A stretch of DNA of 64,000 bases from Quercus robur (taxonomy: Eukaryota; Streptophyta; Magnoliopsida; Fagales; Fagaceae): positions 9,729,282 through 9,793,281 of the forward strand of contig NC_065535.1 in assembly GCF_932294415.1 (NCBI RefSeq). Direction: 5' to 3'. A model generated the notes under the pieces. It saw only the letters and a list, made by a program, of their open reading frames with translations. It was not told the origin of the DNA and did not search any database. The translations under genes were made by a program, and so were the position numbers. Positions 1-64,000 of this stretch are shown here, in pieces (position 1 is the first letter of the stretch; the number at the start of each line of letters is the position of its first letter).

Positions 1-696
1 ATTGAAAATACTAAAAAAAAAGTATCAGTTTATTACTTGAATTATAAGATTCTTGATCATTAGACTTAGGTTGAGTTTGTAAAATTGGAAAAAAAAAAAC
101 ATAGTTGCACACAGTTTAAAAAAGACATTGTTGAAAGGAACTTAAAATCTTTTAGAGTTTTTATTTTTTAAGGTAACACTAACTAATATTGAGTTTTTAT
201 TTTTTTTTATTTTATTATTATTATTTTTTTAAAGGAGCTAATATTGAGTATTTCTACCAACTAATATTGAGTTGAATCTTATTCGTCCATTTTGAAAATG
301 ATGGATTAAATTTTCCCACGCAATCAATATCTAAAGTTTTAAACTAATATTAATTATCACTAATTTGATATTTAATTAAAAAATTGATGGTTTGACAAAA
401 TACAATTCACTCATTTCAATAAATATGATTTTAGAAACATCATAGAGTTAACAACTTATCAATTGTGTGTGTGTTTCTGACGTTAGTAATTCTCATCAAC
501 TACCACCATTATGATGTGAACGTTTCTTTTATGAGTAATTCATCTAATTGTTTAGATATAAAATATAAAATAATAATATCTATTTCGTATGATTTAAAAA
601 AAAAAAAAATTTCTACATTATAGTTTTTTATTTGCCTCTCTATCCATCAAAAGAAATATGAATAATTCATGATTCTCTCTTTAAAATAAGAGACAC
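1..696. other. AT-rich spacer, no gene seen
   Basis: Homopolymer-rich, AT-rich DNA with no convincing reading frame, splice pattern or RNA gene on either strand. It ends at the target duplication of the inverted-repeat element that follows. Confidence 0.6.
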
Positions 697-699
697 TTA

Positions 700-1806
700 A
701 AGCATCCGCAGCCGGTTTTTATATCTCATCCTATTTTACCATCTCAAAAAGCAACTTTATCAATTATACCATACCATTTACAATATACCCAGCATTCCAA
801 AACTCTATTATTTTACCATTTTATTAAAATATTATTTTTTAATCTTTTTTTATTATTTCTCTTTTTCTCCTCCTTTTCCTCTCTTTCACCCTCAACCTCT
901 AGCACCGGCCTCAACCTCTAGCAAACTCATACCCAGCAAAATCACAAGAAGCAAATCACAACAAAAATTCACCCAAATCAAACAAGCACCAGAACTAAAT
1001 AATCTCAACCTCTAGCACCGGCCACAACTAAACAAACAATCACCACCACGCCACCACTACCCTCTGCCCAAACAAACCCCGTAAACACCGAAACCCACCA
1101 TCAAACCCATCGGAAAAAATCACAACCACCGAACCTAAATCCAACCACCCAACGCCAACCCAAACACCACCCAAACGCCACCCAAATCCGACCCAAACGC
1201 CGGAAACCGGAACCAAAAACCCAAAATAAAAAAAAACAAAACAAAACTCACCAAGTACCTACTACAAACCCAGCAAATCCATAACAACTCAACCAACCAA
1301 ATGCCGGCCACCAACCCAAAAACCGGCCACCATGTTAACACCACCAAATCCACCAAACGCCGATCTCTATGCCGATCTCCACATCGGTCTCCACGCCGAT
1401 CTCCACCGCGCTGACCTCCAGCCACCAGGGCAGCCGCGCCACCAGCCTCGCCACCACGCCGATCTAGAAACCCGATCCGGCGTGAGCTCCGATTTGGGTT
1501 GGTGATTCGGCGTGAGCTTCGAGAGAGAGAGAGGGGATGAGAAATAGAGAAAACGAAGAGAGAGAAAAGAAAGAGAAAAAATGAGAGGAGAGAGAGGAAT
1601 TGCCGGGTAAAAAGAGCATTAAAAATTTTTTTTTTTTATACCATTCAGCTACAGTACCATCTTACATTTGAGATGGTACTGTAGCTAAATCTCAAAAAAA
1701 AAAAAATGGCTTTTCGCATATGGCCTCTCAGTTGCTGAGCATTTCTTGGGCTTGTATGCCAAATGTATCTTACATTTGGCATATGCAAAGCCCACTGCGG
1801 ATGCTC
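700..1806. mobile_element. Harbinger-like non-autonomous element, 1.1 kb
   Basis: The left end AAGCATCCGCAG is matched by the inverted right end CTGCGGATGCTC. TTA flanks both sides (697-699 and 1807-1809), the three-base duplication expected of PIF/Harbinger elements. The interior is C- and A-rich with a GA-rich patch near 1520-1600 and holds no transposase. The family name rests only on the termini and the duplication. Confidence 0.6.
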
Positions 1807-1998
1807 TTATGGTTTTGTTGATCTGTGATACAGTTTTGTCTTCCCCATGTTACTAAGGTCAATAACTTTAAGGACAATAACTTTATACGAGGAATGACTA
1901 AAATCAATTACTTGCTGCTACTGTTACTTTTCATCTTTCAACTTTTCTTTAGAAAAATTGTTCATGCGAAAATGTGGTTTGGAACCACCTTACTAAGA

Positions 1999-2193
1999 GT
2001 CCGTTTAGAATCCGCTTATTTTATTGAAATTAAAAAAATTTTATTAAAAATATTGTAGATAAATGAAATGTTAGTTGAAATAGTACAGTAGGATCCATAA
2101 ATAGTACCAGAAAGTACACTGAGACCTATGAATAGTCGCAAAAATAAGTTGAATAATAATATAAGTTGACAAAATAAGCTAACCAAATAGACA
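1999..2193. mobile_element. Short MITE, about 195 bp
   Basis: The ends form an imperfect inverted repeat, GTCCGTTTAGAATCCGCTTA on the left against TAAGCTAACCAAATAGACAC on the right. Internally it contains 'agttgaaatagtacagta' and 'aataagttgaataataatat'. A relative with the same internal phrases lies at 36,642-36,807. It is non-coding; a hAT-like origin is a guess from the style of the ends. Confidence 0.5.
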
Positions 2194-2906
2194 CAAGTTA
2201 TTTTAAGAGTACAATTTATTGTGTCCCAATTTTGATTCGAAAGACATCAAGTGGCTACCTATATTAATTTCATACAAATCAATTATTTTTTCTTCACTAT
2301 TCAAAAATTACCACATCAAAGTTATAGTACAAAAAGTTGTAGTCCTAAATTTTCTCTACTAAAAAAGGGAAAAAATTTTAAAAAATAATAATTTGATTAT
2401 ATTTTTAAAACAAATCATATGCGGTCAATTTCACTCACTAATAGACAAAAGTATTTTTGGAGATAGGTTCACATTTGAATAATCATGTCATGCTTATTCT
2501 AGTCTGGAGGAGGATGATAATTGATGATTCACGTGTAACACGCGCAGTAGGAGAGAGCGTGAAGCAACAGTTCTAATAGGATGAAACTTTTCCACCTGGG
2601 ACGGAACCGGACCCCACTAGACTCGTATACACTGAGAAGCGAGAGAGAGAGAAATGATAAAAGAAGTGACCGAGTTGTGCGTGTTTCCTCTTCAAACTTT
2701 AAACTTTAATAGTCCTAGTCAATCCTCGATATCTCTCTCTATCCATCTATCTCCCCCTTCTCCAAAATACTCTTCAATCAGTTCAGTTTCGCGCAACTAT
2801 CACATCCCCACACCATTATGCCTTCAATACTTCCACCATTTTCCTAAACCCCACCAATCCCCACCACCCACATCATCACATTTTCCACCTCCAAACACCA
2901 CCATCT
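2194..2906. promoter_or_regulatory. Upstream region and leader of the DNA glycosylase gene
   Basis: The last 400 bp before the start codon hold an ACGT-core motif (CACGTGTAAC, near 2530), GA repeats (2641-2654) and then a pyrimidine/CA-rich leader. An 86-codon upstream frame (2654-2914) overlaps the glycosylase ATG in another frame. No clear TATA box was identified, so the transcription start is not assigned. Confidence 0.35.
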
Positions 2907-3962
2907 ATGGGTGAACAAACCCAAACGGAGCCCCACCTTGACTCCACCACCACAACCACCGCAATCGTGGAAGCCACCGCACCAACTCCAACTCCAACTC
3001 CAACCGCAACAGAAATAACTAATTCCCCAACCGAAATAACCAATGCGGCAGCAGAAGCAGCCGCAGCCGCAGCCACAACCCAAACCTCATCTCCCCCTTC
3101 CAAAATCCCTTTCCGTCCTCGAAAGATTCGAAAACTCTCGCCCGACCCGAATTCCCCTCAAACCCTTGCAATCACCACCCAAACCCAAACCCAAACCCAA
3201 ACCCAAACTCCGAAACCGAAATCTACCAAATCGAAAACCGCTCAGCCCCGCGCAATCCAATCCATACCCCGAATCGCGGCGAGGTCTCTCTCTTGCGACG
3301 GCGAGGTCGAAATCGCTCTCCGCCATCTCCGAAGCTCGGATCCGATTCTCTCTCCCTTAATCGATATCCACCAACCGCCAGTGTTCGACACTTTCCAAAC
3401 CCCATTCTTAGCCCTAACCAGAAGCATTCTCTACCAGCAGCTCGCGTACAAAGCCGGAACTTCAATCTACACTCGCTTCATCTCCCTCTGCGGCGGCGAG
3501 CCCGGCGTTCTCCCCGACACCGTTCTCGCCTTGACCCCTCAGCAGCTCCGCCAAATCGGCGTCTCCGGCCGAAAAGCCAGTTACCTTCACGACCTAGCGA
3601 GAAAATACCAGAACGGAATTCTATCCGATTCGGCGATTGTAAATATGGACGACAAGTCGCTGTTCACTATGCTCACTATGGTCAATGGGATTGGCTCTTG
3701 GTCCGTACACATGTTCATGATTTTCTCGCTGCACAGACCAGACGTGCTTCCGATCAATGATCTCAATGTCCGTAAAGGTGTTCAGTTACTCTACAATCTC
3801 GACGAATTGCCTCGCCCTTCGCAGATGGATCAATTGTGTGACAAGTGGAGGCCTTACCGCTCCGTCGCGTCGTGGTATATGTGGCGGCTCGCTGAAGCGA
3901 AAGGAGCTCCTTCAAGTGCGGCTGCTGTCGCGGCCGGAGCTAGTTTGCAGCATCAACAACAA

Positions 3963-4012
<50 letters not shown>

Positions 4013-4081
4013 GCAGGAGGAACAGCAGCACCATCAGCAGCATCAGATGATTGATCCAATTAATAGCATTCTCAATCTTGG
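2907..4081 (+). CDS. Exon 1 of the AlkA-like DNA glycosylase
   Basis: This exon holds the whole catalytic domain and the glutamine tract. If the intron were retained, translation would add only YDYLRYDS after the shared LG and stop at 4109. The start was chosen because it is the first ATG of this frame in a suitable leader and gives a length close to plant homologues. Confidence 0.85.
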
Positions 4082-7000
4082 GTATGATTACCTTCGCTAT
4101 GATTCTTGATTTTTCTTGCATAAGTAGTAGAAAAGGTCGAATTTTTGTAATTCTTGCAAGATCTGTTGATACTGGATTGTGGAAATTTGAGCTCATAGGG
4201 CTGATTGCTACAAAATTTTCATTTCTTGTTCAAGTGTATCTGAACTTGATTGATGATCATGGATGGGTTTTTGGAACTGTTATGGAGTAAGTATGGCATT
4301 GTTTGTTTGGTGTCTTAGAAGTTTTTTTTAAAAAAAATTTGTGTTTCTGATGCTCGTTATTCTGCTTATTGCGCATTGGGAAATGGATTGTTTTTTTGTT
4401 AGAATAGCTGTTATATCCGAAGTTGTGTTCCAATTGTTTCGCAATTGTGCCTCTGATTCTCGGTAGGAGCATGCATTTTATTTTTTGGGGGGTTTGATTT
4501 CTGTATTTATTTCTTATGTCCTTTTAAGTATTTTGGTTGTTGGATAATCTTTTAGGTGACATGGCTAACTAACATTTTGAATCTGCTTCTTGTAATGATT
4601 TTTTGATGCGTACATGTGTTGTCAAGTGTGAGTCGTCCTCTTTAATCTGTAACGAAAGAAGACACATGTGCATTGTGTTTTTTGCCTGCCAAATCTACAC
4701 TGGAGTCATGGTTTAACATGTATTGGACATGTATTCTAAATGATCGGTTGTAAGGAACTGAAGAAGAGAAAACCCTTATCCACTGTAGACTCTCCTTGTC
4801 ATTTGAAGAATAGAACTACTTGGCCACACGTGTTGAAATCTGTTAAATACGATGTTAAATATACTGAGGAAAGAAATTAATCGGCATGTGATGTTAAAGA
4901 AAGAATAAGGAAATTTGTCTACTCTTTCCATATGAAGAAAAATAAAAAACTACGTGTCGAGGCATCATATAAGTTTAAGATTATCTTCAATGTCTGTTTG
5001 TTTGGAAAATATAGAAGAAACACCTTGACCATTATCTTGTCACTTAGTCTATCTAAGGAGGGAATGCAAAAATTTGGAACACAATAAATGTACAACCATG
5101 AATGTCAATTGAAGGAAGAAAAGAAAAACATAGTTTCCACTTGAAGGAGGTTGTTTTGAGTTATAAATTATTTTTCATATAATTTAGTGCGTGTGTTTTT
5201 CCTTCTTCTTTTTGCATACATTTTTTGTACATTCTAGAATCTTTGAGAATCAGGTCCTCTCCCTCCCTCTCCGAATCATTCCTATGTTGCATCTCCCTCC
5301 CTTTGTCAAGCCTTTCCTTTAATGGTTGGGAGAAGCATTCACTTCTCGTAGCTTGGCAAGCATTCTTTCCAATCTTATTCAAATAGGGGGTGGTTTGGTT
5401 TGAACATAGGCTCAAATATGATTTGAAGGTCCTAGCTATGCCATGTGTTCAATACAATATCTGGAAAGCTGCAGGGATTACAAAAAGAGGGTGCTTTCCT
5501 GTGTTGCACAGAAAAAAGAAAAGGACCTAAGAGAAGACACTCTTCTCTTATGGCTAGTTTGGATGGAGGGGGAGTAGAATAGAGTTGGCCGGAAATTAGC
5601 TAACTGGCCATTGGGTTTCTTCCTCCCACACCCCCCTCTTCCGCCAAAATTGGTAGCGAGGGGATGATGAACAATGAAGCTATAGCTCACCTTTCCCGCT
5701 ATCTGCCTTTAAGTGATAGAGGAGTTTAATAGCCCACCCAAAAAAAAAGAAGAAAAAATCTAGAAGGGACTAAACTAGTTAAATGATGAATGTTCCATTG
5801 AGAATTGGAGATACTCTAGATAACAGTTAATAGAATGCATGACAAAGTTGTCACAAATCAAAGAAAAAGTTAATCCTCTCCTTTTAGTTCTTTTAGTTGT
5901 CATGTGGCATCTCATGAGGAGCGGGCCTCTTACATCAAAAGGTTTGTGAATTTGAGTTACCATTCCTTCGTGAAAAGCTCACCTGGAAGTGGAAGGTCCA
6001 ATTTTGGGCTAGAACAACCATCCTCAACTGCAAAGTTATCTGAAAATGGAAGGACTATAACATTTTCATTTGAGTTTGGCACTTGGAATATTTGTTGCAA
6101 GTGATATTGTGGAGAGTCAGATGCTTCATCAACTGTTAGAGAAATTTGAATTATACGTGACAGTGTGGTCATTCCCTTCTTTGGCTGGAGGTTTGTTGGG
6201 TTTTTCGGGTTTTCACTTGGGTCCGGAGGGGTGTGCAACAGCTGGAGGATGAGGATTGTCTCTCTCTCTTTGGCCGGAATTTGTCAGATGGCTGGGTTAT
6301 TGTTCAGTTGGGTGGCTATCTCTCTTTATGGAGGGTTGGGTTACTGTTGAGATTGAATTGATTTGGTTTTGGATTGGGGGTAGACCTGTTTCTAATGGGT
6401 TTGGGTTTGTCCAAATAAGATGTTTATCAATTGTTAAAGGTATTTTAATCATTTAAAAAACTATCTATAATGGTAAAAAAGTATAAATAAAGGGACAAAT
6501 TATAATTTCTTTAGTTAACCAAATAAAAGGACAAATGTATATATATATATATAAATACAATGTTGTTTATAATATGGTGTTAAATTCAAATTCTAAGTAA
6601 TTTTGAACAAAATAAATGTCAACTCTTGGAAATTTTAATTGTTGTAACTTTAAACTCTTTAAGAATCTATTACTCTCAGGATTTGTAATTATCAGCAACC
6701 TAAAAAACCCTTATATTATATGACATTGGTGATTGAGGGATTAAAACTCATGGCTCAGTACTTGTTGTAGAGTAGGTTGTTCTGGAGATCTTCATTCTTA
6801 ACACATCCATTAGAATGTTTGTTGCCTTTCACTTAAATATTTCATATTGAACTTCCCTTTGTGGATTTCGTTTGTTCTTTTTCCTGTGATTGAAGTTTAA
6901 ACTAAGGTACAGATGCAGTTTTGAACTATCCCTAGTATTTTATTTATTTTTTATTTTTTTATTTTTGTAATTTAAAATATCAATTTCAAGACCTGCACAA

Positions 7001-7579
7001 AGACGTATATATACTTGGTCAGTAGATCTAAGTAGAGTTGAATACCAGAAGCTAGACTCCCTGCTTATACCTTATTAAGCTTCTGAGTAAGACTTTAAAA
7101 AGAGAACTGAAAAAAAAAAGGAATCGTTGTGTGTGAATCCACCTATTAATGGGGAGGGAGTTGGTTGCCACCAGGCCCCAAAGGAAATGTTTTGCTTCAT
7201 TCTATAATCGAAGGTTGGATATTTTCTTATTTAGTTCAAGAGGTCTTGTTGAACAAAACCTACACAGAGAATTTATTCAACCTGATTGGGTCTATTTTCT
7301 TTCCAGGAAGATTTTATTTTTCATGTGATATAGCAACATGATCGTGTCCTGTATACACTTTAGGGGCAGCTATCCGTATTTTATTCAGTAGTGTTTATTA
7401 TTAAACCTTGGTAGGCTTGAGCTTTCATCCAAATAGGTTCCATGGTAAAGTTGTATGCCACTTAGGGATTATTAAAGAGCTTGAAACAGTCAACTTCTCT
7501 GCTAGTTATTCTTCATCTCTTTGTGATGCTTATTACCCTTCATGCCATGTGATATAGGGCCTGTGCTTGGGGACAATGA
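2907..7579 (+). CDS. DNA-3-methyladenine glycosylase, AlkA-like (HhH-GPD superfamily), two exons
   Basis: Predicted base-excision-repair glycosylase that removes alkylated bases from nuclear DNA. Residues 1-115 are low complexity (TPTPT and TQTQ runs, an alanine run, basic patches) and look disordered or targeting. Residues from about 130 to 335 form the HhH-GPD fold. The hairpin reads VNGIGSW (259-265), and the Asp of PINDLNVRKG (about D285) is the expected catalytic residue. A run of 21 glutamines (350-370) follows. The frame stays open to a TGA at 4107-4109, but exon 1 most likely ends at 4081 (GG|GTATGA). The acceptor GATATAG at 7551-7557 opens a 22-bp last exon. The splice keeps frame and ends the protein in ACAWGQ, a tail I recall from plant homologues, giving 398 residues. 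The family and exon 1 are secure; the exon 2 call is strong but unproven without transcripts. Confidence 0.85.
4082..7557 (+). other. Long intron of the glycosylase gene
   Basis: This 3,476-bp stretch is AT-rich and begins GTATGA and ends TATAG. It has no conserved coding sequence. It includes a short element-like patch near 5555-5640 (GGATGGAGGGGGAGTAGAAT) that resembles one at 27,838-27,956, and a (TA)n run near 6538-6553. All reading frames here are short and look accidental. Confidence 0.65.
7558..7579 (+). CDS. Exon 2 (last, 22 bp) of the DNA glycosylase
   Basis: It reads G|GCC TGT GCT TGG GGA CAA TGA after the AG at 7556-7557. Joined to the last two bases of exon 1 it completes a glycine codon and then gives ACAWGQ and a stop. 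It is too short for gene finders and was found by asking where the conserved tail was encoded. Confidence 0.7.
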
Positions 7580-9070
7580 TTTAGATTGAAATGGGAAGTT
7601 CAGGTATCATTCATCTCTGTCCATCCATCAGTCTGGGCGCATGTACTTCAGAGCAATGCAAGAGCAAGAATGGTAGTCTAATGGGAAATTTTGGCGCTGA
7701 AAGTTCAGACATTCAAAGCCTTTGGAGATCAGTTTGTCAAACTTTATTCAGTAAATCTTCTGTGAGATTAAATAAAGACCGTCTCTGCTAGGATTCTGTA
7801 ATATTAGTTGAAGGACAGCAATTTTAAGTTGTCTACATGTCTATTATAGGATTTAATAGAACAGTGCTACAAAAAACCTTTGAAGGTGGTTTGGCACTCA
7901 TGATGGATATTTCTGGGATTTCCAAACTAGTTTATTTATTTATTTATTTAAGATTTAGTATGCCCTAGTACCGAAAAGAGTCTGAATCTGTGAATTTGTC
8001 CTGCATTGTTTATAAATTAGTTTTTGAAAATACCATCTAAAGGTTTTACTGCAGTCTTTTTGTTTCCTTCAAGTGAAATATCAATGAGCTTTTAGTAATG
8101 AGACTAGTAACTTTCAAGTGTAACATCTGTACAGAGAGTAGCTGGTTGCACTCTCTGACCTGCTTCTCTCTTTCTCAAGTCACTGTGGCCTCATGTCTCC
8201 CGCAAAAGGATATTATATAATTATGTTTATGGTGGGTCCTACATGTCAACATGTGCGAGTTGGGTATATAGTATATACACCTGAAACATGATATATCCTC
8301 TTCATATCTCCCTCTCTGACCAAACAGAAAAAAATGCTGGGTCTTGCCCACCTTCTGCAACACTGCTTTGCACTTAATCAGTATTCTACTAACTTTGGGC
8401 ATTATAAGGAATCTTTGATCAATTTTGTAGACAACCCTCCCGCCGGATAGTACTTTTTTTGGTATCCTATTATATTTGTTATTGTAACGAGTAACCTGGT
8501 ACTTATATTTCTCGTAAGAGCACATAAGCTATCTGAGGATTTCTCAATCCTCTATGTTATACGACTATGTTTTGGTCTCATAAAACATTTGTGAATTGGG
8601 TGGTAATTACTGTGACCTGACTCTGATTTACATGCTACAAAAACATGAGAGGAATGAGAATTGAGCAAGAGGATGGGCATTGGATGGTAACTGGAGCAGA
8701 TATTGAAGGAATGAAAGAGAAGTTTAATGGAGATCAAAGAACACACGGTGGTAATTGGAGCACACTGATAATCGTTAGACATAGTATGAGTGGTGTAGGA
8801 CAATTCTTTAGGTTTTACAGTTTTACTGAGCCCATACCAATGCCTTTTTTTTTTCTTTGAATTATGGTGAAGGGTGCGTTTTTATTCCCGAATTTTTAGG
8901 AAAAATCTATTTGGATCTTGGGATTTACTTATATGGGCTTGGGAATTACCTATATGGGCTTGGGAGTGGACTGCCCCAGAAGCTTCTAAAATCTAGTCTT
9001 TTCTTCTTGTGTACGATACAATCGGCCTCTAATTTTGTTAAGCTCCAAGATCATTCACAGCAGTATAGTT
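7580..9070. other. Glycosylase 3' region and spacer
   Basis: The first few hundred bases are likely 3' UTR of the glycosylase. Beyond that I see AT-rich spacer, a TTTA repeat near 7929-7950, and a 19-bp near-duplication (TTATATGGGCTTGGGA / CTATATGGGCTTGGGA) at about 8929-8966. No gene is supported. Confidence 0.45.
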
Positions 9071-9074
9071 AAAT

Positions 9075-9845
9075 TTTTAGTTTTTTAGTACCACAAAAAA
9101 TCACTTTATCTGTTTTACCTTCTCACATCCCTTTTCACATTCTACAACAGTGGAGCTATTTTAGCTTTTAACATAATAAAATAATATAAAAACTACAATA
9201 AAATAATATTTCATTCAACCACCAACACACAACCACAACCACCATCAAACCCATAAAAATCACTGCACAACCACAACCCCGCCATGCCCATCAAAACCAA
9301 TGGAGAAGAACAAAAAAAGAAAGCAGAAAAATCAGCACAGCCAAATCGAAACCCATGCCCAAAACAAAAACCTAGCCTAAAACACAAACCAAAAATATAA
9401 GCATAGCACGAAACACAAAGCCGAAACACAAGCACAGCCTAAAACACAAAGTCGAAACACAAGCACAGCTTGAAACACAAAGCCAAAAACACAAGCTGAA
9501 ACACCGAAAATAGAGAAGAGAGGCCAAGATGGGTCAGGTCGACGGCAATGGGCCTGTGGCAGCTGGGCTCGTGCAGATCAGCGATGGGCCTGTGGCAACT
9601 AGGCTCGTGCAAATCGGCGATGGGTATGTGGAGGAATAAAGAAGAGATGGAGAGGCAGTGAGGAGAGAGACACGAAGAAAGGAGAATGAAATGCAGAAAA
9701 AATAAAAAATAAAAAAAGTAGTGTGAACGCAAAATAATTGTTTTTTTTTTTAGCTATGGTGTACAACCATACATAGCTGTGCATTGTAGCAATGAAGGTA
9801 AAGTGAAGGTAAATTTTTTATCTTTAACTCCACTGCTAGAATATG
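9075..9845. mobile_element. Probable degenerate MITE
   Basis: A C/A-rich interior is framed by TAGTACCAC...CAGTGGAGCTATTTTAGCTTTT on the left and ...AGCTATGGTGTACAACC...ACTCCACTGC on the right, the usual architecture of large non-autonomous inverted-repeat elements in tree genomes. A 41-bp unit (GGCCTGTGGCA..GGCTCGTGCA) is tandemly repeated at about 9545-9625. The ends are not crisp and no target duplication was found. Confidence 0.3.
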
Positions 9846-9884
9846 AATTTTTGTGTTTTGGTGAAACTAAGCTAACCTCTATTT

Positions 9885-10622
9885 GGAAGCGGCTCCTCTC
9901 CTGTTTGAAAGTTTCCAATTCTCTCTCTCTTGTTTTATTTTATTTTTAAGATTAAAGACATTTGGAAGCTAAATAATCTAAGGGTCAGAACATAGACACG
10001 TTAAATACAATTTTCATCTATTTTCTTTTTCTGTCTTCTTCACCCCTCTCCTTCTCTTCCTTTGTCTCTCATACATGAGTCACCAAATTACTGTACAAAC
10101 GAAGGCAAAGAAGAAGATGAAGGAGAGGAAGAAGAACTGAGATCAATTGGCCTCTCTTCAGTGTGATTTTGATCTTCTCCACTATGATTGGGACTCTTGC
10201 TAGCTAGCTAAAGTTTTGATTTAGGCATCTTTTTTATTTATTTTTTATTTTTTTATTGTTCTCTTTTTAAAGGAAAAACAAAATCTAATTATAGGGTTAG
10301 TGGGGGATTTAGAGCAAAATTTGCAGAAATTCCAATGTGCAGAAAAATTCCAAAGATTCTGTCCACACTTGCTAGAGCCAAGGAATTTACCTTGTAACCT
10401 CCTCCTCCTTCTTCTTCATTTGCACAGTAACTTGGTGACTCAATGAGAGAGACAGGAAGAGAGAGGGGCAAAGGAAGAGAGAAAGAAAGAAAAATAATGC
10501 TATGAAATTGTTTAGACCCTTAGATTGTTTAGATTCCACGTGTCTTTAATCTGAAAAAAAAGAAAAAAAGAAAAAAAAGAAGGAGAGAACCGGAGACTTG
10601 AACAGGAGAGGAGCCGCTCCCC
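9885..10622. mobile_element. hAT-like MITE with long inverted repeats
   Basis: The left end GGAAGCGGCTCCTCTCCTG is repeated inverted at the right end (CAGGAGAGGAGCCGCTCC). Similarity continues inwards for about 100 bp on each side; both arms contain 'ctaagggtc/gacccttag'. The flanks CTCTATTT (9877-9884) and CTGTATTT (10623-10630) match in 7 of 8 bases, consistent with an 8-bp hAT target duplication. No transposase is present. Confidence 0.65.
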
Positions 10623-10630
10623 CTGTATTT

Positions 10631-11250
10631 AACGTTGGAAGAAAGAGAGAAAAACGACATGACATCCAATCATGTTGTTTTTTATAAATGACATTTAAAA
10701 ATGTGAACAAAGTAAATGTATACATTCTCTATTGGACAACGTTGTAGCATATATTATGGGTTGGGCATCGGTATGGTATAAAGTAGAATCTTTGGTTATT
10801 ATTGGCCAATGCTTTTGTATTGTAGCCTAGCTAGATCACATCACATAAAGCAACCATTGTAACACAGCGCACACTCTTACACACACACAAAAAAAGAGAG
10901 AGAGATAATATGTATTGTCAAATCATTCAAATGTACTAAGTTCCAAATTCTAATCTGTTTTCTATCTGGCAACATTTCTAAACTTTGCAAATTGGAAGTA
11001 TTTGTGATGAGAGAGGTGCATTATGATATTAGGGAAACTGTTCGTATTTCCTAATAATCCAAAACTATATTATTGGACTGCGGGGGATATACTGGAAATA
11101 GTCATAAAAAAGCATTGTGGTTAACGGTTCATCAATATGAACACGTTTTTTCTGCATATATGTCACAATTATAAGTAAATATATTATGTGGAATATCTCT
11201 TTATACTTTATGCATTGTACTCTCTTCCAGTCTTTGTAATTTTCGCTACA
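10631..11250. other. AT-rich spacer, no gene seen
   Basis: Unremarkable AT-rich sequence with an (AC)n-(AG)n patch near 10,877-10,906. No supported coding or RNA feature. Confidence 0.5.
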
Positions 11251-11253
11251 GGA

Positions 11254-11603
11254 AGAGCACCCACAGTAGATGATGTGGGATATGTGCCAAATGCTAAATA
11301 TTTGGCACATATCCCACACCAAACCCCTTTTTCACCCATTTAGCAGATGTGGGATATGGTTTTTTTTTTGCAACATTGAACAGTACCGTGACAAATTTGC
11401 CACGGTACGGAAGATGTGTGGTATATTATTTATTGTTTGTTTATTATGTTGATGAGTAGTAAATATTATTTTAATGTATAGAATTGAATTATAAAACATC
11501 TGATAAATGAGATGTTATAAAATGATGTGGTAAAATAATAAAATAGACATTTAATGCGGTAAAATGATATAATTTTTGAAACATCTGCTACTACGGATGC
11601 TCT
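11254..11603. mobile_element. Harbinger-like MITE, 350 bp
   Basis: The left end AGAGCACCCACAGTAG and right end CTACTACGGATGCTCT are inverted copies of the same terminus seen in the 700-1806 element. An internal palindrome occurs at 11,273-11,316 (GATATGTGCCAAATG...CATATC). Its right end was copied into the tandem duplication that follows, so the outer target duplication is obscured. Confidence 0.55.
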
Positions 11604-11775
11604 AACAGTCATCTTATCCTCAACAGGCACGTAATTTCTTGCAACTATAAAATGGCCCAAAAGAGAGCTTCATGTGTCAATAATACGGATGCTCTAACAG
11701 GCATCTTATCCTCAACAGGCACGTAATTTCTTGCAACTATAAAATGGCCCAAAAGAGAGCTTCATGTGTCAATAA
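11592..11775 (+). repeat. 92-bp tandem duplication at a gene start
   Basis: Two adjacent 92-bp copies (11,592-11,683 and 11,684-11,775) differ clearly at one base (AACAGTCATC against AACAGGCATC). Each contains the end of the MITE, the sequence CTATAAAATGGCCC and the first 11 codons of the following acyl-ligase-like frame. Only the second ATG (11,744) enters the long frame; the first ATG (11,652) opens a 24-codon frame. Confidence 0.85.
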
Positions 11776-13451
11776 TACAGAGAGTAAAACAAACAACAAT
11801 ATGAACCAAGAGAATTATGACCCTTGTTTCCCCGACCAACCTGTGGTCGATCTGTACCTTCCACTTTGGGCTAATTTACCTGCCTTCCGGTCCAAGCCAG
11901 CCTTGATTTGGGCTGAGGATGGCTCGAACCATGCAACCAAAACACTCGCCTATGCTCAACTCAATGATTCTGTGCAGTCCATTTCTTCTCAGCTACTCAT
12001 TCCTTTACAAAGAGGTGACACAGTTGTGATTTTATGCTCACCTGGACTTGAGCTCGTTGAAATCATCTTTGGGTGCCAAAGAGCTGGCCTCTTGAGCTTA
12101 CCGATTTTCCCACCAGACCCTTCTTTTCCAAAACAAAACTATCTCCATCTTGTTAGAGCTCTCTCACAAACAAAGCCTAAAGCCGCTATAGCTCACCGGG
12201 ATTACATCACAAAAGTTCAGCAATACATTTCATCACCTTTCAATGACAAGAAGCTTGCACAGATGTTGCAAAATCTCAAATGGATTTCCACGGATGATAT
12301 CAAAGATAACAAGGCGGGCTTTAAATTTTCCTCTTCATTGTACGTATCAGCGGCTCACAACGTTAGAATGGCTAGAAAATCCTATGATCTTCATCCAAAC
12401 AGTATAATAGTCTCTTGGCTGCCTCAGTACCATGACTGTGGTCTTATGTTTCTATTATTGACCATAGTATATGTTGCAACATGTGTGCTAACATCACCAG
12501 GAGCATTAATTTGTTAATCGTCCAAGGCTATGGCTTGAGTTAATTTCAGAGTTCAGTGCAACTTGCACTCCGGTTCCATCTTTCGCGTTGCCACTTGTGG
12601 TCAAGCGAGGTGGTATTGGCAAAGGAACACTACCTATTACTCTATGGAGTTTGAGAAACCTAATTATTATTAATGAGCCTATTTGCAGGGAGTCAATTGA
12701 AGAATTTGTGAATGTGTTTAAGCCTTTTGGGTTGAACCCATCATGTATATCCCCATATTATGGATTAGCAGAGAATTGCACGTTTGTTTCAACAGCGTGG
12801 AGAGGCAATGAAGATTCTACTTCTTTTCCAAACATTCCAACTCACAACAAGCTCTTGCCTAGTGCAAGACTAGCTCCATGGTGCATGAATAATGAAGAAG
12901 AGGACATGGACATTATTGTAGTCAATGAAGAAACATGTGAGCCAGTTGAGGATGGGATTGAAGGAGAGATTTGGATTTCATCCCCTAGTAATGCCTCTGG
13001 TTATCTTGGCCACCGGTCTTTAACTCGCGAGGTGTTTCAAGGGAGACTCAGCAATAAGGTGAGCCGGTGCTTTGTCCGGACAGGCGATAGAGGAATTGTT
13101 ATAGGAGAAGAGAGGTTTCTCTTTGTGACTGGTCGATGTTCAGACACCATCAAGCTCCATAACAACCTAGAAATCCATCTTCATTACATAGAAACTACGG
13201 CTTGCAATAGTTGTCCAAAGTTTCTTAGAGGAGGTTGCCTTGCCGCGTTTAAGGTCTCAAATGCAATTGTGCTTGTTGCAGAGAAGTGAAAAAGATATGA
13301 CGGTGTTGAGGAGCATATGTGAAGGAATCAAGAAAAAGGTTTCAGAGGAAGAGAAGATTGAACTGGACTAGCGGTTCTTGTTAAAAGTGGGAGTGTGCCA
13401 AAAACTACTTCAGGTAAAATACAAAGATGGGCAGCCAAGAATAAGCTCTAG
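11744..13451 (+). pseudogene. Fatty-acyl-AMP-ligase-like (AMP-binding, ANL superfamily) pseudogene
   Basis: Members of this family activate a carboxylic acid as an acyl-adenylate. The frame opens at 11,744 and runs to a stop at 12,517. The matching sequence then continues in a second frame past the 12,588-13,289 segment, and finally in a third frame to a TAG at 13,449-13,451. Recognisable family blocks are SWLPQYHDCGLM, the region of YYGLAENCTF, RTGDRG and the C-terminal TTSGKIQR with its catalytic lysine. The glycine/serine-rich ATP P-loop expected before AAHNVRMARKSYD is missing: the sequence jumps from SSSLYVS to AAHNVR. Two frameshifts plus loss of the P-loop argue for a non-functional relic of a gene once about 570 codons long. 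The exact substrate class is unknown. Confidence 0.75.
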
Positions 13452-13762
13452 GTGGCAAAATGGGTGTTGTAATGGAGGTTCGATTTGGCCAATATAGTAA
13501 CTTTTTGTCAGAAAGAGTTCATGGAAATAACGGGAAAGACGAAGGGAGAGGAAAAAGAGGACAAGAGGAGAGAAAAGTGGCAACAGAAGTGAGAGAAGAA
13601 AATTCTCTCACTCGTACTCCAAGTCTTACCCCGCCGATCCTTTCTCTCCCATGACTTGCGAGAGCATAGGAGCCGACCCTTTTTTTTTTTTTTTTTTTTT
13701 AAGAAAACCATCGGAGACACTTTAATTCTACCTTCTTCCTTCTTCTTTTTTTTTTTTTTTTT

Positions 13763-13797
<35 letters not shown>

Positions 13798-14743
13798 AGA
13801 ATATATAAGCCAATTAAAGTCCGTATAGGTCCATTGTAATTTTATTTTATTTTATTTTTTGATGATGCAAAAAATCAATCGTTGAACTTTTCATCAGTGC
13901 AGATGGATGATGGAATCAAGTTCGTCCAAAGTAGAATCCGTAGTGGAAAGTGAAACAGAAAGTAATACACTGGTGTGGTGTTTGCGAAAAACTCTCCGAT
14001 GATTAAATCAGAAAAATATTCATTCGATGTGTATTGAGAGAGAATTCAACTTGGGAGTAGTTTTTGAGATGAGAATTGTGTGTACCTTTATCTTGTTCTC
14101 CTTTCATTTTTATAGTTACCTCTGCAGTAATGGGCAACGGATCTCTGCATTTATTAGCAACGGCTAAGGCGTTACAAGCCGGTGTTTTGATATGCATTGC
14201 TTCTTTGTTACCATTGTTCCGTCTGTTACTCTTCCACTTTAATGCTCACCATAAATGTGTAACGTATGTTTGCTTCATCAATGACTATAGGACGGTGCTG
14301 ATTTTCTGGACTCATTAGGTAGCAAACCAAAAGTACCTAAATCAAGATTGGAAAGATTTCGATAATCACCAATATGGGGATTGTGTTGGGTTCAAAATGG
14401 CATGGATTACACCCAAAACTTCACCTTCAAGAATGACTTCCTTTATATCGGGTTAAGTCATAATCCAGATTAAACACAACTAGGTTTCACATAGTACAAC
14501 AAGCAAAAGGAAGTGTTTAAGAGCTCGAAACCTAGCTTGACATTCATTCGGCCATGACTTGGGTTTTGGGCTCTATTTGCTAAAGTATTTAAGGGATTGA
14601 AAAAATTTATTCAAAACAAGAACAAAGAACCTTTCGCTTAAGTATGGCACCAAGACTTTTTCCATAGTGTAGAAAAAGTGGACTAGATGCCTCATCTGCC
14701 TTGATCAAATCTTGTGAAGAAATAATTGAGGTTGAAGCCATAG

Positions 14744-14774
<31 letters not shown>

Positions 14775-14800
14775 TATTCCAACGCTTCTTTGGTTTACAT
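13452..14800. other. Spacer with simple repeats
   Basis: Contains T runs at about 13,679-13,700 and 13,746-13,764 followed by a (TTG)n repeat (13,765-13,797), then unremarkable sequence and a (TA)n tract at 14,758-14,777. No gene is supported. Confidence 0.5.
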
Positions 14801-14818
14801 TCTTCAAAGCTTATTTGA

Positions 14819-15059
14819 TATGGATTTCAATTACAAAGTGATCATTGAAACCGGAATTGGAAAAGAATTAGGACGGCTGAATAAGAGGTCAAAGGATCAG
14901 AAATGGAGCAAAAATGTAATTTTCTTGGCTTCTCAAGTAATCCAAAAGTGGACAGATTTCATAGATGAAGTCAATGGGAGCAAAGGAAATATATTGATGC
15001 CGTTGAATAACCACAAGAAAAAAGCTTGTAGATATAAAAGAAAGACTTGGCAATCCTAA
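14819..15059 (+). pseudogene. Fragment resembling a TFIIS N-terminal (LW/MED26-type) domain
   Basis: An 80-codon frame contains TGIGKELGRLNKRS followed, about 20 residues on, by LASQVIQKWTDFIDEV. This is the spacing and character of the four-helix TFIIS N-terminal domain (IGK..LRKH...LA..L...WK..VD). It lacks any N- or C-terminal partner and sits after an (AT)n tract 2.1 kb upstream of a MED26-like gene, so it looks like a broken relative. The domain call comes from pattern memory and needs a profile search. Confidence 0.4.
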
Positions 15060-16918
15060 CGAGTTAGGAGAAATTTTTCTTGAGTTCTTTGAAAGTAAAT
15101 CGGGCATAGTATCAGCACTCATCAGTAAAAAATGCTCCCTTGGACTGATAATTTGAGATTATTGGAGAACCAAGTTGTGGACAATTAGATTTATATAATA
15201 GCGAGTTTATGCATGGTAAGGAAACTATTATCGACCTAATCACAAAGAAGATATATTGAGCTAGAGCAGGACCGACTCAATCTATTTTGTGCTCTAAATT
15301 GATAATTTGAAGTGAGGCATTTTACAAAAAGTTATTAGTTTCTTCCAATATCTCGATGGTGATATTATCATTGAACTATTATTTGCAAAAAAGCCATCAA
15401 TTTAATATATATATATATATATATATAAATATATATTAAGTACAACTTTAACCTTGATTGAATTGATTTCTTTGTACTACTACCACTATGACCATGCCAA
15501 AATTATGTAATATTAACCATGTTATTGGCATGCTATGTCTTTCATAGCAAGACGTGGCCACATTTTTATGAAGATTTTTCATATGTATAGATTATTTTAA
15601 ATATAAAATAATTTTTTTAAAAAAGTTTGTAATTATAAATTGTGTCATTTTTATTAAATACCTTAATTTAGCTTATTCTTTTATAACTCATTCAAATTTA
15701 TGGTCCACAAAATAGGGCTTAGTCTTAGGCCAACTTAACACATTTTGGGCTGAGATGCAAATCTAAATGTATTGCTACTTAATATTTTATAAGCGATATA
15801 TGAATTAAAAAAAAGAATCCAACATTTTTTATATAGTTTAATACATTAATTAGATTATTTTCATATATTTATAAAACATATTTTAAAACTTTTAATTCTA
15901 AAAATATCGAAATAATTAGTATCAGAGTAAATATAATTTTTTAAATGGTTATTGTCTCTCTTGGCAATGTTAGACTTTAGTTATTGAACAATGAATTATT
16001 AGGTTTAATTTTAATTTTGATAAAGAGAGAAAGAAAGAGTAAAATTTTTGGAAGATTCAAATTTTTAACTTACTTAAACTACCGTAAATATAGTAAAACA
16101 TATTAGTAAAATGTTGAACATTTGACAAGAGTATAATATTTAAAAATAATTTTTATTAGGGCCTTAATTAAAATGTTTACATTGTAATACAGATAGACAA
16201 GACATTTTATAGGCCGCTAATCCTAAAAAAAAAAAAATGAAACAGAGAAAAAAAATACCCATTAAGAACTTATATGCTGCAAATCACACTCGAACCCTTT
16301 CCCCTTTAGATCTTTAAACACTTTGTATATGTGGACATGCTAATTCAGCTACAAAACCTTTAACTTCTTTAACTGTCTTGTAAATCTAACAAACATAGTG
16401 TGTGGGACAATTAATATACTTATAATATACTACCCGTTATGTTATAGCCATAAAAGTTTTTACAAATTTTGAATGTGACAAATTTTTACTTATTCATGTT
16501 TAAACCCATTACTAATATCATTTTTTCACATATCAACTAAGAAGCACGAACACTTTATTTGAGGTGACATATCCATGTCATACTGGTATAATATCTACTG
16601 TATCATGTTATAATTTTTCAAAAATTACTCATGCCACCATATCATATTCATACCCATGCTCGATCATGCTTGTGCTTGTGCTTCCTAACTTATCAATAAC
16701 TATTCACTATATCCACGTTAAGTAAAAAAAAAATAAATAAATAAAGTTCTAGCATTTTTCAGTTTTCACTGGTTATACATAGAGTGGATTAAACTTCACA
16801 ATAGATAATAATAATAATAATAATAAAATCCTTAAAAAATAAAAAGAAACAGTTATAAACCGCGAGCCAAAGCCCTCCCATTCCAATATATATTTTTTTT
16901 TGATAAGCTCCCATTCCA

Positions 16919-16963
<45 letters not shown>

Positions 16964-17130
16964 AATGATAAGGAAATGTACTGTAGAAGATATATAAGGG
17001 CTGAGAATTGAGAAACCATAAGGTCATGTTAATATCTCAATTCTCAACTACTATTTAACCAAAAATATATATATATATATATATATCTCAACTACTAAGA
17101 GATTAGTAGCATGTGAACAGATTTTAGAGG
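15060..17130. other. AT-rich spacer with microsatellites
   Basis: Very AT-rich. It has (TA)n runs near 15,407-15,427 and 16,917-16,940, the latter followed by (GA)n to 16,963, and another (AT)n near 17,067-17,086. The phrase TCCCATTCCAATATATAT occurs twice, about 40 bp apart (16,877 and 16,909), a local duplication. No gene seen. Confidence 0.5.
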
Positions 17131-17841
17131 ATGGATTTGGGTGATTTCCTGAAAAGGTCAAGCGTAGATTTGTGGATGCTCATGGAAGCAACAATCACCG
17201 TGGCTTCTTGGGATGAGTACCGTAGTGAATTAAAGCATCGAAAGGAAAGTATCGTGGAGTTGATCAATAAGGCAACAATGGGTCCTCTTTTGTCCCCAAC
17301 AAAGTGCCACGCTGCTATGGTTGAGTTAGTTGAGCTCTACAACGACGACGATGGTGATGATCACGAGTACCACGATGTGTTGGTAAAATTGGATGAGCAC
17401 AAGAACAAGATTCTTGACATAAAGGAGCGTCTTGGTAGTCTTGATCATCAGGAGTCCAAAGCTTCTTTGGTTGAGTTGCTCGAGAGTATAGTAGACATGA
17501 TTGGAGAGCAAGTGAGACGATTAAAGAAGCCTGAAAATGAAAGGTTATTGGCAACTCGCGTACTTGTGGGCAGGTGGGTTGGTATTGTAGATGAATGGTT
17601 AAAGTTGGATGAGACTAGAAATCAGGTTAATGTGGCTGATCACCAAGTTCTGAATGAGAGTAGTTTCGAACAACAACAACCACAACCGAAGCAGAAGTTG
17701 AAGTTGAAGTTCAGGCCCAAGAAAAACGAAGCTGAAGGAGCTGCTCCTCAAAATAGAGAAAGAAACGGGGCTCCTAATGAAGAAAAATCTGTCCGTGAAT
17801 CTTCTCCTCTTCCTCCAAAAAAGAGAAGAGGACCAGAGTAG
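17131..17841 (+). CDS. MED26-like protein with TFIIS N-terminal-type domain
   Basis: A 236-residue frame starts MDLGDF and runs without interruption. Its N-terminus (MDLGDF...SSVDLWMLMEATITVAS..EYRSELKHRKESIVE) resembles the start of plant Mediator subunit 26 proteins. Residues about 111-161 (LLESIVDMIGEQV...LLATRVLVGRWVGIVDEWLKL) fit the helical TFIIS N-terminal domain that contacts the transcription machinery. The tail (175-236) is rich in Q, K and P and ends PPKKRRGPE, a likely nuclear signal. It is shorter than the roughly 300-500 residues usual for plant MED26, lacking much of the C-terminal part. It could be a small functional paralogue or a truncated copy; the intact frame favours the former. 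No intron is needed. Confidence 0.65.
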   Translation: MDLGDFLKRSSVDLWMLMEATITVASWDEYRSELKHRKESIVELINKATMGPLLSPTKCHAAMVELVELYNDDDGDDHEYHDVLVKLDEHKNKILDIKERLGSLDHQESKASLVELLESIVDMIGEQVRRLKKPENERLLATRVLVGRWVGIVDEWLKLDETRNQVNVADHQVLNESSFEQQQPQPKQKLKLKFRPKKNEAEGAAPQNRERNGAPNEEKSVRESSPLPPKKRRGPE

Positions 17842-18770
17842 ATCAGTAATATTGTAAAGGTTTTGACTACTCTTGGCTTCATTTCATACTATAAATTTTC
17901 AAGATTTTTGTTCTCTCTACTTTTTCCCTCCTTTTTCCTTTTTCAGAATATAGTTGCTTTTACATAAATGGCAAGAACCTAAGGTGGCTTACAGATTCTA
18001 GAGTTGCTCACCTAGTGAATGAAATTGATGCTCTGTTGGATAGATTAGATGAATGAGCGCCCACTTGTGCATGTCAGACGAATATGATTCCTGTAGCGTA
18101 TGAATTTTCAAGATTGTTGTTTTCTTTGTACCTTTTCTTTGTTTTCTTTTTCTTTTTTCTTTTCTTTTAAAGGGAAAGAGCAATGGAATGTATTTGATCT
18201 CATATTCTGAACAGAGATGTTATTGTAGTGTATGAATTTTCAAAATTGTTGTTTATGCCTTGTGACTTCTTTCTTTTTAGTTTATCGTGGTTTATTCTGT
18301 CCTCTAAGCCCCAAGTGAGATTCATTTTGATACTTAACCCATTTCATGAAACAAAAATAGCATATAATTTTGCAAATAAAGTTGATATTCTTAATTTGTC
18401 TCTTAGAACTATTTTATATGTAGCTTAAGTTTGAAATCTGTACTAGGCAGGGATGATGCAGAGTTAATGAGATCTTCTCTAAATGCTATAGCTCCACTTG
18501 TCGTGCTGCATCATGGTAAATCATTCATGAATTCAACCCTTCAATTGCAACTTAATTTTTCTATGAACCATACCTTGTATGTAGTGTTAGGGTGGACACT
18601 AAGAAATCCAAGTTTGCTCTGCTCATTTTCCTAATAGACTATCCTATATTTTAATTGAATCTTTACTCTATCATACCTTTGTTTTCTATATCAGTTGTCG
18701 AGACTCTTTATACAGCTCATTTGCAAGTGTTGTGTATAAGCACAAGCTTGAAAGAGAGGTTCAAACATAT
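17842..18770. other. 3' region of the MED26-like gene and spacer
   Basis: Contains two copies of a short phrase, GTATGAATTTTCAAGATTGTTGTTT (about 18,099) and GTGTATGAATTTTCAAAATTGTTGTTT (about 18,228), suggesting local duplication. The sequence CACCTAGTGAATGAAATTGATGC near 18,010 looks exon-like but is not in an open frame of useful length. No gene is supported. Confidence 0.4.
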
Positions 18771-18779
18771 TTTGGAGAA

Positions 18780-19900
18780 TGACCTCAGTATTTATAACTC
18801 AACTCAAACTCAAAGCCCATCACTTATAACTCGAAACTCACTACCACTCAAAAACTCTAAAATTTTTGTTTGGTAACAAAACCCAGTCATATATCTCAAC
18901 TTTTAAGTCCACCTTTTGTCAAAATGGTAGAGCCCACCAATCAGTCTTTTTCAACTATCTTCATTCCTTACCAGTGTGACTTTACACGAAGAACATGAAA
19001 CCCACACCCAAACCCAGTTTCATCACCACCACCAACAACAAACTCAGGTTCCACTACCATCAATACCACCAACAACCACACACAAAAATCCAAAAGAATG
19101 CACAGGAAACCCATAACCACAACCAAAAATCTAGACAACCAACAGCCTTCAACCACAATCACAACTTTCCACAAAAAATCCAAACGAATGTACAAGCAAC
19201 CTCCACCACTGCCCAAGCCTTACCAGCCACAACAAAAAATCAATACCCACCAGCACACAAATGCATAGGGAACCCAAACCACAAACATAGCAAACCCAAA
19301 CTCAAAATCCTTAGATCAAAGACCCAAATCACGAAATTAGACACAGAGATGAATCGATCTAGCAAAAGGGATGAGAGAGAAACCAAACTGGCAAAGGGAG
19401 GAAAGAGAGAGAGAGAGAAAAAACGAAGGCCCGATCTGGGCTGAGCTTGAAATGATCTCACGGTGGCTCGTGGTAGTTGCTTGTGATGGTGACGACTGGT
19501 GTGGTGGTGGTGGCTTGTGGAGGAGCAATGAAGGTTCAGAGAGAAGAAAGAGCTCTGGGTAAAAGAAAAACAAAATGAAGGAGATGAGACAAAGAGAAGA
19601 ATGGGTTAGAGTGAGAATGCCAAACTGATTTTTGGATAGAGACGTTACGTGATGGGACAAGTCATACGGGTGGGTCCCATTATTTGCTTAATTTTGCAAA
19701 AATGCCACTGAAACTCAATTCTCAAAAACTGAAAACATCAAAAATTTGTTTTCAGTTTTCATAACTCAAACTCATTTTTTTGAGTATTGAGTTAAGAAAC
19801 TAATCCAAACAAACAAAGTTGGTGTGGGGTCTAAAAATTTGGAAAATGAGTGATCGAAACTGAAAACTTGGTGATGAAAACCCATAAACCGAACGGGCTC
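18780..19900. mobile_element. Possible large non-autonomous element
   Basis: Both margins carry runs of ACTCAACTCAAACTCAAA or their complement (TTGAGT...GAGTTTCAG), around a C/A-rich left half and a G/A-rich right half, the layout of large MITEs elsewhere in this window. Frames inside are low complexity on both strands and not credible genes. Ends and target duplication were not resolved. Confidence 0.3.
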
Positions 19901-21025
19901 TAACTTGCACATCATGTTATTACACTTAGAAGCTCTATTATATACCTTTTGAGCTTTTTGTTTCTTAAGCAATATACCTTTGGAGCTTGATCAAATAAAC
20001 ATTTCTTAACTATAATAATAATCAAACGTTCATGTTGACATAAAATTTCTCACTTATACAACAGTTGCTGCCTACAAGTCTTACTAAATTTGTTGCAATG
20101 AAACTGTTCAGTTTTTGTTGCGACAATAAAAAAGAACAACAAATCATTTTGTTATTTGGCTTGCATGGAAAATCATTAATGATTCTTATGATTCCAAATA
20201 TTTTTTATATACAAAAATTTTCATTCACTAAACATCACCCAAATTGGTATATATTTAAAAATTTTAAGGCCATTTGGGAGCCCGAAATAGAAAATTGATT
20301 TCCAAATTCATAATCTACTCTAACAATTATGGGATAGCCATAATTTTGAGTGAAAAAAAGTTTGACAGAAAGTCAATTGTCAATCAATGCTAGTCATTAA
20401 TCAACATTTAGTCGATGACGATTAATGGTCAATTTGCATAGAGAAAAGGGGACAGAGCAAGAGAAATTACAATTGGGAGGATGATTTGTAGTGATTTACC
20501 GTATATGTAACATTCTGAGAAACGTTCCTCACTCTTAAAAAGCAAAAAACATATTTCACTTTATTATAAAAAATAAAAAATAAAAAAAAAATTATCAAGA
20601 ATTTTGTAACTCAGTTTATACTTTTTAATATTATCTAATAGAAACCTCTAATATTCAAATTCCTCATTTCCCAACCCCCCAAAACAAAATCCTAACAAAC
20701 ACAATTTCAAAAGTTCCACTATAAACAACCCCAACCCCAAACCCCCATGTACTTACTTTACTTCCAAAAAATAAAAATAAAAAACAATGCATTGCTTTTC
20801 CACTCTTAATTTCTCACCGCCTCCCACACCATAGATAAGTTGAATTTCCGAAATTGAGTTTAAAAATCCGTAGAACGTCAAAACAAGAGTAAGTTCAGAA
20901 TAGATTGACAAATACATTTGAATCAAATAAAAACGCAAAGCATCTTTTACTCTTGGCCTGTACATGTAAGAAGACCATTGTACAAACCGGTGCACTTGGA
21001 AGAGCCTTGGATGCATAGTGGCAGT
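19901..21025. other. AT-rich spacer downstream of the F-box pseudogene
   Basis: AT-rich spacer. The part nearest 21,025 is probably the 3' UTR of the minus-strand F-box gene. An 87-codon minus-strand frame at 20,753-21,016 follows the F-box stop and has no recognisable domain. Confidence 0.45.
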
Positions 21026-21457
21026 TCAAGTTTTCATTGAAGAAAGATCTGACCACATTAACTCTTCTAATCTTCGAGTCTCTAGGCTATAAGAAAGGAT
21101 GAATCCTGTAGTTTTAACATAAAGTATCTGCAGGTCGTCGTCAAAGGCAATAACCTTTAGATGTGGACGGATACGCTCCGCTTCTTGCTCACAAGACTCA
21201 CAACAAGGAAATAACAACTCACGAAGTCTCAATTTCAATTCAACTTCTTCCACTCTCAGCTTAAGCAACCACCTGTTCGCAATTCTATCTCCATGAAAAA
21301 CATCATCATTGTTTAGGTCTTCATAGGTCCATATATGAAATCCATAAAATCCTGATCGACAAAATTGTAGTTGTCCATCGGACTCCCACAAACAGTTTTC
21401 GTCCAAATCACTTCGCAGTTTAGAACTCATCTTTGGTAATGGAACGAGATCAAAGAA

Positions 21458-21908
21458 TGACAGTGCAAGCTCAGAATCAAATATTGAAGGAGAAGAAGCA
21501 AATGTTCCAACGGCTAGTTCTCAGTCCAAAACGGTGTCGTGTAGTAAAGTGGTTAGATACAAAACACGCCTAAAGTGTAACGGTGTCGTTTCTCATTAAA
21601 ACCCAACAATGCCGTTTTGGATTATATTAGTTATTGAAGGTCTGAAGGATCACGCACGTGTAAGGATCTGTTATGACTCGTGTGAGACAGTTACAAGTTT
21701 GTTATACCAGACTCCATTGGGCTTCTCTCTCCCTCCTTCTCTGATGTAACTATATATATGAGTATCTATTCATTTGTAAATGATTGAATTGTATTGTTCT
21801 CTTCCATAGCAATAATACTTGAGCTTTTCCAGTTTATTTTTTAGTCTCAGTTTTTTCATTTCTGTTTTGGTTAATACAATAACAGTGAGATAGAGAGTGG
21901 TTTTCTCA
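21458..21908 (+). repeat. 5' LTR of the copia element
   Basis: Begins TGACAGTGCAAGC and ends GGTTTTCTCA. ATATATATGAG near 21,750 could be part of the promoter. It is followed directly by the primer-binding site. Confidence 0.95.
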
Positions 21909-21920
21909 TGGTATCAAAGC
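21909..21920 (+). other. Primer-binding site of the copia element
   Basis: TGGTATCAAAGC directly follows the LTR. It matches the usual plant copia site TGGTATCAGAGC, complementary to the initiator methionine tRNA, at 11 of 12 bases. Confidence 0.85.
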
Positions 21921-21935
21921 ATTGATCCAATATCA

Positions 21936-22736
21936 ATGGCTTCTACTCAGTCCAGTTCATCTTCTTCATCGTCTTCTTCAAGTGCTGTGCCTGCTATGGT
22001 TTCTTCAGGTCTGCTAGTGAATTCTTTGTTGCTGTTGCTATCAAATATGTCATCTATGATGACTGTGAAGCTGGATTATGGGAATTATGTGGTATGGAAA
22101 CATCAAATCGAGGTAATTCTTGATACCTACTCCATGATTGATGTTCTTGATGACTCAGTCACTGCTCCAGATAGATTTCTTAAGGATTCATCTGGTAATT
22201 TTACTACTGAAATTAATCCAACGTTCATAGCTTGGAAGAATCGTGAACAAGCAATGTTCACATTCTTGAATTCAACTCTTTCTCCTGCAATTCTTGCTCT
22301 CATAGTTGGGCAAAAATCTGCCAGAGGTGTTTGGAGAGTGTTAGAGAGGAGATTTGCATCAATTTCAAGATCTCATGTTATGAGTCTCCGTAATGAATTG
22401 AATGCAATTAAGAAAGGGAATGAATCAATTGATAGTTATTTTCAGAAAATTAAGCAAGCTCGTGATAGATTAGCTGTTGTGTCTGTGTTTGTGGATGATG
22501 AGGAAATTCTCCACATTGTTCTTGATGGTCTTCCATCTAGCTATGACTCTTTTAGTTCTGCTATTAGAACTAGGAGTGATGTGTTGTCAGTGGAAGAATT
22601 GAATGCATTACTTAATGCTGAAGAGAGAGTTATAAAGAAGAGATCTAATGGTGTTGATCAAGTTGCTATGGCTATGGCTACAAACTTTCATTCACAAGGC
22701 TTTCCTCGAGGAAGAGGAGGAAGAAATTACAACTAG
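21936..22736 (+). pseudogene. copia gag, N-terminal part, closed by a TAG
   Basis: The frame starts MASTQSSSS and contains the Gag region of plant copia elements (DYGNYVVWKHQIE early on; later SIDSYFQKIKQARDRLA and LDGLPSSYDSF). It stops at a TAG (22,734-22,736) in the middle of an RG-rich stretch. The same frame continues through a second TAG (22,866-22,868) to a CCHC zinc knuckle (22,965-23,006) and then into protease, so gag and pol were one reading frame. Confidence 0.85.
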
Positions 22737-24938
22737 AGAGGGAGAGGTGCTCGTGGACATGGACCTCACTCTGGTGGAATGAATCACTCTGATGGAATGA
22801 ATTCAATGAATTCTCATTTTGGAGGGGGAAATTACTCTAATTTTGGTGGATCTGGCTCTCAGTTCTAGAATTTTAATCCTGGTAATCAAGGTTTTCCATC
22901 TCAATTTCAGTCTTTTAATCAACCTAAACCTTCTCAAAATCGAGGTCAATCGAGTAGGCCTATTTGTCAGATATGTGGAAAGAATGGTCATTCAGCTCTT
23001 GACTGTTACCATCGCATGGACTTTGCATATCAAGAAAGGCATGCCCCTGCTAAACTTGCTTCAATGGTGGCCAATGCTGCTCAAGTTCAGGCTTCCAACT
23101 CTTGGCTTACTGACACAGGCTGCTCAGATCATGTAACTCTCGATTTGTCACAGTTGTCTCTTCATCATCAACTTATTCAAGGCAATGAGACTGTCACTGT
23201 TGGGAATGGTCAGGAACTGCTAGTCACTCACATTGGTAATGGTAAGCTTCAAACCCTAACTCATAATTTTAGGCTTGATAATATTCTAAGGGTGCCTGAC
23301 CTTGCTTCTAACCTTCTATCTGTTCATAAACTGTGTCTCCAAAATAATGTTTTTTGTTATTTTGATGCCAACAAGTTCTTAATTCAGGATTTGCCCATGG
23401 GGAAGATCCTCTATGCAAGGTTGAGTAGAGATGGGGTCTATCCTATTCCATCCATCTCTGACCTATCCTCATCATTGAACCATTTCAAGTCCTCTGCCTT
23501 TGTGTCTGTCAAACCACACCAGATTTTGCTCTGGCATCACAGACTTGGCCATCCTAATTCTAGAGTTTTATATTCTGTTCTTAAGAGTGTATTTTCATCT
23601 CTTTCTTTGTCCATGATTGATGAGGTTTGTTCCTCTTGTGAACATTGTATAAGTGCTAAGATGCACAAACTTCATTTGAATAAATCTTCAATTGTTTCCA
23701 CTTCAGTTCTTGAAATTGTGCATAGTGATGTTTTGGGTCCCTCTCCTATTACTTCCTTACTTGGCTTTAATTACTATGTACTGTTTGTTGATGATTACAC
23801 TCGTTTCACTTGGCTATTTTTGCTTAAGTCTAAACATGAAGTTTTATCTGTCTTTAAGCACTTCAAGAACATGGTTGAAACTCAACATAATTCCAAACTT
23901 AAAATTTTAAGAACTGATAATGGTTCTGAATATACTAATGCTGAGTTTCAATCCTATTGTTCTGCTCATGGCATTCTCCATCAATCTTCCTGTCCTCATA
24001 CCCCTGAGCAAAATGGAGTTTCAGAGAGGAAGCACAGACATGTTGTTGAAACAGGTCTTGCTCTCCTTTATCAGTCACATCTTCCTCTTAATTTCTGGTC
24101 ATATGCTTTCACTGCTACCACTTATCTTATAAATAGGCTTCCTTCATCAGTGTTAAGTTTTCAGTCTCCTTGGGAAAAATTGTACTCTAAAACACCTTCT
24201 GTTCATGCTCTTAAATCCTTTGGGTGTGCTTGCTATCCTTTTCTTAGACCTTATAATAAAAACAAGCTACAACCTAGGTCTACACCATGTATTTTTCTTG
24301 GCTATCCACCTTTGTCTAAAGGGTATATTTGCCTTGATCCTATTTCCAACAGAATTTATATTGCTTGTCATGTTCTGTTTAATGAATCTCTCTTCCCTTT
24401 TGTTGTTAATCCCAATCTTACTAATCCTCATGTTCCTATTTCTTCTTCCTTGTCTGATTGGTTATCTCCTCTTGTTCCTACTTCTTTAGCACCCCCTAAA
24501 TCTGTTGATACTCCTAATTCTTCTTCTTTTTCAGCATATTCTGATTTGTTATCTTCTCTACTTCTCTCATTTCTTTCTACTTCTTCTCCAATCCCTGTTG
24601 TTCCTACTCCTCTTACTACTCCTTCCTCAGTATCTGCACCTTCTTCCTCTATGCTCCCAGATTCTGTCCAACCTTCTTTATCATCTTCCAATCCTGCTCC
24701 TCTTGCTCTTGTTCCTTCCTCCACCAATACTCACCCTATGGTTACAAGGTCTAAGCATGGAATATATAGGCCTAAAGTTATGCAGGTACAATGTGATTAT
24801 ACTGAAGCAGACCTCCTTCCTTTGCTGTTGCTTCCAAGCATCCTCAATGGGTGGCTGCCATGGATGCTGAATTCCAGTCATTACAAAAGCAACAGACTTG
24901 GTCTTTGGTTTCTCTTCCTCCACATAAAAATGTTGTAA
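22737..24938 (+). pseudogene. copia zinc knuckle, protease and integrase
   Basis: This continues the gag frame and is open from 22,869 on. In order it shows CQICGKNGH..DC, the protease triad DTG at 23,112-23,120, the pre-integrase motif LLWHHRLGHP, and the integrase core with HSDVLG, LRTDNGSEY and QNGVSERKHRH (the D, D and E residues). A serine/proline-rich linker leads to a frameshift close to 24,810; the old frame ends at 24,938 while homology continues one frame over (CKWVYKLK, YKARLVARG). Confidence 0.85.
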
Positions 24939-25030
24939 CTTGCAAATGGGTTTACAAACTCAAAAGGCATAGTGATGGGTCTGTTGCCAGGTATAAGGCC
25001 AGATTAGTGGCTAGGGGCTATCTTCAGTAG

Positions 25031-26473
25031 TATGGGTTAGATTATGATGAAACCTCCAGTCCAATTGTTAAGCCTGCTACTGTTAGACTTCTTATTGCTT
25101 TGGCTGTGCAACATGGTTGGCAATTGAAGCAATTGGATGTTTCAAATGCTTTTCTACATGGTCTTTTGAAGGAGGAGGTCTTTATGGCTCAACCTCAAGG
25201 ATGTGCTTCTTTTCCTAATCATGTGTGTCTTCTCCATAAAGCCCTTTATGGTCTCAAACAAGCTCCTAGGGCTTGGTTTGAGAGATTTACCTCTCAGCTT
25301 CTTCATGTGGGTTTCTGTGCTTCAGCTGCTGATGGCAATTTGTTCATCTTGAGGCATCACTCTTTCATTGTGTATTTGTTGCTCTATGTAGATGATATTA
25401 TCATCACTGGTAATAGCTCTTCTTTTGTTTCTACCATCATCAACCTTCTGGGCAAGGAGTTTGATCTTAAAGATCTTGGCTTGCTTCACTACTTTCTTGG
25501 TCTACAGATTGACTATACATCCACTGGTTTGTTTGTACATCAGTCCAAATATGCCTTTGATCTTCTCAAGAAGTTTGGCATGAAGCCCTGTAAGACACCA
25601 TGCTCTCCTAATCATCATCTCCTTCCCAATGACAACCCTCTTTTATCTGATCCTAAATCCTATAGGAGTCTTGTTGGGGCTTTACAGTATCTCACCTTCA
25701 CCAAGCCGGACTTGTCTTTTGCTGTTCAACAGGCCTGTCAGCATATGAGCACTCCTACCCAAAATCACCTTCAGGCTGCTAAACGTATCCTGAGGTATCT
25801 TCAAGGTTCCCTTCATTTTGGGATTGCTTTTACTCCAAGACCCATCTCCTTATCAGCTTATAGTGATGCAAACTAGGCTGGGGATCCTGTGGATAAAAGA
25901 TCTATTACTGGTATCGTAGTGTTTTTTGGTAATTCTCCCATAACCTGGTCTGCTAAGAAACAGTGCACTGTGTCACGTTCTTCCACAGAGGCTGAGTATC
26001 GTGCTTTAGCTTCTACTACAGCTGAGTTGTATTGGCTTAGAATGCTCCTTAGAGATTTTGGTATTTTTCTTCCTCAACCTCCGCTTCTTTGGTGTGACAA
26101 TGTTAGTGCTTTGGCCATTGCCTCCAACCCTGTGTTTCATGCTCGTACAAAGCACATCGAGGTTGACTATCATTTTGTTCGTGAAAAGGTCCTCAAGCAT
26201 GACTTGCTCATTAAATTCATTTCCACTCATGATCAACTTGCTGATCTGTTTACCAAGGGCCTTCCCTCTCCCCAGTTCAATTGGCTTACTTCCAAACTTA
26301 TGTGGAAATTCCCCATTCGTTTGAGGGGGGATGACAGTGCAAGCTCAGAATCAAATATTGAAGGAGAAGAAGCAAATGTTCCAATGGTTAGTTCTCAGTC
26401 CAAAACAGTGTCGTGTAGTAAAGTGGTTAGATACAAAACACGCCTAAAGTGTAACGGTGTCGTTTCTCATTAA
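25031..26473 (+). pseudogene. copia reverse transcriptase and RNase H
   Basis: After a TAG at 25,028-25,030 the frame encodes the reverse transcriptase palm with QLDVSNAFLHG and the intact catalytic YVDD at 25,385-25,396. A TAG at 25,874-25,876 replaces the tryptophan usual in DADWAG-type RNase H starts. The rest of RNase H follows (SRSSTEAEYRAL, LWCDN, ARTKHIEVDYHFVRE). The frame runs on into the 3' LTR and stops at 26,473, so the normal stop is lost or lies in the LTR. Confidence 0.85.
26320..26331 (+). other. Polypurine tract of the copia element
   Basis: TTGAGGGGGGA directly precedes the 3' LTR and is the expected plus-strand priming site. Confidence 0.8.
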
Positions 26474-26781
26474 AACCCAACGATGCCGTTTTGGATTATA
26501 TTAGTTATTGAGGGTCTGAAGGATCACACACGTGTAAGGACCTGTTATGACTCGTGTGAGACGGTTACAAGTTTGTTATACCAGACTCCGTTGGGCTCTC
26601 TCTCCCTCCTTCTCTGATGTAACTATATATATGAGTATCTATTCATTTGTAAATGATTGAATTGTATTGTTCTCTTCCATAGCAATAATACTTGAGCTTT
26701 TCCAGTTTATTTTTTAGTCTCAGTTTTTTCATTTCTGTTTTGGTTAATACAATAACAATGAGATAGAGAGTGGTTTTCTCA
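26332..26781 (+). repeat. 3' LTR of the copia element
   Basis: A 450-bp copy of the 5' LTR, followed by the AAGAA duplication. Differences include CGGC/TGGT in the phrase TTCCAAYGGY, AACAATG/AACGATG and CACGCACG/CACACACG. Confidence 0.95.
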
Positions 26782-27558
26782 AAGAACCCCTTTTCAACAT
26801 TATAAACCAGCATGACTTCACTCTTGTTTTTTCCCCCATATGCTGTATAGTTTTCCCTTCCAATAGAGTGAAGTATGACAACATTTGTCAATAATATTTG
26901 TACGTGTGGAGTTGAAAATTCTAGCTTCATGTGTTGTCCATTCCCTGGTTTCAGATGAGAATATGCGGCATTCGATTACTTTAGAATGAACAGTGAATTT
27001 GTTCAGGGAATAGCATATCACCTTGAAGTGCTTTTGAGAAATTTCATAGGCAATTGCTGCAAACACGTAAGTTCCATAAGAGAAAAAGCTCTTTCCGGTA
27101 GGAATTTCTAGATTCTGGTTAAGAGCTGGATTTGAAACAACATACTTTCTCAAAAGCTCTTCATCCTCTGTAAAATGTTCTTCGTCTTTCATAGCATAAA
27201 GAAGCAAGCCGTTGCAGGAGTCGACCAACCTGGCTCCATGGAATGAGTGACTGAGTGAGAGTGAGCTTTGTGCATAGATGACTCCTCTCTGTTCTTCAAA
27301 TGTTATGAAATTTGAGCTTTCGTGCTTCAAATTATGGCACATGTACACTAAGGCTGACGAAGATCTTAAAGAACTAGAGTGACGAAGATGGTTTATTACA
27401 CCACACCAAATCTTTGATACACACTTCATTCTGGTACGAGGTTTTAAGGGGATCTAAGAGACGATTTTTTCTACAAGGTCTCGACATGGATCTTCAAATC
27501 CAATATGTGTGTCCAACTTTTGTTTCGTCTTTCCATGGTCATTTGAATCCATTGCCAT

Positions 27559-28430
27559 CAATCGGACTATATCCCTGTTAATGACAAGGAGACTTGTTAA
27601 ATTTCGGCTATCATGTTACATATACAAACTTAAACCCTATTTGGCAAAACTAACAAAATGAAATGAATAAAAACAAGGAATAGTGAAAATAAAAATCACT
27701 TAAATAAGTTCTATCTTCTTCCTTAAAAAAAGGTACCACTTAAATTAAGTAGTCAAGTATTTCATGCAGGAAACTCTCTGATACAAAGAAAAGAATTGCT
27801 AATATGAATGATTATAATATTCATGCATGAACTAATGGTCCGTTTAGATTGAGGGAGAGAGAGGGGGAGTAGGGTAGAGTAGATTTAACATAAAATTAGT
27901 TTATTTTTAGCTAACTCTACTCTATTTCTTTCCACTCCTCCTCCATCCAAATAGAGTCATATAACTTAATTAATTAGTAAATTATGAAACAGAGTTGTAA
28001 TACTCTACCCCCATTGCAAACATCAAATTATAGAAGAAAAAATTATGTAAATGCCATTTTAGTTCACAATGAATTAATAGCAAAAAACAAAAATCTCACC
28101 AAAAAGAATTATAGTCAATTAAAATTGAAAAAGCTCTTTATTTTTATTTATCTTTTGGTCCTAGCTGTCTCAATCTCACCCCACACACACCAACCTATAC
28201 CATAGGTGTTATTTATGTAGAAATCAAACAGCAACCGTACACGGACCTATTTCTAGTAGTAAATAGAAATAGGTGACTTGATACGGCTTCGCAACTAGCA
28301 AAACTCAATCAATAAGCTACGATCAATTTTTATCCAAAAAAAAATAAGCTACGATCACGCGTGGCTAGATGTATGGTACAATACTACACTGTGCACCTAT
28401 ACAAATCATAGCCTTATCAACAAACAATGG
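27559..28430. other. Spacer upstream of the F-box gene, with a small MITE
   Basis: AT-rich. It should contain the old promoter of the F-box gene. At 27,838-27,956 a small inverted-repeat element starts GGTCCGTTTAGATTGAGGG and ends CCTCCTCCATCCAAATAGAG. No gene is supported. Confidence 0.5.
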
Positions 28431-28431
28431 G

Positions 28432-28985
28432 TCCGTTTGGATTGAGCTTATTGTTGCTGAAACTGAAAATTGAAAACTGAAAACACTGTAGCAAAATAAT
28501 TTTTAAATGTGTAAATAGTACCGTGAGACCCATTTTTATTTTTTAATACGTGAACAGTGTATGCACAGTATGTGAACAGTGCATACACTGTTCATGACAG
28601 TAAATTCTGTCACCCAAAGTCAACAAATGCGGGAAAAAAAAAAAAAAAAAAGGAAAACATAAAACCTGTAAAACGCAGACTCCGGATTCAGTGGAATCCA
28701 AACGGCCTCAATGTGAGCATTTGGTTTTAGTTGAAACCAACGTTCACGTTTTCATTTCACGTTTCCGTCCTTTTTTTTTTTTTTTTTTTCAGCACATGAA
28801 CAGTAAATTTACTGTGAAGAGACAAAAAATTACTGTAGTAGTACTGTTCACGTACTGTAGCAGTACTGTTCATGTATTAAAAATATTAAAAATGGGTCCC
28901 ACGGTACTTTTCACACATTTAAAAATTATTTTGCTACAGTGTTTTCAGTTTTCAGTTTCAGCAACAATAAGTTCAATCCAAAATA
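28432..28985. mobile_element. Foldback/MITE cluster with about 120-bp arms
   Basis: The left arm (28,432-28,560) starts GTCCGTTTGGATTGAGC and includes GAAACTGAAAATTGAAAACTG and TAAATAGTACCGTGAGACCC. The right arm (about 28,865-28,980) is its inverse (GGGTCCCACGGTACTTTT...CAGTTTTCAGTTTCAGCAAC). A further terminus, GAATCCAAACGGCC, lies inside at 28,694-28,707, so two related elements may be nested or abutted. No coding capacity. Confidence 0.6.
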
Positions 28986-29157
28986 TAGATAATGAAACCG
29001 GAAAAAAAGAGGAAAAGAGAGCTCCAACGTCTCTCTAAAACTGGAAAAAAAAAAAAAAAAAAATTTGCTCATGAACAGTAGCCCATCAAACTTGATGGGC
29101 TATTGTAGATTAGCAACTGATTTTTTTATTAAAAAATTTCAGCCCTTAATATTTTGG

Positions 29158-29283
29158 GTTTGTTTGGTAGGCAAGTTCAAACTCACATTTTCACATTTTA
29201 AACAATATTATACACTTTTTCACCCACAAGTATTTCAAAAAACTACAAACAACATTACTCAAACTCCTCTACCAAACACCCCC
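29158..29283. mobile_element. Small MITE
   Basis: GTTTGTTTGGTAGGCAAGTTC on the left is inverted as CTCTACCAAACACCCCC on the right, about 125 bp apart, around an A/T- and C-rich interior. No clear target duplication was found. Confidence 0.4.
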
Positions 29284-30466
29284 TTTATCACTTCTCTCTT
29301 TCTTCTTTGATTTGTTTTTGGGTCTTACACTCTCTCTCTTTGTTTCTTCTCACAAAACAATTCTTGCTCTCATAAAACTGATTTAATTTAAACAACAAAT
29401 CTAAAATCAAAACAACAACAACAGCAGATCAAGAACAGAAAAAAAAAAAAAAAAATAGAACAACAATAAAAGATCAAGAAAAAAAAAAAAAAAAAAAAAG
29501 AAGCCGATCTGAAAAATCTAAAATAAAAAACAACAACTAATCAAGAACAAGGAAAAAAAATAGAAGCCGATATGACCCCTGGTTGTATGCACTCTACAGT
29601 GAGGAAGAGGAGAAGCGATGGCTGTGAGGTGGAGCAAAGGCTATTTCTCCTTTCTCTCCATGCGTGTCTGTGTGTGTTTAAAGATAATGACACTACAAGG
29701 CAAGCAAGATTATGTGAGACGTATCACAGAGAGAGCTAAAGAATGTTCTGGAATCAAGTAGAAAAAGAAAAAGAAAAAAGAGTAGAAAATGAGAGAGCTG
29801 GAGAAAGAAAGAGTGAGGGAGGTTCTGGAATCAAGTGGAAAGTAGAGAAGAAAAGGAGAGGATGGAGAAATATGGATATACGTGTGCAGTGGACAAAAAA
29901 CAAGAGAAAAAAAAAACATATGGATGAAAGAAAGGAAATACAATCACAATATTTTTATAATATTTTTACAATAAATCTTAAGTGACATATTGTTATTAGC
30001 TCATATTGGTGAGTAAAAATATAATTTCAGTGGTGGGTTCAAATTAGAATTAATAACAACTTTTCATATAAGATTTTGTTATGATTCTTGTGAAAGTATT
30101 GCAAAAAATATTGTGAATGTAACAATTTTTGTTGGAAAATATAATTGTTAAGAATGAATAGAGGAAGAAAAAATAAAGATTAAAAAAGAATAAAGAATAA
30201 ATGAAGAAATAATATTTAAATGAGATAGAGAAATGATAGAGTGAAAAAGTGGGCAGCTGAAAGCTAAATGTCACTGTTCATTATCCAAATAGTACAAAAA
30301 TTTGGCTAATCTGCTGGAGATGCTTTTAAACCATTAATTTCTTATATTATTGTAAGAATTTAAAAAAAAACAAAGACCAAATTAGAACCAAAGCCATACA
30401 TGATACAAAGTTACAAACACAAGGGGTAGATTAAATCTATAGCTAAATAATCAAAATATATATATA

Positions 30467-30497
<31 letters not shown>

Positions 30498-30848
30498 AGA
30501 AGAAGAAGAAGAAGAAATTCTTTTAAGGACAAAATATTATAAAATATAGATAATGTAAGAGAATTTGGTTTAATTCTGAAAAAAAAACTGTTTGGGGTTG
30601 GGGATGTGGACGATGAAACTGTACAGTACTTGAGCCAAAAGACATGTTGAAAATATGTACTGTGGATATCAAAATTAGGGCGATAGGTTCCTTGATAATC
30701 ACCGTTCTGTCGTTTGTGAATTGTCAATTGTGAAGGACACAATCAAAAGCATTGAACCTAGTAGAAGAATACTAGAAAAGAATGCCGTGCGGCATGGAAG
30801 CAAAAATGTCACTCGCTATTTGTGAACCATAATTCTATTTTGTATGGG
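29284..30848. other. Gene-poor AT-rich spacer
   Basis: Contains several A-runs (29,438-29,455; 29,480-29,499; 30,470-30,494), a GA-rich patch (29,757-29,870) and repetitive AT-rich DNA. Frames on both strands are low complexity. Nothing is supported as a gene. Confidence 0.5.
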
Positions 30849-31242
30849 GTAAATTGTAAATTACATCTCAAAATTTGGGAGTATTTAAATTTTATACCTT
30901 AATGTTTTAAAATTTAGATTTTATCCTTGATATTTGGGGTGTTTAAATTTTATACCCTTAATTTTCAAATTTTAGATTTTACTCCTTAAAATTTTAGAAT
31001 ATTTGGATTTTATACCCCAAATTCTAAAACTTTAGGATATAAAATCTAAACACTTCTAAACTTTAGGGAGTAAAATCCAAACACTCCTAAAATTTAGGGG
31101 GTAAAATTCAAATTTTGAAATATTAGGGTATAAAATTTAAACACTCCAAAATGTTAGAGGCTAAAATCTAAATTCTAAAATTTCAAGATATAACATCCAA
31201 ACACTTTCAAACTTTAGGGGTGCAATTTACAATTTACCATTT
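30849..31242. repeat. Self-complementary foldback of about 45-bp units
   Basis: The sequence GGTAAATTGTAAATTACA at the left is inverted at the right (GTGCAATTTACAATTTACC). Between them the left half repeats 'aaatttTATACCYTtAA.ttttaaaatttagattttat' about three times, and the right half carries the inverse units (GGGGTAAAATYCAAA). The whole 390 bp could fold into one long hairpin. Confidence 0.65.
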
Positions 31243-31785
31243 TTAATTTAAGAGACTTGGAATTGAATCGCTAATCTCATATTAGTGCGGCTAGATTTGG
31301 CTTACCTTTAGTATTTTTTTAACTCAAATATTTTTTTCATTTTAATAAAAAATTACCACATTATTTACTAACTAAATAAAAAGTAGAACTTAAAAAGATA
31401 AGCCAAACTCGTGCAGCTAAGCTAATTGGATATTAACAGGAGTCTTGGTGAGGTGGTGTGCCGCCAAAGCGAAAAAGTTATCGATAGGGTTCTGAAGAAT
31501 TTAACACTAACCAAAAGAAACATATATGAGTGGGCATTACCTATGACTTGAACCAGAAAATTAAGAGAGTCCTAATAGCTTTTAAATTGGTTAATTATTC
31601 GCTTATTTTTGTCCTGGACTAGACATTCATTGTTTTTTTTTTTTTTTTTTTTCCTTACTTTCTTTTCTTTACTTTTTGTGAGTGTGTGTCAGGTGAGTAT
31701 TTTGTCAGCCATGTCATAAGTAAGTTTCTGGAGGTTTTGAGCAGACTAACCCTCTTCAGCCTTTCTATTTTGTAAGTTAGACAAC
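31243..31785. other. AT-rich spacer
   Basis: No gene or structured element is supported. There is a T-run at about 31,631-31,651. Confidence 0.45.
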
Positions 31786-32220
31786 GTTTGAAACAATTTT
31801 AGAAAATAGCATCTCGAGTTTCAAAAAATAGAGATCCACTTAAAAAACTCGACCTGCGTTCTGAGTGGGAAAATGCCACATAGATCTCGAGTCTTTAAGA
31901 CTCGAGTTTTATGCAAAAAATTTTACCTATAGTGGTGTTTTTAAGCCTTACAGTGACGTTTTAAATCCCTATAGCGGCGTTTTCCTGCAAAAAATTTTTG
32001 TAGGTACCAGGTTTAGGCTGTCCTATAGTGGCGTTTTTAATCCCTATAGTGACGTTTTAAAGCCATATAGCGGCGTTTTTTGCAATTTATGGAAATCGAG
32101 TCTCTAAAACTCGATTTTCAGTGCAATTTTTTTTCTCCAAATCGAGACTTAAAAACTCGAGTTCCATCTGGAACTCGAGTTTTAGATACTCGAGATGTTA
32201 TTTTTCAAAATTGTTTTGAA
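31786..32220. mobile_element. MITE with internal three-fold repeat
   Basis: The ends are inverted repeats: ACAATTTTAGAAAATAGCATCTCGAG on the left, CTCGAGATGTTATTTTTCAAAATTGT on the right. Further CTCGAGT/ACTCGAG words lie inside. The core (31,926-32,082) repeats the phrase TATAGYGGYGTTTTTAAkCCYTA six times in two triplets separated by GCAAAAAATTTTTGTAGG. An 80-codon frame through it (YSGVF/YSDVL repeats) follows from the DNA repeat and is probably not a protein. Confidence 0.6.
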
Positions 32221-33400
32221 ATATGACAATTAACTAAATTTTTTAATATTTATTGTTATTTTTAAAAAAAATTCTAAGTTTCTGCATTAAAATTATGGTA
32301 AGGATTCAAAATAAAATATTATTGAGAAACTCAAAGAACCAAAACTAAAATTTTAAAAAGCACAAGGATAAAAATAAAATAATAAAAAAAAACCCTAAAT
32401 TATTGGAACCAAAAGTAAATTTTTGCCTAGTTAAAATAAGGAAATGACTTTTGACTAAAATTTGGGGTGAGATTTTAAATAAATGTAACAGATGATTTCA
32501 CATGACTAGAGTATGACTAAAATAGTAATTTTAAAATACAAAATTCTGGTGCATATGGCTAACTACCCTATAAAACTAGGCTTACGCTCCTCCTTTCGTC
32601 ACTTGGCAAATATTTAGCAACCAAGTACCAAAGCAAAGACGTGGAAAGAGAGACAAATAAAGCAATCGATAGCATCACAGAAAAGTAAAGACATTGCTTG
32701 GGGGCAAGCGTGGTGCTGCAGAGGGTGCAGAGGGTCGCATATTAGCATTCGATGCTTGAGAGTTGAAACACAAGCACAACACGACAACTCCATCACTGTG
32801 GACCATTCCCACTTTTCACTTTCCAAGTTTTTACTTTTTACCCATGTCAATATGATCCCACTACTATGTACTGTATTTCTGTTCTTACTTAGTTTCTAAT
32901 AAATAAGTACGTGTTCTAAATTCTTTTTTTTTTTTTTTTTAATTTTCTAAATAAAAAGAATCTGTAGTATAAAATTATCAACCTCACGTCATGATAATTA
33001 TGGATAATACTATATTTATTACCAGATCTATAATGAAGCTATCATCATGAATATAACTTATTTGTTAAAACGTCATAACTCAAATCGCTCAATCAACTTC
33101 TGTTAAATATCAAGTGAAATAATACGAAAACTCGTACTAATGTGCCACACTATTATTTTAAGTGTTTTATTAAGGAAAGTATGGATTTGTTAAGAGAATG
33201 ATAAAGCTAGCAAAAGCTACGTCGCACTATGGTAGTTATTGGGGGTATGTTACTGCAGTACATGATGTGTCTTTGTGTAATTTGGAGAGTCAATTGTGTT
33301 AGGATTAGGAAGAGAAAAAGAGCAATAATGAAGGGTGGAGTGTCGGACCTGGTGGGACCCAAATGGCAGGGCGTGGGAGAAGGATGAACGTGACGTTGTC
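32221..33400. other. Spacer upstream of the ZF-HD gene
   Basis: AT-rich spacer with a T-run near 32,923-32,940. The last few hundred bases presumably include the promoter of the downstream transcription factor. No gene is supported. Confidence 0.45.
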
Positions 33401-33405
33401 GGTTG

Positions 33406-33412
33406 TTTTATA
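33406..33412 (+). promoter_or_regulatory. Candidate TATA box of the ZF-HD gene
   Basis: TTTTATA sits 12 bp after a TGACG motif and about 630 bp before the start codon. The intervening leader contains pyrimidine tracts and a (AAACC)n-like repeat (33,549-33,583). The length of the leader makes this a tentative call. Confidence 0.3.
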
Positions 33413-34041
33413 CAGAGGGGGTGAGCCCTTTGCTCTCATCAGTATCTCTCTTTGCACTTGAGTCCTTATTATCTCTCCCTGGCTTCACCACAAGCAACCA
33501 AGCTGTCTCTTGTTGGATGTGTAGCTGGCTTGTTGGAAGCACTGAAACACAAACCCAAAACCAAAACCAAAACCAAAACCAAAACACCAGCTTTCTCTCT
33601 CTCTTCTAGCTCTAATTCTGTGGTTGTGCACAAGTGCAAGCTAAATAGATGGTAAAGCTGCTGCTCCTGCTGCTTTTCTCAGTAGCACAACTGTGAGTTT
33701 GGTCCAAGTTTTGATTTCTTGTATTTATTTTGAGTTATTGTTTCCAATTATTTTATATCATATGCTCTCTCTTTCTCTTCAAAGCACGCGTCTTGTAAGT
33801 GAGAACTGTTGAAATTAGCAGCATAGGTTGGTGGGTTTAGCAGTACCCTAATTCTAAATCAGGTGGAAGTGGGAGAAAAAAAAAAAACAACACGATAATT
33901 AGTTAAGCTACCTCTAATTATCTCTTTGAAAAATTGTCGGCCTTTTCGATTGGAAGAGAAGTTACAAGGTACAAAATCTTGGTAGCGGTCCAAGATCTAA
34001 GCTAGGATAGAAGATTGAGAGGTTCCATCAGTGCATAAATA

Positions 34042-35010
34042 ATGGAAATGAAAGCGCAAGAAAAAGAACTAGGAACCCCAGGATCTTTAAGCTATGGTGG
34101 TCATCTCATTGGAGGATCACTAGAAGTTGAGAGAAGAAGAGATGGATTTCATGGTGGAAGTGGAACTGCAAGCCGCAGTCGTACACAATCCCTAGCTCCT
34201 CAACAACACCACCCTAGTCAAGCAAGAGTTACAGTCACAGTCCCAGATCCAGTTACTAGTGCAACAATTGCACCCATGTTAGGCAGATCCAACTCAAACC
34301 CACAATCAGCAGCAACAGTTAGATACCGAGAATGCTTAAGGAATCACGCAGCGAGCACTGGAGGCAATGTTTTTGATGGCTGTGGAGAGTTCATGCCAAG
34401 CGGTGAAGAAGGATCCCTAGAAGCTTTGAAGTGTGCTGCTTGTGATTGCCACAGGAACTTTCACAGAAAAGAGGTTAATGGTGAGACTCAATTCAGTCCT
34501 GGTTCAAGAAGAAGTATAGTGCTAAGCCCTCTTCAAATCCCCCCACTTTCATCTCCAGCTGGAGTGCTACACCATCAAAAATTCTCAATGGGGTTTCATA
34601 CAAACCCTACTGCTCCCATTGTTCAACCAATGAATGTAGCTTATGGTGGTGGTGGGGGAGGGACTGAGTCTTCAAGTGAAGACCTCAATGTGTTCCATTC
34701 AAATGCAGAGGCAATGCCACAGCCACCATTTTCTGTGTCAAAGAAGAGGTTCAGAACTAAGTTCACACCGGAACAGAAGGACAAGATGTTAGAGTTTGCT
34801 GAGAAGGTTGGGTGGAGGATTCAGAAACAAGATGAAGAGGAAGTGGTGAAGTTTTGTGCTGAGATTGGAGTGAAGAGACAGGTTCTTAAGGTTTGGATGC
34901 ACAATAACAAGAATTCAATGAAGAAGCCGAATGAGACTGAAAAGCAAACTTTTGAGATGGGTAATGCCAAACCAGTGGCAGTGGAGGGAGGCATAGAGGC
35001 TGAGATGTAG
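34042..35010 (+). CDS. Zinc-finger homeodomain (ZF-HD/ZHD) transcription factor
   Basis: A plant-specific nuclear transcription factor of 322 residues in a single exon, as is usual for this family. The N-terminal ZF-HD dimerisation domain spans residues about 93-147, with VRYRECLRNHAAS, DGCGEFMPSGEEG, then CAACDCHRNFHRKE carrying the cysteine/histidine zinc ligands. A proline/serine/glycine-rich linker follows. The homeodomain spans about 234-296, with KKRFRTKFTPEQKDKMLEFA and the recognition helix VLKVWMHNNKNSMKK. ZHD proteins form homo- and heterodimers through the zinc finger and bind ATTA-core DNA. The start MEMKAQ was taken because it is the first ATG in frame. Both domains are complete and no lesion is visible. 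Confidence 0.95.
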   Translation: MEMKAQEKELGTPGSLSYGGHLIGGSLEVERRRDGFHGGSGTASRSRTQSLAPQQHHPSQARVTVTVPDPVTSATIAPMLGRSNSNPQSAATVRYRECLRNHAASTGGNVFDGCGEFMPSGEEGSLEALKCAACDCHRNFHRKEVNGETQFSPGSRRSIVLSPLQIPPLSSPAGVLHHQKFSMGFHTNPTAPIVQPMNVAYGGGGGGTESSSEDLNVFHSNAEAMPQPPFSVSKKRFRTKFTPEQKDKMLEFAEKVGWRIQKQDEEEVVKFCAEIGVKRQVLKVWMHNNKNSMKKPNETEKQTFEMGNAKPVAVEGGIEAEM

Positions 35011-35955
35011 AAAAACTAGAAAGACTAGGATAAGGTTTGTATAGGATGGGGTGGTGGGTTATCAAGAATTTTATGTCAGAATCTTTGATGTGGGATTAGT
35101 GTAATTCTTTTAAAAATCCCTAGCTATTGTTGCCTTGTCTTAATGATTATTTTCCCAATTCACTTATTGTAGCCCTCTCCTTTCTTCTTCCTACATCTTT
35201 TTTTATTCTCCATTTTATGCAATTTTGTTCTTCATTTTGTTTAATGCTTGGTTGAAACCATTCAGATGTGCACGGACATTTTCTTATGTCAGAAACAACA
35301 TGAGTTTGGTCAGACTTTATGGTGCACAAAGGTTGGCATGAACCCAATTAAATATGCTGGCAGGTTTGCATAATTAGTTGATCAGTATTGTGTAAGAAAG
35401 TTTATTAGTGTCGACGATTATGTTAAAATACTTAAAAAGTTCTTAGTATATCTACTCTAGCATGGAGTTTTCCTATCCAAACATAACCTAACCCTTCCCA
35501 TAAAAAAATAAAATAAAAAAAAAAAAAAAAAAACCAACCTAACCCTAAGGGTGAAATGACAGTAGATTGAAATTTGTTATTTCAATAATTTAAATAAATA
35601 CAAAAATGATGATAGTTAGAGTTAGTTTAAAAATTGACAATGTGACAAAATATAACTTACTCATTTTGAAATCAATGAACAAGAATTTAGTGACGCAGAG
35701 GTAAAGTTATCTTAAGAACTCTAAAAGAATCATAATAGGAACAACTACAATTACATTATTATTCTATTTTTTCCCAACAAATAGAATATTAACAAATTTA
35801 TAATTTTACAAATAATACGTCTAATGAAGGAGGGGGGGGGGGGGGGGGTGGAAATCTGATTATGCTTAAGTTTGGCTCAAAGAAATCAGGTCAACTTAGA
35901 TTTGTATTAAAAATAAAAGAGGAGATGGGTTAAACATGGGTTGGTTGATTCATTC

Positions 35956-35993
<38 letters not shown>

Positions 35994-36641
35994 ACCATGA
36001 CCACCATATCTTAGAAGATTGGTCACCACGCAAGGTGGGTGTCTAATACATTTCCACTCAGTAACTCAATAATTCATGAATTAAATTTATTTATGTTTTT
36101 TTTTTTTTTTAGAATATAACTAGGAGCAAAGCCATATAATTTTTAGACTATATCTAGGACTAAGGCTTTGTAAACTTATTTTCTATCAAATATAAATTCT
36201 CAATTCTATCAATGAAACAAAATATTCATTTATCATTGTGATTTTGTAATTTTTTCATTAAATTAAAATAAGCGATGATTGAATGTAAAACTATAAAAGA
36301 ACCATTATTATTATGAAAAACTATGACTTTGTTCCTAAAAGTATATGTTAAAGTTCTATTTTCTTCCGTGAATATGAGTTATGTCAATTTCATTGTTTTA
36401 AAACTTAAATTACATTGGCCGGTGGATTAGGTTAACTATGATTCAATGCATAAAGAGATATGGTCCAAGCTAAAAACCTACGTACACAAAAATTAGTCAA
36501 AAACTTCTCAAAATCAGTGATTGATAATTTGAGAACTTGCTCTCCAAATTACATCTCCTAGTTCTCCAATAGGCTTTCTATGTGGGCTTAGATCTTATGA
36601 AAGAGATGTAAGAATAGTAGGTTTAAGATGATTTAGGGTGT
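35011..36641. other. ZF-HD 3' region and spacer with simple repeats
   Basis: The first 200-300 bp are a likely 3' UTR. There follow an A-run (35,516-35,532), a run of about 17 G (35,832-35,848), (CT)n at 35,959-35,991 and a T-run (36,099-36,110). No further gene is seen. Confidence 0.5.
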
Positions 36642-36807
36642 ATTTGGATATCACTTATTTTACTGAAACTGAAAAATTATTACTAAAAGTACTGTAGATA
36701 AAAGTAAAAATTAGTTGAAATAGTATAGTGAGGCTTATAAATAATAGTAAAAATAAGCTAAATAGTAATATAATTTTTATTTTTAATCCTAACCTAAACA
36801 CACACTT
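36642..36807. mobile_element. Short MITE related to the one at 1,999
   Basis: It begins GTGTATTTGGATATCACTTA and ends AATCCTAACCTAAACACAC. The interior shares 'tagttgaaatagtatagt' and 'aaaaataagctaaatagtaata' with the 1,999-2,193 element. Confidence 0.5.
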
Positions 36808-36904
36808 AGATTGTAATTTTGTAGTATTAAACCTATTATTTTTGTTTGGACTATTTTGTGTCAGGCTTATTAGAAAAATGAACCCTAACAATTATGTAAA
36901 GAGG

Positions 36905-36943
<39 letters not shown>

Positions 36944-37311
36944 TGATAAAGAGTGTATTTTGAAATACAAGGAAGCATTGGATAAATCGAGAGGCTCTTG
37001 GCAAGAATGATGAGACTTTAATAAAGCATTCATCGGACTTTATCAAAATTCGGAGGTGGAAGAAGAAAAAATGTAAAGAACTAAAGATCTGGGAACAAAC
37101 CAATAGACTCTCGTCACGTTTCCATATCATAGGATCTAGAACTCAATTTATGACAAAATTTTCAATTTGCCTTCAACTCTTTGCCAAATGGCAAATTTCC
37201 ATTTGGCTCCTCTTGAATGTTTGTTAAGCCAACCATTGTCTCTCTCAAACTCCATAAATATACTCAAACAGGTGTGTGAATTACGAGGAGACCACTCAAA
37301 TTTTGACTTTA
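36808..37311. other. Spacer with (AT)n microsatellite
   Basis: (AT)n at about 36,908-36,940, otherwise unremarkable AT-rich sequence. No gene seen. Confidence 0.45.
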
Positions 37312-37942
37312 GAGGATGTTTTTAGACATAAAAATTCTTGGATGACACTATTTTGTGGAGTCTTTTGGTTGAATATTGTAAAAAATTAAGTTTATTTGTG
37401 ATATGGGTACTGTTTAAATTTATTGAGGAGAGAAGCGAATTTCAGCAACACTATTGTCAAAATTCTGAGAAAAAAGTAAGAGAGGAGAGAGAAATGATGT
37501 GATGGAAGTGGGAGAGAGAAAAAAGAAATTTCGGCAATGGTATTGCCGAAATATATGCCCAAAAAAACCCTTGGGACTGACCTGACCGAAATTTAAAAAA
37601 AAAAGAAAAGAAAAAGAATTGTGGCAATTGAATTGCCGATTGTGGCAAGAGTAAATGCTACTACCACAAACTATTTTATAATATTTTTACAAATTGTTAT
37701 TATGGCCAACTTTTTGCTAGTTCTTATTAGGGCCCACCAATAACATCAATTTTTTATTTATCAATAATCACTCACCACATTAGCAGTTTGTGAAAGTTTT
37801 TGTAAAAAAAAAAAAAAAAAAATTATCTCTATCATTTTGCATGATTAAAAAAAATAAAAATCAATTGTGGCAATTGAATTGCCGAAATTGGAGGGGGTTT
37901 TTTTTTTTCTCCTCCAATTTTGGCAATTCAATTGCCACAATT

Positions 37943-37981
<39 letters not shown>

Positions 37982-38524
37982 AGGTAATCATCTACTTTAA
38001 GCAGAATGATAGAGATACAATTTTTTTTTTTACAAAAACTTTCACAAACTGTTGATGTGATGAGTGATTATTGATAAATAAAAAAATGATATTTGTGGGG
38101 CCCGGCCCAAAAATGATGGGCTATTCCAAACTCAGGCCCGTTCGAGGAGCGTCCTGTCCGAAGAGAAGCCTCATATGAAGCGTTACTCAACCCCAATAGC
38201 GTCAAGGAAACCTGTCCGAGGAGTAACTCCTCCTCGGAAATCACGAAGCCCAGACGAGGAACTTTCCCCAGCCATTTCAGCTCATCTTCCCAACATATAA
38301 AATAGGGATGGCAACGGGTCGGGTTCGGGCCGGGTTTTTGCATACCCGGGCCCGACCCGTGGGCCAAGACCCTAAACCCAGGCCCGGCCCGAATAATAAT
38401 CGGGTTTTTTTTCCGGGGCCCAGACCCGCCCCGCCGGGCCCCGCGGGCCCCGTTTAACCTGTTGGGCCCAAATCTGGCCCAACTAATTTTTTTTTTTTTT
38501 TAAAGCCCATTGAGCTGTTTTTTG

Positions 38525-38712
38525 CCAAATTGAAGCCCATTCATTGGGCAGCCAATTTAAGCCCATTCAAGGCATTATTAGGTAGCCAATTCAAGCCCAT
38601 TCAAGGCATTATTAGGCAGCCCATTCAAGCCCATTCATTGGGCAGCCAATTTAAGCCCATTCAAGGCATTATTAGGCAGCCAATTCAAGCCCATTCATTG
38701 GGCAGCCAATAA
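38525..38712. repeat. Subterminal tandem repeat in the hAT element
   Basis: Alternating units of CAAGCCCATTCAAGGCATTATTAGG and CAAGCCCATTCATTGGGCAGCC are repeated for about 190 bp. The frame through them is a by-product. Confidence 0.75.
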
Positions 38713-39247
38713 ATCATAACTATAAATCAATAAATCACCAAACATCAATACATCTATAAATCAATAAATCATAACTAAAATCACCAACTAAACATAAAAA
38801 TAAAATAAATCCAATAAGTCCAAGAACTAAGTATCAAAAGTCCAACAAGTTCAAGAAATTCAAAAATAAAAAGTTACAAAACAAATCCTACAAGTGTAAG
38901 AAATTACAAAATGTCTTATCCTCCACAAACCAACAAATTAAAAAGGCTAAAAAATTACAAAATGCTAAAAAGGCTTAAAATAATTACAAACCAACAAATT
39001 AATCCAACAAGTTTAAGAAATTAAAATGGCTACTAAATTATTACAAAATGTCTAATCATCCATAATTGTGACACAACTCCCATCCTCTTCATTAGGCTCT
39101 CCATCATCAAGAATTGTTTGAACGGTACAATCTCCGGACATAGTTGAAGAACCTACAATAACAATGAATTAAAGAATGAAATATCAAATTGTAACTAGCA
39201 AATATAAAACTACAATTTTAATTTTATAAATAGAAATTAGACAATTA

Positions 39248-41599
39248 CTAACCGTTGATTTCACTCCATAACCAATTCTGAGCACACATCATTGCCTCTA
39301 TAGTCTTGGGATGTAGCCTACTACGGTGTGGACTTAAAAGTCTCCCACTAGTGCTAAAGGCCGATTCTGAAGCAACAGTTGTAATAGGAATGGCTAAAAT
39401 ATCTCTTGCAATCCTTTGTAAAGTAGGATACTTTAAACCATTACTTTTCCACCATCCCAAAATATCAAAATCTTCACTCCTCTTCAACACTCCCTCATCA
39501 ATGAAATGATCAAATTCCATTCTAGCACTCCCATGTTTCTTTGAACTACTTGAACTATTATTCACAAACTCATCAAAAGATGACATTGCCCCACTCAACC
39601 TAAATTTCATTTGTGCCACAGGGCTTGAAGTACTAGCAGGAACATGGGAACTTCCTTCATTATCCACAGAGGACTCATTTATATCACCATACTCATCAAG
39701 TAAATCATAACAAAGATTCTTAATTTTTTCAATCTCCAAATTAGAATTATCACCATAAATTTTAGGATAATAAAATTCTAATAACTTCATCTTATATCTT
39801 GGATCTAAGATAGCAGCAATAGCCATAACAACACTAACATTAGCCCAATAAGAATTAAACTTAGCAAGCATACTTTCCGCCATCGTACTTATCATCTCAT
39901 TTGAATACACACTCCATTCATTCAATGCAATTTTCAACTCACACACCACATTAAAATACATATTAGTTGTGGGGTACTTACGACCAGAGAAAAACTCAGT
40001 CGCACTATGAAACAACTCCAACCTCCCACAAATATCTTTGGCTAACTCCCAATCATAATCATATGGTAAACAAGTATAAGATATTTCACGTTTAGCCAAA
40101 CGTGAGAAAACATCTTTATAAATCAATGCAGTAGAAAGCATTAAGTAAGTTGAATTCCAACGAGTTTTACAATCTAAGACTAACTCTTTGGTGCATTGAA
40201 CACGCAATTGACGTGCATTTTCTTCAAATTTTTGCCTTCTTTTTGGTGATCCAGTCCAATAAATCACACTATCACGAATCCTCTCAATACCATCACCAAT
40301 AAGAGACAACCCATCTTGAACAATCAAATTCAAAATATGTGCAGCACACCTCATATGCAACATAGACCCACCCAACATAAGAGAACTAGTATCAAGCTTA
40401 TTCAAAAGAAGTCTAATCATGGCATCATTAGTACTACAATTATCAACAGTAATTGTAGACAACTTCCTATCAATGTTCCACTCTAAAAAACAATCAACAA
40501 GGACTTCAGCAAGAACTTCTTTTGTGTGTGGAGAAGGAACATAAACAAACCTAGAAAAATAATATGAATAATTATAACATAATTCAAAAATCATTCTAAA
40601 TGTAAAGTCTTTAACATTCAATTTATAGATAAAAAAATTACCTTAGAACCCGGCTTTGCAACATCCAAGTATGATCAATGAAATGAGCGGTAATGACCAT
40701 AAACCCTCTCTTTTTGTTACTTGAAGTCCACATATCGGTTGTAATGGCCACCTTACTTCCATTCTTGTCCATCATCTTCAAAGCTTTCTCCCTCTCATTA
40801 TCATAGATCTTAAAAATGTCACTCTTCAAAGTATTTCTTGTGACAAGTTTAAACATAGGTTGAAGATCGGTCACAAATTCTTTAAACCCAATATGGTCAA
40901 CCATTGAAAGAGGATATTCATGTAGGATGACCATACGGGCAAGCTTATTCCTCACTCTAACTTGATCAAATTGATAAGTACTTAAACTCATGGTTCCATC
41001 CACCTTATTTTGTTGTTTGATCAAAACTTGTTGTCTCATATCCCTTATATCTTTAAATTTCATTCGTGGACATCTTGCTAAATGATTACGTAAATGAGTT
41101 GTACCTTGGTTGGACTCACCCAAGTAAAGTTTGTTACAATGATGGCATTGGGCTTTAACTTTTCCGTCAACTTTCTTCCTTGTAAAGTGAGACCAAACAT
41201 CTGAGGTAGTCTTTCTTTTTCTACTTGTATCCAAGTCCTCATTTGTAGGCTCTTGCTCTCTCTCTGTCCCTTCTTGTTCCTCTACCTCTAAGTCTTCTCC
41301 TACTAAGTCCACCGTCGGAGATTTCGGATTCCTAATTGGTTCAAAAGTTTGGGAGTTAGAATCAAAACAAATTATCACAAATTTATTATTACACATACTC
41401 ATTGATTAACTACAAATTCAAACACTTACTCATTTAATGGTGATCCTGAGGGTGAACTGACAGGTGACAATGGTGAGGGTGACCGTGAAAATGGCGAAGG
41501 AGACCGCAAAGTCGGCAAGGGACAACGTCCGGTTCTCAAGGGAGAACCACTTGGCGAGGAAGAACCAGATTTGTTTGTGTCTGTGTTTGTGTCTTCCAT
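39248..41599 (-). CDS. hAT transposase with BED zinc finger, three exons, 720 aa
   Basis: Cut-and-paste transposase of the hAT superfamily. Exons on the minus strand are 41,599-41,430, 41,331-40,642 and 40,550-39,248. Donors GTAAGT and GTAATT and acceptors ATTAG and TCTAG give a continuous frame of 721 codons including the stop. Exon 1 encodes a serine/proline-rich start (MEDTNTDTNKSGSSS). The BED finger lies at about 101-145 with C119, C122, H136 and H140. A core with ITTDMWTS and STITVDNCSTND follows, and the hAT dimerisation domain sits near the C-terminus (ILAIPITTVASESAFSTSGR, then LHPKTIEAMMCAQNWLW). No stop or frameshift is visible once spliced, so this copy may be able to act. Unspliced, the exons look like two separate frames. 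Confidence 0.85.
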
Positions 41600-42594
41600 C
41601 TCCGTTTTAGGATCTGCATGTTGAAATTTGATAAGTTTTGTTCAAGAGCAAGCTTTGAGCTACTAATCATTTTGCAAAAAGGGATATTCAATTTCTCAAA
41701 CAAATTACAAAATCATATACAAAATTGCCAATCAAAAATAAATAAGCCAATCCTATTAAACTCCAAATTCTCTAAAAAAAGAAAATTACAAAAGGTATCT
41801 GAAATTCTGGTGTTTACTTCTCAAGAGGTAAACAATTGGAATCCCAACATTCCCTGGGCCACATATCAATCCACCAGATACATAGTAAAAACAAATATCA
41901 ATACCCAAATATCACCAATACAAGATATTCCACAAGACATAATAGAAATCCAAAGAGTATAACAACTATGCTTACTGGGAAATTTCTAATTCTATTAGAA
42001 TAACAATATACTGTCTTTAAAACCTTACCAGAAAAGCAACCCGTATAAGTATACAAAACCAATCAGAAAAAAGCAATCTGTATTAGATCAAATGTAAATA
42101 GATCAAAAGCTTGGTACAGAATTCATGTGTCTTATACTAAGAAGGCAGAGAGATAATAAGTGGAGGCAAATACAGAGATGAAAAAATACTGTTGAATCAA
42201 TTTCAATAACATAGATGTCAACACTGACTTGTCAAAATCAAGAAAAGACCAAGAACAATGAAGCTCCATAACATTACAGCAAAAAAAAATTAAACTTAAA
42301 ATTAAAAATACAAAAACAATGAAGCTCAACAACATTACAGCAAAAAAAAAAAAAAAAAAGAACCGGTGACACAAACCTGGAGATGAGCTGCGGAGTGAGG
42401 GAGAGCTGAGTGAGGGAGTGAGGTGGTCCGTTAAGTGGATTCGTTGAGATTGACAAGGGTATCAGCTTCCAAGAATCGACTCAGATGCTTATCATCCAAA
42501 TGTTCCTGAGAACAGAACAATAATCAATCGTTTAAGAACAGAACAATACCCTTTCAGGTCTCTTAAAAAAAAAAAAAAAAAAAAAAGAACCGGT

Positions 42595-42905
42595 GACACA
42601 AACCTGCGTGCTGCGTGCTGCGTGCTGCGTGAGGGAGATGGGTGACTGGAGATGGGCGACAGAGTGAGGGAGAGCTGCCAGTCGGAGTGAGGGAGTGAGG
42701 GAGAGCTGTGCGTGACTGGAGATGGGCGACGGAGTGAGGGAGAGTTGCCAGTCGGAGTGAGGGAGTGAGGGAAAGCTGCGTGAGGGAGTGAGGGAGTGAG
42801 GGCAAGCTGTGTGAGGGAGGGCTGCGTGAGGGAGGGCTGCGTGAGGGAGAGCTGCGTGAGGGAGGGCTGGAGGTGCGTGAGGGAGAGCTGCGTGAGGGAG
42901 TGATT
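42595..42905. repeat. GAGGGAG-rich minisatellite in the hAT element
   Basis: About 300 bp of GTGAGGGAGAGCTGCGTGAGGGAG-type units, plus a 60-70 bp higher-order unit (GACTGGAGATGGGCGAC..GAGTGAGGGAGAG) present twice. It lies upstream of the transposase gene, towards the right end. Confidence 0.75.
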
Positions 42906-43656
42906 TCAGATTTGGGGATTTAGGTTAGAAATAGGTTTATATATATAAAGGGCATTTTAGTAATTTAGGGTACCGGGTTTTAAACGGGGCGGGTTTCGGG
43001 TCGGGTTTCGGGTTTTTTTAATAAAACCCGGACCCGACCCGGACCCGCTTCGGGTTTTTTTTTAAAAATCCATACCCGACCCTATCCTTAATCAGACCGG
43101 GTAAAACCCGGCCCATTAGGGTCGGGCCGGACCGGGTACCCGCGGGTCGGGCCGAAATTGCCATCCCTAATATAAAATGAATTAAATCCAAAATATCTCA
43201 TGGAAGGCTACCACCACATTAATTGCGCCCCAACCACCCTCTTGGCCGCATTAATGAGGAAAAGACTCCTGATCAGTACTGCCTTGGCCTCTGCAACTCA
43301 CAAAGGGACTGATGAGGGCGTTTGATGGGACAGGTGCTCAAGTGGATGCTTGGATGATTAATAGGTGTAAGGTTGAGATGAAAAGAAGAGAAATATATAA
43401 TGTAGTGGAGTCCCTCAAAGAAGGGGACGGGAAAAACTGTATCAGGAACAAAAAAGAAATAAAATCATACTTGAGAAAGATCCATTCTGGTGTTTTTAAT
43501 TTCTTTTTGCAAACAATACTGTCCATGCATTAGACCGAACAAGTTCACTGAGGATAAGTTCTTTGACCCATCCTCTACAAATATTTATTGTGGGTTGCGC
43601 TTTGGGCCAAGGCCTAATCAACATAAGTTGGGCCAGGAAAATCGTGTAACCACAAT

Positions 43657-43674
43657 TGGCGCCGTCTGTGGGAA
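43657..43674 (+). other. Primer-binding site of element A
   Basis: TGGCGCCGTCTGTGGGAA begins two bases after the LTR. The first nine bases are what a tRNA-Asp-type 3' end would pair with; the rest does not match the usual TGCCGGGGA continuation. Element B carries the same sequence. Confidence 0.65.
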
Positions 43675-43707
43675 GAGCTAAGGCATCAGCTAGTGCAACG
43701 GTCGAGC

Positions 43708-45747
43708 ATGGAAGAACTAGATCCGCACTAGGAGGATCCTCACCAAGCTAACTCCCAACGGACACGACCCGCCGAGTCCCAGAGGCAAAATAACCCAACC
43801 AACCCAGGCGGCAGGGGGAATCGTGAGGGAAGTGTGCATACTATCCGGACGAGCCAGAGTCACACTCAGACAGGAAGTCACGTGTCTCAGAGGCGAAATA
43901 GTCACCAGGCCATGCAGCGAGAGATAGATGACTTAAAAAGGAAGTTGCGACGTGTACAGCGAAGACGATCTCCCTCTAACTCAGGCGAGTCTTCTAATGC
44001 GGAGGACATGAGTTACAGACGAAGGTCAAGGACCCCCCCAAGTGAGACCTTTTCTTACGAAAAGGAACCACGCCCTGTACGGAAGTATGAGCGCCCGTCC
44101 AGCAAAGGTTCGGGGAGCGACGCTATGAAGAAGGCGTTGGATCAGGTCTCAAGGTCACCCTTCACGAATAGAATCGAAGGGGCTAAGCTGCCAAGACGCT
44201 TCAACCAACCGGTGTTCGCCATCTATCACGGCAAAGCAGACCCGGTGGAGCACGTGAGTCAGTTTAACCAAAAAATGGCGATTTATTCGCAAAACGAGGC
44301 CCTAATGTGCAAAATCTTCCCCTCCAGCTTGGGATCGATGGCAATGAGGTGGTTCAACAGCCTGAAGACAAACTCCGTAGGCTCCTACAAGCAGCTCACT
44401 CAAGCTTTTTGCTCCCGTTTCATTACAAACACCAGAGTCCCTCGACCTCTCAGTTCGCTACTGTCCTTATCCATGCACGAAGGAGAAACCCTGAAAGCGT
44501 ACTCCGATAGGTATTGGGAGGTGTATAACGATTTAGATGACAACCATGATAATGTTGCTATCAGCACGTTCAAAAGCGGCCTCCCCACCGGGTATGGCTT
44601 AAGGAAATCCCTCACCGGAAAACCAGTTACTGACGTCCAACAGCTAATGGATAGGATCGACAAGTACAAAAGACTGGAGGAAGATCAGCTGCAAGGGAAG
44701 GGAAAGGAGAAGGTTATCCCCCTTAAAGCAAATGATTTCAGGACGGAACGTCACAATCTTGGTCAGCCGAGGAGAGATTTTCCGCGACAGGCTGGGCAAA
44801 GCAACCCGCAAACAGTGAATGCCGTATTCAGAGAGCTGGTACAACAAGTACTAGAGAGAGTAAGGGATGAACCCTATTTCAGATGGCCGGGAAAGATGGC
44901 TGGAGACCCTGCCAAACGTAATCAGAACTTGTATTGCCACTATCATCAGGACCACGGGCATACTACTGAGGACTGCAGGAATCTGTGGAATCACCTGGAT
45001 CAATTGGTCCGAGAAGGAAAGCTACGTCACCTGCTGCACCCATCGAGCGGCCATCCCGGCCAAGCAACACAAGAACCTCGAAGGGACGTGTCTTTAAGAC
45101 CCCCCACCGGGACGATACATGTCATCCTCGCTGCACCGGGAAGAACTGGGCCACCCATCCCAAGGGTATTAGCCGTGGATCGCCTTCCCTCCGAGGGCAG
45201 GCAAAGGGAGCCCAAAAAGTTAAAAAAGGGAAGCTCTTTGATACTGGGATTCTCGGATGAGGATAAGAGAGGAACAATTCAACCTCACGATGATGCCTTG
45301 GTGGTCACCTTGCGGATTGGGGGTTTCGATGTGAAAAGGGTGTTAGTAGACTCTGGAAGTGCGGTGGAGATAATGTACCCCGACCTATACAAGGGACTGA
45401 ACTTGAAGCCGGAAGATTTGACAGCTTATGACTCCCCCCTTCTCAGCTTCGAGGGGAAGATTGTTACGCCAAAGGGGCAAATCCGACTACCCGTACAGAC
45501 TGGGGCGGAAGTGGTGGAGGTGAATTTTATCGTGGTCGACGCTTATTCACCCTACACCGCGATAGTTGCAAGGCCATGGATCCACAGCCTAGAGGCCGTG
45601 ACCTCCACACTTCACCAAAAAGTAAAATACCCATCCAAAGGGCGAGTGGAAGAGATCCGAGGAGATCAGGCCGTGGCCAGGAAGTGTGTGGTGGCCGCCA
45701 TTTTACATCGGCCCTTGGTCGAGTCCTCGGTCCCAAAGGGATTATAG
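43708..45747 (+). pseudogene. Element A gag and protease
   Basis: The most likely start is ATG 43,708 (MEELDPH), followed at codon 8 by a TAG (43,729-43,731). The frame then stays open to a TAG at 45,745-45,747. Capsid-like Gag sequence is followed by a CHYHQDHGHTTEDC zinc knuckle (near 44,935-44,980) and an aspartic protease with DSG at 45,349-45,357. The same frame runs on toward reverse transcriptase. Confidence 0.8.
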
Positions 45748-46529
45748 CAACCAGCCTCCTCGGCAAAGCAAGACGAGGGGCTGGCCGAGGAGATAAGGTG
45801 TGAAGGTTTAGATAAGGTTGCTGTCAGCAATGACCCGGAGAAGTTCTTTCAGGTCGGCTCTGAATTGCCCTCTCAAGAAAAGGAGGAACTGGTCAGATTT
45901 CTCAGAGAAAATGTCAACGTATTCGCTTGGGATGCCTACGATGCCCCGGGAGTTGATCCTAGCCTCATCTGTCACCACCTGAACGTCAACCCTTCTTCCA
46001 CTCCGAGGAAGCAGCCACCCTGACGCCCTTCAAAGGAACACGCTAGTGCCGTAAGAGACGAGGTGGCAAAGTTGAAAAGAGCAGGGGCTATCAAAGAGGT
46101 CTTTTATCCCGAATGGTTGGCGAACACAGTGGTGGTAAGGAAGAAGACGGGGAAGTGGAGGGTCTACGTGGACTTCACGGACCTGAACAAGGCGTGCCCC
46201 AAGGACCCATTCCCTCTACCCAAAATCGATCGATTGGTGGATGCAACCGTGGGGCACCCTCGAATGAGCTTCCTGGACGCCTTCCAGGGCTATCATCAGA
46301 TACCCCTTGCGCTAGAGGACCAAGAGAAAACGGCTTTCATGACGCCCATCGGAAATTATCATTATAAGGTGATGCCATTCGGGCTAAAGAACGCGGGCTC
46401 AACCTACCAAAGGATGATGACTCGGATGTTCGAGCCACAACTGGGCAAGATCATTGAGGTGTATATAGACGATATGGTTGTGAAGAGTAAAAGGGTGTCC
46501 GAGCACGTGAAAGACCTTGGAACAGTCTT
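45748..46529 (+). pseudogene. Element A reverse transcriptase, 5' part
   Basis: Continues the gag-protease frame, with one TGA (46,021-46,023, consistent with CGA to TGA). It encodes the fingers and palm (WLANTVVVRKK, VDFTDLNKACPKDPFPLP, VMPFGLKNAGSTYQR) and the catalytic YIDD at 46,462-46,473. Element B interrupts it 52 bp later; the other half resumes in the same frame at 56,471. Confidence 0.85.
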
Positions 46530-47146
46530 TGATGATTCCTTGATTATCAGTGGGTTGATAAGACTTGAACGTTGATCTTCGGGCTATCTCCTGTAATACC
46601 AAAAACACAGAATCAGAGGGGACCGGTGATGACCGGCCGAAAATCCTCCGATGATCAAGTTAGTTCCTTGGAACTCTCTGTAACAAAGAAGTATTCTCTT
46701 AAAAGTAAGAAAATGTCTGAATACCTTTTTCCTTCATCGAAGAAGCCTTATATAGTGTGTGGAACGGTTATCTATTTGGTAACCGTTCCCAGTGTCGAGG
46801 AGTCCGGAGAATTGGGAGTAACCGCTGTGGAAGTTACTTAGGTCAGACGGGCTGATGAACTCGTCCATCCATAGTGAGGATGGACGAGACCTTCATGAGG
46901 AGCTCGTCCACTTTTAGTCCATCCATAGCAAGGATGGACCAGACCTCCAGGATGATCTCGTCCACTTTTAGTGAAAGACGGACGAGATCATCTTGGAAGG
47001 CTTGTCGTTCATAAATGACAAGTAGATCTTAGGTGTTAAGCTCGTCCATATACGGACGAGGGTTGTTGGTACGCTTGTTGTCGCTTCTGTCGTTGGACGA
47101 TACATATGGACGAATTATGGGCTTAGGATTATTTGCAACACCATCA
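46530..47146 (-). repeat. 3' LTR of element B
   Basis: Read on the plus strand it starts TGATGATTCC and ends CAACACCATCA. It contains nine TCGTCC/GGACGA words. A minus-strand TATATAA (46,748-46,754) is the likely promoter core. Confidence 0.95.
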
Positions 47147-47160
47147 GTTGCCCCCTCGTC
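47147..47160 (-). other. Polypurine tract of element B
   Basis: On the minus strand GACGAGGGGGCAAC adjoins the 3' LTR, the position and composition expected for plus-strand priming. Confidence 0.65.
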
Positions 47161-47219
47161 CATGTGAGTCGTCCAGAAGGTTGAACGTTCTTGGACACAA
47201 TTGGTTAATAATTACTGTG

Positions 47220-47345
47220 CCACGTGTCCTTTTCTTATTAGAGACTGATTCCGTCGATTTATTTTTCCAAGGTAGATGCCACGTGTTGCTTCTGTATTGG
47301 TTGGGTCGTTTCAATTACCCAGGTCAGCATCCTATAAATAGTGGA
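47220..47345 (+). promoter_or_regulatory. Promoter of the antisense gene in element B
   Basis: Just inside the LTR lie two CACGTGT motifs (about 47,221 and 47,280), ATTGG (47,297) and a strong TATA box CCTATAAATAG (TATAAATA at 47,333-47,340). They point toward the start codon at 47,501, leaving a leader of about 130 nt. Confidence 0.65.
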
Positions 47346-47500
47346 ATGCCTCCCTTGACCCTCCTCATTTCAGAAATTTTCTTCCTTGACATCCATCGTC
47401 TAGAGCCTCGTCTAGGAGTTCTCTGCGTCTAGAGTCTTCTCCCGTCTAGAGCCAGGTACTCTTCTTTTTCTCGTCTTTAGGTTTAAGTTTCTTGTTAGGG

Positions 47501-49718
47501 ATGTCTGTCGCTTCCTCGTCCACAGATAGCCTTAATAAGGTTATAGACGAGTATTGTGATGATACTAGTGATAGGTCTAGTTCTAGCGGTGCTAGTGATG
47601 AGAGTGGAGGAAGCACGGACGAGAACTACTCTTCTGGGGCCCCTGGGCTCCCTATTGAAGTCGTCCAAGAACAGCTTAGGAGAGCTTCTGGTTCTCAAGC
47701 TGGTTCTCCGTCCAATCCTACGGACGAGGTAGAGACTGTCTTTAGTTGCGCTGTAGGCGTCCATTCTAAGACGGACGAACAAAGGTTAGGTAACCTTAGG
47801 TCCTGGTATCAAATCCCAGACGAGTTTAACCCTAGGCTACCCGTCCGTGGAGAGTGGTGTTGTGAGCCCCATTTTGGAATAGGCGTCTATGAATCCTATT
47901 TCTTAGGTGGCCTTAGGTTTCCTTTAAATGCCTTTGCTAGGGAGTTACTAGTCAAGTTAGGTTTAGGTGTTTGTCAATTCAATCCCAATGCATGGAGGTT
48001 AATTATCTCCATGCAAATTTTGTGGAGGGAAGTGTTTGGTGGGGACCGTCTTCTTACAGTGGACGAGTTCCTTTATTGTTATAAACCTTCTGCCATAAGT
48101 CAGTCTGAAGGTTTTTATCAGTTTACTGCTAGAGGGAATGATTGTAGGTTGATCAAGTCCCTAGCTTCGTCTGATAGGAAGTGGAAGACGAAGTTCATTT
48201 TTCTTTCAGGCTTCTGGGCAGGGAACCCTGTGGACGTTGGCAGGGATCCCTTTCCTCCTTACACTGGGGACTTAGGGAACCTTCGTCCAGAAGGTACGTC
48301 CCTTCCCCTCGTCTATTTTTATTCTTACTCCTATTTGGTACATTTACAATTTCTAACCTTTATTTGTTCATTGTGTTGTAGCTGCCAAACGTCCGTCCTT
48401 GAGCAAATTTCACCGTGACCGCGTCCACAGGGCTCGTCTACACGCAGATAGGAGCTTCCATTCTCTTATCACGCTTAGACGTCTAGCCAAGTGGGGTTTA
48501 GGTCCCGAGCCTTCAGACGAAGCTATAGCTCACGAGGTTACTGTGCGAAAAAGTAAGTTTTTAGCTAAACTTCCTTTCCCTTTTCTTTTTTGTATACCCT
48601 TTTTTTTTTTTTGTATACATTTCTTAACTTGTTCATCTCGTCTTAGGAATGTCAACCATGAAAGAGAACAAAGGGAAGGAAATTGCTGGAGAAGGGAAGC
48701 GTCCTGAGGGTATAGCCCAGGATCGTCCTGAGGGTCAGACGCGTCCAACGGCTGGGGATAAAAGAAAATTCTTGCCAAAGAGTATTGACCTGGAAGGGCT
48801 CCCCAGTCGTAGAGACAAAAGGGTTAAGCAGAGCTCGTCCAAGGTGGTTAAGTCAAAACCTCCTCAGACTCAGCCTGCCGTCCAGATAGTCGACGTGGAC
48901 TCGTCCACTCCAGTTGAATCCACTCCGTCCAAGACTCCGCCCAGAACTCCTTTAGCCAAGTTTACTATGCCTGGCTCGTCCCAGCCTTCTACGAACATAA
49001 TTGAGAGCGAAGATCTGGCTTGGGAACGTTTCCAGACAGCCGTCAAGGACGAGGATATAAACATGTGCTACAACATGGGCTTGAAGGAATTTGAACATTC
49101 AGGCGTCCATGACCTCTTCAAGGTATGCTAGCATCCCTCGTCCTTGTTCAGTTATTAAATTTTCCTCATCTAATCATTCTATGTTGTTCTATCTATTCAC
49201 AGGCCATGTCGAAGTTTATAGCAGCGTTTAGACAGGCAACGGAGCTGGACAAGACGAGAGTCTTGTTGGAGACGAGGATTCAGGAGGTGAACGCTGATTG
49301 TAAGAAATGGGCTGGGTTCGCTGAAAAAGCTAAGGACGAGGTCAAAGAGCATAATAAGTTGATTGAGGAGCTAAGGACGGATGCATTGGAGAAGGAGACG
49401 CGCATTGATCACTTACAACAGGTGAACAATGAGTTGAATGCTCGTCTTTCCAAGGCAAGAGAGGACGCTGTGGCAGAGTTCAAGTCGTCCAAAGAGTATA
49501 CAGACACTTTGGATCGCAATTATGCAGCTGGTTTTGAAGATTTCAGAATGGACGCTGTTGAAAACTTTCCTGAAGTTGACTTCAGCACAATCAAGCTTAA
49601 CCTTGCTGCTGCCACAAGCTCTCTCCTTCAGACTGGCTCTGATGACGTCAACGTGGAAGACGACGCCAGTACTCAGCCTCCTCAGGACGAGCCTGCTGTG
49701 AATGCTCCCCCTTCTTAG
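47501..49718 (+). CDS. Antisense gene of element B, four exons, 651 aa (PF04195-like)
   Basis: Encoded opposite to gag-pol. Exons are 47,501-48,293, 48,382-48,552, 48,647-49,122 and 49,203-49,718; all introns are GT-AG (donors GTACGT, GTAAGT, GTATGC; acceptors TTGTAG, TCTTAG, TCACAG). The joined frame is 652 codons with no lesion. The N-terminus is acidic and serine-rich. A globular region (about 90-270) contains GGLRFPLNAFARELL, LGVCQFNPNAWR and FIFLSGFWAGNP, resembling the family annotated as 'putative gypsy type transposon' (PF04195). A basic linker with PSRRDKRVKQ follows, then a long coiled coil in exon 4 (LETRIQEVNADCKKW, LIEELRTDALEKETRIDHLQ) and an acidic tail. Function unknown. Element A has a divergent counterpart, so the gene is part of the element type. 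Confidence 0.8.
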
Positions 49719-50585
49719 GACGAGACTTTAACCTTTGTAGCTTTGCTTTTTCTTTCTTTTTGTAACTTGTGTTTGGTCCTTTGTTTTTGGACCTTCTTTA
49801 TGTAACAAGAATACATTATACTCGTCCATGGTTTTAGGACGGGTTTTTTAAGTATACTACTTCTGCTTTTCAAACTAATCAAGGGTTTTTGGACGTAGGA
49901 TGTCCACCCTTTGAATGAAGTTTTATTTTCTTTGCATGGATAAATAATTTCATTTTCTTTGAATGGACGAGTGATTTCATTTTCTTTGCATGGACGGATG
50001 CTGCTAAGCTATTTTACTCTTTGCTCGTCCATGTCGAGAATACATATTTTTCATGTAGTCTAACTCGTCTTAGCAGGTAGTATTTTTAATTAGCTTGATT
50101 CGTCTTAAGACTTGCAAACTAATTTTACATACCGTCTACTTATTTTGCCAACTTTTGTCTCGTCCAGAATTTGGATTGTTTCAGTTGGTTTTACCTCGTC
50201 CATGAGTTGGACGAGTATGGATGTGGTTTCTTTTATTCAAGAAAATTTAGACGTTACATCTCTGCGTCCAGAGATTTTGTTCGTCTTGGATCTTTCAACC
50301 CTCTTGAGGATTGATTTGGACGACAATATCACGGAGAATTCACACAACATTTTGTACATAACATAAATATTATTTACAGACAAGGCACATGCACACTGAT
50401 GCCTTTTTATTTAATAAATACATAATTCATGACTTCGTCCATAACCACAACACAACTATAAAAAGTAAATCATAGTTTCAAACTTCACACACAAACAATA
50501 CCAAACATAGTAGTATCAAACAGCATTACTCATAATAGTACGCTAGTAGACAGATAAGACCCAAGTCTCGTCCATAGGTTCACTC
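49719..50585. other. Spacer between the antisense gene and pol of element B
   Basis: The two genes converge here. The stretch has no long frame but is dense in CTCGTCC/GGACGAG words (for example near 49,820, 50,025, 50,160, 50,198 and 50,208). It should hold the 3' ends of both transcripts. Confidence 0.5.
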
Positions 50586-51839
50586 TTACTGGTAGTACCT
50601 CCTCAGGTGCTCCACATTCCAAGGATGTTCCAATTTTCTTCCGTCCAGGGCCTCCAGGTAGTAGGATCCTTGTCTTTTACAGTTGATTACTCTATAGGGT
50701 CCTTCCCAGTTTGAGCCCAACTTCCCATGTGCTGGGTTCTTGGTTGACAAAGAGACCTTTCTCAGGACGAGATCTCCTATATTGAAACGCCTAGGCTTCA
50801 CCATCGCATCATACTGCTTAGCCATGAGGTTCTTATACTTTGCTGCCCTGTATTCTGCGTTTGCCCTTACCTCGTCTATTAGATCGAGGTTCAGACGAAG
50901 CTGGTCCTCATTATCCTTGTCTTGATACGTCATCACCCTGTGATTAGCCATATGCACTTCTGCAGGTATGACTGCATCGCTTCCATAGGCCAACTTGAAA
51001 GGGGTCTCCCCTGTAGGGGTCCTCACAGTGGTCCTGTATGCCCATAAAACTCCTGGTAATTCATCTGGCCATATTCCCTTTGCCCCCTCAAGCCGAGTCT
51101 TGATGATTTTCAACAAGGATCGGTTTGCTACTTCAGCCTGGCCGTTGGCTTGGGGGTGTGCAGGCGAGGAGTAATGGTTCTGAATTCCAAAGTGTAAGCA
51201 AAAGTCCTTGAAGAGTGCATTGTCAAATTGCCGTCCGTTGTCAGACACCAATACCTTCGGCACTCCAAATCTGCAAACAATGTTCTTCCACACGAAGTTC
51301 TTAACATTCTGTTGTGTGATATTTGCCAACGGTTCTGCCTCCACCCATTTGGTGAAGTAATCGATGCCCACAACTAAGAACTTCATCTGCCTTACTCCCA
51401 AAGGGAAGGGACCCAAAATGTCCAATCCCCATTGTGCAAAGGGCCACGGTGCTACCATTGGGGTGAGGTATTCCGACGGTTGCCTGGGGACATTGCTAAA
51501 TCGCTGGCACTGGTCGCAGACTTTAACGTATGCTTTTGCATCAGCTTGCATGTTCGGCCAGTAATATCCTGCACGGACGACCTTGTGGACAAGTGATCTG
51601 GCTCCTGAGTGATTGCCACATGCCCCTTCGTGAACTTCTCTCAGCACGTAGTTCGCTTCGTCCGGAGCAAGGCACCTAAGGTAAGGTTGAGAGAAGCCTC
51701 TCTTGTATAGCACTTCATTCATAAGGACGTATCTAGCTGATCTCACCCTCACCTTTCTGGCCTCGTCCTTTTCTTCTGGTAGTCGTCCGTCTTTCAAATA
51801 TGATATAATGGGAGTCATCCAATTTTCTCTGTTATCCAC
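50586..51839 (-). pseudogene. Element B integrase
   Basis: Follows a TAG (51,840-51,842) in the same frame. It has the HHCC zinc site (HEGACGNHSGARS ... CDQCQRF) and an integrase core with DILGPF, VSDNGRQFDN and QANGQAEVANRS (the three acidic residues), then a C-terminal KLGSNWEGPYRV region and the end NVEHLRRYYQ. No chromodomain is seen. Intact within itself. Confidence 0.8.
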
Positions 51840-53638
51840 CTACTGTACTTCCTGGGCATCTATACTCAGCATATACTGAACTTCATCTGACTTCTCTAAT
51901 GATTCATCTGCTGAGGCCTCTTTTGCTATAGTATCAGCTTCCACGTTCTCCTCCCTGGGGATTTGAACGAAGTCAGCTTTTTCGAACCTTTTCACAAGGC
52001 GCATCACCCTACCAAGGTATTTCTTCATTCGTCCTTCCTTCGCTTCATACATCCCATTCACTTGCCCCATGATCAGTTGGGAATCTCCCATAACACATAT
52101 GGACTTGGCTTCCACGGACTTCGCCAATTCTAGCCCTTTGAGGAGGGCTTCATATTCGACTTCATTGTTTGTCGCTTGGTACTGTAGACGGACTTTATGT
52201 TTCAGTTTGTCTCCCTCTGGGGACTGCAGGACCACACCAATTCCTCCTGCATGCCGTGTAGACGAACCATCCACATGGACGATCCATCTCTTGCTTTCCT
52301 CTGCCTCATTATGACTTGGGGTAAACTCTGCGATAAAATCTGCTAGGGCTTGAGCTTTTATGGCATGCCTTGGTTGATATCTGATATCGAACTCACTTAG
52401 CTCCACAGCCCACTGGATTAATCGTCCTGCAGCTTCCAGTCTATTCATTGCTTTTTTGAGAGGATGATCTGTCATAACATTAATGACATGTGCTTGGAAA
52501 TAATGCCTCAGCTTCCTTGACGCTGTGATCAGTGCGAAGGCCAACTTCTCCATTTGTGGATATCGTCCTTCCGCTCCTTTCAATGCCTTGCTTGTATAAT
52601 ACACAGGTCTTTGGACTTTATCTTCCTCTCTTATCAATGCTGAGCTCACAGCATATGGGGTTACCGCTAGGTACAAATATAGTTCCTCTCCTTCCACTGA
52701 TGGACTTAGCAGCGGTGCCCTGGTAAGGTATACCTTCAAATCTTCGAAAGCTCTCTGACACTCGTCGGTCCATTCAAATGCTTTTTTGAGAACCTTAAAA
52801 AATGGCAAACATTTATCAGTAGCTTTAGAGACAAACCTGTTAAGCGCAGCGACTCGTCCAGTGAGGGATTGGATTTCCTTAGTACTTTGCGGTGGCTTCA
52901 TGTCCAGTATTGCTTGAATTTTATCTGGATTTGCTTCAATCCCCTGTGGGATACCATAAAGCCAAGGAATTTCCCTGATGATACTCCAAAAGCACATTTG
53001 CTAGGATTCAGCTTCATGTGATACCGCCTCAATGTCTCAAATGTCTCCTGCAGGTCGTCTAGATGTCTTCCTTCGTCTTGACTTTTCACCAGCATGTAAT
53101 CTACATAGACTTCCACATTCCGCCCAATCTGCGGACGGAACATGTGGTTGACCAACCTCTGATATGTCGCCCCTGCATTCTTTAAACCAAACGGCATCAC
53201 CTTATAGCAGAATAAGCCTTGACTGGTGACAAAAGATGTCTTCTCTTGATCAGCCTCGTCCATTCTTATCTGATTGTATCCTGAAAAGGCATCCATGAAG
53301 TTAAGCAATTTGTGGCCTGCAGTTGAGTCTACTAACTGGTCAATGCGCGGTAATGGATAGCTGTCCTTGAGGCAAGCCTTATTCAGATCAGTGAAGTCAA
53401 CGCACATTCTCCACTTTCCATTCGCTTTTTTGACCATTACTACATTGGCCAACCAATCCGGGTAGTACACTTCCCGAATGAACTTTGCTACCATCAGCTT
53501 TTGGACCTCGTCCTTGATTGCACTATCTCTTTCTGGGGCAAACACCCTCTTCTTTTGCCGCACAGGCTTGGAGGAAGGACAGACATTCAAACGGTGGGTA
53601 ATGACACTAGGGTCTATACCCGGCATATCATCATGACT
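51840..53638 (-). pseudogene. Element B reverse transcriptase and dual RNase H, damaged
   Basis: Reverse transcriptase motifs (VDFTDLNKAC, VMPFGLKNAGATYQR) are present, but the catalytic box reads YVDY: the second aspartate codon is TAC at 53,096-53,098. A one-base loss in a G run near 52,945 shifts the frame into the next segment. That segment carries the gypsy RNase H (YLAVTPYAVSSALIRE) and then a second RNase H (VHVDGSSTRHAGGIGVVL ... ATNNEVEYEALL). The second domain is the type found in Tat elements. A TAG closes the segment at 51,840. Confidence 0.85.
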
Positions 53639-55789
53639 CTACGCAAACACGTCGATGTTGTTCTTCAAAAATTGGACGAGGTCCGTCTTAATCTTCTCTT
53701 CTAAATCTGCTCCAACCCTGGTACACCTCTCAGGGTTATTTTCATCCAAGGGAATATCTTCCAATGCTTCAGTAGGTTCTGCTACAACCCTCTTTTCTTC
53801 AATGTTCATTGCTTGAACTTGTTCATCCATGGCCAGCATGGCCAAGTAACACTCTCTTGCTGCCAGTTGGTCACCTTGTACCTGTTCTACCCCGTGTTCT
53901 GTTGGAAACTTGACTGATAAGTGGTAAGTGGAGGTAACAGCTTTCCAACTATTCAAAGTTGGCCTCCCAATGATGGCATTGTAAGAGGATGGACAGTCTA
54001 CCACAAGGAAGTTCACATCCTTGGTAATCTGTCGTGGATATGCCCCCACTATCACGGATAAGGAAATGGTACCCACTGGTTGCACCTTCATCCCACCAAA
54101 GCCTACTAGGGGGGAGTTCACTGGACGGAGCTGGTCTCGTCCTAATCTCATCTGCTGAAAAGCTGGATAATATAAAATGTCTGCTGAGCTTCCATTGTCC
54201 ACAAGCACTCTTCTGGTTGTGTAGTTTGCAATTAGTAAGGAGATGACGAGGGCATCATCATGAGGGTGATGAATTCTGTCAGCGTCCTCGTCCGTGAAAG
54301 TAATTGCCCGCTCGTCCGTGGATCTTGCTATTGGTGACCGTCCAGAAAGCTGGACGCTTTGTACTACCTTCAAGTAAGCTTTCTTGGACTTGGACGACTG
54401 GCCAGTTGTACTTCCCCCAATGATGACCCTTATCTCCCCGAGTGGTGGTCGCGATGAATCTTCCATCTTTCCTTTCTGTTTCTCGTCCCTCTGGTCTCGT
54501 CCAAGGAAACCCCTCAGCTTCCCTTGCCTTATGAGATTTTCAATTTGTTGCTTCAAGTCAAAACACTCGTCCGTGTCATGACCATGATCCCTATGGAAAC
54601 GACAGTACTTGTTCCTGTTGCGCTTGTTGGGATCACCCTTCATTTTCTCCGGCCACTTCAGGGAAGGATCATCCTTGATTTGCATAAGGACTTGCTCAAG
54701 TGGGGTGTTTAAAGGGGTATACTGCTGGTTCCGTACTGGAGGGCCTGGCTTCTTACTTTCTCGATCTCTCCTTTCCTCCATCCGTCCTTTCTTTGGACGA
54801 GTACCTTGCTCGTGCTGACGACTGGGATTTGCGTCCATTCTCTCGGACCTCTTCCTCTTCTTAGCGATGATTGCATCTTCTGCATTCATAAAATTTTGAG
54901 CCGAATGGACGAGTTCGGCCATGGACTGGGGCTCTTTCTCGTAGAGCTTATGTATAAACAGATCTGAATTCACCCCGTTGTGGAAGGCTGCCAGTAGAAG
55001 CTTATCATCTGCTTCGTCCACACTGAGAGCTTCCCTGTTAAAACGGGTGATAAATGACCGAAGGCTCTCGTTCTCTCCCTGCTCTATCGTCAACAAACTG
55101 GACGAGGAACGCTTGTGCCTTTGTCCTCTAATGAAATTGTTAACAAATAACTTGCTCAACTCTTCAAAAGAACTCACCGAATTTGGAGGTATTTTACTAA
55201 ACCAAACTCGCGCCGAACCCTTAAGGGTGGTTGGGAAGGCTCTACACATTATCTCATCAGGCACTCCTTGAAGATGCATGGTGGTCTTGAAAGTGGCTAT
55301 GTGATCAAACGGGTCACGTGTTCCATCATATGAATCCAGAGAAGGCAACTTGAACTTTGATGGTAGTGGGTGACCGTTGATGGAGGCCGTAAAGGGAGAA
55401 TCAGTCCTGTGAACCAAGTCTTCTATCGGATTCGCTCTTTTCATATTCTCTTTCATCTCCTCCATAACTCTCTTCATTTGGTCCATTTCTTCCTTCAAGT
55501 ATGGTACCGTTTGCGAAGTGGTGCCTCTAAACTGACTTCCGACTTCGGTATTCTCTCTTCCACCATGACCATCTGTTTGTCTTCCTTCACGTTCTTCTTG
55601 TGTTTGCCTCCTCATATTGATCTCCATTCGTAATTCTTGGTTTTGGCGAGTCAACTCCGCCATAGCGTCTGCCATAGATTGTGCATGTTGGGCAGATGAC
55701 TGCATGACCGGCGCAGACTGGCGATCGCGAAGCGGGTTGTTGCTTCCCTGATGGCCTGGGCTAGTAGCCCTTGATCTAGTCCGAACCAT
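53639..55789 (-). pseudogene. Element B gag and protease, closed by a TAG
   Basis: Chosen start is ATG at 55,789 (MVRTRSRATSPG); further upstream only a TTG is available. Gag is about 450 residues with a zinc knuckle (CRFHRDHGHDTDEC). The protease carries DNG in VLVDNGSSADILYY, a form I recall from other Tat elements. The frame ends at a TAG (53,639-53,641) where tryptophan is expected (VFAW), then continues in frame into reverse transcriptase. Confidence 0.85.
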
Positions 55790-55831
55790 CAACCCTTTGT
55801 CACGGAGAAAAAAACTGTAAAACAATCGTTC

Positions 55832-55847
55832 CCACAGACGGCGCCAA
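55832..55847 (-). other. Primer-binding site of element B
   Basis: Minus-strand TTGGCGCCGTCTGTGGG next to the 5' LTR, identical over this stretch to the site in element A. Confidence 0.65.
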
Positions 55848-55848
55848 C

Positions 55849-56465
55849 TGATGATTCCTTAATTATCAGTGGGTTGATAAGACTTGAACGTTGATCTTCG
55901 GGCTATCTCCTGTAATACCAAAAACACAGAATCAGAGGGGACCGGTGATGACCGGCCGAAAATCCTCCGATGATCAAGTTAGTTCCTTGGAACTCTCTGT
56001 AACAAAGAAGTATTCTCTTAAAAGTAAGAAAATGTCTGAATACCTTTTTCCTTCATCGAAGAAGCCTTATATAGTGTGTGGAACGGTTATCTATTTGGTA
56101 ACCGTTCCCAGTGTCGAGGAGTCCGGAGAATTGGGAGTAACCGCTGTGGAAGTTACTTAGGTCGGACGGGCCGATGAACTCGTCCATCCATAGTGAGGAT
56201 GGACGAGACCTTCATGAGGAGCTCGTCCACTTTTAGTCCATCCATAGCAAGGATGGACCAGACCTCCAGGATGATCTCGTCCACTTTTAGTGAAAGACGG
56301 ACGAGATCATCTTGGAAGGCTTGTCGTTCATAAATGACAAGTAGATCTTAGGTGTTAAGCTCGTCCATATACGGACGAGGGTTGTTGGTACGCTTGTTGT
56401 CGCTTCTGTCGTTGGACGATACATATGGACGAATTATGGGCTTAGGATTATTTGCAACACCATCA
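55849..56465 (-). repeat. 5' LTR of element B
   Basis: A 617-bp copy with three differences from the other LTR (TTAATTATC against TTGATTATC; GTCGGACGGGCCG against GTCAGACGGGCTG). TATATAA at 56,067-56,073 on the minus strand. Confidence 0.95.
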
Positions 56466-56470
56466 GTCTT

Positions 56471-59003
56471 TGCTATCTTAAGGGAGCACCGGTTGCGGCT
56501 GAATGCCTCCAAATGTTCATTCGGGGTCGGATCTGGGAAATTCCTAGGATACATGGTCACCCATATGGGAATAGAAGTAAGTCCCGACCAAATCAAAGCC
56601 ATTAACAGTCTACAGACTCCTCGGAACCCGAAGGAGGTGCAGAAGCTTACTGGCATGATTGCGGCATTAAACCGGTTCATATCGCGATCGGCGGATCGAT
56701 GTCGGCCTTTTTACCTCCTGATAAACAAATGGAAAGAGTTCAAATGGTCGGAGGATTGCGTTCAGGCTTTCCAGCAGCTTAAGGACTACCTGTCCCGACC
56801 ACCCATCATGTCCAGTCCGGAGGCAGACGAGGTGCTGTTTGCCTACATCGCCATAGCTGCCCACGCCGTAAGCCTGGTACTGATACGGGATGATAATGGG
56901 GTGCAACGACCGGTGTACTATGTGAGCAAGTCACTGCATGAGGCCGAGGTGCGATACCTACCTTTAGAAAAGGCAATTCTGGCGATAGTGCATGCAACCC
57001 GGAAGCTTCCTCATTACTTTCAGGCGCATACGGTCATCGTTTTGACTCAGCTTCCCCTTCGAGCCGTGCTTCGAGGCGCTGACTACACAGGAAGGATCGC
57101 CATGTGGAGTGCTCTTTTGGGGGATTTTGATATTAAATATATGCCCAGACCCTCCGTCAAAGGACAGGTCCTCGCAGACTTGGTAGCGGAGTTTGCTAAG
57201 CCCTCTATAGAAACGATGACCGAGAAGAAAGACCTGGGTGGAAAGCTGGTTGGCGCAGTATCAGCCGGGGAGACCATGCATTGGAAGGTCTACGTGGATG
57301 GCGCGGCCAACCAGAGAGGATCAGGAGTTGGGATAGTTTTAATATCGCCAGACGGCGCTGTCATTGAAAAATCATTAAGACTCGGATTCTCGGCTACGAA
57401 CAATGAAGCCGAATACGAAGCCTTACTTCAGGGAATGGCAATGGTTCAAAGATTGGGTGGAAGAGTAATAGAAGCCTTCTCGGACTCCAGATTAGTGGTC
57501 GGACAAGTGATGGGAGAGCTAGAAGCTCGAGATACCAGGATGCAAGAGTATCTGGGACAAGTCAAACGGCTACAGACGAGTTTTGAATCCTTCAGTCTGA
57601 CGCACATCTCCAGGAGCGTAAACACTCATGCAGACTCGCTGGCCACTCTTGCCACATCCTCGGCACGTAATTTGCCACGAATGATCCTAGTTGAAGATCT
57701 AGTCAAGGCCAGTCCCATCAGCAGAAACCCGACCCAAGTCCATCAGATTAGACAGAGCCCCAGTTGGATGGACCCCATAAGGAATTTCCTCCAAGACGAT
57801 ATCCTACCGGAAGAAAAACTAGAAGCCGAGAAGATACGTAGAAATGCTCCTCGTTTTTGGCTATTAGAGGACCGCAAACTTTATCGGCGCTCCTACTCGG
57901 GACCGTACTTACTCTGCGTACATCCAGAAGAGTCTAAGTCTCTTCTTGAGGAGTTGCATGAGGGAGTATGTGGAAGTCACATCGGAGGAAGATCGCTGGC
58001 GCACAGGGCACTCACCCAAGGATACTGGTGGCCGAACATGCAGAGACAGGCCCAGGAATACGCTAAGAGGTGCGATCAGTGCCAAAGATTTGCCCCGAAT
58101 ATCCACCAACCCAGAGGAGTTCTTAACCCACTCTCCAGTCCATGGCCGTTCGCGCAATGGGGTCTTGATATTGTCGGGCCTTTCCCCAAGGCTGCGGGGA
58201 ACAAGCGATACATAATAGTCTGAACCGATTACTTTACTAAATGGGTGGAGGCTGAACCTTTGGCCAACATTAGGGACGTGGACGCCCAGAAATTCATCTG
58301 GAAGAACATTATCACCCGCTTCGGAACTCCGAGAACACTCATTTCCGACAATGGTCTTCAGTTTGACAGCAAGAATTTTAGGGAGTATTGCCGTGAATTT
58401 GGGATCATTAATCGATATTCCACCCCCGCATACCCCCAAGGAAATGGGCAAGTCGAGGCCGTAAACAAGGTCATAGTGAACGGATTGAAGAAAAGACTAG
58501 ATGAGTCAAAGGGGAGATGGGTAGAAGAACTACCGCACGTCTTGTGGACCTATCGGACAACGCCGCGGCGTTCAACCGGTGAAACCCCCTTCTCAATGAC
58601 TTATGGGGCTGAGGCCGTGCTTCCGATCGAGAACAATTTCCCCACGATGAGGTCTAGCTCGTTTACCCCAAGCGACAACGATGAGTTGCTAGGAAGAAGT
58701 CTGGACCTAGCCGAGGAAAGAAGGGAAAAGGCCACGATTCACATGGCCTATTATCACCAGAAGCTGAGATAAGGGTATGATGCTAACGTCAAATTGCGGC
58801 CTTTGGGTCCAGGTGATCTCGTGATGAGGAAGATTCTTGGCAGCGCAAAGAACCCCTCTTGGGGCAAGTTGGGGCCCAATTGGGAGGGACCATACCGTGT
58901 CACATCCGTGGCCGGAATAGGCGCCTACTACCTAGAAGATTTGGATGAAAAAGCTGTACCTCGACCATGGAATGTAAATAACCTCAGGAGGTATTATTAT
59001 TAA
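56471..59003 (+). pseudogene. Element A reverse transcriptase 3' end, dual RNase H and integrase
   Basis: Resumes the A pol frame exactly where B broke it. It shows the reverse transcriptase thumb (LNASKCSFGVGSGKFLGYM), gypsy RNase H (YIAIAAHAVSLVLIRD), a second RNase H (VYVDGAANQRGSGVGIVL ... ATNNEAEYEALL) and integrase with HHCC (HEGVCGSHIGGRS ... CDQCQRF) and core residues in DIVGPF and ISDNGLQFDS. A TGA (58,221-58,223) and a TAA (58,770-58,772) interrupt it. The end is NVNNLRRYYY with a stop at 59,001. No frameshift occurs anywhere in A pol. Confidence 0.85.
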
Positions 59004-59061
59004 TGAGAATGGCTTAGCATACGTTTTCTTTCATGAGTATCCGCCACTTGCTGGTCTACGT

Positions 59062-59540
59062 GACAACTATTTATAAGTTTTAAACAGAACCTAAGTACTG
59101 CATGGCTCCTCGGACCACAGACTTAGGGGAAATTTATACTTAAAACTATTTATAAGTTTTAAACAGAACCTAAGTACTGCATGACTCCTCGGACCACAGA
59201 CTTAGGGGAAATTGATACTTAAGGCAACTATTTATAAGTTTTAAACGGAATCTAAGTCCTGCATGGCTCCTCGGACCACAGACTTTGGGGAAATTATTAC
59301 TCATGACACTTTATGGTTTTAAACAGAACCTAAGTCCTGCATGGCTCCTCGGACCACAGACTTTGGGGAAATTATTACTCATGACAATTCATGGTTTTAA
59401 ACAGAACCTAAGTCCTGCATGGCTCCCCGGACCACAGACTTTGGGGAAGTTATTACTCATAACAACTCATGGTTTTAAACAGAACCTAAGTCTTGCATGG
59501 TTCCTCGGACCATGGACTTAAGGGAAATTGTTACTTATGA
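59062..59540 (+). repeat. Six tandem copies of a 78-82 bp unit in element A
   Basis: Units begin TAAACAGAACCTAAGT at 59,081, 59,160, 59,242, 59,320, 59,398 and 59,476. Each contains TGCATGGCTCCTCGGACCACAG or a one- or two-base variant. The array lies between integrase and the 3' end of the antisense gene. Confidence 0.9.
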
Positions 59541-59861
59541 TAGATTGGGAGATTGTTACTTAAAGGAAATCATTTTTAAGGCGTGCGTGCAGCCTAGCAC
59601 CATCGCAACCATCAAATGCGCAATCCCAAAAAACCCATTTTTATTTTGACCGATTACCTGTATCCACATCGATCGTAAATGTTTAAAGAAGAGTGTTACT
59701 GACGCCCATCCGTAGTAAGCAAAACGAACATTTTATATTAATATTCCGAGTACATTAGAAAGAGAGGTCCTTACAAAAAAGGGAAAAGTAGGATAACTCT
59801 CATTTAAAAAAAAAATAATAATAAAATAAAAACTATTCACAGAGATTGAAAGCCTAAAAGG
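59541..59861. other. Non-coding stretch between repeat array and antisense gene of A
   Basis: AT-rich with an A-run near 59,808-59,830. Likely the 3' UTR or terminator region of the antisense gene. No frame supported. Confidence 0.4.
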
Positions 59862-62299
59862 CTAAGCTTGAGCAGGAGGATCTTCTTTCTGCTCGAGCTG
59901 AGGAGGAGGAACCTCGATGGTAGAGTCTGCGGCGGGATCCTCCGCCATATCAGGCACAAGGACGACATCAGGCACCGCCAGGTCCTGCTCCGAAGCCACT
60001 TGGGCGTCTTCAGGATTCGCATGGATCTCCCTAGGATAGAAGATGCTCTCGGGCAGTCTTAGTGCCGAATCCGCAGGAACTCCTGCAGCGTCGAGAGCAT
60101 GAGCCCATGAAATGCCGCAGTACTCCCTGCATACCTCGGGAATCTCCTCAGACAGCCTGGCCTCCGTCTCTTCAGCCCCGAGCTGGCGAGCAGCATTCTT
60201 CTCGGCCTCTGTAGCCTCTCGGATCAGCTGGGCCTCCTCCTTTACCTGCCTCAGCTCATCCTCTACTTTTTGCAGGACAATCTTGAGATCCTGCGCTGCC
60301 TGCCTCTCGGTGACGAGGTTAAGCTGCGTCGTGTACAGCTCTTTGCGCTGGTCCTCCGCCTGGGTCTCAGCACTCTTTAAACCAGCCTCTGCACTTTTGC
60401 GCCGGTTCTCCGACACCTTGAACTCGTCCGTGAGTTTAAGGTGCTCGTGCTTGAGGGACCCCAAGGCTTTCTCCATCTCCGCCCGAGCCTGGGTCTCAGC
60501 CTCAACCCGACTACGGCTATCGCGGCAAAACTCATCAGCCACGAACACCTGCTGAGTAATCTACGAACGAAACAAGAGTGTTAAAGAAATCTAGCAGGGA
60601 TAGGTAAATTAATAAAACAGTAAAAGGATTACTTACCAACGCGAGATCCCTTTTTAGGGATAGGAAGAGCTCGTGCTGAGAGAACCGCCTATAGGCCTCC
60701 ATGTCCCGAGGAAGGAGTAGGGGTTGCTCCAAGGCGTCAACCACGTACCCTGCTCGGCCTCGGTTATACTCTCGGACCGAAGCATTGGAAAGGATGGCCA
60801 CCCCATCCAATTCCAACTTGGGGTTCCATGCACGAGGGGCAGTGCGCACTTCAGCAACGTTCTCCTCATCCCGGCTCTCCGAGGAGTTACCCTTTCTGCT
60901 CCTTGGCGCCCGCGTGGTCTTTTGCTGCTTGGTCAGTTGGGCAATCACCTCACCTTCCTCAGTAGTGTCAACCGGCCTCTTCTTCTTCAGGTCCGGATTA
61001 ACCTTAAGAACAGGGTCCGAGACACCCTGAGGGACCACAGGGGGAAGGGTTTTGACCTGTGGTGGAGTTGGTCCCTTCGATGACTGACTCTTCGATGACT
61101 GACCTTTCCCTCGGGAGGACATCAGCTCCTTTAGAGTCTTTCCCTTTCCTGCCATGGGCTCTATCTCTTCGTCTGAAGTATCGTCCGAGCAGATAACGAT
61201 TGAGGGAATACCAACTGCGGAATGTTGGTCCTGCTCTGCTTCGGGATTAGAAAGCTCCACCAAGGGGTTTTGCTGAATTTCCTCCTCGAAGTAAAACTTA
61301 TCTATCTCTTCCTCAAGGGAAAGACGAGATGATTCAGCCTCTTCTTCAACCAAAACAGCAGCGCCAGGCTCGTTTATCGGAGGTAGCTGCTCTGCTAAGT
61401 AGGGATTTCTGACACCTGGCAACACAACTGGTGGCAAATCGTGGTCAGCTAGGAATCTGTCCTGGCACACGTCAATTCTAGCCAGCCTCGGACTGCCAGC
61501 CCTTATAGCGTGACCGATTGCCTGGAAAGCGCTGCTCAGAGGTTGATAGCCCAAAACCAGATGGACCGCACGCAACTGTCCGTCCTCGGTAGCGTAAATC
61601 TCCGACCTGAGAAGATAGTTTAGCGCTGGCACGTTCACAAGGCTTATCCGAGGAGCGACGTGAACTTTGTCTGCAAACAACCAAGAAAAGTGGGGTTAGT
61701 CCATGAAATTTTCCAATTACACACAAAACAAGAAAAAAATAATAACCCCTTAATACTAAATCCTTTCCCAAAAAGGACCGATCCTAAAAACGCCGCACCT
61801 GGGTTCCCTGCCCGAGTTGGACAATGAATATCGTCGAACCACTCCCCAGAAACAATGAGGAAGTCATTCTTCACGGTCTTATTGGATACTGGGAGACAAG
61901 AGATCAACCTAACGTCCTCGTTCCGGGATTTAAGATAATACCCATCATCCCCGAGGCGGTGACATTCGTACAGATAAGCCACATCGTGCCAGGTGAGGCC
62001 TAGATTCATCCGCTCGTCTAAAACGTCTACACAGCCTAGTATCTTGAACATATTCGGGGCACACTGATACGGCGTCAACCTATGGTTGAACAGGTATTCC
62101 CTTGTAATCCTACGCATGGGAAGTGTCATCCCTCCCTCTATGAAAGCAATCATGGGGATAACGACTTCTCCCTCAGCTCTATCTGTCAATATTCCTTCAA
62201 GAGGACAGTGCCGCAGCCCAACCCCGGGGGAATGTGGTATTTCGCCCTAAAGGCTTCCATAGCGGCAGGAGTTTTTACTAATTTTTCAAATCTACCCAT
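59862..62299 (-). pseudogene. Antisense gene of element A, three exons, one frameshift (PF04195-like)
   Basis: Opposite in strand to A's gag-pol. Exons are 62,299-61,799, 61,670-60,637 and 60,560-59,862, with donors GTGCGG and GTAAGT and acceptors TTGCAG and TCGTAG. Total length 2,234 nt, one base short of 745 codons; the lost base is near 62,205, where the frame changes between TVLLK and EGILTDRAEGE. The start MGRFEKLV leads into a globular region with EGGMTLPMRRITREYL, QCAPNMFKILGC and DFLIVSGEWFDD, parallel in order to the B protein (FP-L...RE-L, Q-NPN-W, FIFLSG-W). A charged and basic middle follows, then a coiled coil in exon 3 (RVEAETQARAEMEKALGSL onward) and an acidic proline-rich tail. 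Function unknown; the frameshift suggests this copy is decayed. Confidence 0.7.
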
Positions 62300-62577
62300 C
62301 TGAACTGAACTGGGGAAATGAAAGTAAAGACTGAAAAGAAAAGTAGAGTCCGAGGAGGGAATTGAAACGGAGAGAAAAGCGAAATGTACTGGTACCTTCA
62401 CAAAACGCTCAAGGGGACGCCTGGAAATCTCTCTTGGACGAAACGCTTCACAAAAACGGCTACGGCGGCGTAACGGACGCAAGTGTTCGTATATCTCTGG
62501 GATTCGATGGAGTTCTCTGGAGTCTTTTGAGGTTTGTGAAATGCAGATGAAAGAAGGAACTGAACCCCTCTGACGTC

Positions 62578-62584
62578 TTATATA
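62578..62584 (-). promoter_or_regulatory. Candidate TATA box of the antisense gene in element A
   Basis: Minus-strand CTATATAAGACGTCAGAGG gives a TATATAA about 280 nt before the start codon at 62,299 and inside the element, in the position matching the TATA box found in B. It adjoins a GACGTC palindrome. Confidence 0.55.
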
Positions 62585-62828
62585 GCCGAGAGGAGAGAGA
62601 AAAGATCATCCCTGCCTAAAAATACGGGAAAAAACGATGGCCGTTCGATCCACGCCAAGCCGTTGGATGAAGGGAACATAACGCCTCCAGAAGTTAATGG
62701 CCACGCCTCGTAAATTGTAGCGCGTCAAAAGTAACGGTCCGCACGCGCGCCCCACGATCTCCTCATTTCCATCCACTCACAAACATCAAAACCCCGCTTT
62801 TCCCCTCGGAGGGAGGTAAAAACCGGAG

Positions 62829-62842
62829 TTTTGAGGGGCTAT
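62829..62842 (+). other. Polypurine tract of element A
   Basis: GTTTTGAGGGGCTA directly precedes the 3' LTR. Confidence 0.6.
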
Positions 62843-63528
62843 TGTGGGGCCCGGCCCAAAAATGATGGGCTATTCCAAACTCAGGCCCGTCCGAGGAGCG
62901 TCCTGTCCGAAGAGAAGCCTCATATGAAGCGTTACTCAACCCCAATAGCGCCAAGGAAACCTGTCCGAGGAGTAACTCCTCCTCGGACATCACAAAGCCC
63001 AGACGAGGAACTTTCCCCAGCCATTTCAGCTCATCTTCCCAACATATAAAATGAATTAAATCCAAAATATCTCATGGAAGGCTACCACCACATTAATTGC
63101 GCCCCAACCACCCTCTTGGCCGCATTAATGAGGAAAAGACTCATGAACAGTACCGCCTTGGCCTCTGCAACTCACAAAGGGACTGATGAGGGCGTCTGAT
63201 GGGACAGGTGCTCAAGTGGATGCTTGGATGATTAACAGGTGTAAGGTTGAGATGAAAAGAAGAGAAATATATAATGTAGTGAAGTCCCTCAAAGAAGGGG
63301 ACGGGAAAAACTGTATCAGGAACAAAAAAGAAATAAAATCATACTTGAGAAAGATCCATTCTGGTGTTTTTAATTTCTTTTTGCAAACAATACTGTCCAT
63401 GCATTAGACCGAACAAGTTCACTGAGGCTAAGTTCTTTGACCCATCCTCTACAAATATTTATTGTGGGTTGCGCTTTGAGCCAAGGCCTAATCAACATAA
63501 GTTGGGCCAGGAAAATCGTGTAACCACA
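62843..63528 (+). repeat. 3' LTR of element A, uninterrupted
   Basis: 686 bp, TGTGGGG...CCACA. TATA-like ATATAAAA lies at 63,044-63,051, the exact site hit by the hAT in the other LTR. Followed by the ATATT duplication. Confidence 0.95.
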
Positions 63529-64000
63529 ATATTATTGATGGGCTCTAATGAGAACTAGTAAGAAGTTGGCCATAACAACAATTTTTAAAAATATTATAAA
63601 ATAGTTTGTGGCGGTAGCATTACTCTTGCCACAACTCCTTTTTTTTTTTTTTTTTTTTAAATTTCGGTCAGGTCAATCCCCAATTTCGGGTAGGTCAACT
63701 GGGTTTTTTTGGGCACATATTTCGGCAATACCATAGCCGAAATTTCTTTTTTCTCTCTCCCACTTCCATCACATCATTTCTCTCTCCTCTGTCCTCTCTC
63801 TTACTTTTTCTGAGAATTTCGGCAATGGTATTGTCGAAATTCATTTCTCTTCTCATTTTTCCAAATAAGTTTAAACAGTACTTATATTACAAATAAACTT
63901 GGTTTTCTACAATATTAAGCCATAAGACGCCTATTTTGTGTCATAATTTTTTTAGGACACATTTTAAGTGGTAGATAAAAAATAGTAACTTTATGTAAAA

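Follow-up and report, generated by a model that had tools for sequence, protein, structure and literature searches.

A dispersed CpG word in an oak Retand-type retrotransposon and the antisense TRP28 gene as its candidate reader

The window, that is, the whole 64-kb stretch of oak DNA that was analysed, contains an LTR retrotransposon, element B, with a spliced antisense gene (Table 1). B is flanked by the 5-bp TSD GTCTT at 46,525-46,529 and 56,466-56,470, and its LTR pair shows 3 mismatches in 619 aligned bases. Pfam domains follow the order gag, RT, RNase H and integrase, all on the minus strand. A chromodomain gave no Pfam match in B, and neither did the protease as a domain of its own, which is assumed to lie at the end of the gag ORF. 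Gag-pol is not one open frame, with a stop between gag-PR and RT, another ahead of integrase, and a change of frame from RT to RNase H; the antisense gene is open, unlike this interrupted gag-pol. The region between pol and the 3' LTR (3.4 kb), the LTR (617 bp) and the internal region (8.7 kb) all lie within the ranges given for Retand elements, which are 2.9-6.6 kb, 315-1,194 bp and 7.4-12.9 kb, respectively (PMC11963269). The Retand assignment is based on element structure and on TRP28. Judged by its sequence, B is a young Retand-type Ty3/gypsy element. It sits inserted in the RT of a related element, A, and the LTR of A is itself split by a hAT transposon.

Table 1. Features of element B and its surroundings in window coordinates.
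Feature	Position	Strand	Basis or remark
Element B, Retand-type Ty3/gypsy, oak	46530..56465	reads on -	TSD GTCTT
3' LTR of B, 617 bp	46530..47146	-	repeat of 55,849-56,465; starts TG, ends CA
CACGTG motif 5' of antisense gene	47221..47226	+	
Second CACGTG motif	47280..47285	+	
TATAAATA box, 168 bp 5' of antisense ATG	47333..47340	+	
Exon 1, acidic/Ser-rich N terminus and TRP28 (PF04195) domain at about residues 130-180	47501..48293	+	
Intron 1, 88 nt	48294..48381	+	donor position matched in 42/96 scanned proteins
Exon 2	48382..48552	+	splice model, alignment of relatives
Intron 2, 94 nt	48553..48646	+	
Exon 3, basic NLS-like linker	48647..49122	+	linker judged by eye
Intron 3, 80 nt	49123..49202	+	
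Exon 4, encoding a coiled coil and an acidic tail; stop codon 49,716-49,718	49203..49718	+	helix in model of relative P0002
Non-coding gap from antisense gene to pol, 7 GGACGAG words (8.1 per kb)	49719..50585	.	
Integrase (H2C2 and rve)	50586..51839	-	Pfam matches
RNase H region	51840..53000	-	Pfam matches
Reverse transcriptase; frame shifts relative to RNase H ORF	52898..53638	-	ORFs and Pfam
Gag and protease region; stop codon ahead of RT	53639..55858	-	ORFs and Pfam
5' LTR of B	55849..56465	-	LTR repeat
Dispersed CTCGTCC(A)/(T)GGACGAG word	46530..56465	both	42 with one LTR counted
Antisense gene of outer element A, homologous to that of B; exon 1 has a frame break; word CTCCTCGGAC	59862..62300	-	

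The original prediction described a four-exon gene on the strand opposite to gag-pol whose splice sites join without a lesion, and this description holds. The four exons in 47,501-49,718 join into 1,956 nt, which encode 651 amino acids followed by one terminal stop, and no internal stop was found in the joined exons. All three introns are of the GT-AG type, with donors GTACGT, GTAAGT and GTATGC and acceptors TAG, TAG and CAG for introns 1, 2 and 3. All three exon junctions are gap-free in 7 of 15 aligned relatives of the antisense protein (P0001, P0002, P0004, P0005, P0007, P0008 and P0012, which are oak and chestnut gene models of 48-96% identity); in the other eight, at least one junction is interrupted by a gap or by additional residues or coincides with an end. 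Among 96 scanned proteins (P0033-P0128, mostly ORFs of unspliced DNA, with some long Fagus models), 42 have G-x-L-R/Q-x-E-G and a short tail (median 18 residues) as their C-terminal end, which is expected from a conserved intron-1 donor. The CACGTG motifs and the TATAAATA box that had been reported 5' of the gene were found at 47,221, 47,280 and 47,333, within B yet outside its LTR, the end of which is at 47,146-47,148. What stands of the promoter claimed for the gene is this promoter-like region outside the LTR, from which we infer transcription.

A product of the PF04195 type had also been proposed. Pfam PF04195 (TRP28) matches the antisense protein with E = 4.2e-5 and 24.1 bits, slightly below the Pfam cut-off of 26.2, and precomputed PF04195 matches are present on 15 of the 28 relatives from the first protein search. 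The proposed coiled coil is backed by the predicted model of the Castanea relative P0002, in which a helix spans residues 467-567 with pLDDT 89-93 across 491-560. Confidence in the predicted structure of the TRP28 region was low (mean pLDDT 56), and no significant fold match was obtained with it. The closest proteins, at 93-96% identity, are uncharacterised models of Quercus robur and Q. lobata, followed by Q. suber (69-70%), Castanea (64-68%) and Lithocarpus (55%); other Quercus families (46-48%) and Fagus (31-32%) are more distant. The named relatives among the 28 proteins of the first search, in which 7,994 candidates were scored, are uncharacterised, hypothetical or 'gypsy type transposon' models. 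The suggestion of a captured host gene is not borne out, in that relatives with a named source are from Fagaceae and of TE type or uncharacterised, and the accessible text of the survey by Vicient (2025, PMC11963269) reports no TRP28 similarity outside TEs.

In its position and domain, the gene matches the antisense TRP28 accessory genes known from Retand-type elements. By itself it is of a known type and not new. Such genes are encoded in 61 of 63 surveyed Retand clusters (Vicient 2025, PMC11963269). The described antisense TRP28 genes (Transposase_28, PF04195; Retand ORF4, Grande gene23, RIRE2) resemble that of B in their antisense position between pol and the 3' LTR, their TRP28-like domain and a promoter-like region outside the LTR (PMC7264820, PMC11963269). 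For maize gene23 of Grande, an own promoter and a nuclear product are described (PMC7264820). B differs from ORF4, gene23 and RIRE2 in its four-exon spliced model, which is kept in oak and chestnut, and in a word dispersed over the whole element, of which the accessible text of PMC7264820 and PMC11963269 makes no mention. A retroviral analogue named in PMC11963269 is HTLV-1 HBZ, an antisense gene with an accessory role whose regulatory product is nuclear; the HTLV antisense promoter is located in the LTR (PMC7264820), unlike the promoter-like region of B.

The dispersed word is the most unusual feature of B and was absent from the original prediction. With one LTR counted, CTCGTCC occurs 42 times in B where 1.55 copies are expected (Poisson log10 p -41), a count that for the B family rests on the single copy of B, and 40 of the 42 copies have distinct flanks. 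With both LTRs included there are 49 copies of CTCGTCC/GGACGAG against 1.7 expected, and the window as a whole holds 51, just 2 of which lie outside B. B has 4.51 copies per kb, compared with 0.041/kb over 218 kb of oak DNA from elsewhere (18 pieces of 10 kb plus positions 1-38,000 of the window), a background rate that is partly low because 12 pieces with matches to Retand elements or motif-bearing repeats were excluded, while L003 and L021, which contain gypsy-type fragments, were kept. The core TCGTCC is split 37:24 between the strands, and its spacing looks random (mean 137, sd 138). GGACGAG is densest in the LTRs (11.3/kb each), in exon 3 (8.4/kb) and in the non-coding stretch that separates the antisense gene from pol (8.1/kb), followed within gag-pol by gag-PR (4.6/kb), RT (2.7/kb), integrase (1.6/kb) and RNase H (0.9/kb). 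Introns 1 and 2 of the antisense gene contain no copy and the 80-nt intron 3 contains one. A dispersed family word in Retand elements was not found in the accessible parts of the open-access literature, and the CpG word is the new point here.

The word could be a by-product of the encoded proteins. Shuffling of synonymous codons gave 1.5 expected copies in the antisense gene of B and 1.1 in gag-PR, against 10 seen in each, and none of 2000 shuffles reached the observed number in either case. The excess of the 7-mer was not significant in RT (2 vs 0.7), RNase H (1 vs 0.2) and integrase (2 vs 0.3) of B. In a related element, D, TCGTCC was found 11 times in gag (2.5 expected) and 11 times in pol (3.3 expected), with 0 of 1000 shuffles reaching either value. 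For the word of A, CCGAGGA, the middle piece of the antisense gene has 4 copies against 0.7 (0 of 2000 shuffles), and no clear synonymous excess was seen in gag, RH, INT or the other two of the three antisense pieces. The corresponding shuffle for pol of a further relative, E, is rough, since reading of the integrase piece continued past a frame break and included 20 stops. When all hexamers are ranked by their excess over synonymous shuffles, hexamers of the word are top in six of ten Retand coding pieces (antisense gene, gag-PR, RNase H and integrase of B, gag of D, and antisense exon 2 of A) and second in RT-INT of D; other hexamers lead in RT of B, in gag and RH-INT of A, and in copia and hAT. 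The lead is slight in B RNase H, B integrase and A antisense exon 2, with z about 4.2 compared with 3.7 for the best copia and 3.6 for the best hAT hexamer. These results show that in B and D the word exceeds in coding DNA what proteins and codon usage require, and its abundance in the antisense gene and gag of B is not a codon or protein effect.

Relatives were located as Retand-type elements by tblastn in 300 kb of contig C1 of the same genome, sampled from one chromosome as 30 pieces of 10 kb (21 at intervals, 6 adjoining matches and 3 nearby). In D (L017/L026; RT 78% to B), TCGTCCA occurs 23 times against 1.7 expected, all with distinct flanks. E (L016/L022; RT 73% to B) is mixed. Its piece L016 has 17 copies of AGGACGA against 1.2 expected, partly in repeats and 10 of them with distinct flanks, and the gag-RT half L022 favours TCGTCCA (8 vs 0.8) together with CCTCGTC; the mean word context of E is TTCGTCCTT. 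A different word, CCGAGGA/CTCGGAC with consensus CTCCTCGGAC, marks A, its copy L012 and its 66-72% relative L011, where 10 of the 21 CTCGGAC copies have distinct flanks. A-type elements carry motif-bearing tandem repeats, and the element in L006/L023, in which no gag, pol or TRP28 matches were found, has the A word in tandem repeats and a primer-binding site that is that of A. In the seventh element, F (L010/L027), the signal is weak (CCGAGGA 9 vs 1.4). The word signal is clear in B, D, A and L012, and that of F is not distinct. After removal of copies with similar flanks, E and L011 fall to log10 p -6.3 and -5.8. These values are within the range of unrelated CpG words enriched in pieces free of Retand matches, which extends to -9.3 (L030), so that the weight of E and L011 rests on recurrence of the same word in relatives. 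The robust contrast is between a TCGTCC group (B, D, E) and a CTCGGAC group (A, L012, L011). B carries an over-represented CpG word on both strands, and its relatives carry theirs more weakly.

Such a word might have been built up by a biased process, for example the error context of reverse transcription, micro-insertion or duplication, and have no function. The repeat-borne copies in L011 and L016 agree with this explanation, as does the enrichment of other CpG words in L030, which means that moderate p-values alone are not distinctive. In B, however, nearly all copies differ in their flanks, and 20 of 22 sites fall in ungapped alignment to D, from which it follows that they arose by substitution. 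A loose mutational bias would also raise the neighbours of the core, and the deaminated forms are at background in B (TTGTCC 0.43 vs 0.54/kb; TCATCC 0.75 vs 0.77/kb); TTGTCC is elevated in E (1.45/kb). Finally, B and D have similar numbers of sites, mostly at different positions, which is not expected of an artefact either. Over gag-pol, where the two are 63% identical in nucleotides, 20 and 17 alignable TCGTCC sites were compared and 3 are common (1.2 expected from identity). We therefore disfavour a functionless origin and regard it as improbable.

The same comparison between B and E gives 2 common sites out of 18 (0.8 expected), and between D and E, at 80% identity, 6 out of 12 (3.2 expected); since the latter share half of their sites, turnover is demonstrated only between the more distant families. 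For CTCGG in A and L011, common sites amount to 2 of 5 in gag (0.7 expected), 8 of 15 in RH-INT (2.4) and 3 of 23 in the antisense block (1.3). Sites are kept somewhat above background, strongly in one A block. A word whose number is kept better than its positions, that occurs in both orientations and in coding as well as non-coding DNA, and that differs between element groups fits selection by a sequence-specific DNA-binding activity that benefits the element. The antisense protein is a candidate for this activity because the product of Grande is nuclear, because a program predicts DNA binding for TRP28 (PMC11963269), and in view of the basic linker and coiled coil of the B protein.

The data suggest, and do not prove, that the protein of the antisense gene reads the word to recognise and help its own element. 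For B we estimate the probability that the antisense protein is the reader at a little under 0.4. The antisense gene would be transcribed from its own promoter outside the LTR and give a nuclear product with a TRP28 domain, a basic linker and a coiled coil for oligomerisation. This protein would bind the word at many places in its own element and in non-autonomous partners, the B protein favouring CTCGTCCA and the A protein CTCCTCGGAC. Once bound, it could block methylation and silencing or activate the elements, as VANC does for VANDAL DNA transposons. Specificity would come from the number or density of words and not from one site, so that single sites could turn over while the total is kept. 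The earlier proposals that the gene may regulate the element or act in trans are compatible with the motif data.

Several observations weigh against the antisense protein as the reader. B and D share the TCGTCC core, yet their TRP28 regions are only 33% identical, hardly above the 28% between B and A, which have different words; the word therefore tracks the relationship of the RTs no less closely than that of TRP28. The weak fold model without a significant match, the mixed word of E, the weak signal of F and the lack of significant 7-mer excess in several coding pieces of B and A point in the same direction. These facts leave some room for a different role of an ordinary Retand TRP28 accessory gene, such as Rev-like nuclear transport of RNA or of the pre-integration complex or chromatin targeting, with the word being read by integrase, Gag or another element protein. 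We consider this possible but doubtful. It would agree with the word tracking RT and with a TRP28 model in which a DNA-binding fold is not confirmed, and nuclear-transport and accessory roles have been proposed (PMC7264820). A packaging or export signal in RNA is difficult to reconcile with the presence of the word on both strands and with its high density in the LTR and between the antisense gene and pol. As for integrase or Gag as the reader, neither is known to require dozens of internal sites.

Between A and its copy L012, dN/dS is 0.08 in the TRP28 part (119 codons, dS 0.14), compared with 0.15 in gag and 0.13 in INT of the same pair, which indicates that the antisense TRP28 part is under purifying selection in these relatives. 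For D and E the values are 0.07 (TRP28) and 0.05 (RT), both rough at dS of 2.0 and 1.4, with TRP28 dS saturated. In B and D the amino acid identity is 79% in RT and 60% in INT, so that TRP28 is far more diverged and the antisense gene evolves fast or was exchanged. If the antisense transcript mattered instead of the protein, dsRNA formed with gag-pol RNA could tune silencing, as named among the possibilities in PMC7264820. This is very improbable in view of the low dN/dS of A and L012 and of the reading frame and exon junctions, which are kept in relatives down to 48% protein identity.

The word could also be bound by a factor of the host, either a transcription factor or a chromatin protein, which activates the element or shields it. 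In this case the antisense gene would have no connection with the word. The high density in the LTRs would suit such a factor, and Sirevirus LTRs provide a parallel with repeated palindromic CGG-CCG motifs that are suspected to be cis-regulatory (PMC2829016). These motifs are the nearest cis precedent found for the word of B, in that a plant LTR retrotransposon has many copies of a CpG family motif. Sireviruses are Copia elements and their motifs are clustered in the LTRs and upstream of env, palindromic and non-coding, whereas the word in the Gypsy element B is dispersed, non-palindromic and partly coding (PMC2829016). Host recognition does not readily explain why two element groups in one host have different words, why the word of B exceeds codon expectation in gag and the antisense gene, or why it is very rare in other sampled oak DNA. 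On balance we find a host reader distinctly unlikely.

Recognition by the antisense protein would have its closest functional parallel in VANC. VANC proteins bind short family-specific words, and methylation is lost at and around them (PMC5735166). Like the proposed reader in B, VANC is encoded by a plant TE, the Mutator-like VANDAL, and its motifs are short, rare elsewhere and different between families; they include YAGTATTAY and AGTTGTCC, and the VANC6 motif also occurs in the unrelated AT9TSD1 (PMC5735166). Over-representation of a motif within the element and rarity elsewhere are found in B as well. B differs from VANDAL in being an LTR retrotransposon and in having a word that contains CpG, is mostly dispersed and is partly coding. 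VANC motifs are tandem repeats of the same orientation in non-coding DNA; those of B have both orientations, random spacing and distinct flanks in 40 of 42 cases. In the absence of such arrays, B is not classed as VANC.

A broader interpretation is that antisense TRP28 genes are the LTR-retrotransposon counterpart of VANC, namely sequence-specific anti-silencing factors, each of which co-evolves with the CpG word of its own group. We regard this as a tentative analogy that is rather unlikely to hold as a whole. In its full form, for which our expectation is just as low, the word would span the whole element including its coding sequences, selection would act on the number of words and not on their positions, and non-autonomous partners would use the system in trans. 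Retand elements of sunflower have locally lower CG methylation while CHG remains high, and a CG decrease is also seen in several other lineages; whether extra ORFs of other LTR lineages have VANC-like roles is raised as a question in the same work (PMC12844716).

The presence of a matching dispersed word provides a concrete and cheap test of the role of antisense TRP28 proteins. If binding and demethylation are true, sequence-specific anti-silencing would reach beyond one group of DNA transposons and include an abundant group of plant LTR retrotransposons, and selection would write a regulatory word across the coding sequence of a mobile element itself.

Element A, the outer Retand-type element, carries the related element B nested in its RT, and its 5' LTR is itself interrupted by the insertion of a hAT transposon, which is accompanied by the 8-bp duplication ATATAAAA. 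Past the exon 1 break in its antisense gene, a stretch of 119 aa is 97% identical to the copy of A in L012, one of the sampled 10-kb pieces of the same genome. The positions of these and other features are collected in the table.

Features of the window and of the sampled pieces (L-numbers)
Feature	Position	Strand	Remarks
HhH-GPD DNA glycosylase, host-like gene	2,703-4,109
AMP-binding enzyme, host-like gene	11,684-13,289		in two ORFs
copia element	21,457-26,781	pol ORFs on +	LTRs ~452 bp
ZF-HD dimerisation protein, host-like gene	34,039-35,010
5' LTR of element A, two parts	38,093-38,303 + 43,170-43,656		counterpart LTR copy 62,842-63,530
hAT transposon ORFs	39,248-40,642 and 40,638-41,405	-	Dimer_Tnp_hAT, zf-BED
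TRP28-type antisense gene of element A	59,862-62,300	-	frame break in exon 1
Element carrying the primer-binding site of A	L006:6,826-L023:1,894		~750-bp repeats, 97.7% alike

Three ORFs of the copia element served as the control for the test of Retand words, the short CpG words over-represented in the Retand-type elements, and contained no occurrence of the tested words. In L030, a piece lacking Retand matches, the CpG word ACCGCAC was observed 10 times against 0.4 expected, with nine distinct flanks. The L006/L023 element gave no gag, pol or TRP28 matches; its tandem repeats contain GGTCCTCGGACTC, and a repeat unit resembling its own is present at L025:169-885.

The gag-pol region of B (50,586-55,858) is split across several frames. 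Despite this fragmentation the antisense gene of B is intact, and its LTRs have mismatches at only 3 of 619 positions. The comparison with D and E, Retand-type relatives of B from the sampled oak DNA, covered TRP28 and RT. Between D and E the identity is 74% for TRP28 and 87% for RT. Between B and D the RT identity is 79%, while the TRP28 identity is 33% (antisense gene of B against L026:7,035-6,076). From these sequence identities, we suggest that the antisense module of B has either evolved very fast or been exchanged between families.
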